A DNA stretch of 64,000 nucleotides from Siderastrea radians (lineage: Eukaryota; Cnidaria; Anthozoa; Scleractinia; Rhizangiidae). Numbering within the stretch: position 1 is the first letter of the stretch; every line of letters starts with the position of its first letter. The stretch is from assembly GCA_964017195.1 (NCBI GenBank), contig OZ024895.1, positions 27,370,875-27,434,874 of the forward strand, read 5' to 3'. Below are positions 1 through 64,000 of the stretch, piece by piece. Below the pieces are notes generated by a model. That model worked only from the letters and a program-made list of their open reading frames with translations, was not told the DNA's origin and ran no database searches. The translations under genes were made by a program, and so were the position numbers.

Positions 1-841
1 TTGCATCAAAGGAAATGAAATATCAGTGAACTTCCATTTTGTAAGATATACATGAACCCATACAGGGTACAGATGTATATTGTACACGTACTGTTTCACA
101 TTGTCAATGTTCCTTTCTTTACCGGAAGCATTTCTTGTTTCTTACTGTAAATGTCTTGGTTAGCTTCAATTTCAATTTCATTCTTAATTTGGACTTCTTC
201 TTAGGTTAGAGTTATTACCTCCTAAATTTGTCATGCTGCATGTGTATGTAATACATGGAGTGTCCCTCACTTGATCCATAACTTCAGGGTTCAAAATAGC
301 AGCCGGCTGCCGGTGACAGCTGGCACCTTGGCCACCCTTGTCGGCGATTTTTCACCCAAGAATAGAACAAAATGACATCCCATCCCTTGATCGGCAAAAT
401 CAACGTCCCTGGAACGTCATAGTAAGCCTTTCATAATGCAGCCATGAAACACTTTAAAAAAATTAAATTAAAAGTAAATGTGATAGGCAGGACACGGGGT
501 AGCAGTGCCGCAGCAATTCAGTCATCTTTTAGGAACCGGGAATTTTCATTCACGATTTCTTTGTTACCAGTGCGTCATGGATCCTGTTCCACTTGGCACC
601 TTGTCGCTTTTTTTGTGTGGTTTCGCCTTCTCGTCCAATTTAATTTGCTGCAGACCAAAGGAAATGCACATTCGTGCTGAAAATCAGTGTCACTGTTAAG
701 TTGCGGCATTTATCATTTTCAAAGGCCTGATCTAATTTGTGCAACGCCAGCAAGTGACCCCGCCAATCTGCCGTCGACGAAAATTCCATGCTCAAGAGAA
801 AAATCAAGCAGTTTAATAGAAACGTCGATGGTTAAACTTCA
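1..841. other. No gene recognised; presumed intron
   Basis: No coding exon of the V-ATPase gene or any other family was recognised here. The stretch is AT-rich with only short open frames that look random. Because the V-ATPase gene on the + strand lacks its 5' exons, this is probably intron sequence of that gene, but this is inference. Confidence 0.4.
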
Positions 842-988
842 GGCCCCAGTTGTTCAAAAGTTGGATAGCGCTATCCACCGGATAAATCACTGTCCAGTGG
901 ATAAGTGTTAGGGAAACCAATTGCGTTATCCACTAGATAGAGATTTATCCGGTGGATAGCGCTATCCGACTTTTGAACAACTGGGGCC
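842..988. repeat. Foldback (MITE-like) element, GGCCCCAGTTGTTC ends
   Basis: Both ends are reverse complements for about 47 bases: the left arm begins GGCCCCAGTTGTTCAAAAGT and the right arm ends ACTTTTGAACAACTGGGGCC. Each arm contains GGATAGCGCTATCC. The spacer is about 50 bp. There is no coding capacity, so it is a short non-autonomous terminal-inverted-repeat element. Confidence 0.8.
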
Positions 989-1179
989 AGGCCCACACAG
1001 AAAAGGGCACATGCCCAAGAGACTTGCGCTATGTAGCAAAAGCAAACATCATAAAGAGAGAAGCGGAGCGAAAATTCATAGGCGCACTGACCAAGTTTCA
1101 TTATCGCCGCGTTGAATGCAACAATGATAAGTTGCGAAGAGCAAAATCTGATAAATGTAGGTCAAAGAGAGACACATCA

Positions 1180-1240
1180 ACCTCGTTTCCAGGGTCTCTC
1201 TGACAAGGGAGGCAGAGAAGAGAGACCCTGGGAACGAGGT
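1180..1240. repeat. Short hairpin element (CCTCGTT.CCAGGGTCTCTC)
   Basis: A near-perfect hairpin: CCTCGTTTCCAGGGTCTCTC at the left and its complement GAGAGACCCTGGGAACGAGG at the right. A related, more diverged copy occurs at 63283-63360, so this is a dispersed family rather than a local structure. Confidence 0.7.
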
Positions 1241-1296
1241 CACATGCCCAGTTAAACAGTAGTACAAAATTAATGTTCTACACTCTTCTTTCACTT

Positions 1297-1887
1297 GAGT
1301 GGAAAAGATTCATCGATGACATATTCTCGCTGTGGAATGTTAACAAAAAGGAGATAGAAGAGTTCATTGTCCTAGCAAACAGTCACCACCCGACCCAATT
1401 AAAATTACCGGGCTGAAATCCCAGACAAAGAAATAAACTTCCTGGATACCTCTCTTTTCAAAGGCGAAAGATTTAACAAGCAAGCAATCCTTGATATCCG
1501 CACACATTTTAAACCGACAGAAACTTTCCAGTACACTCACTTCTCTTCCTGCCACCCACCAGGGGTTAGAAAAGGGATTATCAAAGGTGAAGCCCTACGT
1601 CTTCTTAGACAAGCTCTTCAGCGAAATCTTTCGTTGAGAATATCATCCAGTTCAAAACATGCCTCCGTGCGAGAGACTACCCGAAAAGTCTAGAAGAAAG
1701 AATAACGTCCGAAGTCAAATTCAGTGAAAGGAAGTCGGCACTTCAACAAAGAGAGACAGTGCGGAAAAAAATCTGTCTTTCGTAACAACGTACCACCCAG
1801 CTGTGCCTAATTTTAAGAACATCCTTATGAGCAAATGGCACTTAATTAAAAATCAACCATTGCTAAGAAATATACAAACACATTAGC
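1297..1887 (+). pseudogene. Penelope-like element, reverse transcriptase C-terminal fragment (broken)
   Basis: The frame begins with WKRFIDDIFSLWNVNK, the catalytic DD region of a Penelope-like (PLE) reverse transcriptase, followed by LANSHHPT, FLDTSLFKGE, HFKPTETFQYTHFSSCHPPG and a terminal part with WHLIKNQPLL. The reading frame shifts near 1400 and at least twice more, so it is dead. The better preserved fragment at 55705-56421 (- strand) has the same motif order, which supports the call. The GIY-YIG domain is not attached here. It probably lies in an intron of the V-ATPase gene. Confidence 0.8.
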
Positions 1888-2148
1888 ACGAGCACATTAG
1901 CCGCATTGGCCTGTCAACACATTAGTCCATAGTTTACTTGGGATAGGTGCATGTTCATTCTATTTGACAGCCGGCTAAAAATCAGCCTTGAGAAAAAAAG
2001 CCGTCAAATTCAGGCTGAAAGCTCTGATTTTATTTTGAACTCTGATAACTCAACTGGGGTTCAGTTAGCTGAGAAATGTTACATGGACTGAATGGAATAA
2101 ATAGCATGTCCTATGCATTTGCCAAATGAAGGCATTTTATGATTTCAG

Positions 2149-10601
<8,453 letters not shown>

Positions 10602-12331
10602 AAAAACGAAATATCTTACTATGAATAAATGCTATCTCGTGCACGTTTCCATTATGGACAAGCTAATATAAGAAACGAAATGAGAAAGAAGAGAACACGC
10701 AGTATCTGGCATGCACCGTGTACAAACATTCGTTTGAGACACGTGGTTGGATTATTTTATCATATTAAGATGATTTTGAGTTTTTTGGAACTCTGTTTAT
10801 CAGCAGTCGGAGTAACAAGTCCCGTGTTTCTGAGTGTACGGGCTGCCCAATTGAAAACAAGTGCGTGAACGTATCGAAAGTTGCCGTGCCAACCTGTCAG
10901 CCAATACTGCTGGCTCAGCATATTATTGAAGAAGAAGTTGCCGATAGAAACTAACACTTGATGCCCCGACTGTACGACTGCACAGCTAAGATATTGAATT
11001 TTTGTGTGAATTTATTTTTCAGGTTTCTACGATTAGTTTTCTTATTGAAATTCTTTTAACATCGTGAAATCAAATAATCAATCGAGCCGATGTTTGGAAG
11101 AGACTCTGTCAAAGTTTTGTACGAATCAAATTTCCAATTTACCTCAGTCCTTTCGCGCACTTAGTGATCGATAGGCCATAAATAGCAGTAGTATCGAAAG
11201 TTCATTTTAGGTTGGCAAAATTGAAATTTTATTTAATAACAAGCTTCAATTGACTGATGGAAACTGTGACAAAGAATAATTTATTGGATGAGATACAGTA
11301 ATTTAGTTTAAGCCTCAATTTTAGTGACGAATGTATGGCAGTGTGGCAAAATATAGAGTTGCCATACAGTCATACGAAAGTCTGACTAATTTTGCAATTC
11401 ATAGTTTTGACCCGTACCTCAAACTTCGTTTGGAGAGTTTCAAAACTATTAGCAACCGATGCCTTTGTTCTGCCCTTTTTGTTGTCCTCAGTTGATGAAT
11501 CTTTTCTGTCTTACACAAAAGTAATTTACAGCCCACTCCGCTCAAGGGAAAACTTGGAAGTAGATCCGACTCCTTGTTTGGGAGGGATTTCCATAGAGGA
11601 CGAAACTGCAACGGGTACTAGCACTACATATCTGCCTCATTGAGGTGTCTGTCTGTTAGAGGAAGACGACACTAAGGGGCCACAGTAGAGAACTGTCCAT
11701 CTTGGGAAGCGATAAGCTGAGTAAAGGACAGAAACACATTATGTATTGCAGGACTACCGCTACATGGCCGTGTTAGAGAACAGCCCATCTTAGAGGGAGT
11801 TGATTGTATTTCCTATTGATAAAAGTAAGGAAATCACGGCGTCAGAGATCGTCCTATATGTAAACTTCTTGTGTACCATGATAATCAACATATAAATCTC
11901 TTTCTTTTGATGCCAGTTTAGCTCACCATTCTATTAATCCGTGATCCTTGTGGCTCAGTTTGCTTTGCTGGGGCGCGAAGTAATTTGATATAAATGTCAT
12001 GCTGAATACTAACAGAGTGGTCAGATTTTGTAACCATATGGAAATAGTGTTGAGGTAGATTAGTGGTAACATTTATTACCCGGCATAAAAGCTATTCATT
12101 GCGAGTATAGGATATTTGAATTGTGATTACGGTCAGTATTTTAAAGTAAAATTAATTCAAAAATTATTACAGTCGGCATTTAATCATACTTTGAAGGCAA
12201 ACCGCAACGAATCCATCCCATACAAACTTAGCGTATTCCATATACCGTGAATATCTACGGGCAGAAGTGTTGACTTACATAGAGTGGTGTTTAGTGAAGT
12301 ATCCTAAAACCAGAATCAATTTTACTACTCT
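10602..12331. other. V-ATPase 3' UTR and intergenic DNA
   Basis: AATAAA at 10624 lies 23 bases after the stop codon and may be the proximal polyadenylation signal. The rest, to 12331, contains only short frames without recognisable family. Nothing else is seen. Confidence 0.5.
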
Positions 12332-12563
12332 GGTCCCGGTTGTTAAAACCATGGTTAAGTTAACCTTGGATTAGCGTCAATTTTGAATTTGCTTTTATTG
12401 CTTCTTGTAAATTATCGCTTTGCAATTTGACTTTGGGCTGCCCTAGAACTGCCACTAAAAACTAGCGGTGGAAACGCTTTCAAACAAGAGATACAAAATC
12501 CTTGGGCAACTTTAATCCCGGGTTAGCCGGGATTATCACCTTCTTTCGAACAACCGTGCCCCG
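12332..12563. repeat. MITE-like element, family with GGYCCGGTTGTT ends, copy 2
   Basis: Starts GGTCCCGGTTGTT and ends AACAACCGTGCCCC. Its internal sequence parallels the copy at 7976-8215 (GGATTAGCGT, AACAAGAGAT, CTTTAATCCCGGG). Non-coding. Confidence 0.7.
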
Positions 12564-13899
12564 GACAACAGATGCATTGTAAATCAACGGCACATACACA
12601 AACCTCCCAAAGAATTGGATTTTGCTCGAAAACACAGTCAAGTGCTTGCGCTTGAAAGGATTCCGCTCCATAGGAAGACAGCGTTAACTGGCCAGGCGAA
12701 GAGTATGACGGTATCGATTACCGGTACTGCTGGCGAGTTATTGAAATTTTTAGGGATAATTAAATATCGATGATATCGAGTATTTGGTATCGATATCGGC
12801 GCAACTGTAAAAGCGACTTGATATCGACAGAACTGAAAACCGCTCTATTGAAAAAGATGACAGCTAAATAATTTTGGCAGTCAGATCTATCTATTCTATT
12901 TTGAGTCTCACAAACTATCATCTCCTATAAGCGACCGCCTTTTCTTGATCTCGAGAGTGGCCGCTGAGGAGTTATTTAGCTGCATTGCATTTTAGGGCCC
13001 GATTACAAGGAGGATTAGTCAGCCCGGGCTGAAATTACATGTGGCAGTTTAAATTTTGACGCGTCAAATCACTGTGATTTCAACGCCAACTTACGCCAAA
13101 ACCAATGCCAAGGTGGTCTCAGGCGCCATTCGACGCCATCTTGATTATAAAGTTTCCCACCTAATTCAATTTCCAATAAACCAAATCTCAGCCCTCCAAC
13201 AAATCTGATCGGGTGCTTAGAAGGGTTGTTACCATTGAGGGGGTCTATTGCCTAGACAGTAAAATAACATGAAGGTTTTGTGAGGAAAAATGCAATGGGA
13301 TTTTGTCCTGTTTTTTTTCACAACTAGAATATGTCTTTTATGATGTGCTATATTTATTTTGAATTTCAATTTTGTCGTCAGCTGTCTTGTTTGAGTCGGC
13401 AGATCAGGTTCTATAGTCAGGTAGCCAGGGCCTTGTTTGAAAACATGAAAGCCAGCCAAAGTGCGGTCAAAATAATAACACATTTTCGTAGCGAAGCAAT
13501 TGCAAGTTTTTCACAAAATTAACGAATCTTGCATTTTTCGGGGATTCTCAAAGTTCTTAAGGTTTTCTCTCTCGTAGAAAACTTTTAACAATTTAGTAAT
13601 TTCTAACTTCTTCTAAATTGTTTCTAGTTAATTTTGTCTGGAAATCAGCAGACCTTCAGTTTAGCCAATCTTCACCTCGCAATTCATTCCATTCCGTTTG
13701 AGACACTTAAAAAATTCATAACAGTCTCGATAATATGTGGTACAACTTGATTACCTAGTATATGAACGGACATTTTCTCATCTTTTCTAAGTTAGTGTTT
13801 TCTTTTTAGAATTAAACTAGCTAGTCTTTTTATTCTTTTTAAGTCATTTTTAGTGTTTTACTCTCTTATTGATCTTTTATCTTTTATTATGTACATATT
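12564..13899. other. No gene recognised
   Basis: AT-rich sequence with short open frames of random appearance. A run of ATCGAT/ATATCGA words occurs at 12710-12830. No conserved protein, RNA gene or transposon end was recognised. Confidence 0.4.
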
Positions 13900-14027
13900 G
13901 TAACGTTTTTATATAGATGTGTAATTTTAAAAAACTTGTTAAGCGCTATTGGATAGCGATAGAAATAGCGCTATATAAATAAAGTATTATTATTATTATT
14001 ATTATTATTGTTATTATTATTATTAAG
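13900..14027 (+). repeat. Retroposon 3' tail with (ATT)n microsatellite
   Basis: The segment GTTAAGCGCTATTGGATAGC and GCGCTATATAAATAAAGT is directly followed by an (ATT/TTA)n run at 13985-14027. A unique 3' end followed by a simple-repeat tail is typical of LINE/SINE retroposon insertions. The upstream body was not classified. Confidence 0.5.
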
Positions 14028-14300
14028 ATCATTGTAATTTCGGCCAGCGTTTGTGATAAAAACGTGAGATTTCTGTAGATATAGGGTGAAATGGCCGCAT
14101 GTCATCTTCAGGGTAAGTACAACTGATTTCTTTACGATTTCAATTATACCTGTCGCAACAAATAGCAATTCGTTGCCAATTGGGATTAAATTTTAATTGA
14201 TTGGCGTTCTCGAAATCAGTGCGAGAATTAAAGAAATTGCCTTTTTGATAATTCATACAATGTTATTAGATTTCTTAAGTATCAACTAGATTATATTCAA

Positions 14301-14413
14301 CAATTATTCTACTCGGGCTTGCTGGATATCGAATGATAGCTAACCAACGAGGCGCGTAGCGCCGAGTCGGTTTATAATCATTTGATATCCAGCAAGCCCG
14401 AGTAGAATAATTG
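14301..14413. repeat. Foldback element
   Basis: CAATTATTCTACTCGGGCTT at the left is the reverse complement of the right end AAGCCCGAGTAGAATAATTG. The arm is about 37 bp and continues through GCTGGATATC. The loop contains GAGGCGCGTAGCGCC. Non-coding MITE-like hairpin. Confidence 0.75.
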
Positions 14414-17400
14414 TTTTATTAAAAACTTAACTACTATTAAAAAAAAAAACCAAGAAAGAAGGTAAAAACTGAGAAAAGAAATTTAAACGGAACAAGAATC
14501 GATCACATGACTGAACGAAAAAGGCGCCAAAACCTTGCGAAGTGTTGCAGCGTTTCATTGCAAAGCTGAATGAATCAATGACAACTGCTCGAAAGTGAAC
14601 AAAGTAGCACAAGTTTGGAAAAAAATTATTGTTGGCTGTGAAATATGGTACATATTTGATTTTTCCTGAACCATTGTTGTAATCATTGTTCAAAGCGGAT
14701 TGAAGCTGTACAATTTCACCATATTAGCTGCTGGAGTTGAAATTGAACAAGGTTGTAATCTGTTTGCACAACGGAGCCATCATGTGCGTGTTTGATCGAA
14801 CTGAAGACAGAACAAATTTGAACTTCAAGAGGTAATTTCTATGAAGCTCAGAAGCTAGGTGACTGTAGCGAGGAACATTAGAATTCACCATCATAGTTTG
14901 TTGAACGCAAAGCGCAGAATGCAGTTGTTCTCGGTTTAGAGGTTGCGGACGGAATGATAAAAACAACATTCAAACAACTGGAAAAGCGATTCAATTCCGA
15001 TTACATGGCATCCGATTTCTATCTGAGCATTTCGACCTGTTGGAACAGAGAGCTACAAGAGTGCAGGTAAACCAGTGTAAATTTTGCGTGTTAAAGCCGA
15101 AAAAAATCTCGCCCTTCCTTCCTTCTTGGTAGTTTGCAGCTGTATTTTTTTTTAGCACTTGTTTAGACTGCTTCATGATTTTCGACCGACTTGCCTTGAA
15201 TGTGTGATAGTTTTTATTAAATGCTCCTGCCCCATTTCACTTTAATTTATGTCTTGTCTTGATATTTCGAAGTGGAAAGCCTTCCTAATAAAACCTACCG
15301 TTTGTTCAATTTCAATGATCGACGTGACCATCGATGAAAGAAATTTTAAAATTGTAAACACAACGCTTAATGCTTAAATTTCTATTTCTGCACAGTTTCT
15401 TCGAACAGTTTTGACTTCTGTTAGACGACGCTGTTGGTGATGCTTGTTGGTGACGCTGTTGGAATTTCTACTTAATTTAAATTCGCTGCCAAGTGATTTT
15501 TCTCGTCCACCTGTATCGCCGGGTTGCTTGCGAGAAAAAACTTTTAGCAGCTCACTTTGTTGTTGAGTGCTCATTGACCATATTTGGTCGCAGCAGGTAT
15601 CTGAGCCTATAGCCTAGCTCCGTTCAGCCAATCAAAATGCTAGAAATCCAATATGCTTAGTCCAGTTTTTAATAATTAGCTGTTCCTGTGATAAAAACTG
15701 TCAAGACCTGATATTGACTAACAATAGAAAATACATGTTAATCAGGTAAGTTTTCGTTATTGTTTGAAAGGGAATTCTGAAAAAATGGTCATGTAATTAA
15801 TGTGGAATAATGTAATGTGGAAGCCGTTGAACTAAAGCAAAAAACAACTGGAGGTTGAAGTTCGATTGAAGTGCTATGAGGGAAGAAATTGCCAATTGGA
15901 AGTACTAAACTCCAGTAGAAAGGTGGGCAATTGTAAAGCGAGGACTATTTGTAAAAGGCAAAAGGGTACTGCTTATTTTTCCTAACCAAAGTGGCATCGT
16001 CTTTCGTGCTGGAAGAGGTGAACACATTTCCTTCACATGATAAAGCTCGCAGGGAGCGGTTGGTTCGGTTCAGGAATGCTATTAAGTTTTCTATTCGTTG
16101 ATTCAAGACCCTCGAAGGGGGACGTGAGGTAAAAGGAAATGTTACCACTGAAAACATTAGGAACAAAGCGTAAACAATGAAGTAAAATGGATTTTGCAAC
16201 AGCAAACAAGATTCAATCGGGTAAGTAGTAATTTGGTGATGAACGCTCGATCCGCCTGAGACAGAGGAGGTTTTGAATTGAGAGTTCAGTGAAGGAAGGG
16301 TGGTAGCGAGGAGAGGCAAAAGATAGGAAAATTTTGCTCAAACACGCAACAAGAAATAAAGTCTTTGGCTTCAACTGCCTTTCAACCATGAGAGAGGCAA
16401 AGGTTCTCTTTCTTTGTACTATTCGAACCCTCCAGCAATTAGCTGTTAAGTGGCGGAAAGCTTAGTCCAGTGTTGAACTAGTTTTTCGCCGCGGGTCACA
16501 AATCAAGAGAAAAAAGCGAGAACGGTCGTAATACATATACAGCTTGGTACCAAAAGCCGAGGGAGGTTAATAAGATGTATATATATTATAAACATGATAC
16601 CGTGGATGTCATTGCCACGCGAAAACAGTTTGATCATTATTCAACTCGGCATAGAGCTTTGTTGTTGAAAGATAGCTTAAATCACTTGATTTTTAAAGAG
16701 GCATAGTCACGCTATTTTAGTTCACTTTAAAAATCAAAAATATGTCTTCACATCAATGAACGCTCACAAATAATGGTCCAGTTTTGTTACCAAAGACTAT
16801 ATCACTTCATTGAAACTATTTTCTGTCGTCTGTTGCTACGGATGGTACGGATGGAAATGGATTGCACGTTGAAAAAATTACGCTAAAGTTTTCGAATTCT
16901 TTCAGCGTGTCGACATTTAATCGATATTAAATGGTCATGGTTTGGTTTCTCTTAATGAAATTAAGTTACTATGTTCCTTTAAATTTTCAAACACAATGTT
17001 GGGCATGGATAAAGTTAGCTGCCGATAATTTTAGCAGAGTTTTGACCAAAAATCTGCGAAATCCTCGTGACTTTACCCCTTTAATGATGGACCATACAAA
17101 GTAAATGGGGAAAACATTAGGAAATATCAAGGATTAGAATTTTTTAGAAATTTTCGTTATCATATGGAGTAAATAGTGTCGTGTATTGTTGATCGTTTAT
17201 ATCAAATCCTCAACTCTCCGAGTTAAACCGCGAGGCAAGCAATGCTTGTTTCCTGGACGCTCTCTCCCTGCTAGAAGAACGTGTAGCGTTACTGCTTCAG
17301 ATATCGACTGTCTGAAAGCCTCCTTTCCTGCAAAGCAGCCAAGACGGCGACAATCACTGCTGTCGTTCAAACATCACTCAGTGCCTGAACGTCCTAGGTC

Positions 17401-17639
17401 AATCCGGAACGCATGGTTCGCATGTTGACGCTTGCGATCAGAAGAACTGGAGTTTTTTCATTCCTTTTTTGATTGCCTGATCTGTGTTTAACTACGTGCT
17501 TGTTGCGCATGGGAACTTTACGCTTCAGCTCTAGGTCTGGGTAGAGTGTGTGGAGACCTTGAGGTGCCCAGACAAAAGGCCCCCCTATCGGGTTTATTGA
17601 TTGCATTTAGACAACCTGAGTTCTGAGTTCAATGTAGTT
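14414..17639. other. No gene recognised
   Basis: Several minus-strand frames of 60-124 codons occur between 14427 and 16319, but none shows a known motif, start context or codon pattern that separates it from chance. A hydrophobic stretch in the 15945-16319 frame was considered and not accepted. The region is probably intergenic repeat debris. Confidence 0.35.
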
Positions 17640-18200
17640 GTGACCTCGCAAACAGATGACCACCTCCAACAGCTGATTAGCAGATTTATCCAAGCTTGAA
17701 GGGAATGTAGACTCACAATCAGCATCAAGAAGACAAAGTTTATGGGCGAGGACAGTACCTCCTGTCATTCGACGCTGAAATTGACAATAATATTACAAAA
17801 GTCGACGATCCCATGTCCAGACTGGGCGAGAGCGCGTGTATCAGGCATGCGTCCTCAGTACCTAGTCATCTGGCAGCGGAACCCCGGACGACTAACGGGT
17901 AAGAGAAGCAAATGGAAAGTTTCCATCTCCTTGGCCTACGGCGTATTCTTTGGTATTTCATGGCGGCGCAAAGATAACAGCTCCTGCGATGTCTCGGACA
18001 TGTCCATCGGATGGAGGACAGTCTCAATTTCACAGACCCCTTGTACGGTGGGCGGGCAGCAAGATCCCAACCCGCTGGTCTTCCACGTCCATTGCTGCAA
18101 TTCAAGGACGTGTGTAAGCTGGAGGTGCCGTTGACCAGTATCGACACAGGCGTTTGGAACACTAACATCTTGGGCACTGAAGACAAGCGATCAGAGTGTT
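17640..18200 (+). pseudogene. LINE (non-LTR) ORF2 C-terminal fossil
   Basis: The frame near 17640-17760 resembles an RT thumb/connection (TSQTDDHLQQLISRFIQ then SIKKTKFM). The frame near 17985-18180 resembles the C-terminal LGHVHRMED...LYGGRAARSQPAGLPRP...FKDVCK block of CR1/RTE-like ORF2 proteins in marine invertebrates. It is split over frames and carries stops. The short block identities are seen directly; the family assignment is inference. Confidence 0.6.
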
Positions 18201-19108
18201 TCCAACAAGGGTGGCAAACACTGCCACACCACAGAGTCGGGACTGCTAAGCCACTCCAGGAACCACTCCTAACAAGAATGAACATAGCACTTTCTTTCTG
18301 TCCCTCGAGACAAAAAGAAGCCTAATACTACTAGTCAGGATGTGTGTCCACAAAAACTAAAGACCTTTAGCAGTGCTCGGTGGTGCTGAAATCTGGAAAT
18401 CTTGTCCAGTTTAGAGTTTATGGTTTAACCGAGTCAAATCTGAGTCCAAGTCAAAATGCCGAGTCACCTATCAAAAGCGGAAAAAAATACTGTAGAATTC
18501 CGAAAATATGAGGTGGCCTATAGGAAATCGTATCGAATTTAGGCCTCGAAGAGTGATAACGTCATCAGAATGGAATGTAAGTGAAAAAGGTGAGCCGTTG
18601 TACCGCAGTAACACCGGAAGTGGACCGCCGTGCCCGCGCGTGCTGGCAGCAACAGCTGCGGCACGGCGGCGGCATGGGGTTAATGCTTCTTTTCCTGGAA
18701 AAAACTCAAGATGGCCGCGAGCTTTCTTCTCGTAAATCACACACGAGTTTTCGTCTCGCTCGTCTCACAGCTTTTTAGTCAACACATCATGAACTCTGAA
18801 TATATAGATATATATCTACATAGAGAGAGAGCAAACAAATAAGAATGAATGTTCTCTCCGGTAGTGAAAAAGGTTTTTTCACGAGAACGTGAAAAAACGC
18901 AAGCTGTAAAGAACCGCTTCGGTTCTCAAAGTTATTTTTTTGAGGTGACAAAAATAGATCAATTTCAAAACAAACCAGCAAACAGAGAGTACTTTCATCT
19001 GAAGTTTGTTGTTGTTGTTGCAAATATGCCAAGAAAATGAAAGTTTTTTTAGCCGGAAGAAAAAACGAAGCTATCGAAACATGGATCACGGCATCCTTCT
19101 GTCGTTAG
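18201..19108. other. No gene recognised; GC-rich patch
   Basis: A GC-rich patch lies around 18590-18730, with CAAGATGGCCGCGAGC (a YY1-like start-region word) at about 18706. A short frame starts at that ATG and ends within 45 codons, so no gene is called. A hairpin GTGAAAAAGG...CACGAGAACGTGAAAAAAC is at about 18865-18897. Confidence 0.35.
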
Positions 19109-19220
19109 TGTCACAGTATGTGTCACGTGACTCGCTCTAGCACGTGCTTTTATGTAAATGAGGAGCTCTCACCGAGCCGCCATGTTAATCGACTGAAATA
19201 AACCTTGTGAAAGTATAATA
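19109..19220 (+). repeat. 5' LTR of the gypsy element
   Basis: 112 bp, beginning TGTCACAGTATG and ending AAAGTATAATA. It contains TCACGTGA-like E-box words and AATAAA (near 19196) that can serve as polyadenylation signal. It matches 23780-23891 almost perfectly. Confidence 0.93.
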
Positions 19221-19329
19221 TGGTTGTCAGAAGCAGGTTTCGTGACTAAAAGGTCCGAAGACACGCAAGCAAGAAACTGTAAGTTATCCTTAGCTAATTT
19301 AGCGAAGAGTTGGACGGAAGCGAGGAGAA

Positions 19330-20754
19330 ATGAGCGATTTAATCGGCTTCGAATTACCGAAAATCGATTGGACTCCAGGTCCCGATTTAGCTCAAAGGTT
19401 GAAACGCTTCCAACAAAAGTGTGAATTACTCTTCGATGGCCCTCTAAAACCAAGGACTGACGAACAGAAATGTAAATACTTACTCCTATGGACGGGAGAT
19501 CATGGACTAGATCTGTACAATACATGGAACTTGAGCGAGGAACAGCAAAAGAGCTTAGAAGAATACTGGAAGCGTCTGGAGGAACACGTGAAACCCCAGT
19601 CAAATTACATATTAAATCGCTTTTACCTCCGAAGCTTGAAACAAAACAACCGTCCCCTAGACGAATTTCTTACTGAAGCGAAACTGTTGATCCAAAATAG
19701 TGGGTACTCAACAGACATGCATGATGAATTACTGCGTGATGCTCTTGTTTTCGGAGTGGACTCAGACACTGTACGAAAGAAATGTATTGCTGAAGGCAAT
19801 AAACTAACCCTCCAGAAAGCTAGAGAAATTGCACGCACAGAAGAAGCCACTAAAATGCAGTTAGAAGCCATGGCAAACCACAGTCAAATCAACCTCCTCA
19901 ACAAAAAAGATTTCAGCAAGGGTAAAACCCAGCCACGAAACAAACCATCAAAAGGGCATAAAGGCCACAAAGGGAAAGAACAAAGACAAACTGACAAACC
20001 CAAACCTGAATGTGGGAGGTGTGGTGGTAGACCACATGATAAATTGCAGAAATGTCCAGTAATCAATTCAAAGTGTTATAATTGCCATTAAGTTGGATAC
20101 TACCAAAACATGTGCTTTAAAACAAAACCTTCAGGTGTAAACACACTTCATGGTGAAAGCAGTAACCCAGCGGAATCTGACCTGGATGACAGAGTTTTCT
20201 TAGGAACATTGACTGCAGAACACTGTTCAGACACAAATGATTGCACAGGTGAAATTGACAACGTCCAGTCACACCAAGACCATACCAAAGCATTGATTGA
20301 AATGCAGCTAACCGCAAAGCCAACCCACAGGCACACCACACCGATAGTATGCAAACTTGACACAGGTGCAGAGATGAATGTAATCTCCAAGCAAGACTGT
20401 GAGAAAGTGGCAACAGACCCCAGACAAAGGCAACTTGGTCCACCACAGTGTAAGATTACCACTTATGGAGGACACAATATAAGGAACCTTGGCTCTTGTC
20501 AGTTGTACGTACATCACAGAGGAGACATAAGGGCAGTCACCTTCGAGGCTACCGAAGTCCCTAGTGCAGCAATGTTGGGATGCAAAACTTGCAGCGACTT
20601 AGAACTTGTTCAATTTAACTGCAACCTTACACAGACACTGGAGAGCAACAAAGCTACCAAGTCCCCACCCGGAACCAGCCGAATGACAAACCACACACAC
20701 CGCTCACCAAAGAGAATCTCCTCACTGACTTCCAAGACCGTTTTGAAGGGCTAG
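19330..20754 (+). pseudogene. Gypsy Gag and aspartic protease, interrupted by one stop
   Basis: One continuous frame. Residues 1-180 are a retrotransposon capsid-like Gag (start MSDLIGFELPKIDWTPGPDL, then YWKRLEEHVKPQSN and a basic linker). The nucleocapsid zinc-knuckle region follows (CGRCGGRPH and CYNCH). A TAA at 20089-20091 falls inside the second knuckle, between CYNCH and VGYYQNMC. The frame continues after it into a retropepsin-like protease with catalytic DTGAE at 20359. The frame ends at 20754; the RT lies in another frame, so a frame change near 20660-20700 separates protease from polymerase. Whether that change is programmed or a mutation cannot be decided here. Confidence 0.85.
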
Positions 20755-20765
20755 GAGAGTTCCAC

Positions 20766-23501
20766 ATGAAACTATACCACATAACCTTAGAGCTTGGGGC
20801 AGAACCTGTCATTCACCTCCCACGGTCAGTTCCAGTCCACTTACGGAACCTCTACAAAGAAGAGATTGACCAGATGCTCGAGTTAGGTGTCATCACCACG
20901 GTCGACACACCCACAGACTGGGTAAATAGCATTGTCCTGTCAGAGACAACCAATGAAAAGGGAGAGATAACAAAACTGAGAGTCTGCTTGGACCCCCGTG
21001 ACGTAAATAAATGGATCAAGAGAGAACAACACTATACCAAAACAATCGACGAGGTGGTGACCCAACTGAATGATGCTAAATTCTTCACCTTAGTTGACGC
21101 CAAGAAAGGATACTGGCACGTCCCACTAGATGAAGCCAGCTCGTACCTTACTACATTTAGTACCCCCTTTGGTAGATTTCGATTCACCCGGCTACCCTTT
21201 GGCCTCACCGTTTCTCAGGACGTATTCCAGAAACAGCTTGACTCAGCACTCGAGGGCCTTAGCGGCGTCACAGGCATAGCAGACGACACATTCGTCTTCG
21301 GTTCCACGGAACAGGAACACGACAAGAATTTAGCCGGCCTCATGGAGCGAGCCCGACAGAAGGGCATAGTATTCAACAAAGATAAATTACAATTCAAACG
21401 CACAGAAGTCCATTTCTTTGGCCACACTTGGACCCCCCAAGGTGTGAAGCCCGACAACAGTAAAGTAGCAGCCATTCAAAGCATGCAGCCCCCAGAAGAT
21501 GTCAAGAGCCTACAGAGCTTCCTAGGCTTAGTAAATTACCTCACAAGGTATTCAGCTCGCCTGGCTACCATTACGGCACCTCTCCGCGACCTCACAAAGA
21601 AGGAACTGGCCTATGTGTGGGGCCCAGAGCACGACCGTGCATTCGCTGCAGTCAAACAGGAAGTATCAACCCTCGGTGTGCTAAGGTACTTTGACCCAAA
21701 AGCAGAAACAGTAATCCAGACAGATGCTTCATTGAAAGGCCTTGGTGCTGTACTCCTACAGCAAGGTCAACCCGTGTGCTATGCATATAAAGCGCTTACT
21801 GAAACAGAGCAGAGGTACAGCAACAATGAGTGTGAAGCACTGGGACTAGTATGGGGACTTGAGAGATCTCACTATTTCATCTACGGCAAACCGTGCACTA
21901 TCCACACAGACCAGAGACCACTATAGGCAATCTTCAAGAAGAAACTATCCATTTTTCCAGCAAGATTGCAAAGATTTGTACTGAGGGCACTCAAATACCA
22001 CGTCAAAGGCACCTATGTCAAAGGCACTGAAGTACCAATTACAGACGCTCTGTCGAGAATCTCGCCACAACCTGCACCAGACAATGGTCAACTACCACAG
22101 CTCGACATTCACTATGTCACTGAAACACTTCCTGCATCACAAACAAAACTGCAGCAGATCCGGGATGAGACTACCAATGACCCCATCCTAAAGAGATTGA
22201 GAGAAAAAATCTACAGGGGATGGCCAGACAAACGAGAGAAATGCCCAGAAGCACTCCATGACTACTGGAACTTCCGCGAAGAGTTAACCATTGAAGACGG
22301 CCTTATACTGAAGGGAGAACGCATCGTCGTTCCGCCGACACTTCGAAGGGAGATCCTAAGCCTCATCCATCAAGGACATCTGGGCCAAGAGAAATGCCTG
22401 CTTAGGGCTAGAACCTCTGTCTTCTGGCTCGGCTTGACCAAAGATGTTATCAACCTAGTCAAGGAATGTGACCCCTGCCAGAGACACCAACGCCCACAGC
22501 AGAAACAACCAATCACGCAGCCAGAACCGCCAAACTACCCTTGGCAAAGATTGAACTCTGACCTTTTCGAATTCAAAGGTCACCAGTATCTACTAATCTC
22601 AGACCAGTATAGCAAATTCCCTGTCATCAGAAAGCTAACCAGCACGAGCTCACAGGCGATAGTCACACACCTTAAGAGTATCTTTGCAGAACACGGCATC
22701 CCTGCCCAATTAGTAACTGACAACGGACCACAATACAGTGCAAAAGAATTCCAAGATTTCACAGAATCCTATGGTGTAGAGCACATCACAAGCTCCCCGC
22801 ACTATCCACAGGCAAACGGGTCCTCTGAACGCATGGTACAGACAGTGGAAAACATACTGAAGAAATGTGACGAAGAAGGTGGAGATCCTTACCTAGGGCT
22901 GCTATCATACAGAGCAACACCTATTGACCATCGCCTGAAATCACCAGCAGAACTGCTAACCAATAGGAAGTTCAAAACGCTGTTACCCATGTCAAATCGC
23001 GCAAGCCTTACAGCCGATTCAGGGAATGTTAAGGAACAGTTGAGGAAGCGACGACAAGAGTACTATGGTCACTATTACAACCAGAACGCAGGCCCAACCC
23101 TCAAACCACTTCACCCAGGCCAGCCAGTACGAATTCTTGATCACCAGACCAAGACCTGGGAACCAGGAACTGTCCTGAGAGCAGCAAAAGAAGCAAGATC
23201 GTACATAGTCAAAAACAACACCACAGAAGGTGTGTACCGCCGCACAAGATCACACCTTAGGCCAGACGTCGCAAACCCCTGCACGCCCCGCCCTCCGCCA
23301 GTACAAGAACCGACGGCAATTACGCCACCAGTGTCACCACCTGAGGAAGCTACGCCACCCACGAGCACCATTGGTCACCCACCCGAGAACAGTACAGAGT
23401 CTGGACCCCCTGCAAGGATTCTGCAGCACTCAGGGACAAGCGGCGGATACATGACCAGATCCGGGCGTACAGTGAAACCACCGGATAAGTTGAACATTTA
23501 A
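20766..23501 (+). pseudogene. Gypsy Pol: reverse transcriptase, RNase H, integrase (one internal stop)
   Basis: The frame is open upstream to about 20660 (LTKENLLTDFQDRFEGLGEF). RT motifs: DPRDVNKWIKRE, FTLVDAKKGYWHVPLD, FGRFRFTRLPFGL, and the catalytic box IADD at 21276-21287 (the usual Tyr/Phe-x-Asp-Asp has Ile at the first place). RNase H follows (TDASLKGLGAVLLQ, YSNNECEALGLVWGL, HTDQRPL). A TAG at 21924-21926 interrupts RNase H, and the frame resumes without shift at AIFKKKLSIF. Integrase: HHCC zinc finger (HQGHLGQEKC...CDPCQRHQ), DDE core with DLFEF, TDNGPQY and NGSSERM, and a C-terminal proline-rich tail. Confidence 0.9.
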
Positions 23502-23682
23502 ATGAACACTGATGTTTATTGTTACAGAGTTGAGTTAGGGCCCAGATCCGGGCGCACAGTGAAACCACCGGATAAGTTGAACATTTAGATGAACACTGAT
23601 GTTTATTGTTACAGAGTTGAGTTAGGGCGCAGATGTGGGCGCACAGTGAAACCACCGGATACGTTGAACACTTAAATGTTGT
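23455..23682 (+). repeat. 87-bp tandem repeat at the end of pol
   Basis: CCAGATCCGGGCG begins at 23455 and 23542, and a diverged third unit begins at 23629, giving a period of 87 bp. The unit includes the last codons of integrase (SGRTVKPPDKLNI) and the start of the untranslated region, so the pol stop region has been duplicated twice. Confidence 0.85.
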
Positions 23683-23779
23683 ATAAGCATTGGATAGTTA
23701 TTACCTGATTCATGAACATTAATCTAGCACGAACGCTTGAGCACTTATATGATATATAACATTGTCATTGAGAGGGGGA

Positions 23780-23891
23780 TGCCACAGTATGTGTCACGTG
23801 ACTCGCTCTAGCACGTGCTTTTATGTAAATGAGGAGCTCTCACCGAGCCGCCATGTTAATCGACTGAAATAAACCTTGTGAAAGTATAACA
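23780..23891 (+). repeat. 3' LTR of the gypsy element
   Basis: 112 bp, TGCCACAGTATG to AAAGTATAACA, preceded by the polypurine tract GAGAGGGGGA and followed by the target duplication GTTAG. Confidence 0.93.
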
Positions 23892-24639
23892 GTTAGCATA
23901 ATCTAATATACACATATATTACAGAAAACATCGAGATGCAGGCAGATGAATAAAACATTTTGCTCACCTTCTAAGCCATGTTTCGGAGAGCAAAGGAGAG
24001 AAAGAAACTCGTAGAGCCTTCTGGGAAATTCTCCAAAGAAGATGTACCGTTGACCAGTGACTCGGCATTTTGACTCGGGCTCGGATTTGACTCGGGAAAT
24101 GTTTTTACTCTCAGAATTTAGAATTCCTGTACCAGAAAAATCGCCCCACCCTGCCCTAAACACCGAGGGGTCTTGAAGATGTTCTGACCAACTTGTGGAC
24201 GCACGTACCATTTTCGTGTTTAGATAGCACTTTCCAAATTTGTTAATTTCCGAAGACTAATCTGACTGGGACTTCCTAAGGATTTACGAAAGGAAAAGAG
24301 AACGTCGCTAGGCAAAGGCGTACTTAGTAGTGCAATGTACGGTTTTCAGGTGCATTTTGTTTTTGGCATATTCTAGCCGCCATAGACTGTATTGGCATAC
24401 TCAGCGGTATCTACTGACACTGTGAACAGACTGTCAATGTCATTCATTAAGACACTTCAAAACAAGTTTGTAAGCGCTTCACGAATCAAAGATGAGATCT
24501 CCAGTAGTATTGCATTTGGGACGTGTTCAGAGCCCTTTCATCTATGGCAGTAGTATTGTACGCTCGGATAACCCCACTTTGAGACGGTGCTTTCTGATTG
24601 GTGGAGAAGGTTGATTTGGTCATTGATATAAATTCTGAT
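23892..24639. other. No gene recognised
   Basis: Flank of the gypsy element. Contains words around 24050-24090 (ACTCGGCATTTTGACTCGGG) related in reverse to 18430-18470, i.e. a diffuse pre-existing repeat interrupted by the gypsy insertion. No coding exon seen. Confidence 0.35.
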
Positions 24640-25530
24640 CATTGATATAAATAAGAAGATACTAAGTTATCTAAATTACTTACACCAAAAGGATGAAAAC
24701 TCTATAGTCAGACAAGCCTTAAAAATATCGATTGATCTTTATGATAACGGAAAAAATAGTTTCTACTCTAGTGTCATGAAAATAAATGAATACTATTAAT
24801 TTTAATCACTTTAACTATAGTTCATTAAATGATTGTAAAATTAAACAGTATATTAATATCATGAAACAGAAGTATATTTCACATTGGAATCAGACCCTAC
24901 AAAACTCGCAAAAACTTAGTTTTTATAACACTATTAAAAATAATTATAGCCCTTCTACCTACTTAGATTTAACAAGGAAGAACCCTTTAAGGAAAGCATT
25001 AGTAAAACTGAGAATAAGCTGTCACAAACTTAGGATCGAAACAGGTAGATACGACAATATACCTCGTAATGAAAGAATATGCAACTTCTGCAATTGCAAC
25101 AAAATTGAAGATGAAACTCATTTTTTGTTAGATTGCCCAGCTTATTCTCAGGTACGCGGCATATTCTTTTCTAAAATAGAATCCAAACTTCCATTACTAC
25201 GACTACTACCACGCGAAACTCTATTATCACATCTTATGAATTCCACTGACTACTTTGTAAACATTAAGCTAATCTCATTTATCTCGGCATGCTTTGAATT
25301 GAGAGACAATCTCGTTACAATGATCACCACTTCGAACAGTTAAATGAACAATTATTGTTAGTAATTGTTTCATATATTATATATAATATTTTTTTTTGTT
25401 ATGTTATGTTATTTTCTACTTTACTAATTATCTTAGTTAATGAAATAATATGTAATTAAATTAAAGTAGCTTTTGCAATACTACCAAATTTCTATGTAGT
25501 CATGCAAATAAAGCTTGTTGTTGTTGTTGG
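24640..25530 (+). mobile_element. LINE (non-LTR) 3' part, ORF2 C-terminus and (TTG)n tail
   Basis: 24640-24780 encodes SIVRQALKISIDLYDNGKNS followed by a frame change. The main frame 24786-25343 (185 codons) ends a LINE ORF2 protein: KALVKLRISCHKLRIETGRY, then the C-terminal zinc-knuckle-like block ICNFCN...EDETHFLLDCPAY (C-x2-C...H-x4-C). The sequence ends in a (TTG)n run at 25515-25530, a typical retroposon tail. The element is 5'-truncated. Confidence 0.82.
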
Positions 25531-25772
25531 TCGGCCATATTGGATTTTTACGGCTTCTGATTGGTTGAGAAAGGGAGTGACATCACGGAAAACTAGAGCT
25601 GTCATGTCAAAAATCACCATAGCAACAAGACAATTTGTCAAGTCAAAAATGTTTTTTTAATGAAAAAGATAGGGGGTCTCTTAGTTACAGGGCGGGAGCG
25701 TGTTGCCTGGACCTGAGCGGTCAGCGGTGTCCCGTAAGAAAAGTTCACAAAGTCCAAACAGGAGCATGTGGC

Positions 25773-25967
25773 TTATGAAAAACTTAAATAGGTTTTCATC
25801 CGCGGAATGACGTGGCTTTTTGTATGACCAAGAAAACAGAATGCGTTTTTGTTAGGTTCATACGGGTCTTTCAGTTCACCCCAGAATCCTGTTTTCCATT
25901 CATAACCATCGTTGCGTGCGCCAAACCAAAGGGTGTTGTCTTTCCATACTTGTTTCACTCTTTCCAT
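25773..25967 (-). CDS. Hypothetical small protein, 64 aa
   Basis: Overlaps the end of the RING-finger frame by a few codons (its ATG lies inside the last codons of that frame). Trp-rich N-terminus (VWKDNTLWFGARNDGYEWKT). It may be a separate protein or the shifted C-terminus of the RING protein. No family recognised. Confidence 0.4.
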   Translation of the reverse strand: MERVKQVWKDNTLWFGARNDGYEWKTGFWGELKDPYEPNKNAFCFLGHTKSHVIPRMKTYLSFS

Positions 25968-26173
25968 GATTCATTGTACCTGTAATCCAATACGACGATG
26001 GGAATCATTTGTCGACAATGAGGGCAAGAGATGGTGTGACGTACATTTTTCCATTGGGTAACACATTGTCTATGGTATGGTTAGCGACAACATTTCCATA
26101 TGGTTTCACTTGTCACTGGTTCCAAGCAAATCACGCACTTCACATTTTCTGAACTGAGTTGTTGATCTGTCAT
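25955..26173 (-). pseudogene. RING-finger protein (in-frame stop)
   Basis: 72 codons from ATG at 26173. Zinc ligands appear in RING order: CVIC near the start, then CC, PYHRQC, and CPHC; a Trp (TQWKN) lies before the last pair as in RING E3 ligases. A TAA at 26081-26083 falls between the CC and PYH ligands, so it is interrupted. RING proteins are ubiquitin-ligase components; in a virus-like element the likely role would be modifying host proteins, which is inference. Its promoter region faces that of the 26463 gene. Confidence 0.65.
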
Positions 26174-26259
26174 GAAGATTCTTGCTTGCTTGCTTGCTTG
26201 CTTGGAGTGAAGAATGAAATGGGAAGGTCGAGTTGCTTGGTTTTATGGAGAAAAAGGGG

Positions 26260-26440
26260 TCACGTGCCATGGATCTGAAAACCAATGACAGGAAAGTCAC
26301 GTGAATCAAAAGAAAGAAAAAAAAACTGAATAGGGGCGGGGTTACCCCCCCTCTTTATTTTTCCCATCATTCTTAGCGATTCACTTGGTATAAAACCCTC
26401 GACATGCTCACTGGGCTTCACTCTCAGCTTTAGTTGGTTA
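26260..26440. promoter_or_regulatory. Divergent promoter region 1 of the Maverick element
   Basis: Between the RING gene (-) and the 26463 gene (+). Contains ACCAATGACA (26280) and TCACGTGA (about 26296-26303), and for the + gene a TATA box GGTATAAAACCC at about 26388. The same CCAAT plus ACGTGA combination recurs in the second divergent region at 28330-28610. Confidence 0.55.
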
Positions 26441-26462
26441 GTGTGGACTTTTGTTGGTTTGG

Positions 26463-26960
26463 ATGAAAAAAAAGGATGAAAGAAGACCTTTGTCAAACTT
26501 AGCCAGTTGTGCCAATGTTCGTAGAGACGAGGCTGTTGGTAGAAGAGGGCGAGAAGAGAGGATGGAGTTGGAGAGAACGGAGGCGGAGGGCGAGAGGGAA
26601 GTTGACGTTCTTTTGTTAAGGAGGAGGAGAAGATTGTATCTCGACCAGGAGGGTGCGCGTCTCTTTGCCCGATATTACTGGTGCATTTTGGTATACGAAG
26701 AGAATTCGTTCCGTTACCGTCGCCAGAAGAGAGTGTTGAGGAAAATGTTGGTGACGGAACTGATTCCCTTCGTTTTCAAGAATATGTCCGTTTCCCCGTT
26801 CGAGGAGGACTGGCCCATTACTGGAGATCAATTTGAAGCACTGGATCATGACCTGTCTATCAAGTTCTCCAAGGTGCACGCTGGTCCTCGATGGCAGGCC
26901 ATCATCCAGTGCTTCACAAGAGTCATGGAGAGGTTGGAGAAGCGATTCAATGTATGGTGA
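26463..26960 (+). CDS. Hypothetical protein, 165 aa, intact
   Basis: The ATG at 26463 was chosen because it follows the TATA box at about 26388 by 70 bases. The first 65 residues are charged and Arg/Glu rich (VGRRGREERMELERTEAEGE). The second half looks globular with aromatic residues (YYWCILVYEENSFRYRRQKR, MSVSPFEEDWPITGDQFEAL). No family recognised. The frame is open over its full length, unlike most neighbours. Converges with the 27050-27355 gene; AATAAA near 27041 can end the transcript. Confidence 0.6.
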   Translation: MKKKDERRPLSNLASCANVRRDEAVGRRGREERMELERTEAEGEREVDVLLLRRRRRLYLDQEGARLFARYYWCILVYEENSFRYRRQKRVLRKMLVTELIPFVFKNMSVSPFEEDWPITGDQFEALDHDLSIKFSKVHAGPRWQAIIQCFTRVMERLEKRFNVW

Positions 26961-27049
26961 ACATTTGAACATTTTTTAATTTAAAAAATTGTGAGCCAAC
27001 ACTTTTGTGAGTCAAGAAAAATGAAAAAATTACAATTGTATAAATAAAG

Positions 27050-27355
27050 TTACTCGGTAGTTACTCTTTCAACAACAGCAAACTCTGTGTCCGTGTCCAG
27101 ATCTTGCCACGCTGCATTGGCGCCTTGCAAGCGTTCTTGTAATTCTTGTTTTTTCATGTCACTATAAGAAGCTTTTCGCAAAGCTTGACTCAGACGTAAC
27201 GTAGAACGCATGTCTCGACGAAGTTTTTGAAAACGGGAACGTCTCTTTAACACTTCCTCTTCCGAAGGAAGCGGCTTCTTTTGAATCCAATAAACTTCCC
27301 CGTGCATGATGGGGTAATACACTCGAGTCTGTTCACAAAAGCTAACATGTTTCAT
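27050..27355 (-). CDS. Hypothetical protein, 101 aa
   Basis: Intact frame MKHVSFCEQTRVYYPIMHGE, with a charged helical middle (KRRSRFQKLRRDMRSTLRL) and a probable coiled coil (MKKQELQERLQGA). It directly follows the SLOG-like gene on the same strand, with 13 bp between the stop of that gene and its ATG, so the two may be co-transcribed. No family recognised. Confidence 0.5.
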   Translation of the reverse strand: MKHVSFCEQTRVYYPIMHGEVYWIQKKPLPSEEEVLKRRSRFQKLRRDMRSTLRLSQALRKASYSDMKKQELQERLQGANAAWQDLDTDTEFAVVERVTTE

Positions 27356-27368
27356 GATGTTTTTTTTT

Positions 27369-28277
27369 TTACAAATAAAAGCCTTCCAGTTCCAGTTTTA
27401 ATTGTTCATTGTTCTCGGGCAGACAGAAGGTACGGTTGAATAAGGCTTTGATTTCCTGTTGGGTTTTCTCGTTAATCTCTTGGGAACCAACCACAGCACT
27501 GCTTTGATGAAGGGTAGGGGGTTTGAGACCCCAGGGTACAAACTTGCTACCAGCTACCAGACAGGCAGAATCGTCGCTGACGTAGTAATGATGTTCAGAG
27601 CGGCACCAAGTTTGACTGGGAATGTCGAACAGATAGACTTCTTTGCCTTCATCCAAAGCCAGTTGCACGGTCCACCCTGGTCCCCCTTTGAATCGTTTGG
27701 CGTCCTTTTCCAGTATGCCAAAGGCATAGGTAGTGTGAGCCTTTTTAGTAATTTAATAATTGCGTTGCAGCAATTGAAGCATGTAGAAATGGGTGGGAAC
27801 ACGTTTACACAGCTTGCCAGCAGCCCGAATAGGGTAATGATTGGCTAGCAGCAACACTTCCACCGTAGCAGCACTGACGTAACCGGATCGTGGATGATTG
27901 GGGGGTACAATGACTTCCACCTGCATGCCAAAATGTTTGGCCAATTCTTCCGCCAATTGATCGGTGCCCTTGGCCCCACCCGTTTAGAGGACATGACCAC
28001 ATCCAATGGAAAGTGAGATCTCTTCTCCGTCTTGGGCTCCAATCATGTCGATGTTGGGGGGGGGGCATGGGTCAGGAAAAATGTAACCTGTATCGGGTCC
28101 CGCGATTTGAAAAATGTCTGCTTTGCTTAAACCTAAAGCCAAGGCAAAGTCAATGAGTTGATGATATCGGTACTGTTGGAAGGTGAACCCAGCAGTTAAA
28201 CCTCGATTGAAACGCTCGAGAAAATAATCGTCGTCTGAGGCAAAGTCTTCACGCTTCAAATCCTTGTAGTAGTCCAT
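27369..28277 (-). pseudogene. SLOG/YspA-like (nucleotide-ligand sensor) protein, two in-frame stops
   Basis: One uninterrupted frame of about 300 codons apart from TAA codons at 27984-27986 and 27753-27755. The start ATG at 28277 (MDYYKDLKREDFASDDDYF) follows a TATA-like TATTTAAG at about 28315. The centre carries TGGAKGTDQLAEELAKHFG and then VIVPPNHPR, the pattern of SLOG/YspA-DprA-like Rossmann domains (GGAKGxD loop, alternating helix, PxxxxR). The last 100 residues (SQTWCRSEHHYYVSD) match nothing known to me. SLOG domains bind nucleotides or their derivatives in conflict and signalling systems. The family call rests on one motif region. Confidence 0.5.
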
Positions 28278-28329
28278 GGGACGGAATGACAAAAAGTGAA
28301 TTATGAACCGTCTTAAATAGGTAAAAGTG

Positions 28330-28615
28330 GAATGAAAGTGGTCCAATGGGAAAAGACTTGTCCTTATTTGGGCATCACGTGATGAGTGAGTAAACCAATC
28401 GGAGTGAAGGTGAACTGACCAATCATGGACATTTTGACCTTATATGGTCATTACGTGATCCAAAATCAGACCAAAGACAGTTAGGGGTATGATCTGACCA
28501 ATCGTGGAAATTTTGGCCTTGTATGGTCATGACGTGAGATTAAAATGAGCCAATGACAAAAGGGTTTGAAGTGTATAAACAGCCAAGTGATGGTGGTAAT
28601 TTCTTCACATTGAGG
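28330..28615. promoter_or_regulatory. Divergent promoter region 2 with duplicated CCAAT/ACGTGA module
   Basis: Two near-identical blocks TGACCAATCRTGGAMATTTT...TATGGTCATKACGTGA lie at about 28417-28459 and 28495-28535. Additional CCAAT words are at about 28394 and 28549, and CATCACGTGATG at 28371. The + strand gene has TATAAAC at about 28574. The arrangement resembles region 26260-26440 and serves the SLOG-like gene (-) and the zinc-finger gene (+). Confidence 0.6.
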
Positions 28616-28618
28616 AGG

Positions 28619-31311
28619 ATGCCATCCACGTGGGAATATGGCAATGTCTCTCCATCTAGTTATCCAAATCCTGGTTGGAAGAGAAAATCTGGTCCTGCCA
28701 AAGGCACTAACCCAGGTGGGAAGAAAGAAAATATGAAACCGGATCGGATCGGATCGGATGCATTGAAGAAAAATGAGGTGACCTGTTGGGTGAAATGCCT
28801 AATGACAAGGATCCTGCCGTGGTAGTGGAAATGGTGAAAAAAGAGTGCCACGATCACATCCCATACCCTAACAACCCACATTGCTGTGAGGACATGGTGG
28901 AGGTTCTGCAAGAGGGAGTATCTTAACCTCAACCCAGTGAGGAAGAAACCAAGGGAGCTGTTGAAAAGCTCATGAACGAGTTGAGCGGAATGGTGGACCA
29001 AGCCACCCAAACTCCTCCTCCTCCTCCTCCTCCTCCTCCTTCCAAACCTACATTGGAGGAGGTGTTTCACAACAAGTTGAAGTTGTTGGGTCTGTATGGT
29101 AGTCCTGAGGCTTTTTCCCAAGCCACGAAGAATGAAAGAAAGCCGAACAGATCTAAGTATCCACCATCTGAGGATGACATTAAACCTTTCACCAGAATGG
29201 TGAGTTTTGGTAACATGTTTCGAACAACAGCTGAGGATTACATGGTTTGCCCCCCATCATCGAGTTCGTTTGAAGGAGCACGTGTCCAAAAAGGGGTGGG
29301 AGTACTTGAAATGTCCCAGGTATCCCTGTGTGCTGTTTTGTGCTAAAGACAAGTCCCTCGACTATATGAGGGAAGCGCATTATCGACCTCGTGCAGACGT
29401 GCACAACATGTGGAGCTGTTTGTTGTGCTTTTATCGTGAACCAGCAACGCTTCAACAGAGCCAGTCCCTAAGACAACCCCAGACGAATGTTTTTAACCTG
29501 TTCCAAGAAAAAGTGCAACTTCTTTCGGTGGGCCGACAAACCTTTGGGCCAAAAGCACCGGAAATGGTTGCAAAACAAGGAAGACAAGAAAGCCCAATGG
29601 GCATTTTAACGGGCCGTTCTGACCCTCCCCACCCCTTGGTTTCACAAATGTTAGCGCGATCCTGTATTTATACGAACCGGCGTGACGAAAAGTGTGATTG
29701 TGTGACACAATATTTTGACCATAGCGTTACTGGATGACGTAATGTTTAAACTCTGATGACTCATCTTATCTTTCTTATTGCTTTTTTTTGCTGAAAAACG
29801 CAAATTCACTCAAACGTTGAATGTCGGTATAAATTTGCCTACAACTGAGGATGCTTACAAAGGGATGACGAAATATTTACTGTTGTGCCTAGACCGTGAA
29901 TACAAACAGTGGGCGAACATAGCAGTAGAATCGAAATATAACGCTTGATAAACACGAGCTCCAGCAGATCTTCAGAGTCTGGGGCACGTTAATGAATATC
30001 TCCTGACGTGATGTTTAAATCCGGTTTGCTAACCCGGGAATCCTCATGTAAAGTAAACAAGTTGACTCGGAACGGCTACGTACCAAAATTACCCCAAATT
30101 ACGTACCAAAATTACCTCAAACCCAACCAACAACACACGCAAACCACACGCATCGCTTGATAATATTCACTTATTTTCTAACTTAAAGACTCGTAACAGC
30201 TACCTTTTTAATTGATCTCCTTATTAATGACCGATTCCTTCGTCTTTATGCAACTAAAAGCAACTTCTCGCGTCAAACAAACACTCATCTCTCTCCCTTC
30301 TCAAGAACTATGATGTATCGATGGTGCAATCCGCTAATTGCATCATCATACTAGTGCCAATCCCTTCTCTTCCTAAGCCACCGTTCTTTACCGTGCTAAT
30401 AAGCTGCAAACACAGCTGTCGTTTCTCTCCTTTACGAAATACAGGTTACCCTGAATGAGAAAACTTACAATCCACTTCGGAAACCGTCCCCCCATAAAAC
30501 ACCAAGGGAAACTGCCTCTCCCACAGCACAATATCACACCGCTGCTATACAAAACGCAACTTTCAAAGCAAATCACATTCACAGAAACGTGATATATATG
30601 CTCCTCACATTCACAAATCCTTCTACTCCCACATTTTTACATCCCTCAAAATGTCGAACGCCTGCGCTAAAAAAATTCACCATAACCACTATCTAGATCA
30701 GACTACACAGCCAATTTCGCATTCAATCCTATTAGCTGCTTTACACAGTTGCGCTTGCGTTATACAAGACAAATATTGAAACCCCATACTTAAGAACCCT
30801 TCGCCGTTCATATCTAAAAATACTGTACATTAAAAGACAAGAACACACGAAGGTAATATTCAGCAGACTAATATGCGCATTCGTCTTATATAAGACAGTA
30901 CCGATCTTGAGTACCCGTACCACAAGCTTTACAGCACTTTGTTCGTATGTTAAGCCAATTGACGCAAAAAAAAACCCGTGTCCATTTTATAAACCGGCGG
31001 TCGCCATATGGCGACGGCCGGTTAAAAAGTCAGATCTTCCTTTACCTACCCGTGATGTTGATGGATATCCGCTGCATGCACCTAGAGTGAAACGTAAGGA
31101 GGATGTGCAACGAGAACGTCCCCTGACCGACTATGAGAACCAGTTGCTGCGAGAAATCCAGGAACTCAAGAGCCGTCAAGAGATTTTGGTGGCCCCAACA
31201 CCACCATCACCTCCACCCAAGTACAGTGGCAGTGTGCAGAACTGGCAGAAAGGCCTAGAGACTGTAGGTTGCGATTTCCGTACTGGTTTACCCAGTGACG
31301 GTTTATTTTGA
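28619..31311 (+). pseudogene. GRF-type zinc-finger protein, broken and interrupted by a 1.4-kb repeat
   Basis: Starts MPSTWEYGNVSPSS (28619) after TATAAAC. The frame changes near the GGATC repeats at about 28740-28760. A TAA lies at about 28927, and another frame change occurs near 29240. Middle part: a poly-proline run at about 29011-29040, then KLKLLGLYGSPEAFSQATK. Next come Cys-rich segments GWEYLKCPRYPCVLFCAKDK and HNMWSCLLCFYREPATLQQS. A GRF-like zinc segment CSKKKCNFFRWAD lies at about 29500-29540 in a third frame. Coding is cut at about 29594 by the repeat and resumes at about 31025 (SDLPLPTRDVDGYPLHAPRV) to TGA at 31311. GRF fingers bind nucleic acid; the role of this protein is unknown. 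Confidence 0.6.
29594..31025 (-). repeat. 1.4-kb non-coding repeat, copy 2 (inserted in the zinc-finger gene)
   Basis: Reverse complement of 2805-4190: it shares the GTCGCCATATGGCGAC palindrome at 30999-31015, the GCCCAATGGGC palindrome at about 29598, the word ACACGAAGGTAATATTCAGC and many others. Edges GGGCATTTTAACGGGCC and GGCCGGTTAAAAAG. It splits a Maverick gene, so it inserted after the Maverick did. Confidence 0.8.
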
Positions 31312-31535
31312 ACATTGTAAGGAAAAAAAAAGAAAGAAAACTCTTTTTTTTTTTTAGAAAAAAAAAAGTAGGTCCGTGAAAAAGAGAATTATCGGTCGGG
31401 GCGCCGACATTTTTCAAATACGCGCTCTCTTTTTAATCTTTTTGACTTGTAAAAAAAATTCTATAAGGAGTGTTGTTGTAAGAATAAAAAGTTCATTTTC
31501 AAGTTTGAAAACCATGGCGTCTGTTGTAGTGAGTT

Positions 31536-32378
31536 ATGGGTGGGATTGTTTATGGTATGCCATTCAATGGAAGTGTCATCAAACCCTTTGCGCTTTTGTC
31601 CAAGTATGCGTGGGTACAACCCTTGAAAGCCAAAACCGGGGTGACTCTGGTCAAAGCCTTGGACAAGATTCTTAAACAAGGACGTAAACCCAACCGTTTG
31701 CAAACGGACCAAGGCACCGAATTTTACAACCGCACGTTTCAACGCTGGGTCAAGGACCAGGGGATTGATCATTTTTCCACCGAGGGGGATGCGAAAGCTG
31801 CGGTGGTGGAACGATTTAACCACACGTTGAAAGAACGAATGTACCGCTATTTTACGGCTGCCAACACGTTACGTTTTGACGATGAGTTACCCCAACTGCT
31901 GCAAGGTTACAATGCCACGCGTCATCGCAGTTTTGGTATGGCACCCAATTGCAAGGACGTGACGTGGGACAACGAAGAAGCCGTGTGGAAACGTCTCTAC
32001 GAAAAACGTTTGAAAGAAAAACACCCCAAAGTCAAATTAAAGGTGGGGGATCGTGTACGTCTCAACAAGATTCATCGTTCCTTTGAAAAAGGGTATTTGC
32101 CCGGTAAGACCGAAGAAGTGTTTGTGGTGCATCGTGTGGTTCCAGGCGTCGTACCCACCTATAAGATACGCGAGTGGGATGACACCCCCGTGAAAGGCAC
32201 GTTTTACGAAGCCGATTTACAAAATGTCCACGTGTCCAACGATGCCTCGTTTCGTATAGAAAAGGTACTTAAGCGTCAAAAAGACCGAGTGTCGGTCAAG
32301 TGGCAAGGTTGGCCGGACAAATACAACAGTTGGATTTCTAGTCAAGACGTGACTTTGTTGAAAGAGAAGAAAGCATGA
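31536..32378 (+). pseudogene. Maverick/retroviral-type integrase with chromodomain, 5' truncated
   Basis: Visible: SKYAWVQPLKAKTGVTLVKA, the second catalytic acidic block TDQGTEFYN, the catalytic Glu block AAVVERFNHTLKERMYRYF, then the C-terminal domain KVGDRVRL and a chromodomain at the end (RIEKVLKRQ...VKWQGWPDKYNSWI). The zinc-binding N-terminal domain and the first catalytic Asp are absent; the frame upstream of about 31560 has no integrase similarity. It overlaps the next gene by 4 bp (ATGA). In Mavericks this enzyme inserts the element into host DNA; this copy should be inactive. Confidence 0.85.
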
Positions 32379-33454
32379 CGTTTTCAGCTACATCGTCGTT
32401 TTACGTGACGTTGATGAGCCATGCCAGTACCCGCAAGTTTCCTCAAAACCGTTCCTACCATTTCAAAAACCGTTTGCCTAAACCCATTCGATTTGTGGGA
32501 AGAGGATGGCAAGTGGGGATGATAAGTTTGTCGCTACCTACCATTTCCGTAGTGGGAGAATCCTTTGTTAACGAAAAAGATCCCCTGCTTTTTGTGCGAT
32601 GGCACGAACGGGTGTATGATCAAGATGACCAAGGCAATGATCAGTGGTGGCACCAACGTCGCGAATTGAAGATTTTGGGTCAAGACATGAAAAGGAGTTT
32701 GTCTTCCTCCACCGGATCCCAATTTTTTCAAAAACTGATTCATAGCTACGATCAAGAAAGAGTCAGACGAACCAAATCCAAAAACAAATGGGCTGAGGAC
32801 AATGGGACCAAGTTATACCCTTTATTTGAATGGAAGTCTCGAGGGAATTTGTTATTGAACACTGCCAACGTGGATTATCAAAGACAAGTGGCACGCGCGC
32901 TATGGGGTCAAACCTTCGCACTGAAAATGGGATCGACCGAAGAGCCAACCCCTGGTACGTTTCGACTAGGACCTAACTTATGGCAAGAATTTCGGTCGGA
33001 TACCATTCCCACCCCCGCGGATGTACCGGATGCTGACAACAAACCCATGTTTTGGAAAGTGGATGGTGGGTATTTGGTGTTGAGCATGACGTGTAACTGG
33101 CGTTTTGCCAATTTGAACGACAAGTTTCGTCCCTCCACGGAATTTGCACCCACCCGTCCCTTGCACGTGTATTGCAATGTGGGAACCAGCAGCATGGTGG
33201 GTAATCGCGTGACGGATCTCTTGAGAGAAATAAAGTATCACACTCAAAAAAAAAACACACACACTTTGAACCCATCCACATTCAATATCTGCTGGTTTGA
33301 AATGAATTGGTGGAAATTATTGAAACACAGATGTCAACGGAAGTCAACGGGGATCTCGCTCAATTTGTTGAAGGTCACACCATCCTGGTCCTGCACTTTA
33401 AAAAGGAGGTGCTGTGATCGAAGAAAAAAGAAGACAGGATGTCGTTCTACGTGA
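32375..33454 (+). pseudogene. Penton/minor-capsid-like protein, paralog A (3' frame change)
   Basis: The N-terminus FYVTLMSHASTRKFPQN...RFVGRGWQVGMISLSLP is the conserved start of a Maverick/adintovirus virion protein, usually assigned as penton or minor capsid. The C-terminal half has LGPNLWQEFRSD, MTCNWRFANL and LHVYCNVGTSSMVGNRVTDL. A run of nine A near 33245 marks a frame change: after it the frame no longer resembles paralog B, and the similar sequence continues in another frame with a TGA near 33298. The adjacent paralog B starts inside the end of this frame. Confidence 0.7.
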
Positions 33455-34473
33455 CGTTGCCCAGTCATGCCAACCGACGAGAATTTCCGAACAACCAAGC
33501 CAATTGGTTCAAGATTCGTTTACCTCATCCCTTACGTTTACCCGGTGGTGAATGGCAAGTGGGATTGAGTGCTATTTCTTTACCGGACACCCGTGTGAAT
33601 TTGTACGATTTGGTGAAGAAAGATGGGTACATTTTGTCCACCTCCTGGGACTAAACCGTTCCCAAAGTGGGTGGAAAAGAAGGTGAAATGCAAGCCGAAA
33701 TAGGATCCGCTAAAACCATCATCAACGACATCAAAGATTTGGATTGGGTGGTGAATGGAGTGAGTTTCATGAAAGCCACCATTACACACATCGAGCAACA
33801 ACGCAAGGAAACTCCAGTCCAAGGAGGACGTTTTATCAATGAGCAGGGCAAACACACCTACGTCAAGTTTCGTTGGGAACGGGAAAATCTGATCATTGAC
33901 GACACCAATGTCTGTCATTGCAAACTCGACACGCCTGTTATTGTCATCTACACCAAATTAGCTCTCAAGATGGGGTGCTTGCGTAAAATCAGCAGTGCTT
34001 TGATTTTGGGACCCAACTTACAGCAAGAATTCATGGGTGATCAAATACCCAACATGAAAGCCCCAAGTGATTGGAACGATTTCAACGATGTTCAGAGCAA
34101 CCCCGTCTTTTGGACGGTTCGTTCTTTTTTGCCGGATTATTTACAGTTGAGCATGAGTTGTAGTTGGCGTTTCACCAACTTGAATGTGGCGTTTCGTTCG
34201 GTGGTGGGAGAACCCACTCGATTTCTACACGTATACCCTGACGTGGCAGGCAACAGCATTGTGGGAAATCGCGTGACCAATTTGTTGCGAGAAGTCAAGT
34301 ACAAACGCAAAGGACGAGGGACCATTTACTTTGAACCGTTAGATATACAATACATGCCTCTTCGCAACGAGGTGGTTGAAATCATTCAAACGCAAGTGGC
34401 AGAAACCAATGGAGATCTGGTCAAGTTTGGAGAAGGCAACACCATTGACATGTTGCACTTCAAAAAGACATAA
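33439..34473 (+). pseudogene. Penton/minor-capsid-like protein, paralog B (one in-frame stop)
   Basis: 345 codons in one frame with the same plan as paralog A: FYVTLPSHANRREFPNNQAN, LPGGEWQVGLSAISLP, LGPNLQQEFMGDQ, MSCSWRFTNLNVAF, LHVYPDVAGNSIVGNRVTNL, then DIQYMPLRNEVVEIIQTQVA. A TAA at 33652-33654 breaks it after about 70 codons. The tandem arrangement with paralog A implies gene duplication followed by divergence. Function as virion vertex or minor shell protein is inferred from family. Confidence 0.7.
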
Positions 34474-34523
34474 AAGGGGAAAAAAGAATAACAACAATTA
34501 CAACAACAACAAAGTTAACCATC

Positions 34524-34766
34524 ATGCCTCAGAAAAGAAGAATACGGCGACAAAAAAGACGAGGACGAGGACGACCCACCCGAAGAGGGAAAGGCTTAGG
34601 AGCAGCTTTAGTAGGGATTCCCAAAGCCGCTTTGAAAATCACCAAAGGGTTGGAAACATTGGCGAAAAAAAGGGCCCGAAAGGCTCATGTGAAACGCATG
34701 GCGGAAATCCGAAGTGATAAAAGAAAACAGTATGCCGGGGAATCCAACACTTGCAGTACCAAGTGA
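34524..34766 (+). CDS. Small Arg/Lys-rich core-like protein, 80 aa
   Basis: MPQKRRIRRQKRRGRGRPTR, then GAALVGIPKAALKITKGLET and a basic C-terminus. About one third of residues are Arg or Lys. Frame intact. Similar small basic proteins condense DNA inside adenovirus-type virions; function here inferred from composition and from its position between virion genes. Confidence 0.6.
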   Translation: MPQKRRIRRQKRRGRGRPTRRGKGLGAALVGIPKAALKITKGLETLAKKRARKAHVKRMAEIRSDKRKQYAGESNTCSTK

Positions 34767-34859
34767 GTTGTTGTTGCGTATAAAAAGAGAGAGTTACGTG
34801 AAAAGAAGAAAAAGTGATCACTGGTGTTGTTGGCGACGAGTGAAGAAAAAGAAGGAAAC

Positions 34860-35166
34860 ATGCGGGGTGGTAGTTTGACGCGATTTCGACCCGACGAGTA
34901 CTACGATCAAGATGGTAAAGGGGTGTTGGCAGATATGTTTCGTGGAGGTCTCCAAGGACTTAAAAGGACCCGAAATCCACTGAAACTACCTATCCCTGTG
35001 TGGATTAAAAGCAGGCTTGACAAGTGGCGTGAAACTAAAAGCCGAACAAGTGATCAAACAGGAAATCACCAAACCAGCTAAGAAAGCCTTGGGTAACAAG
35101 AACGTGAAAAAAGCCGTGCGTGTAGCCAGTGCCTTGTTCCCCAAACAAGTGAGAAAGAGCACGTGA
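34860..35166 (+). pseudogene. Small virion-associated-like protein, frame change in the middle
   Basis: Starts MRGGSLTRFRPDEYYDQDGK and runs as GVLADMFRGGLQGLKRTRN; near 35010 the continuing basic helix-rich sequence (EQVIKQEITKPAKKALGNK, VRVASALFPKQVRKST) is in another frame, ending with TGA at 35166. Maverick-type elements often carry such a Gly-rich, amphipathic protein next to the capsid gene. No firm family. Confidence 0.45.
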
Positions 35167-35190
35167 CATTTTTGGTGTTTAAAAAAAAAG

Positions 35191-35445
35191 GTGCCGTTGA
35201 CTCCAGTTCATTCTCGTTCTAGACGTATTTGTAGTAATCGTGGTTTGCCTCAACGTGATGGGTTGCTTCCTTATTGGAAAATGGTGATTAGAAGACGACC
35301 GCGACAACGTGGAGGGTGGTTGAGTCAAAGTGTGACGAGAATTCCTGGCATGGATTTGGCTCAACGGCTAGGGCGACGACGACGGTATAAAAACCCATCA
35401 CGACGTGGTCCCTCTACATCTAGAAGAAGAAGAAGAAGAGGTTGA
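35191..35445 (+). CDS. Arg-rich small protein, about 84 codons, start uncertain
   Basis: No ATG near the 5' end: an A9 run at 35181-35189 precedes the frame, and the first in-frame ATG is at 35281 (MVIRRRPRQRGGWLSQSV). The C-terminus is RGPSTSRRRRRRG. A core-like basic protein by composition; the real start may be in another frame before the A-run. Confidence 0.45.
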   Translation: MPLTPVHSRSRRICSNRGLPQRDGLLPYWKMVIRRRPRQRGGWLSQSVTRIPGMDLAQRLGRRRRYKNPSRRGPSTSRRRRRRG

Positions 35446-35459
35446 CGTTAAAGAAAAAA

Positions 35460-36838
35460 ATGGAAGAAGCAGGCTCAGCTCACGCTCGTTCCAAAGGGGC
35501 CGTGAACCCAGCTTTGAGAGTGTTAAAGGTTCCTCCTACGGGCGTTAGCATCAATGCCTACCGTATGGTGACCATTCGACCCACTGTCACTGGTATTAAT
35601 CCTATGGAATTTATCATTCTTGCTTTGGACGATTATGTGGATTTGGGGGGCAGTTATTTACCATGGAACTGAGATTGAAAACGAGCACTAACGATCACTT
35701 GATAGCCAATGAGAAACTTTGTCCCGTGAACAATTTGGCTCATTCCATCATCAAGCAGATTGACCTGCAGTTGAATGGTACTTTGATCAGTCCACACTCA
35801 GACACGTAACATTACAAGGCCTACATAGAGGACTTGCTGAATTTCAACCAAGGGGATGGAAAAACCGTGTTGGCACCTCAAGGCTGGTTCAATCAAGTGG
35901 ATTTCCCCTCCCAGTGGTCGCAAAACAACACCGACAAAGCAGGAAACCATCGTCAGTGGCAAGGTCTCAGTGCCAATCACAAAGCTGCCTATGAAGCCTC
36001 CGTGGTAGAAACCGCTAAGTATGCTGGGGGAGTGACTCGTAGTTTGGTGTTTCAACCTCACTTTGAAGTGTTTCGCACTGGCAAATTACTGGTACTAGGC
36101 GTGGAAATCAAGATCATTTCAATAGTCTCACCCTGTTTTTGAATGGAGTGGCACTGGCTGGCCGTTTGGTGGAAGGGGACGTTAGGCTCCGTTTTCATCT
36201 CTGTCAACTCTAGTTGAATGAAACCATCTACAAGACCCTGTCTGCCCAAAGACAAATGGCAAACAATTTGCTTCCTACCCCACGGTTTGCAGTGAAATCC
36301 GAACCTTCAGCATGCAAGGCAACCTCACCCGCTTTGACATTCCCAACCTGTTTCAAAACAGAATCCCCGACCGTTTGATTGTAGCCCTGTTAGACAGTCG
36401 AGCCTTCAATGGAGATGTGACCCGAGATCCCTTCTGCTTCCAGAAATTTGGACTGAGTTCCATTCGACAGATTGTCAGAGAAGAAGAATACCCTTATGAA
36501 ACCCTCCAGCTGGTTCACAACAGTGGAGCCCGAGATGATTTGGGGTACTTTCGTTTCTTCAAGCCAGTGGAGCCTGGTGTAAAAAGCAAGGAAATATGGT
36601 GGTACGAGAAGATTGGGACATGGCAAAAATTGTACCTTGTTCATGTTTGACAATGTAGCCGAATGGGTGTGCTGACAGTCAAAGACTCAACCCCAAGCAA
36701 ACAGGAGACTTACAACTCAGCTTGGAATTTGGAGCAGCTCCTGGTACCAATATAACCGTACTCATGTACGGAGAATTTGAGAACTTGCTGGAGATTGACT
36801 CGAACGGAGCTGTGTTGTACGACATTTATCAGCATTAA
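35460..36838 (+). pseudogene. Major capsid protein, double jelly-roll (hexon-like), multiply broken
   Basis: The N-terminus MEEAGSAHARSKGAVNPALR leads to the conserved INPMEFIILALDDYVDLGGSYL (the strand typical of Maverick MCP). It continues in another frame from about 35665 (LIANEKLCPVNNLAHSIIKQ, LQLNGTLISPHSDT), has a TAA at about 35808, then YKAYIEDLLNFNQGDGKTVL and AKYAGGVTRSLVFQPHF. Frame changes follow near 36105 and 36290. Then DIPNLFQNRIPDRLIVALLD, SSIRQIVREEEYPYE, and in the last frame LQLSLEFGAAP, TVLMYGEFENLLEIDSNGAV to TAA at 36838. Length about 450 codons, in the normal range for the family. It would form the hexameric capsomers of the shell. Confidence 0.75.
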
Positions 36839-36861
36839 AAGAAAAAGAAGAAGAAGAAAAT

Positions 36862-37401
36862 ATGGAACAAGTGGCTTTGAACAATGTGCAGTTGGATTAT
36901 TTAGCGCGAGACGATCCCCAATTGAAACCTTATTTTTATGGGACAGTGGCTTGTGACCGTTTATCCAAGACACCCGACAAAAAAACACCCAGAGGATACA
37001 TTGTGAACACGGACCCTCACGATCAACCCGATCAACATTGGTTGGCGCTCTGGACCTATCAGAAAGTGTGTGAAATGATGGATAGTTATGCTTTACCCTT
37101 GGAGAGATACGAACAAGCCACCTCTTTGAGAGACTGGGTCGTTCGACATCGGAAGTATGTGGTGACCGACGGCAAATCCCTTCAAGCCCTCAATAGCAAG
37201 AGTTGCGGTGATTACGCCTTGTTGTACTTGAAAGCCAAAGCCCGTGGACGCACGTTGCAAGAATGTCTAAATGACTTTTCAGATCGCGATTATGTAAGCA
37301 ATGATCATAAAGCCAGTCAAAGAGTGAAACAGTTAATTGTTGGTAGCGAATTGGTTTCGCACAAAGTGTGTCGAAACCCTTATCATCAACGTTGTTGTTA
37401 A
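36862..37401 (+). CDS. Adenain-type cysteine protease, 179 aa, intact
   Basis: Maturation protease of Maverick/adintovirus type (C5 family). Catalytic residues appear in the right order: His59 in QPDQHWLALW, Asp74 in CEMMDSYALPL, Gln108 in SLQAL and nucleophile Cys115 in SCGDYALLYLKAKARG. Starts 24 bp after the MCP stop, with an A-rich leader. The full-length frame has no stop or shift, standing out among its broken neighbours. Cleaves virion precursor proteins during assembly. Confidence 0.85.
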   Translation: MEQVALNNVQLDYLARDDPQLKPYFYGTVACDRLSKTPDKKTPRGYIVNTDPHDQPDQHWLALWTYQKVCEMMDSYALPLERYEQATSLRDWVVRHRKYVVTDGKSLQALNSKSCGDYALLYLKAKARGRTLQECLNDFSDRDYVSNDHKASQRVKQLIVGSELVSHKVCRNPYHQRCC

Positions 37402-37461
37402 AAAAATCAATAAAAAGGTGAAAACGTAAATCAATGTGTGTGTCATTTTTCTTGAACTGCC

Positions 37462-38127
37462 ATGCTGGGAAGAGCATTTCGTTTTCACACCCCCTCCTCT
37501 ATTTTGGTGGTGGGTCCTTCGGGATGCAGTAAAACCGTGTTTACCAAAAAACTCTTGTTAGAGAACCCCGACTTGTTTGAAACCCCTCCTACCCAAGTGC
37601 ATTATTGTTATGGAGCGTGTCAAGATCGATTTCAATCCATGCAAGATCGTGGGGTCAAGTTTCACGAAGAGATTCCCAATCACCAAGCCTTGGTGCAATG
37701 GTTTCCTCAGGGGCAAGGAGTCATGGTATTGGATGATCTGATGGACGAAAGCAGCAACGATAAACGCATGTTGGATTTATTCACCAAACATTCCCATCAT
37801 CAAAACGTGACGGTCCTTTACTTGTACCAAGACATGTTTCCCGTGGGCAAATATGCCAAAAGCATTTCCCGCAATGCCCATTACATCGTGGCGTTCAAGA
37901 ACCCGCGGGATCAGTTGGGGGTACGCAATGTCCTGCTTCAATCGTTTCCCACCACCTGGAAAGACAGTTTGGAAACCTTTCATCCCGCCACCGCACGTCC
38001 TTATGGGTATTTGGTGTTGGATTTGCATCCGGCTTCGTCCGACCAACAACGATTGTTGAGCCACCTCTTAAAAGACGAGGGATGGACGTGCACGTATCAA
38101 AAGCGTCAGGATGGTCAAAACAAGTAG
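37462..38127 (+). CDS. DNA-packaging ATPase, FtsK/HerA type, 221 aa, intact
   Basis: Walker A GPSGCSKT at residues 18-25, Walker B VMVLDDLMDE around residues 87-96, and a downstream polar segment SHHQNVTVLYLYQDMFPVGK fitting the sensor region. Length and order match the Maverick packaging ATPase, which pumps DNA into the capsid. Its last codons overlap the start of the next gene at 38111. Confidence 0.88.
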   Translation: MLGRAFRFHTPSSILVVGPSGCSKTVFTKKLLLENPDLFETPPTQVHYCYGACQDRFQSMQDRGVKFHEEIPNHQALVQWFPQGQGVMVLDDLMDESSNDKRMLDLFTKHSHHQNVTVLYLYQDMFPVGKYAKSISRNAHYIVAFKNPRDQLGVRNVLLQSFPTTWKDSLETFHPATARPYGYLVLDLHPASSDQQRLLSHLLKDEGWTCTYQKRQDGQNK

Positions 38128-38413
38128 AAGGTTGCAGGGATTTCCTCCCCAGTTGTTTTGGATTTGCTGGGAAAAAATCGTGGGCGATTATTTTCGTAGC
38201 ATGCGTTTGGACAACATGGATTTCAGTGCCATGCGAGAGGTATATAATTTGGTTCGACACAGGCAAGGAAAATCTATTGACGGTTTCGTCGACCGTTACA
38301 ACGAAACGCGTTTTCGTAAACTGGTGTGGACGCTGGAAGATCGAGCATGGCAGATGATGATGAATCCCGACGTCCTCCGCAAGCGTACGCAACCGTTTCA
38401 CCTGCAGAGGTAG
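38111..38413 (+). CDS. Hypothetical protein, 100 aa
   Basis: Overlaps the ATPase gene by 17 bp and the next gene by 67 bp, as in compact viral genomes. N-terminus MVKTSRRLQGFPPQLFWICW, then RSMRLDNMDFSAMREVYNLV and a helical basic C-terminus. No family recognised. Confidence 0.45.
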   Translation: MVKTSRRLQGFPPQLFWICWEKIVGDYFRSMRLDNMDFSAMREVYNLVRHRQGKSIDGFVDRYNETRFRKLVWTLEDRAWQMMMNPDVLRKRTQPFHLQR

Positions 38414-39071
38414 GCACCACCACAGGCAATCAAGTGTCACCCGGTACCATTGAAGAAATTTTGGACACGGGGGATCAGTCCCTGATTGACCAAGCCTTGG
38501 ATCAGTTGACGGCGAATGACCTGACCCGTTATTCGGAATCCCTCGCATCTCCTCCCAATGCGCGTGGATTGTTCCATTTTGGGTGGGTAGTCAAGCTTTT
38601 AGAACCCCCTCCTCGGGAGCACAAACACCGCATCGTGGGAGTCCCTGTTTATCTTCAGGAGCGCAAACACCTTGTAGTTGGGGTAGCGCTAGATTGTTGG
38701 CAGCCGTGGGGGCTGGTGGTAATGGTGATTCTGGTGGTCGTGGTCGTGATCGTAACACCCCCCGCGGAAGACCCGGACGTGAACGCGGACGCCGACGGGG
38801 TTGTCGTCGTCCGAGACGTCCTCAACCGCCCCCCTCGTTACCATGGTCGCCTGCTAGACCCTCTCAGCAAGTCACACCTCGAGGACCACCCAGAACCTTG
38901 AATCAAGCGGATTTACAACGTAGATTACGAATTTTGATGCAAGATCAAGAACAGTTTGCCCAAGGACGCGAAATTGCTAATATCACTACCACCAATAGCA
39001 TCGTGACCAGCTATAAACAGGGAGGACGTCTCACCGTGCAAAGCACTTCGTCGCGATTTTCGTCTAGATGA
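38347..39071 (+). pseudogene. Arg/Gly/Pro-rich virion-associated-like protein, one frame change
   Basis: ATG at 38347 (MADDDESRRPPQAYATVSPA); acidic first part with GTIEEILDTGDQSLIDQALD. The frame changes near 38580 into a Ser/Gly/Pro and Arg-rich part (GGRGRDRNTPRGRPGRERGR) and a C-terminal helix LQRRLRILMQDQEQFAQ with a Thr/Ser-rich tail ending SSRFSSR. Such an acidic-helix plus Arg-rich organisation suggests a virion core or scaffold protein; not assigned. Confidence 0.5.
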
Positions 39072-39075
39072 GATC

Positions 39076-39798
39076 ATGACTCCCAAAAAGGAAAAACCAG
39101 TGGTGTCTTTGCTGAATGGTCCGTTGTCCAAACTTAATTGTTTAAAGTTTAAACCGGAACTTTTGCAACGCATGGATTCCTTGCATGCCTTTTACCACAA
39201 ACAGTGGTGGTGTTATCGAAAAATGTTGAATCATTTCAAGTTTTACAATGCCTTGTTGAATGGGATGGCTTTACTGCTGATGGCTGCCGGCATGATTGCG
39301 AGCCCGAGTTTGGAAAACAGTACCTTGGTAGCGTGTTTGACGGCCGTGGGCGCCGTGGTCAAAGGATGGAACGATTTTAAAAAATACAGTTTCAAAGTGG
39401 ACATGAGTCACTTTGCTTTCACCACCTATGCCAAAGCCTTGATCGAATTGAGAACCTATGTGCGTGGGATTCCCTTTGAGGGACTGGAAGGTTTTTTGAT
39501 CAAGATGCGAACGTTGGATGACACCATCATTGATTTTACGCCGCCTTTACCCAAACGGTGCGTGCAAGAATACTCTCGTCATTTTGTGTACCGACAAGTG
39601 GGTGCTCAATGCTACGTGGATGGATGTCATCGTCCCTTGATGTCGAAAAGTTATTGGATGGAAAAGGATAATAAGGTCAATCCTCACAGTCCCACTCTCA
39701 TGCACTCGGTACCATGGCACCCAGAAGAAAACGAAAAAGAAGACGAAAAACCAGTCGACAACAAAAAGGAGGAGGAGGAGGTATTCTCCCCCTCTTAG
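39076..39798 (+). CDS. Two-transmembrane protein, SLATT-like organisation, 240 aa, intact
   Basis: Residues 1-55 are cytosolic-looking and aromatic (LHAFYHKQWWCYRKMLNHFK). Two hydrophobic helices follow, about 57-75 (ALLNGMALLLMAAGMIAS) and 82-97 (STLVACLTAVGAVVKGW), separated by a short PSLEN loop. Then comes a long helical region (MSHFAFTTYAKALIELRTYV, FLIKMRTLDDTIIDFTPPLP) and an acidic Lys/Glu tail. This plan (helix, short 2TM hairpin, long helix) is that of SLATT proteins, pore-forming partners of SLOG and nucleotidyltransferase systems, but it may simply be a viral membrane protein. Its tail overlaps the pX-like gene at 39714. Confidence 0.55.
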   Translation: MTPKKEKPVVSLLNGPLSKLNCLKFKPELLQRMDSLHAFYHKQWWCYRKMLNHFKFYNALLNGMALLLMAAGMIASPSLENSTLVACLTAVGAVVKGWNDFKKYSFKVDMSHFAFTTYAKALIELRTYVRGIPFEGLEGFLIKMRTLDDTIIDFTPPLPKRCVQEYSRHFVYRQVGAQCYVDGCHRPLMSKSYWMEKDNKVNPHSPTLMHSVPWHPEENEKEDEKPVDNKKEEEEVFSPS

Positions 39799-39887
39799 CT
39801 TGCGTCAATAAAAGCAAAAAGGAAGTGGATGGTGGCAAGATTTCAAACGAAATACCCGTCAAGGCTATAAAGAGACTCGCGACATAA
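39714..39887 (+). CDS. pX/mu-like core peptide, 57 aa
   Basis: Not previously obvious because it overlaps the end of the two-TM gene in another frame. MAPRRKRKRRRKTSRQQKGG followed by GGGILPLLAC and a mixed tail ending IKRLAT. The pattern (Arg-rich, Gly run, then ILPLL) is the hallmark of adenovirus pX/mu-type DNA-condensing core peptides, which adintoviruses also encode. Intact. Confidence 0.6.
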   Translation: MAPRRKRKRRRKTSRQQKGGGGGILPLLACVNKSKKEVDGGKISNEIPVKAIKRLAT

Positions 39888-40109
39888 TGAAGCAAAGCAA
39901 AGCACTTCAGCATCTGTTAAACCGGTGAGATTGCAAAGGAGAGCACGAAGGAAACGACGACGTTCTGGTCAAAAAGGTTTTTTTTGCCCTCGAACGTTTT
40001 AACCCCAGCTTTGGTGGGATTGGGCAAAGCCGTGGCTATGGAAACAGACAAATGTATTAAAGGCCTCATCAGCAAAGCCAAGCAACGTCATCGTCGCCGT
40101 GGTCGTTGA
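39887..40109 (+). pseudogene. Small basic core-like protein, broken
   Basis: ATG at 39888 starts a frame that stops after about 14 codons; another frame holds RRARRKRRRSGQKG, and a third, after a T-run at 39978, holds PALVGLGKAVAMETDKCIKG and the end KQRHRRRGR with TGA near 40109. Basic composition at both ends suggests another virion core protein. Reading frame changes at homopolymers. Confidence 0.35.
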
Positions 40110-40116
40110 TGAAACA

Positions 40117-40323
40117 ATGAAGCAAGCAAAGAGAAAAAGAAGAAGAAGAAAAACACAAAAACGTCGTGGTAGAGTCAATGTGGGAGTAAGTCTTTGGTCT
40201 TTGCTGAAAGGAGCCGCCAAAGTCAGGATCAAACACGGCAAGAGTAAACGCTATAAAAGAATGGGAGCCCTGGGTGTGGGAGGTGCTGTTTCTAATTTTA
40301 GACGAAAGCCATGGGAAGTGTGA
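40117..40323 (+). CDS. Small basic core-like protein, 68 aa
   Basis: MKQAKRKRRRRKTQKRRGRV, then NVGVSLWSLLKGAAKVRIKH and GVGGAVSNFRRKPWEV. Intact. Starts a few bases after the preceding broken basic gene; overlaps the next gene start at 40311. Confidence 0.5.
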   Translation: MKQAKRKRRRRKTQKRRGRVNVGVSLWSLLKGAAKVRIKHGKSKRYKRMGALGVGGAVSNFRRKPWEV

Positions 40324-40717
40324 AACGTCTTCGACGTCAATTACCGTTACGTTACGTTACGTTACGGTCTGTGTTACAAGAAGCCGTGAAGAACTCTTGC
40401 AACATGCCAATGTGGATCAAGTCAATGCTGCCAGTGAACTGGTATTAAACCTGCTAAAAAACAATATTTCTGTGACGTCCCCCATCACGGCGCAGCTCCT
40501 TCCCTATAAAAAGGTGCTACGAAACCTGGGTCGTCGCCAACATTCGGTGAAAAAACGTCGTCAGTGGCTCGTCTCGCAAAAAGGCAGAGGATTGTGGCAA
40601 GGTCTTAACAACGTGCTATGTCATGTGTTCGACGCTAAACCTTCCAACGTGGGTGAGCCTTTTGCAAGACGCCAATCGGGAACGAGAGGAGTGGAAAGAG
40701 GAATGTTATTATTATAA
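40311..40717 (+). pseudogene. Conserved Maverick small protein (helical, ending in a Gln-Lys-Gly segment)
   Basis: Starts MGSVKRLRRQLPLRY, then a (GTTAC)n run at about 40344-40366 after which the frame differs. The conserved part is SELVLNLLKNNISVTSPITA, then LPYKKVLRNLGRR, KKRRQWLVSQKGRGLW. Cnidarian and fish Maverick-type elements have a short protein of this kind (Leu-rich helix, K-x-x-R linker, VxQKGG-like end). Its function is unknown to me. Confidence 0.45.
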
Positions 40718-40850
40718 GCATAAATATCAGACGTTTTACCAGGAGCATATGCATATATTGTTCAGTTTACGCCGTGAGACGTGTCGCTCTGAAAAGGACG
40801 GAGAACTCTGTGCAGAGTGTAGCAACACCTCATGGAGGAAGTGTACATGA
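40623..40850 (+). CDS. Hypothetical protein, 75 aa
   Basis: In another frame from the preceding one and overlapping its end. Start MCSTLNLPTWVSLLQDANRE, with a charged aromatic helix (EWKEECYYYKHKYQTFYQEH) and four Cys in the last 20 residues. No family recognised. The last codons overlap the following gene. Confidence 0.4.
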   Translation: MCSTLNLPTWVSLLQDANREREEWKEECYYYKHKYQTFYQEHMHILFSLRRETCRSEKDGELCAECSNTSWRKCT

Positions 40851-41471
40851 TTCCTCAAAAGGATTTAGATCCATTCATTCAATATTACAAGGGAGAGTTA
40901 ACAGAAAATGCCCTGCTTAACAAAGCGGCCACGTTGGCGGTTTAGAAACACGTCTTGTTGGCAGACCCCAAACTCTCTCCGGGCCATCGTCAATGCCCAA
41001 ACCAAACCTCTAAGTCAAGAATTGACCAAGCTGACGAAACGTATACGTCAATTTCCTGGGGGTGCAGGTGCTGGTGCACCTGGCGGACCTCCGGGAGAGG
41101 AAGAGGAGGAAAAAGGGGATTTGGTAACGGGTCCCTTGGAACAATGGTTGAAGCGCATGATAAAAGGCAGTCCATCCACCCCGAAACCGCAAATCACTCC
41201 TTCGGGACCCATCAAGAAAGGCAAAGCGTCGACGAAGGTTCCCGTCAAGAAAGCCACTCCTTCCACCAGTCGAGGAGACGACGGGTGATCTTAGCTCTCG
41301 TTTGGAAGCCATTCGAGAACGTCGCAAGACCCTTGAAAAACAGTTAGCCTCCAGTCCTTGGGCTAAAGGCAAAGGCGCTCGATAAGTGGGACAGTTAAAA
41401 CCCTTGCCTGGGCGGGAAGATTGGGCACGAGGTAAAAAGTTGAGACGGCGTCTGGATTACGACAGTGACTG
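40832..41471 (+). pseudogene. Conserved Maverick protein with TKRIRQFPGG motif, broken
   Basis: MEEVYMIPQKDLDPFIQYYK, LLNKAATLAV, a TAG at about 40943, KHVLLADPKL, then a change of frame to NAQTKPLSQELTKLTKRIRQ, FPGGAGAGAPGGPPGEEEEE and LEQWLKRMIKG. A further frame change near 41280 leads to SSRLEAIRERRKTLEKQLAS; TAA at about 41385 is followed in frame by RGKKLRRRLDYDSD. The block order is that of a recurrent protein next to PLA2 in cnidarian Maverick-type elements. Role unknown; an acidic linker between helices suggests a virion or DNA-binding protein. Confidence 0.45.
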
Positions 41472-41478
41472 AAAAAAA

Positions 41479-41864
41479 ATGAAAACCCGTTCCAAGAAAA
41501 AACCCACCCCAAGGAAAAGGAGGACTACCCGGAGAAAAAAAAAAGAACTCAACGAGGATGGGGTTTCGACGTTCAAAGATGGTTGGGCAAAACCGACATT
41601 GAATATCATTTGCCGGGGTATCAGTACATGGGACCCGGAACTCACTTGGCCAAACGTCTCAAGCGTGGAGATCCTGGCATCAATCGATTGGACAAGATTG
41701 CCAAACAACACGACATTAATTACAGTCATGCCAAGAATTTACAAGACAAGTGGAAAGCCGATACCAAGATGATCAAAGCCATCGATCGTTTACCCGGCAA
41801 GAAAACCATGACGGAACGTGTAGTGAAAAGAATCATACAACCCAAAAAACGTTTGAAATTGTAA
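41479..41864 (+). pseudogene. Parvovirus-type phospholipase A2 domain protein, frame change near start
   Basis: Starts MKTRSKKKPTPRKRRTTRRK. An A-run at about 41537-41545 marks a frame change, after which the frame holds the PLA2 signature: calcium loop YMGPGTHLA, then RLDKIAKQHDINYSHA with the catalytic His-Asp pair, DKWKADTKMI and a basic end PKKRLKL. Parvoviruses use such a domain to leave endosomes, and adintoviruses carry homologs. The PLA2 part itself is uninterrupted from about 41583. Confidence 0.75.
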
Positions 41865-42026
41865 AACTTGTTTTATTGTAAACACGTTTATTGTACACAA
41901 GTTGTTGTTGTTGTTTCACGAAAAAAATAAAAATACATCTTTGGAGAGAGGAAAATGTCTCATTTTTTTCAGGACAAAAGGCTTGGATCAAAGTTGTCAA
42001 GGACATCGTTCCATACATTTTCCCAG

Positions 42027-42830
42027 TCATGCCTGGGTCATGTACTCAACAAAGTTCTCAAAGTCAAAATTGTTCTCAAGACTTTCCAGTTGGGATTGTT
42101 CATTCAATTCTTCAATTAGGTTGTCTAACCACTCGGTGGCATCTCTGTCCCAGACATGTTGATCAGAATCAAAGTTCAATATGTCTGGTTGTGGTTCATT
42201 GATGTCCGCCTGGTTCAATATGTCAAGAAACGTCAAAGCTTCTTTTTTTTCTTGTTCTGCATCAAGTGATTGACAAAATGATTCTAAGTACATCACCACG
42301 GGTGTACGCACGTCCACAGAAGGCCTGGGATCACGAGACGGTGATTTCATACAATCCGTTAAATTCACGTGAGTCAGTTTTTCTTGAGTTTGTTTTTGTT
42401 GGCGTTGAAGTTTGTCCAATTGGTTTTGCAGTGTCTCTGCAAATGTTTTGGCCCTCTTTTCCCGATACACAATCATAAACTCACAATTCTCATTAGCTTT
42501 TTTACATCGCTCTTGATATTCCCCGAACCTCTCGGTTTTTCTCATGATATCGTCGATGATACTCTGGCGCCTTTTCCCTATGTTTCTCTCCATATTTCTT
42601 TTGATATGCGCGAACTTTTTCCTTGTTGGCTTGGCAATATCTTTTATGTGACTCGCCAATTTTTTCCCGATGATTTTCCCGACATCTCCGATTGTGCTCC
42701 TTCACTTCTTTCTGATGATTTTTCCGATATCTCCGATTGTGCTCGCTAAGTTTTTTCCGGTTCGCTTGACGATATTGTTTATGCCACTCCTAGTCCCTCT
42801 GCTGTTCGTTTTGTTTCGTAAAACGTGGAA
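42027..42830 (-). pseudogene. Repeat-rich coiled-coil protein with acidic tail, broken
   Basis: Upstream part (42790 down to 42510): repeated units of about 12-24 residues of the type KYR..N+EK (HKQYRQANRKKLSEHNRRYR, YCQANKEKVRAYQKKYGEKH, EYHRRYHEKNREVRG), strongly basic and helical. The frame then changes near 42515, and the rest (FGEYQERCKKANENCEFMIV, LQNQLDKLQRQQKQTQEKL) leads to an acidic C-terminus (LESLENNFDFENFVEYMTQA). A TAG lies near 42790. Basic repeats plus acidic aromatic tail could indicate a DNA-binding regulator; this is inference. Confidence 0.55.
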
Positions 42831-43281
42831 ACAACCCCTACTCTGTTATTTTCAATACTACCTGAAAGCTTTCAAATGAAAATATTTTCGAGACACGATG
42901 CGATAAAGAACGGGATACATACTTCGCTGTTGCTGTACTTCTCTGCTCCAAGCGGGAGACAGCTTGCGTCGAACCGAACGCCATTCTCGGGAGAGAAAGA
43001 AATGATCACAATTCCCCTAAAACGACGAGAATATCTTAGAGCGACACATTTACCTCTTGTTCCTTGGCGATGGCGGTGGGATCGAAATTGTAAGTTCATT
43101 TGCACCGGAAGGTGCAACATGTAGCCAATCAGAACAGGGCACAAAGACCCTTTGTTTTTTTACCAATCATACAAAAGTCCAGATTCTGGACTACGGGCAG
43201 ACGACTGGTAAAGTAAATGTATCAGGCGTCCTTTTTCCCCCTCCCCAGTAAAAAAAAGGGAACGCCTGATCGCAGGTGAGT

Positions 43282-43372
43282 AGTCTCGTTCGCAGCCGTT
43301 TTTAGGGTCGTCACGCAACGCTGGGGAGGAGCGTTGCGTGACGACCCTAAAAACGTCTGCGAAGGAGACTAG
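43282..43372. repeat. Near-perfect hairpin element
   Basis: AGTCTCGTTCGCAGCCGTTT at the left pairs with AAACGTCTGCGAAGGAGACT at the right; inner arms TTTAGGGTCGTCACGCAACGC / GCGTTGCGTGACGACCC are perfect. The loop is only a few bases. A related short motif occurs at 43525-43556. Probably a MITE of the hairpin type. Confidence 0.75.
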
Positions 43373-44619
43373 CAGGTTAGGTGATCGTTAAAAACCTTTT
43401 CTTATAAACATGATGTTCACATTACGTTCAAAACCTTTTTTTGTCGCCACTCAAAGATAATTGAATTTCTTCACGGTCACTTCATTCTAACCATGTCTTC
43501 TTCTAGTCCAGTGGCCCCTCTTCTCTGTCACGCAACGCCAGTGTTGCGTGGAGAGGGTCACTGGTCACTAGTCTTATTCTTGTTTATATCCTTTTACACT
43601 CTAATACTGAACATCTCCGTTTCTCTTTCACATATCGTACCAACCCATGTACTCGACAACTGTCCAACTCCGTTCAGAATAGTCCTTACATACACTAGCA
43701 CATCCTGCGTAAACGACTTCAGGCGTCATCTCGTTTTCAAGGTACAGTGTGATTTATACCCCCTCCCCCGAAATCGGCCCGAAAAGTTTCGGGGTTTACG
43801 AGAAGCGCACACCTGAACTCAAAACAGCGAAAGTCACTTATCACTTATATTACTAATACAACTGTTTGTATTTAAATTTTCAAGAAATATGTTTACACCT
43901 TAGAACGAAAAAAAAATTAAAAATGGAAATATACTGAGATCTCATTAAGTCAAGGCACGCTGAGAAGCAAGCGTAAACATGCTTACACACGAGCGTCTAG
44001 TTATTGAACAGAGAGTTCCGAGAAAATCAAAGGAAACAGAACGGGACTTTCTACGAAAAGTGTTCGTTAAGGAACGTATTATTAAGGTGCAAGTTTGTTG
44101 ATTGATTGACTTAATTTTGTTGGTGAGATATCTGAATTTAAAGACGTTTTTTATATTGGAACGTTTTGCTTTTAAAAACCTGGGCTTAATTTTTGTTTTG
44201 GATAAAAACGTACTTGGCATAGTGAATTAATAGTCATTATTGATCTGATCTCAATATAAATTACTTTGTCATTTTTCAGCGGAACAAAGTTTGGAAAGTT
44301 TGACGTGTTCCTATAATTAAATACACTTAAGCAGCTGCATGCATTTGTTTTCAGGAATGTTTTCCCATTTATCAGTGATGTAGTATAAAACGTTAAAATG
44401 GGTGTCTGTCAATGAAGCTTTTGTTAGGTGAGTTGATTATATTGAAGGTATTTCCCTAAATAAGCGTCATCAACATCACAGTATAATAGCAGCTTTATTT
44501 AACAAAGCCTCGAAGTACTCAGTTTTCCTTTATCCACGAATTGCAAATGGCACCGAAACGGATGCGGGTATTTGCCGGCTTGTCTTTTGAAAGTTAGTAG
44601 GCAAAAATTATCAGAGATA

Positions 44620-45030
44620 TAGAGGATATTACATGGTCGCGCGGAGATACGACATTTATAAAGAAAATAAATGTCGTATCTCCAAGCGACAATGTGATTT
44701 TCTGTTTATTACACAGACACCGATGAAATACCAGGATAAGGATTTCTTGGACTAATCCTTTAATCGCTGAATCAATCTAAAAAATGAAGATCCTACGCAC
44801 ATTCGAATTTTGGTTGAAAAATAGAGAAATAAGTAGCGGTTATATCTATTATGTGTTCAAAATATTATAGCAATAAGGCGTATAACTTTTATAAATTTCA
44901 TTGGCTGAGACCACGATAACCGGGGCAACCGTAATATCTTCCCATGTGAAAGATAAAAATCGTATCTTCACTGGATACGAAATTTTCGTCACTGGAAAAA
45001 TTCTGGTATTTCATCGATGTCTATATAGGA
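44620..45030. repeat. Foldback element
   Basis: Nested complements: GTCGCGCGGAGATACGACATTT / AAATGTCGTATCTCCAAGCGAC around 44637-44690, and CACCGATGAAATACCAGGA (about 44718) against TTCTGGTATTTCATCGATG (about 45000). Non-coding. Exact outer ends not resolved. Confidence 0.45.
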
Positions 45031-46254
45031 AACTTCTTTACGAAACACCCTGCTTGTTGAAGTCTGTGATTCGCTTCTAGGCTTAAAGATGTTACCACTC
45101 AACTTTGTTTCTAGAAGAGAAGGATTTGCCTGTGATATGAGCATTGAGTTAACAATAGAATACAAAACTCATAAACGTTTTTCAATGCTAACCACGTTTC
45201 TCCGATAAATCCTACTTAAAAATGAGACTACCTTATCACAAGGTGGTGAATCCCGCTTACCTTTTTGGTGTTTATTTTTTCCAACCGTTTAGACATGCCT
45301 GTTGATATTTTGAAATACAGTGTATGTTTTTAGGAATAACTTTCGAGGTGTGCTTACAGCAAAGGTCGTAAAAGTGTAAAGTATCGAAGGTGATTATTCA
45401 AGAGCAACCGGTGCCTTTATTTACTTGAGCGTCCCGGTGGACTGTTTTTCGTTAGGTATCCCTGTGGACTAATCATCCAATACTGCTAGCTCGTGTTTTC
45501 AAGCAATCTCGCTATTTGCCCTCGACTTACACTATCTTTAACCGGTTCATTTCCAGGATCTTAAAAACAACTTTGTGGGAGATTTACTATACTACGAGTT
45601 TTATTATGTCTGTCTTTCACAAAATTAAAAATTTTCAGTGTTATGTTAATTGGATAGTCGCCATGTGTTTCGTCATACATTAGTCTCCTTTGCCAATCAG
45701 AAAAAAGGAAGAACAAAAATATACAGTTGCCAAATTCAGGATGATTGATAATGTGATAACAAATTTTTATGTGAGGCAAAAAGCTAATTATATTGCAGGT
45801 TATGTGGCTGCGTTGTCACCTTATTATGTTTTTAGTTCAATCAAATGCCAGCGGCAGAAGAACACTTTAACGTTTTAGCATTTAACACTTTACTGGAAAA
45901 GCCGGAAATATTTTGCTGAAGGTGAGATTGTATATCAGAAAAGAAGTTGTTATTATTTTATGGGAACAAGACCATCTTCTAGTATCTCGGGGGGCTTGTA
46001 AATAAATAATATACCGTTTTGAAAATTCGTGAACATAAGTGCATTCGGTGTAAAATTGCTTCGTTGTTAAATACTTTCAGGTAAAGTTGGGAACTGATTT
46101 TAGCATAGCCAAATGGAGTGTCCGGCTTGCTTGTACGCGTGTTTGGTAGGTTCTTGTAGTGGGATACTCTTAATACAAAGTAATTTTGTCGTTTTAAATA
46201 CATCAATCTACTCTTGATCAGTACTGAGAGTTTTTGTTTATTTTCAATGAACAG

Positions 46255-46312
46255 GTACTCTTCGCTTATCTCGGGTCGTTCGCAGTTGCAGCGAAGTGCA
46301 TTTACCCTAAAG
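46255..46312 (+). CDS. Candidate signal-peptide exon of the receptor gene
   Basis: Between an AG acceptor (TTTTCAATGAACAG) and a GT donor (CCTAAAG|GTATTA) lies a 58-base segment encoding VLFAYLGSFAVAAKCIYPK, a hydrophobic run with small residues before a plausible signal-peptidase site. The donor phase (1) matches the acceptor phase of the first PA14 exon at 47558. The exon with the initiating ATG was not found. Support is indirect. Confidence 0.35.
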
Positions 46313-47557
46313 GTATTAAAATTACAATGGCATTCATGTTTATCAAGGAATTATCGATTGGTTAAAGTGATTTAATACTGTCTCGTACTTAAATATTTTT
46401 CTAATTCGTTTACTAGCACTACTCCTGTTGTTTTGGTTCGATGATGAAGCGGACTGAGATTCGCCACGGACTCAAAGCGGGGAAATTCAAATTGTTCAAA
46501 TTATTTAGCTAGATATTTTCCATGTAATCCAGATCGTTAATAATAATAAAATACAGTGATAAATACAAAATTGATTACAGTTAAAGCGACCGCACCGCGC
46601 AATTTTTTAAAAGTCGGTTTATCACTAGCGTAGACAATTGATACTTATGGAAACTGATTGCGATATTTAAATGCTTGTAGCACTGAAGAGAGAAGATATG
46701 CTCATTTCATTCACTCATCCCAATCTCAATGTTTATAACTTTTTAAATTGTTCTTGGCAACAACACATTTTATTTTGTACCAAATCAAACCGAACTGGAA
46801 ATAAATCATAAGTAGCGAAAAGTTGCAGAAAATTAAAGCCGGAGATTTTATAGGTCTCGTGACATCCCACCTGCCCATGATTTTGCATTTAAATGTCCTT
46901 AAGTTTGTTTACTTTTCTCTCATTGTTTAATGCTATAATAATACTCAAGCCCGCTGTGAGGCTTCGTAGCTCATCTAGTATTAATTATAAAGGAGACTCA
47001 CTGTGAGACACAATGAGGCCAAGAACTGGTACAGTGAAATATGAAACAAAGTCACGCATCAACACCCTTCTTTTGCTCTGACGAAAATAATCGGTAAATG
47101 AAAGGTTTCGCGTTTGACTCGTTTTATTACCGGCAAAATGACTAAAAACGGCCTGTTATTCTCTCGAAAAGAACTGGCCACATATTGTTGCCTATTTTTA
47201 CCCAAAAACTATAAGTCGACTGGGCACCATTAACCTGCCGTGTGCTGGGCTGTCTGGGATTGTTTGGGTACAAATATGGTGTCCGTTGTAAGCTGAAGAC
47301 TTCGGGAAGAAAAAAGCCGAAGCCATTGCAAAATACAACTGTTTGTAACAACGACATTGGAAGCAGTTTTGATTCTGGAATGAGTTAGCAGAATGGCATG
47401 ACCTTTGTGGAATGGCTACTGGCGAATATCAGCCCGTACTCTCTCTGAGAAACGGAGGGAATTCAAATAATTAAAAAAGGATATATAGTGAGGTTCTTAA
47501 AAAAACATCTTGACATCACCACTTCGCGTTTATAATTTGTAATATCTTTATTTGCAG

Positions 47558-50500
47558 AGATATTCGGCGTCCAAGTCGAGAGCTGGAAAAATACTGGAGG
47601 TTCAGAATTATCTAATCTCGATCCTCCATCAAGCAAGACTTTCATTAATTCACTTGACTTGCCTGGATACCCAAAATTAGAGCATATTCGTCTCCGGCTG
47701 CGAACATACTTCTTAGCACAAGAAACTGGGACCTACATATTTTACCTCACCTGCGATGACTCCTGTGAGCTGAAACTGAGTACAGACGAAAAACACGAGA
47801 ATTTAGTCAGTTTGGTGAATATTACTAGATACACTGACTACATGAGATGGAGAAGGTATAACATTTGGTACAGGATAAAATTATCTATAATTTTAGATTT
47901 ATTTACTCAAGAAAGAACACACTGTGGGAGCTTACATATTATTTAGCTTTGTACCCAGGAGCTCACAACCAACAGGGTGCAGAGATCCGGGATGGCTATG
48001 AGTTTATGAACGGCGAGATTCTCTTCGATATATTTTTTTATTATATATACACAATCTCGGAATCATGAGAAATATTAAGAGACCATAGCAAACTTCCTGT
48101 AAAAAGAAACATACTGTTGGTCATTTTTTTCTGCGGAACTTCTCTATGATATGCGTTGACGACCCATCAGTAGGGAGTTTATCAGCGAGCGATTTGGTCC
48201 GAGGGAGAAGCCTTTCCAGTGAAGTGTTGTGCATATAACCCACTCCTCTTCATCACTCTCTTGCTTCTCCCTCTTGAACATACTGGAAAAGGCCAAAGCA
48301 TGCAAACAAAATTGCTGTCCGCTGGTCGTCCCGAGCTTGCTGACACACCGAGTATCGTCTAACCACCACATTATGCGAAAATTTTTTTTAAAGAATAAAT
48401 GAGTAAAACTGTTCATCGCTTACTTGACTATTCTACTTGTGTTTAGAAAGTACTCCAAGGAAGTGAGACTGTCCAAGGATCTTTCATATTTCTTGGAGGC
48501 GTTCTTGACTCAGAATGCAGGACCACATCACATGACCGTTGGGGTAAAGCTCCCAACTGGGAGCTACAGTAGGCCTGTTAGCAATGAGTACCTGGTTAAA
48601 TATGCACCTCCAGGTGCGAGAAACGAATCATACTACAATGCATATGTTATGAAATAAAAAGAAGTGTGGCTAGAAGACCCAATTTATAAGATTTTAGTTT
48701 ACAACTGGTTCCCAGTGGGCTGGCCTAAAATAGTATGACACCTGAACGATAGCAGTGCAAGTACAAACAGACGAAGTGCAGTTGAATAATCATTAGACTC
48801 TTAATAGTAAATAAACAAGTGTGATTAAATAAATATCAATAAAACACGCATTGAATAATTATTCGATCATTACTATTGCATTATTAGTATTCAGCAATCC
48901 TGATGAATTTTTTGCCATAAATTTTGCACAAAACTTTTAAGAGCGTCGGCACTTTGGCAAGGCATGCGATGTCCGTATAAGGCAACACGCAGGGTTATTC
49001 GCTGATGAACCGTAGAGATTTTAGTAATATCTGGTAATTCATATATGTGACTTGACCTCATATTTCGTTAGAACTAGAATTAAAAAAAGAAAAGGAAGTT
49101 GAAGGAATCGAAGAATAATTCTTACCGTACGTTTGACCAATGAACAGATGGCGTCTGCTGTTGTAGGTTAACACGTACTATAGCTTTCATCCGCTTAGTT
49201 CTTTGCTTCCTGTCTTTTCTTACTTACACACTTATGCATTTATTTACTAACTGCTCAATTGTGTGCCAGTGTTTCCCGGTAGTTTCCTTTATTTATTTAC
49301 CCTTAAAGGAATGTCAAGTATACTTCTTTGGTTAATTTGTTTGGCCTTTGTTTTATTTTTTGTATAGGGGCATTTGGTGACGCTCCAATGGGAGACTGGG
49401 GAGCATGGTCCCAATGCAGCAGGACCTGTGGGGTGGGAACTCAGTCACGTAATCGCTCATGCCTGAACCCCCCGCCTGTATATCGGAAAGGAAGTACCAC
49501 CGAAACGAGAGTTTGTCAACCTTTGAAGCCATGTTATGGTAGGTTAAAACATTTTAAAAGGCACTTGGTCAAAGCACTAGGCAAACAATCCTTTATCTAA
49601 AATAAAATAAAATAAATGGAAATGAAATAAAATCAATAAAATATTGATAAGTCGGTAAAGCATGATCGCCTGGGTTGCAATGACATTGACTGACGTTACG
49701 ACAACCTGAGCGGAGGTTATCGTCGGAAATCATCATCACTCTGATGATGAGTTCCGCTCAGGTTGTCGAAACGTCAGTCAATGACACCAATAAAAGTCCT
49801 ACTCAGGACTACACTCACCCGGTCATACTTTACCGTCTTATGGTATGAACCCTGGGTTCAAACCATTTACGCTGTAAGTCATTCTTCTTTTTCATTTTTC
49901 TCCCATCTTTAGCTACTTGAAATGAATTTATAGCTATCCCCTCACTTCATCTTTTGCCTGAGTAAAGCCTAAATCTATAAACATTTGTTATTTAGTAGAG
50001 TTCTCCGGACGTAGTCCACTCTCTAGAAAACAAGAATATAGTGGAATTCTAAAGTCGTGATCCCTACACCAAGCGCATATACCGTATCTTTTCGATTAAA
50101 CTAAACCTCGTAGACTGGCCCGGCGTTAATTCCGAGCCTGGCGTTTATCAAAAAGGGAGTCAGATTTTTCATCATTTTTTATAGCCTTTAAGAGACCAAA
50201 AATAAAATTCACTAAAATTACAGCAGAATATAGGGTCACATAAGTAAAACGGGAGTATGAAACGTCACTGATTTTTTCTGTAGTCGATAAAATCCAAAAC
50301 AAGGCGGGAGAATTGAGGATTCAGCAGGTTGTAGAGTACATTACGTCAACTTCCTTTAGTTCGAATGAGTGCAATAAATTCAACTGAAGTACTGTAGTGG
50401 TTCTTGAACCTTTTTTAAATTGCTATAAGTAATTTTTGACGAGAATCAGTAAGATGCAGGTTCAGTTTCAAATAAACGCCGGACCTCAAACATGTCAATC

Positions 50501-51299
50501 TCAATGTCGTCTCCCAAGTTTACCATTGAGTATCGGAGATGTGCACTCTACCGAGAGGTCTACCGAGGTTGATTGAAAACTGAGCTGTCAGTGGCCATCC
50601 CGAGTCCCTTTTATACCAGAACTTTCTCTTTAAGTTGGACGTACAATGAATGTCCGACGCATACAACTGGCCCCTAGAATTTTAAGTGGACCCTTTCTAT
50701 AGTCATTGGCACTCCCAACTTTTTCTACAACCTGAAAGCGTTTTTTAAAAACGTTTCCTACTGCTCCTTGCTTCCTTCTAACCATCTGCTTTCTCTATGA
50801 TTCCCTGTCAGAGTTGCTTGCGTCTCTCAATAGTGTTTATTTCAGTCCCCTGTAGCTCTCCCATGAACCTGACAGCGCGTAACCATTGGAGTCCAAGTAA
50901 GATTCGTGTTACTTGGAAAGCACTGCCTGCACCCTGCTGGCAAGGGATCACAGGCTACTTCGTACGTCTAAAAGTCAAGGAGACTGCGCGCATGGAAAAC
51001 AAGACGTGGAGTAGGGAATATTTTGTAGGGCCCTTATCAAGAGGTGTTCTTCTAGAGGGCCTTCACACATACACAACTTACAGCCTACAGGTCGCTGCTT
51101 TGAATGGCAAAGGCCTTGGACCATACAGTGAGGCTATTCACGTAGGTCAGTAAAATAATCGTAATTGATTTCAATTAAACTGGAAGACAATATTATGGTT
51201 TGTAAGACGTACGCTGGCACCTCCACACTAATTATATTTGTGTTCAAATTTAGCCTTAACGGTATCACGGAACCCGTTTTAGCAATAATAATAATAATA

Positions 51300-51343
<44 letters not shown>

Positions 51344-54300
51344 ATGTAGCCATCCAGTGGCACGCTAGGGTGTAACAATACCAATGAGAAATCTTCCTTG
51401 GCAATTTATTTGTTACAAAACAACAATAACAAAAACGTTTTGTTCAGTTTGACCTTTGTTACAAAACCTCTAGTTCAATTTGACCTTTGTTACGAAACAA
51501 ACAAAAAAACTTTTGTTGCATTTGACGCGATTTGAAAATCGAAAGATTGCCTGCTTGATAAAAAATAATTACAGTATCTTATTATTTATATTATTATTAG
51601 TCATAATGCCGAATCTGATTTTATAGCGACCTGTCGATGCCCCAGGAGATTTCTTGTGAATTGGATTCAATCTCCGCCTCTGTGTTTCCAGAACAGCAAA
51701 GGAAATCCTGCGGGAATGTTACCCAAACTGCTGCCTGATATGATAACCAACGTGTGTGGCAAGTGCCATGGCCATAGACAGACTGCGATAATATTTAAAG
51801 AAGAGAAACACAGTATTCACAACATCACTAGCACGCTAAGTGGACACACTGAGTTGAATTTGCCTATCAGTATGGCGCCTAATCTGCCGTTTGTGAGGGA
51901 GGAGTGGGTGTTTCTTCCCGTGAGAGAGGTGGAGGGGATTGCTGTGCTTATGAGAAAGCCCAGTACCGCAGATTACGCTGCCGTGTTAGGATCCTCTGTG
52001 ATGCGCCGCTGGCCAGTTTTTGTAATAATGCTTGCATTACATTTCTTATTCGGCTTGGTAGCGTGGAATTTGGTGAGTTTAATCAAAAGGCACACTTATC
52101 ATCAATATCCCACAGCACTTTAGGATAGACAATTGGAAATTATTTCATTTAAGTGGGCGCTCTGGATAACAATAAAAAATAAGGTGGTTATATCTTTTCT
52201 TTCAACTGACTGACCGGTAATATTAATGCCTTTTGGCTGATAGTTTGTCTAAGCTCAGAAGACGAATAGTTTTTTATTATGAGAAGGAATTATAAACGCA
52301 CTAGAGGACACAAGCGCAGCGTGTATGAATAAATATTCATTGCACAGGAGTAACCGTGAAATAGACCAGGAAAAACAAAATAAAACTGTTGCTCGTTGAA
52401 AGTTAATAACGACTGAAACCTGACCGAGATTGGGCCTTCTTATCTAATAACAGAAATGTTTATTTAGCCTAAAACTTGCTGGAACATCAAAAAGAATTAT
52501 TATTCTAACTGAAAGAAAAATCTGTGGGGGCAGTTTACACATATTTCAATTCATGCAAATTACGAACTTTTTGACTGATTTGTGCTGCATTTTAGCAGTT
52601 TTTAAATATAAGCTTAAATATCTTAAAATCGCAGCCACCTGGGAAGCTCAATGTACATTACGAATGTTTTGCTGTCATAAAAGAACTTTCAACTGAAAAG
52701 AGAAAGTGTTAAGTTTTATATTTCTTGAAATATCGGAAAAAATTGCAGAATGACTAAAATCAGCCCGTAAAAATTTCACTTGAAAAGGGTCTTACAGATT
52801 TTCCCCTAATTTTGCATACAAGTTGTGTAGGTCGGGTAGTTCAAATAGTTCAAGTTTCGTCATGAAGTGTCCGACTAGTTTTCGAGATATTCAACATTAT
52901 TTAAATTGAAGGGCTGTCCATTGCTATTGCTATGGTGACAGCTGTTGCTAAGAAACCAAAGAAAAATAAACTTTGGTCATATGTTGAAAAGGTGGTGTAC
53001 TATCAAGGAAATCGAAGTTTATCTTCTATGCGAAATCTTGATTTCAAAAGATACACTCCAAGGCCAAAACAAAAACTGTTACGAGCCCCTTAAATATTGT
53101 CAAGTATTCAGAGAGCTTGAGAGAATTAAGTTAGTGATCATCATTTCTTCGGTTTGTTCTCCTTTTAATTGTAGGAGAGAAGTGCGAACCCAGCTCAGTT
53201 TCCCCCGCGTTTTACGCGAGGATGGTCACAAGGTTGGTGGTCCGCTGCCGTTTCCATGACAACTGTCGGGTAAGCAACATAGTGCTTGCATCGTTTGTAT
53301 AAGGCCAGTGTTTATTCCCGTGGCCGGCAATTTAGACTAAACTGGGTATATTTTCTTGATGAAAATAGCATTTGTAAGTTTTGGTCATTTGCCGTATTTT
53401 TCTGCTTCAGGACTTCAGTGAGACTATAACTTGGAATCTAACTTAATTTCCTTTAATTATTTTGGAACTCTTATTTGTCAACAAATTAAGGCAGAAATCA
53501 CAAAAATAGTGGGTGACCTTTGCTGCTCCAAACACTTTTTCCATGTAACCTTGGAATCCGTTACTAGTTCTATTTCACATATATCTCTTGTCTTTTGGGG
53601 TATTTAATCTCGTAAGATAACTGAGGATATTTTTCCTTGTACCTTGCGCTGCTCCATTTGGAATAAGCTACATTGACAAAACGAGCATAAGCCGCGTTAT
53701 TTATCTCTATCAATCAGTATATTACTAGGCTGTTGAGTCTAAACGTATGCCCAGTTCTGACCAAAACGTGATTCTCCAACGCAGATATGGTGATTCTTAT
53801 CCAATAACTGTGCCTGGACGACTGCTTGCCATCCTCTCTGTTCTGGTGGGCGTGGTTATGAATGTGTTATTTGTATCAACATTAACGTCATCTCTGACTG
53901 TATTTGTCGTTGAATTGGCAGTCAATCACGAGACAGGAAGTAAGGTCAGTTTAGACTTCATTGAGGTCCAAATTCTTTTAAGCAATTGACAGTTGAGGAC
54001 CGAACTTCTCATATATTTTCCATATATTTTCCATATTTTCTATATATTATATGTATGCATTAGTGCAGGCCAGAACTCTACTGGGCCCATGAAAATTTGT
54101 AGTTTCGATATTTTTTAAAAACGAACGCTGTTACCACGGGGTAAACGGTGGCTTTTCATCCTCCGTCTAGAGACAGATGGGAGTTTTTGTGGAACTAAAG
54201 AGTGAGTTGTCGCTCTCCGTCTCTTCCCCTTTTAGACTGTATCAAGCCAGACAATCCCATTTAGGTTTTCGTTCACAATGGCTCGACGAATACTCCACTG

Positions 54301-57300
54301 CGGCGGTAAAGTTTAGGCGCGATGTAAAACTGTCGAAATCCCCATGTAAACTGGAAAGCACTAATCTCTTTGTATTTCTCGGAACACCACGAAGTTTAAA
54401 AGATTTCAGCACAATCTCTGGTTATGGATAAACGTATGGAGTAATCCATTTTAACTTTTTTGTTTGAACTCAAGTTCACTTACGGAGGTTCATTGGCTTA
54501 CAGGTTGGATTTGTCAGTGGTTCAGTGGAACATCCCTTGGGCATGCGCATGAATGGAAGCAAAGGGGTCACGAGTGAGTGAAAAACGTCATTCTAGCTAC
54601 TGGAGGACTTAATCCAGACTACAAATCTCTAGTCAGGCCAATCCTGTAGTATGCTGCTCCAGTCTGGTGCCCTTTCTTAGTCAAGGGCATAGTTTTGCAC
54701 TACGAGGAACGTTGCGCCATTTTAAAATGGTCACCATTAGAAAAACGAAGATATTTTTTGTATTTTTCTCTAATCGAGTGCTACAAATGTGTATTTTCTC
54801 TAAATAACCTCGATTTTCAGGACTTCTTCCAGTTTGCCTCGAAAAGAACCAGAAGCAACGATAGTTATGTTACAATTTAAAGCATCTAGTTGTAACTGTT
54901 ACAAATATTCATTTTTTATTAGAATTGTAAAACAATGGAACGATTTACCAGAGTGGGTTGTCGGGGCGGGAAATCTTGCACGTTTTAAGCGATCTTTAGA
55001 ATCATTTTTAAATATCTCGTAGTATTGTCTTTTTATTCCTTACTAGTTTTATTTTTAACTATCCTTTGTATGTAAATTTTTAACATAAGATTTTTAATAT
55101 TTATTGAATATTTTTAAGACTTTTCTTTCGGGAGATTTTACATAGGGCCAACCTCTTACAGTCAACGCGCTTTACGCATGAACGTTCAATTTCAAATATT
55201 CATCGATTAGTTCATTCTTCGATTTCATTCTTCGAAAAATTTAGCGATTCTTTGAAACTTGGATTCTATGTTCAAAACACTATTTTAGTTATTCGAAATT
55301 TTTTTCGTAACATCGTAAAAATAATTCAAACTTTCCGAACAGAACTGAAAAGTTAGTTTTTTTAGCTCAGTTTTCCGGTTAATGTCACGCGTGATATTTT
55401 TATTGTTTTCAAGCCCGGCGCAAAAAATGGCGAGAACATAAAGCCGACAAAAATAACCCGTAAAGAAAAAATTGACAACAGCAATCCTTAGAAAGAAAAT
55501 GGGAATCCCGACACTTCGAGTTTGGACCCGAGTTCGAGTTCGAGTTCGAGTTAAGAATCGGGGTGTTTTCCATGCAATGGTGATAACAATAGGGTGACAG
55601 GCCTACACAACTCCTATACACGTGTAATAACCAGTCCACAGTTTGGCTCGAACGAGTAGGTCTTTTAGGAATCTGCCCCTTTTGAATGCGACCACAGGGG
55701 GATCTTAAAATATCTTGTTAAGCAAAGGTTGTTGCTGAATTAAATGCCAGTTTTGCGTAAGTATTTGCTTTAAATTAGGCACTGATGGACGATATTGTGG
55801 GACGAAAGGCAAGATTCGCGTGTTTTGTTTACGCCTTTGTTGAAGGGCAAGTTTTCTGCCCTCAAAGTTAATCTCAGCGAGGATTGTTGAAATCAGAGTT
55901 TCGGGGTACCCTCTTTCCTTGAGATGTGTTTTAAAGTTTGAAACTGCAGTTTGGAACGTAGTTTCTGAGGAGTTTGTCCAGAGAAGCCTAAGTGCTTCGC
56001 CTTCAGTGAAGCCCTTGTTGACCCCTGGTGGGTGGGAACTAGAGAAATGTGTGTACTGAAATGTTTCAGTTGGTTTGAAATGCATTTTTATGTCTAATAT
56101 AGACCCGTTAGCGAATCTTTCGCTTTTGTAAACGCTTGTGTCGAGGAACGTAGTATCTGTGTCAGATACTTCAGCCATAAACTCGATGGTGGGGTGGTGG
56201 CTATTTGCTTGTTCCATGAATTGCGTGACCTCGTCTTTGTTTGTATTCCAGATCGAGAATATATCAACAATATACCTTTTCCAGACGAGTGGTTTTACAA
56301 CGCTACGGTGTAGGATTTGTGATTCTACAGTCCCCATAAAAATGTTGGCACAAGCGACTGTTTCCATGTTGGATTCAAATTTGCCCCCAAAATTATATGC
56401 CTCTTCGCTTGCGTATGTCACCTTATGCTTATCGCACGTGTGAACAACGTTGTGCTTATTCTTGTTTTTATCTTATGTTTGCGTTGTAGGTGAAAAAGAA
56501 AGCCCATTTCCATTATTGACCGTATGTACAGCAGTAGGTTATGCTTTTCTTTTAAAATTTCAATTAGTACATGTCACCTCTTTTGTAGGTTTTGCAACAA
56601 AAGGTAAACGCTTATGGCAATAACAAGATTGAATGTTGCAATTGGTAATAAACGGAAACTATAAAGCAATGAAATGTAATGTTATTTAAGTGAAATGTAG
56701 GCACGAAAAAAAGAAGGAAAAAAGAAGAAAGGAATACACTGATAAGGCCAATTTGTAATTCATTCATCTGTTACCTATAGGCACACTAAAATTAAGGGAA
56801 CACTTCTCCTTTTCCCCAGGTTGTTCCGTGATGGAGGTTCCGCTGTAGTGCATGTACTGTTAGAGGACGGCTTGTTGATTAATAAAAGTTTGCATTTTTC
56901 ATGCACTGAATAGGTGGATAACACTGATTTCAAGTTACTTTTTAGCTGTGATTCGGTCAGTACTTCACGCCATCGCAAGGGCGTCGGCGGAATACGAATT
57001 CTAAGAGGTGTTTTTTCAAGGTATTTTGTCATTTGCTGTTTTGTACTTTAGGTTGGTGAAATGCGTGAAGATGAACTTCTGAAAAATCGACAGTCCGTGT
57101 GCATGGCTAGCACCAGTCCCCAACCTTGTATTCTGAAAAATGCGTCCTTCACTACAAATACCTTCATCGATTTCAGATACAATTGAACTAACTTCTATCG
57201 GTTATTATCGATTATCGATTTCATCGGGCTTTACATCAGGTTTCGCAGCGTCTCTTTTGCTCTTTTTCACGGTTATTTACAGATAATTGTGAAAATTTCA

Positions 57301-60300
57301 TTGAATTGTAACTCGAACTCGAACTCGAACTCGGGTCCAAACTCGAAGGCTCTTCACTCCCAAAGAAAATCCAAAGGAGTCTCTAATTTTAACAAGGCAA
57401 CTTATTGTTTGGCTCGAGGTTTCGTGGCTTAATCGGAAACCCGCAGAATATATAAACAACAACCGCCACAATTTTATTGTCGCCGCGGTGTGTTGCGGCC
57501 GGTGTACGTAGATTTGCACATGATCGGAACATGAAAGTTTAGGTTTCCTAACTCCAAATGGCAAGAAATTCGCTTAGGGACTTTTACGATCCTGGTAAAC
57601 CTTTGCCTTCTAATGCAAGGAACGAAATCGTTAACCTTTTCAATGCTGGATTGGGGTTGTCAGATATTCCATGGAAACACGGAACACGAGAGTGCCAAAA
57701 GGAGCTGTTCATAAAATCGTCCGACACTATTCAGTCCACGCGACGACTCAACCATTTTCTTGTGGAGGTAAAGATCCTTGATAACGGATGACATCCCTTT
57801 CCGGAAGTAATTGATTAGCACTTTTTCCGAGAGCGCCATGATGTTGACGATTTCTAATGTTACGTGTGAACTTTCTAAGAATCAATTTCGTTCATCGAAA
57901 AACACTCGTTATCTTTCAATCTGTCTACAAGAATACGGTCATCCAATTAAGGAAAGGAATGCGCACGTGAAGAATGCAAGGCTTCATTCCATGATCGTTC
58001 ATGCGTGAACCGCGTTGACTGTAAACTCCCTTTTCAAAGCATTCTTTGTATATTCACCTTTGTTTTTTGATGCTTTGAATAAACGTATGTATGTATGTAT
58101 GGATCGTGTCTAAAAGTACACACGAGTGACCACGAGTGACCACGAATGACCACGAATGACCACGAGTGACCACGAGTGACCACGAGTGACTACGAGTAGA
58201 CCACGAGTGACCACGAGTGACCGCGAGGAGACCACGAGTGACCACGAGTGACCACGAGTGACTACGAGTGACCACGAGTGAGATTGCATCAAAATATTTT
58301 GCTGATGTCATGATGACGTCATCATTACATCATTTTATCAAATAATCACTATTTCACGGCAAACTGACCGTTTCTTGAGACCTTAATACCTGGATTCGAC
58401 ATTTCTGCCATTTCTGCCTGAATGGGGGAGGAGCTAGGGGACGGACTGGGAGGGGGGATGGGGTACAAACTTCCCGCCACCCGCACCCTCTCGGTTCCCG
58501 CCACTTTTCTTAACTTTTTCTTCCCGCCCTTTTTCCGCCTCCTTTACACCTCCCTCCCTCTTTTCTACCCGGAGTCCCAAATTCTCTTAAAGGTAGTTCA
58601 CTTTAATAAATTTGCTAGTTTCCATTTAACTATAGGCGGGATAATCTCATCGGCGGCCTAGTTGCTTACATTTGTCATTCTACCAGTATGTGTTTAGCGT
58701 CCTGCAGGATTTGCGCGACTCGCAAACGATTTGGACGTACTCACAGCTACATTATTGCCTGTGAAAAAGATAAATAAAAAAAAAAATTAATTACTTTGAT
58801 TTCCTCTTTCTAGACTGTTGTAGTTAACAAAGTGGTTTGATCACAGGCTTACCATCCTCTGTTTGTGTAGTGGGCTGTGCATTCAATGGCCGTGTCGGTT
58901 TATCAAATTAGCAGAGCTAAACCCAAAATTTAGGAGTTTTAAAACTGAGGAAAATGAAATAAAAAGTCATAAAATTGCTGCCATGGTGTTTTGATTTGTG
59001 TTTCTGTGTTTATTTTGGTGATTTAAGAAAGAGAACTTGTTCTCTTTCTCTACTTTTGAGCGAGTCCGACCGTTACTTTTCAAACATCGCTTTCGCGAGC
59101 CTTAATCACCAAAATAAACACAGAAACAGAAATTAAAACACCATGACAGCAATTTTATGAGTTTTTATTTCATTTCCCTCAGTTTTAAAACTCCTAAATT
59201 TCGGTTTTAGTTTTGCTAATTTGATAAACCAACACAGTCATTACAAACGCACAGCCCACCACACAAACCGAGGATGGTAAGCCTGTGGTTTGATTGTATT
59301 ATTTTGCTGATATGAGTAATTGATAGCGTAAACCACTACAATCATTTAACAATTAAAAGAATTATGTCATATTACAGGGGAAATTGGGATCTCACATATA
59401 AGAATCATAAAGCATTAAAGATTGTTGAAATTGTCATTCACTACCTGTCAATTCTGTGCTAAGTTTTGAGTGGAAAAAGTTTTCGTTAAAATATTTCCTT
59501 AAATCACGTACTTTCACAGAAAACCTTTTCGTTAATTTCTATATTTGCTATTTTCACATTGTTTCTTTATTTTTTCGCCCTTGATCACTGGTAGCCTTCG
59601 GGGGGGGTAGGGGGTAGGGATGGAGGTGGACAGAATTTGGGACGAAAAAATATATACGGAACGACTGATCCTTACGGCAGTTAAAGAAACGAAGACACAG
59701 AAGACGAAATACGTAAAGCAAAAAATTGTATGAAACAAAAAATTGCCCGATATTTCGGTTTGCAAAACAAACCTTCTTCAGGGGCTACAAAAGTAGCCCC
59801 TGAAGAAGGTTTGTTTTGCAAACCGAAATATCGGGCAATTTTTTGTTTCATACAATTTTTTGCTTTACGTATTTCGTCTTCTGTGTCTTCGTTTCTTTAA
59901 CTGCCGTAAGGATCAGTCGTTCCGTATATATTTTTTCACTTCAAATGTTTCACTGATCCAGGTCTATTTAAGATCCGGCAACTCTCAACGCCTTGCCGCT
60001 GTGGTCTTTCCAGTTTATAGAATTTGGGACTCTGGGTAGAAAAGAGGGAGGGAGGTGTACGGGAGGCGGAAAAAAGCGCGGGAAGAAAAAGTTAAGAAAA
60101 GTGGCGGGAACCGAGATTAAAGGCTTTGGGTGGCAGGAAGTTTGTACCCCCCCCATCCCCCCTCCCTGTCCGTCCCCTAGCCCCTCCCCCATTCAGACAG
60201 AAATGGCAGAAATGTCGAATCCAGGTATTAATATCTGAAGAAAAGGTCGGTTTGCGATGAAATAGTGATTATTTGATAAAATGATGTAATGATGACGTCA

Positions 60301-61396
60301 TCAAGACATCAGCAAAATATTTTGATGCAATCTCACTCGTGGTCACTCGTAGTCACTCGTGGTCACTCGTGGTCACTCGTGGTCTACTCGTGGTCACTCG
60401 TGTGTACTTTTAGACGCGATCGTATGTATGTATGATGTATGTGTGTATGTATGTGTGTATGTATGTATGTATGTATGTATGTATGTATGTATGTATGTAT
60501 GTATGTACAGTACTCTTCACAACTACAGATTGCTAGTTACTCCTGAAAATATTTGCCAGATTTGTCAAACGTACATTTACAAAGTAGAAAGTGCTCGAGA
60601 AAGTGAGAATTTGACTGAGGATAGGCAGTTAAGTAAAGTAAAACACCACCCAAATGAAACTGGCTTCGTTGGAGCTTCCCAGGATGATTAAGGCAGTGGT
60701 TGTTATCAGTATTGAGAATCGACAAGAAGGCAACACGAAGCTAACGTGTTTTCATTACAGTTAGTTATGTTCACTTTGCCCACCCTAAACCGGCACTACC
60801 TTTCTCTCATCCTGTACTGTGGTTATATATTATTGATTTCGTTCCAGGCATCTCCTATCCAACGAGGGACGCCCTACTGCAGGGGCTAAAGTCAGGCGCA
60901 TTAGATGGTGCATTGATCGACGTTTTAACACTGGACACATTTAAAAAGGACTTGAATGATTCCGTGTTCGAAGTGGCTAAAATCATACCCAGGAAATTTC
61001 ATTATGGAATTATTCTAACTGGCGATGCAAGACACCTGTTAAAAGACTTAAAAGAATACTTGCGATCAATATCGATCACAAGTTTACCAAAGCAACAAAA
61101 ATTAATCTTTCCAGCAAAAGAGGTAAGCGTTTTGATTCCAGTATGCATTTGTTCATCGAGAATGACGTGCCTGTAGACGTAAAATGTTTGGTATTAAAGC
61201 CTACAACGTGGCCTCAAACCTTGAAATAGTTCACCTTTCTCTTTCTAGATAGCTTTTCAAACTATGTCTGTATTAGACTCGACAGAAGAGGGCTTTGTTC
61301 CTGTGAATGGAGACATGTTAAGCAAAATGCATAAATGCGTATTTCGACGTATTATCCGTTTCCTTCCTTCCATCCATCCGTCCTTCCGTCCATCCT

Positions 61397-61439
<43 letters not shown>

Positions 61440-62160
61440 TCATCGTGACTTTGAACAACCTACAGGAGCCAAAGACTTGTAGAATTGTAAAGCGACGATC
61501 ACACGTCAAACTAATGTTGGCGAACTCATAGTCGTGTTGGCAAACTCAAATTGGTGTGTGGAGAGGACACAACAACATGTTGGCAAACTGTTGGGAAAAC
61601 GTTGGCGAGAACAGAGACAAGTTCTATTTGTCGCTATCAGTTTGCCAACATGTTGTTGTGTCGTTCACACACACCAATTTGAGTTTGCCAACCGTGAGTT
61701 GTGCAACATTAGTTTGACGTGTGAAGGCCACTTCAAACGTTCCCCTACAGGCCCGTCTTAACTTTATGAAAAGTGACTGTTAAAACACAGGCTCAGCCTT
61801 CAAAACTGTTTCCTGCTGCCGAGAGCTTGGACGCGGAGAATTTTTAAAAGATGTCTGATATTCAGTAGAGCAATTCACATTAGAGCTTGGAAGTGATTAT
61901 TATTAACTTCAAAATAACTTCCATATTTTTTCCTACTACCACTGGAATTGTTTGTAGGAAATTCGTCCCGGAGGAACCAAACCAACCGAGTCTGGCAAAG
62001 AAGAAGTGATTCCATTCTTTGAACCAGGGAATGTGCTCTTTCAGCGGACTGTTAAGGTCACAGCAATAGCCCTCCTTGTGTCCGCCATCAGCGGTTTTCT
62101 CTACCATATGATAAGAACAATGTTAAAGGGCAAACACGGTAAGTCGGCAAGAGCAGTTAA

Positions 62161-62193
<33 letters not shown>

Positions 62194-62393
62194 AACAATA
62201 AGAATAATAATATTAGGTTTCTCGGCTTGTATTTATTTGGCATTTTAGAGGGAATTAGTGCTTTATATTCATTTAAGCAGAAGTTAGGGTTTTTTCCCCT
62301 CGAAAATTAGCTGCATAGTCTACGTTTGCGCCCTATGCATGCTATTTAGGGACATAGCATAGAAACGTCTTGTACTGCAATAGTAATAACAAA

Positions 62394-62439
<46 letters not shown>

Positions 62440-63264
62440 GTTTTTTTTCCGAAAATTAGCTGCATAGGCTACGTTTGCGCCCTGTGCATGCTATTTAGGG
62501 ACATAGCATATATACGTCTTGCACTGCTATAATATTAATTAAAACAAGAAGTGGAGCTTTTGTCTATTAACTGCATCAATCGGCTCAAGTCTGAACTTGC
62601 CAGCGTCATCATGTCTCAGCCTCTGTTGACGCCTCTGTTACACTCAAAAAAGTTGAATCTTTCGGATGAAAAAGAAATGGCAATCACTAGTGATTGCATT
62701 AGACAGTTCAACTTTTAAAACTAATATCGAAAAGAGAAGTTAACAATTCGCTTCTTACTTTAATTCGCTTGACGTCGTTCAACAATTTGAAAGTTTCAAA
62801 GTTTTCTCTTCAAAACTGGGCTACGGGCTATGACTGATGTTTACATTGACAGTGTTATCGTTGAATGTTAAAAGAACCTTTTTCCTACTCTTTGTTTGGG
62901 AATATTCAATGTTTTAATTTCAACGTTGTTTACGATGTAACTTTTGGTTCTTGATTTGTCTCAGTAAATGGACGATTGGACAGACAGGTGCACACAGGAT
63001 GATTTTGAACAGATAGGTGCAATTTGTGTGTCATTATTCTCCACAGAACGACCGAAAAGTCCACGGAAAGAACTAGCTGCAGTCAAAATGGAGATGAGGC
63101 AACTCTTGGATGACTTTCACAACAGAATAAAGCAGAGAATTTTTGCCCTTAAAATCAAACATAGACAGGAACTCTTACATTTCAGAGAAATTAGAAAAAA
63201 ACTTTATGTTGTAACGCTATCTTACCGTAGAAAAGATTCATCTGAAATAGAGCAACAAGTTTAA
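47558..63264 (+). CDS. Ionotropic-glutamate-receptor-like channel: PA14, TSP1, FN3, ligand-binding domain and K+-type pore
   Basis: Exons, phases matching throughout: 47558-47855 and 48447-48613 (PA14/GLEYA-like: AQETGTYIFYLTCDDSCELK, then HHMTVGVKLPTGSY), 49368-49538 (thrombospondin type 1: WGAWSQCSRTCGVGTQSR, six Cys), 50846-51145 (FN3: KIRVTWKALPAP, YSLQVAALNGKGLGPYSEAI), 51627-52072 (LBD S1: MLPKLLPDMI, FVREEW, VEGIAVLMRKPS; TM1 VFVIMLALHFLFGLVAWNL), 53175-53269 and 53785-53944 (pore helix and filter joined as WWSAAVSMTTVGYGDSYP, TM3 LLAILSVLVGVVMNVLF), 54504-54573, 60848-61122 (LBD S2: LKSGALDGALIDVLTLDTF), 61249-61338, 61958-62138 (TM4 VTAIALLVSAISGFLYH) and 63047-63264 (basic cytoplasmic tail ending SSEIEQQV, TAA). 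It lacks the usual amino-terminal LIVBP-like domain. Expected to be a plasma-membrane, ligand-gated channel. The filter predicts K+ selectivity, as in bacterial GluR0. The 61249 exon is the least certain. Confidence 0.85.
49681..49786. repeat. Foldback with Penelope-end-like sequence
   Basis: TGACATTGACTGACGTTACG at the left pairs with CGAAACGTCAGTCAATGACA at the right; inner arm ACAACCTGAGCGGA / TCCGCTCAGGTTGT. The right half has CTGATGATGAG...GTCGAAACGTC, reminiscent of retroelement 3' ends with hammerhead-like boxes, but with abnormal spacing. Lies in a receptor intron. Confidence 0.55.
51284..51342 (+). repeat. Microsatellite (AAT)n(ATG)n
   Basis: About six ATA/AAT units followed by about sixteen ATG units, in the intron before the ligand-binding exon. 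Confidence 0.9.
54590..55025 (+). pseudogene. LINE ORF2 C-terminal fragment
   Basis: Encodes NPDYKSLVRPIL, YAAPVWCPFLVKGI, KWSPLEKRRYFL, FASKRTRSNDSY, and ends FIRIVKQWNDLPEWVVGAGN, FKRSLESFLNIS. This is the usual C-terminus of CR1/jockey-like ORF2 proteins (WNxLP...F+..L). Several frame changes. Lies in the large receptor intron. Confidence 0.75.
55515..57345. repeat. Region bounded by inverted (TCGAGT)n blocks, with Penelope RT fragment inside
   Basis: GAGTTTGGACCCGAGTTCGA at about 55517 with several GAGTTC units is the reverse complement of 57303-57345 (GAACTCGGGTCCAAACTC). Between them lies the minus-strand Penelope fragment. The two blocks may be terminal repeats of one inserted unit of about 1.8 kb. 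Confidence 0.5.
55705..56421 (-). pseudogene. Penelope-like reverse transcriptase, C-terminal 238 codons
   Basis: A single open frame without stops: VWKRYIVDIFSIWNTNKDEV (the catalytic DD box reads VD, so one Asp is replaced), ANSHHPTIEFMAEVSDTDTT, HFKPTETFQYTHFSSSHPPG, then a terminal block PSVPNLKQILTQNWHLIQQQ. N-terminal RT part and GIY-YIG are missing. The best preserved of the PLE fragments in the window; antisense in the receptor intron. Confidence 0.8.
57558..57790 (+). pseudogene. Paired-domain-type transposase N-terminus (Tc1/mariner-like), fragment
   Basis: MARNSLRDFYDPGKPLPSNA, then RNEIVNLFNAGLGLSDI, then in another frame GAVHKIVRHYSVHATTQPFSCGG. This is the helix-turn-helix (PAI-like) start of a Tc1/mariner-like transposase as found in marine invertebrates, which resembles the Pax paired domain. 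It breaks off after the linker. Confidence 0.5.
58843..59287. repeat. Inverted repeat within the large palindrome
   Basis: Left arm ACAGGCTTACCATCCTCTGT, right arm end GAGGATGGTAAGCCTGTGG; the arms extend about 190 bp (TTTATCAAATTAGCA / TGCTAATTTGATAAA, CTCCTAAATTT / AAATTTAGGAG) with a spacer of about 60 bp containing GAGAAAGAGAACTTG. Non-coding foldback. Confidence 0.75.
59644..59938. repeat. Near-perfect palindrome carrying two hammerhead-like boxes
   Basis: Arms of about 145 bp are almost identical in inverse orientation, meeting at GGGGCTACAAAAGTAGCCCC. The right arm contains CTGAAGA (59800), a perfect stem GGTTTG/CAAACC and GAAA (59825-59828), the box order of a hammerhead core; the left arm contains the mirror on the minus strand. 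Looks like two Penelope-type ends joined head to head. Confidence 0.7.
61383..61438 (+). repeat. Microsatellite (AAGC)n
   Basis: About eleven AAGC units just after the 61249-61338 exon, preceded by a (CCATCCGT)-like degenerate run. Confidence 0.9.
61499..61723. repeat. MITE-like element with ACACGTCAAACTAATGTTG ends
   Basis: Left end ACACGTCAAACTAATGTTG; right end CAACATTAGTTTGACGTGTG. Inner arms TTGGCAAACTCAAATTGGTG / CACCAATTTGAGTTTGCCAA and ACACAACAACATGTTGGCAA / TTGCCAACATGTTGTTGTGT. Spacer of about 35 bp. Receptor intron. Confidence 0.85.
62295..62530 (+). repeat. Tandem duplication of about 85 bp around an (AAT)n microsatellite
   Basis: GAAAATTAGCTGCATAGTCT...GCATGCTATTTAGGGACATA at 62301-62370 recurs at 62450-62520 with few changes (GAAAATTAGCTGCATAGGCT). 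The (AAT)n run at 62393-62438 lies between them. A shorter (ATA)n run is at 62162-62195. Confidence 0.8.
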
Positions 63265-63282
63265 CTTAACAACAAGTGAACC

Positions 63283-63360
63283 ATGTTCCCAGAGTCTCTC
63301 TTCTTCTCAACGCTCTCTCCCGCTCCAGGGGAGAGAAAAAAGACTCTGGCAACGAGGTTG
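63283..63360. repeat. Hairpin element, diverged copy of the 1180-1240 family
   Basis: CCCAGAGTCTCTC at the left against GAGAGAAAAAAGACTCTGG and CAACGAGGTTGAC at the right; same end words as 1180-1240. Located just after the receptor stop codon. Confidence 0.5.
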
Positions 63361-63529
63361 ACAAAAGTGAATAGTTTAATCAAATATTTAAAAACACAGT
63401 CACCACACGGGTACGGTTATGACTATTGGAGGGATAAAGTGTTATTACTGGAGTCATTTTCAAACAAAATTCAAGTCCCTAACAGTGCAGTAGCCTTTCA
63501 ACAACGTTTAAAGTGCTACTAGGATGAAA

Positions 63530-64000
63530 ATTTCTTATTTTGTTAATTTTCAACTTTTTTAAACTTCAAACTGTTCAATAGATACCATATTATACGAATC
63601 GCGATAAATTACATCAATATATGCTTACACGGCCCGGGAATATGTGTCCGAAAACCGCGTTAAACACGTCCGCCATTACTCAGTTCGCAAAAGAGAAGCC
63701 CGCGAATTTCATGGAAGCGGTCTTATCTCTAACCACGTGAATTTTGCTCATGACGTAGAAGTCTCAACCATCGCCACAACAAAGGCCGGAGAAGAGTATA
63801 ATGCAGAGTCGAAAATAGAGAGCCAAACATTGCATTATGTGGTTGTGTTTTCCGTCGAATTTGTCGTCCAGTTCTTTTGAGAGCGATTAAGGACAAAGTT
63901 TTTTGGCAAAGTCGACGAACTCGCAGAAGTCACGCCATACGATGACAGTTCAGAGCCTCTCGCTACCGAAGAGGAAGCCGTCTCACAATGCAAGAATGGA
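63530..64000 (+). other. Unassigned; possible fragment of a coding repeat
   Basis: An open frame from about 63644 to 63880 (starting at GTG, VKHVRHYSVRKREAREFHGS, ending VVFSVEFVVQFF) has no recognised family and no ATG at its start. The sequence continues to the window end without a clear exon. It could be a transposon or gene fragment; nothing more can be said. Confidence 0.3.

Follow-up and report, generated by a model that had tools for sequence, protein, structure and literature searches.

A coral gene for a putative ionotropic glutamate receptor-type channel with a potassium-channel filter, and the expanded cnidarian family to which it belongs

Results

A gene of the coral Siderastrea radians joins an architecture of the ionotropic glutamate receptor (iGluR) type to the K+ filter TTVGYGD

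The gene lies on the + strand at about 46,256-63,264 of the window, which is the whole analysed stretch of 64,000 nucleotides, and its product probably assembles as a tetramer into a ligand-gated, K+-selective channel of the iGluR type, judged by analogy with known receptors. Joining of 12 exons resulted in a single open reading frame, 811 codons long, with a GT donor in 11 of 11 and an AG acceptor in 11 of 11 splice sites and with 59, 39 and 1 stops in the three frames, the single one being terminal. The order of the domains in the joined protein, as read from its sequence, is PA14-like, TSP1, FN3, S1, TM1, pore helix, TTVGYGD, TM3, S2, TM4 and a C-terminal helix, and the following features were assigned:

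46256..46312, + strand: N-terminal linker exon with the probable end of a signal peptide (5' edge and Met exon uncertain)
47558..47855, + strand: PA14-like domain, exon a (tblastn, 41-66% identity to five homologs)
48447..48613, + strand: PA14-like domain, exon b (tblastn; AG/GT edges, phase agrees)
49368..49538, + strand: thrombospondin type 1 domain, single phase 1-1 exon (Pfam TSP_1 35.6 bits, cut-off 21.6)
50846..51145, + strand: fibronectin type III domain, single phase 1-1 exon (Pfam fn3 43.2 bits, cut-off 25)
51627..52072, + strand: S1 half of the ligand-binding domain and TM1, phase 1-0 (family S1 profile)
53175..53269, + strand: pore helix and the TTVG part of the filter, phase 0-2 (sequence and phases)
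53270..53784, + strand: phase-2 intron that interrupts the codon for the first Gly in the K+ filter (GT-AG; paralogs)
53785..53944, + strand: filter GYGD and TM3, phase 2-0 (Pfam Ion_trans_2; pore tree)
54504..54573, + strand: first part of S2, phase 0-1 (50-70% identical to five homologs by tblastn)
60848..61122, + strand: remainder of S2, which includes the conserved acid Asp612, phase 1-0 (family S2 profile)
61958..62138, + strand: TM4, phase 0-1 (hydropathy peak; tblastn 41-57%; helix 454-487 predicted for homolog P0006)
63047..63264, + strand: C-terminal helical exon with the stop at its end (tblastn 48-61%; reading frame)

The original prediction had placed the gene at 51627..54573. Its exons were correct, including the two filter exons at 53175-53269 and 53785-53944 (GT-AG edges, matching phases), whereas the extent had to be enlarged, since 54573 falls within S2: the rest of S2 (60848-61122), TM4 (61958-62138) and the C-terminus (63047-63264) were added at the 3' side, and the FN3, TSP1, PA14-like and linker exons (46256-51145) at the 5' side. 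The linker exon is based on a weak tblastn match (residues 20-35 of homolog P0003 at 46270-46317, E 0.62), has a GT donor and agrees in phase with the next exon; neither its 5' boundary nor an exon with the initial Met could be found. Two homologs are listed on contigs far shorter than the 17-kb coral gene, P0002 (906 aa) on 3,250 bases and P0005 (774 aa) on 2,646 bases, which is compatible with spliced transcripts.

The filter is split by an intron that is shared among the paralogs

The exon 53175-53269 ends with ...ACTGTCGG, followed by GTAAGC, and the exon 53785-53944 starts with ATATGGTGAT, preceded by CAG, so that the phase 2 to phase 2 junction 53269/53785 reads MTTVGYGDSYP. The single-gene view of the original prediction had to be given up, as the coral gene belongs to a cnidarian family that has expanded and in which the upstream domains vary. 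Some thirty gene places were located in the coral genome (the coral gene, the paralog C10 and 28 further S1-like places), and C10 and 20 of the 28 others were read. S1 was detected in all 21 of these paralogs, and the same intron, with the Gly codon split as GG|N, was present in 20 of 20 with locatable splice edges (it could not be located in L025). This split-filter join is not a product of chance, and the predicted formation of TTVGYGD from two exons joined in phase was confirmed by the 11/11 GT-AG introns, the single open frame and the paralogs.

A disrupted filter in homologs had been named beforehand as a refuting observation and was looked for. GYG was present in 8 of 8 homologs of the first set. 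In the third protein search (252 matches, 120 of them listed and examined, 114 of these new) the filter was kept in all 65 listed new matches of at least 350 aa (63 TTVGYGD, 1 TTLGYGD and 1 TTVGFGD), and 44 of the 49 listed new matches below 350 aa were devoid of it, which we take for single-exon fragments. Within the coral genome, the filter intron is followed by YGD in 20 of the 21 paralogs read and by FGE in one (L013), and the paralog L014 has an atypical stretch at the expected position of TM3.

The S1 and S2 halves match bacterial GluR0-like receptors

On their own, S1 and S2 matched the profiles weakly (best iE 0.25 and 0.026, compared with 2.8 and 1.4 for the best of 400 shuffled controls), and therefore profile-profile comparison was required. 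The family S1 profile (31 sequences, coral gene included) matched GluR0-like S1 with 93% and the family S2 profile (27 sequences, coral gene included) matched GluR0-like S2 with 94.6%. As mismatched controls, coral S2 against GluR0 S1 yielded 56% over 29 columns, which points to a short lobe motif common to S1 and S2, and the other pairing yielded 0.1%. Together with the predicted fold of the homolog P0006, the profiles indicate that S1 and S2 form the bilobed clamshell of amino-acid-binding proteins. The ligand-binding halves of the predicted fold match GluR0 in a structure comparison that covers the ligand-binding domain and not the pore (the best 50 rows of the Foldseek top 1000 chains, all ligand-binding domains). 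The alignments behind the two structure models contained 8/16 and 7/71 bacterial GluR0-like rows, so that the predicted fold could be steered by them; the earlier model (pLDDT 65.6) has been superseded by the later one.

With Pfam Lig_chan, the joined coral protein scored 10.3 bits and P0002, P0003, P0007, P0031 and P0033 scored 23.5-27 bits, all below the curated cut-off of 30.8, which is a database threshold and not a structural definition. A Lig_chan match at E<=0.01 was obtained in 22 of 22 relatives scanned, and PF00060 appears in the database annotation of many relatives.

In GluA2, Arg485 and the acid at 705 are described as holding the amino acid backbone (PMC6307864). A candidate for this S1 Arg is present in the coral gene (Arg421, near the expected place with the spacing one residue off), in P0002, P0003 and P0005 and, by eye, in C10; the position is Gly in P0004 and P0006-P0009 and, again by eye, occupied by other residues in most coral paralogs. 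As the canonical S1 Arg varies across the family, glutamate is not established as the ligand, and the ligand chemistry may differ. The identity and architecture proposed originally, an iGluR-like channel with a K+ filter, could be retained, with a GluR0-type domain on both sides of the pore and a TM4, and the hyperpolarising, ligand-gated K+ conduction proposed with them stays a prediction.

Ectodomains vary in the cnidarian family and the core is constant

The family is present in corals, anemones, jellyfish and Hydra, and all 31 listed matches with an organism name are cnidarian. No absence outside Cnidaria is claimed, since scoring was limited to the 8,000 and 7,994 candidates with most words in common in two of three protein searches. 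Bacterial contamination was ruled out by the introns, the fusion to PA14, TSP1 and FN3 and the spread among cnidarians. Among 22 relatives scanned we found fn3 in 7, TSP_1 in 6, PA14 in 3, CUB in 2 and F5/8C in 1; out of five homologs scanned for PA14, P0007 lies above the Pfam cut-off and P0002 and P0003 below. Relatives carry CUB-Ig, F5/8C, SEA-like plus FN3 or no ectodomain. The family diversified through gene duplication and presumably also through swaps of N-terminal domains before the S1 exon, which in the coral gene are the phase 1-1 exons of TSP1 and FN3.

The large adhesion-type ectodomains in the subfamily of the coral gene, the differing ones elsewhere and the frequent loss of the S1 Arg would also suit a K+-selective channel of iGluR build without a small diffusible ligand, which is either constitutively open or gated by PA14-TSP1-FN3 via sugars, matrix or cell contact. 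We consider this unlikely, since the acidic residue of S2 (Asp612 in the coral gene, aligned with the Asp of GluR0) is kept as Asp in 60 of the 64 rows of the family and the core recurs in short relatives whose listing names no other than channel families, which argues that the clamshell and not the ectodomain is the constant part. Considerably less probable is a non-conducting or regulatory subunit, or a set of decaying copies with a filter retained by chance: the deviations in L013 and L014 might be read in this way, but the filter in all 65 listed long matches, the complete open frame of the coral gene and the purifying selection on the paralogs, in those comparisons that could be made, speak against it.

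The pore groups with GluR0-like channels

The best pore match was Pfam Ion_trans_2 over TM1-TM3 (43.4 bits, cut-off 22.5), and the 60 PDB sequences among the matches listed in a single-sequence search are all K+ channel pores. The hydropathy plot of the 565-residue join from TSP1 to TM4 has only three peaks, corresponding to TM1, TM3 and TM4, and no voltage-sensor helices before the pore. The TM3 motif of the coral gene is STLTSSLTV, where animal iGluRs have a gating motif of the SYTANLAAF type.

In the first pore tree (30/88 GluR0-like rows used) the coral pore clusters with GluR0-like channels apart from 15 K+ channels. The second tree (25/88 rows) was calculated without coral L013 and L014 and the K+ channels P0021 and P0029. 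The GluR0-like side is split from the K+ channels with 100/99 in these trees, which are based on 86 columns and for which the program warned of few columns, with long branches meeting in the first tree. A single clade of cnidarian K+ receptors and canonical iGluRs was not rejected in the second tree (AU p 0.374), and in a core tree calculated with a quick method the single canonical iGluR sequence fell within the GluR0-like rows and had a long branch. Horizontal transfer and descent from an ancestral K+ receptor are both conceivable origins of the family. A Kv-type or two-pore K+ channel of the ordinary kind, with added adhesion domains and no iGluR kinship, as the Ion_trans_2 and PDB matches might imply, is hardly conceivable and was ruled out by the pore trees and the GluR0-matching S1 and S2 flanking the pore, in line with the order S1-TM1-P-TM3-S2-TM4 and the missing voltage-sensor helices.

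Discussion

The bacterial GluR0-like receptors (Slr1257, Nostoc 2pyy) have TTVGYGD and the S1-pore-S2 order in common with the coral gene, their ligand-binding domain is the closest to the coral family by profile and fold, and their pores fall on the same side of the tree, although eight GluR0-like rows are only 18-24% identical to P0006. GluR0 is described as having the K+ filter TXVGYG and two transmembrane helices without TM4 (PMC12332018), whereas the coral gene has TM4, a large ectodomain and many introns in addition. Kv and bacterial voltage-gated K+ channels share the filter sequence and the pore-helix pattern with the coral gene, but are devoid of a clamshell. Some channels with a GYG filter, such as HCN, are not strictly K+ selective.

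AvGluR1 of Adineta vaga, reportedly studied by Janovjak in 2011 and Lomash in 2013, resembles the coral gene in that a eukaryotic receptor build includes both TM4 and a K+ filter, a likeness of architecture only: AvGluR1 is a rotifer receptor whose type is defined by measured K+ selectivity and amino-acid gating, whereas the coral gene is cnidarian, has a PA14-TSP1-FN3 ectodomain and is known from its sequence. AvGluR1 is dealt with in PMC12332018 and PMC12226733. With GluR0 and AvGluR1 as precedents, the coral gene is a variation of an already known kind of channel. A cnidarian iGluR with a K+ filter was not found in the open-licence literature searched, which misses most subscription papers and bioRxiv preprints.

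The canonical cnidarian iGluRs, described as AKDF, NMDA, NMDA-Cnidaria and epsilon (Ramos-Vicente 2018, PMC6307864), have the same S1-TM1-P-TM3-S2-TM4 order. In contrast to TTVGYGD in the coral gene, animal AKDF, NMDA and epsilon receptors have a Q/R/N-site pore without a K+ filter. The coral genome contains 90 exon-level Lig_chan matches, not all of them canonical; the two canonical ones sampled, L113 and L114, have the pores GQSAD and QQGGD and STYTANLAAF in TM3, in contrast to STLTSSLTV in the coral gene.

By analogy to GluR0 and AvGluR1, we infer a K+-selective tetramer with an amino-acid-like ligand and an inhibitory effect. The extracellular PA14-TSP1-FN3 stalk would join the two-lobed clamshell of S1 and S2, whose closure on a ligand would pull TM3 and open the pore lined by TTVGYGD; K+ would then leave the cell and the membrane would hyperpolarise. 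TM4 and the C-terminal helix follow as in eukaryotic iGluRs. Due to the K+ channel filter in a receptor-type pore, this channel probably quiets cells, whereas its textbook relatives excite them. It is conceivable, though we hold it for somewhat short of probable, that the family represents an unnamed cnidarian class of fast inhibitory, ligand-gated iGluR-type K+ channels, by which amino acids or contact cues silence cells directly through clamshell specificity and swappable adhesion ectodomains, independent of chloride or G proteins, and that it has survived from the K+-selective receptor that gave rise to the glutamate receptors of animals.

In PMC12332018, the case for a descent of animal excitatory glutamate receptors from K+-selective ones is built on bacterial GluR0, on a single protein from a rotifer and on synthetic chimeras. 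The cnidarian family combines a eukaryotic TM4 and an intact K+ filter beside canonical receptors and nervous systems, and makes the transition from K+-selective to excitatory receptors testable in Hydra and Nematostella. A 2026 study of cnidarian inhibition has chloride channels as its topic (PMC13335744), and a ligand-gated K+ route would extend inhibitory signalling in cnidarians.

Gene model and exon structure

The original prediction placed a K+ filter across two exons of a glutamate receptor-like gene, and the exon edges it gave proved exact: exon 53175-53269 ends with ACTGTCGG, exon 53785-53944 starts with ATATGGTGAT, and the proposed phase-2 join indeed yields MTTVGYGDSYP. The full gene model, assembled from homology and splice sites, spans 17 kb of the 64-kb window, in a host genome of 805 Mb (439 contigs), and comprises 12 exons, with a GT donor and an AG acceptor at all 11 introns. 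After joining, a single frame stays open through 811 codons up to a terminal stop; an exon carrying the start codon was looked for in this gene and was not found. The protein consists, in this order, of PA14-like, TSP1, FN3, S1, TM1, pore helix, filter, TM3, S2, TM4 and a C-terminal helix. Across the 565 residues joined from TSP1 to TM4, hydrophobic peaks occur at TM1, TM3 and TM4 and nowhere else, and the filter falls between the first two. The TSP1 and FN3 exons are phase 1-1 and the S1 exon begins in phase 1, which would be the layout expected of exon shuffling. The window gene has one FN3 domain, whereas the full-length homologs P0002, P0003 and P0007 from the protein searches have two and P0005 has none.

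Relatives in other cnidarians

The first protein search returned eight close relatives with 52-60% identity, followed by bacterial GluR0-like receptors, the best of them at E 3.7e-16, and then K+ channels. Three of these close relatives carry organism names, all of stony corals (Acropora palmata, Desmophyllum pertusum, Oculina patagonica), and a second search returned Porites, Desmophyllum and Stylophora. The third search gave 252 matches at E<=1e-6, 120 of them listed. Of the listed rows, 31 name an organism, in every case a cnidarian; these are stony corals, Nematostella, Actinia, the octocoral Dendronephthya, Hydra, Hydractinia and the scyphozoan Rhopilema. The remaining rows name none, and as the first and third searches scored limited candidate sets, the listing says nothing about absence outside Cnidaria. 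Among the new listed matches of at least 350 aa (n = 65), the filter reads TTVGYGD in 63, TTLGYGD in one and TTVGFGD in one.

The N-terminal domains differ between members (fn3 in 7, TSP_1 in 6, PA14 in 3, CUB in 2, Ig in 2 and F5/8C in 1 of the 22 scanned). In P0041 (Nematostella LOC5501882) and P0043 (Dendronephthya LOC114531609), CUB and Ig stand ahead of the same channel core, in place of TSP1/FN3. Many listed members of about 500 aa are annotated with channel families only, and the source databases mostly name members uncharacterized, hypothetical or potassium-channel-domain proteins. P0002 (906 aa) and P0005 (774 aa) sit on contigs of 3,250 and 2,646 bases, which, set against the 17-kb window gene, is compatible with spliced transcripts.

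Receptors with a K+ filter are already known as a kind, and a variant spread across a phylum is a fair label for what is new. The open-licence literature searched, including PMC6307864 and PMC12226733, yielded no cnidarian K+-filter iGluR; most subscription papers, those on AvGluR1 among them, lie outside this scope. The only paper in it that covers both GluR0 and Nematostella has a single mention of GluR0, for the filter and the +4 aspartate.

Paralogs and other receptors in the same genome

Searching the genome with the core gave at least 65 matches, of which at least 30 (manual count, window included) are S1-like stretches, on seven contigs. We read 21 of these places besides the window, picked by their S1 match; S1 was detected in all 21 and S2 in 18. 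The pore-helix exon ends with [TSA]T[VL]G in every one, and the following exon opens with YGD in 20. The exception is locus L013, whose second exon (2363 onwards in reversed orientation) opens with FGE, and the resulting GFGE in place of GYGD is a candidate altered filter. An intron with GT and AG cuts the filter glycine codon as GG|N in 20/20 paralogs with locatable edges (those of L025 were not located). In the 14 computable comparisons, out of 18 over six pairs, dN/dS ranged from 0.08 to 0.51, with some dS values near or above 1.

Canonical iGluRs are also present; the two that we read have the pores GQSAD and QQGGD and a TM3 with STYTANLAAF. YGD is also found at five further candidate K+-filter receptor-like loci (L004, L006, L007, L115, L116), and their TM3 sequences, FTAAITSAVTV for example, are by eye nearer to the bacterial GluR0-like TM3 than that of the window gene is. 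Three are placed as follows:

L006, 1477-1669: additional K+-filter locus
L007, 1426-1825: additional K+-filter locus
L004, reverse strand: additional K+-filter locus

Putative ligand site and proposed mechanism

In GluA2, the amino acid backbone is held by an S1 arginine and an S2 acidic residue (PMC6307864). The S2 aspartate is conserved in 60 of 64 family rows and aligns with an aspartate of GluR0. An S1 arginine lies near the expected position in the window protein (Arg421 of the joined protein), in P0002, P0003 and P0005 and, judged by eye, in the C10 paralog; its position holds glycine in P0004 and P0006-P0009 and, by eye, mostly other residues in the paralogs, and its spacing is one residue off compared with the bacterial rows. 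Because the S2 aspartate is kept and the S1 arginine varies, the sequences make an amino-acid-like ligand plausible for the window gene, but not for every member.

Part order, filter, TM4 and conservation are established here, together with a clamshell fold in the predicted model of a homolog. As described in a review (EMBO Rep, PMC12332018), GluR0 is activated by glutamate and selective for K+, and AvGluR1 has a K+ filter within a eukaryotic architecture. By analogy with these two receptors, the channel would be a tetramer in which closure of the clamshell opens a K+-selective pore, and opening would lead to hyperpolarisation.

Other elements in the window

The window also contains the following frames:

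19303-23501, plus strand: gag-pol-like frames
31533-41864, plus strand: set of genes with a putative integrase with chromodomain and capsid-like, protease-like and packaging-ATPase-like frames
41469-41864, plus strand: phospholipase A2-like frame inside this set
55705-56472, minus strand: open frame within the intron between two S2 exons

From their motifs, we take the first to resemble a Ty3/gypsy LTR retrotransposon and the second a Maverick/Polinton-type element; the open frame on the minus strand presumably resembles a reverse transcriptase fragment. Nested large inverted repeats lie at 58106-60402, in the same intron as this frame, with 252-nt arms that are 95% complementary and 154-nt arms that are 97% complementary around a 4-nt loop.
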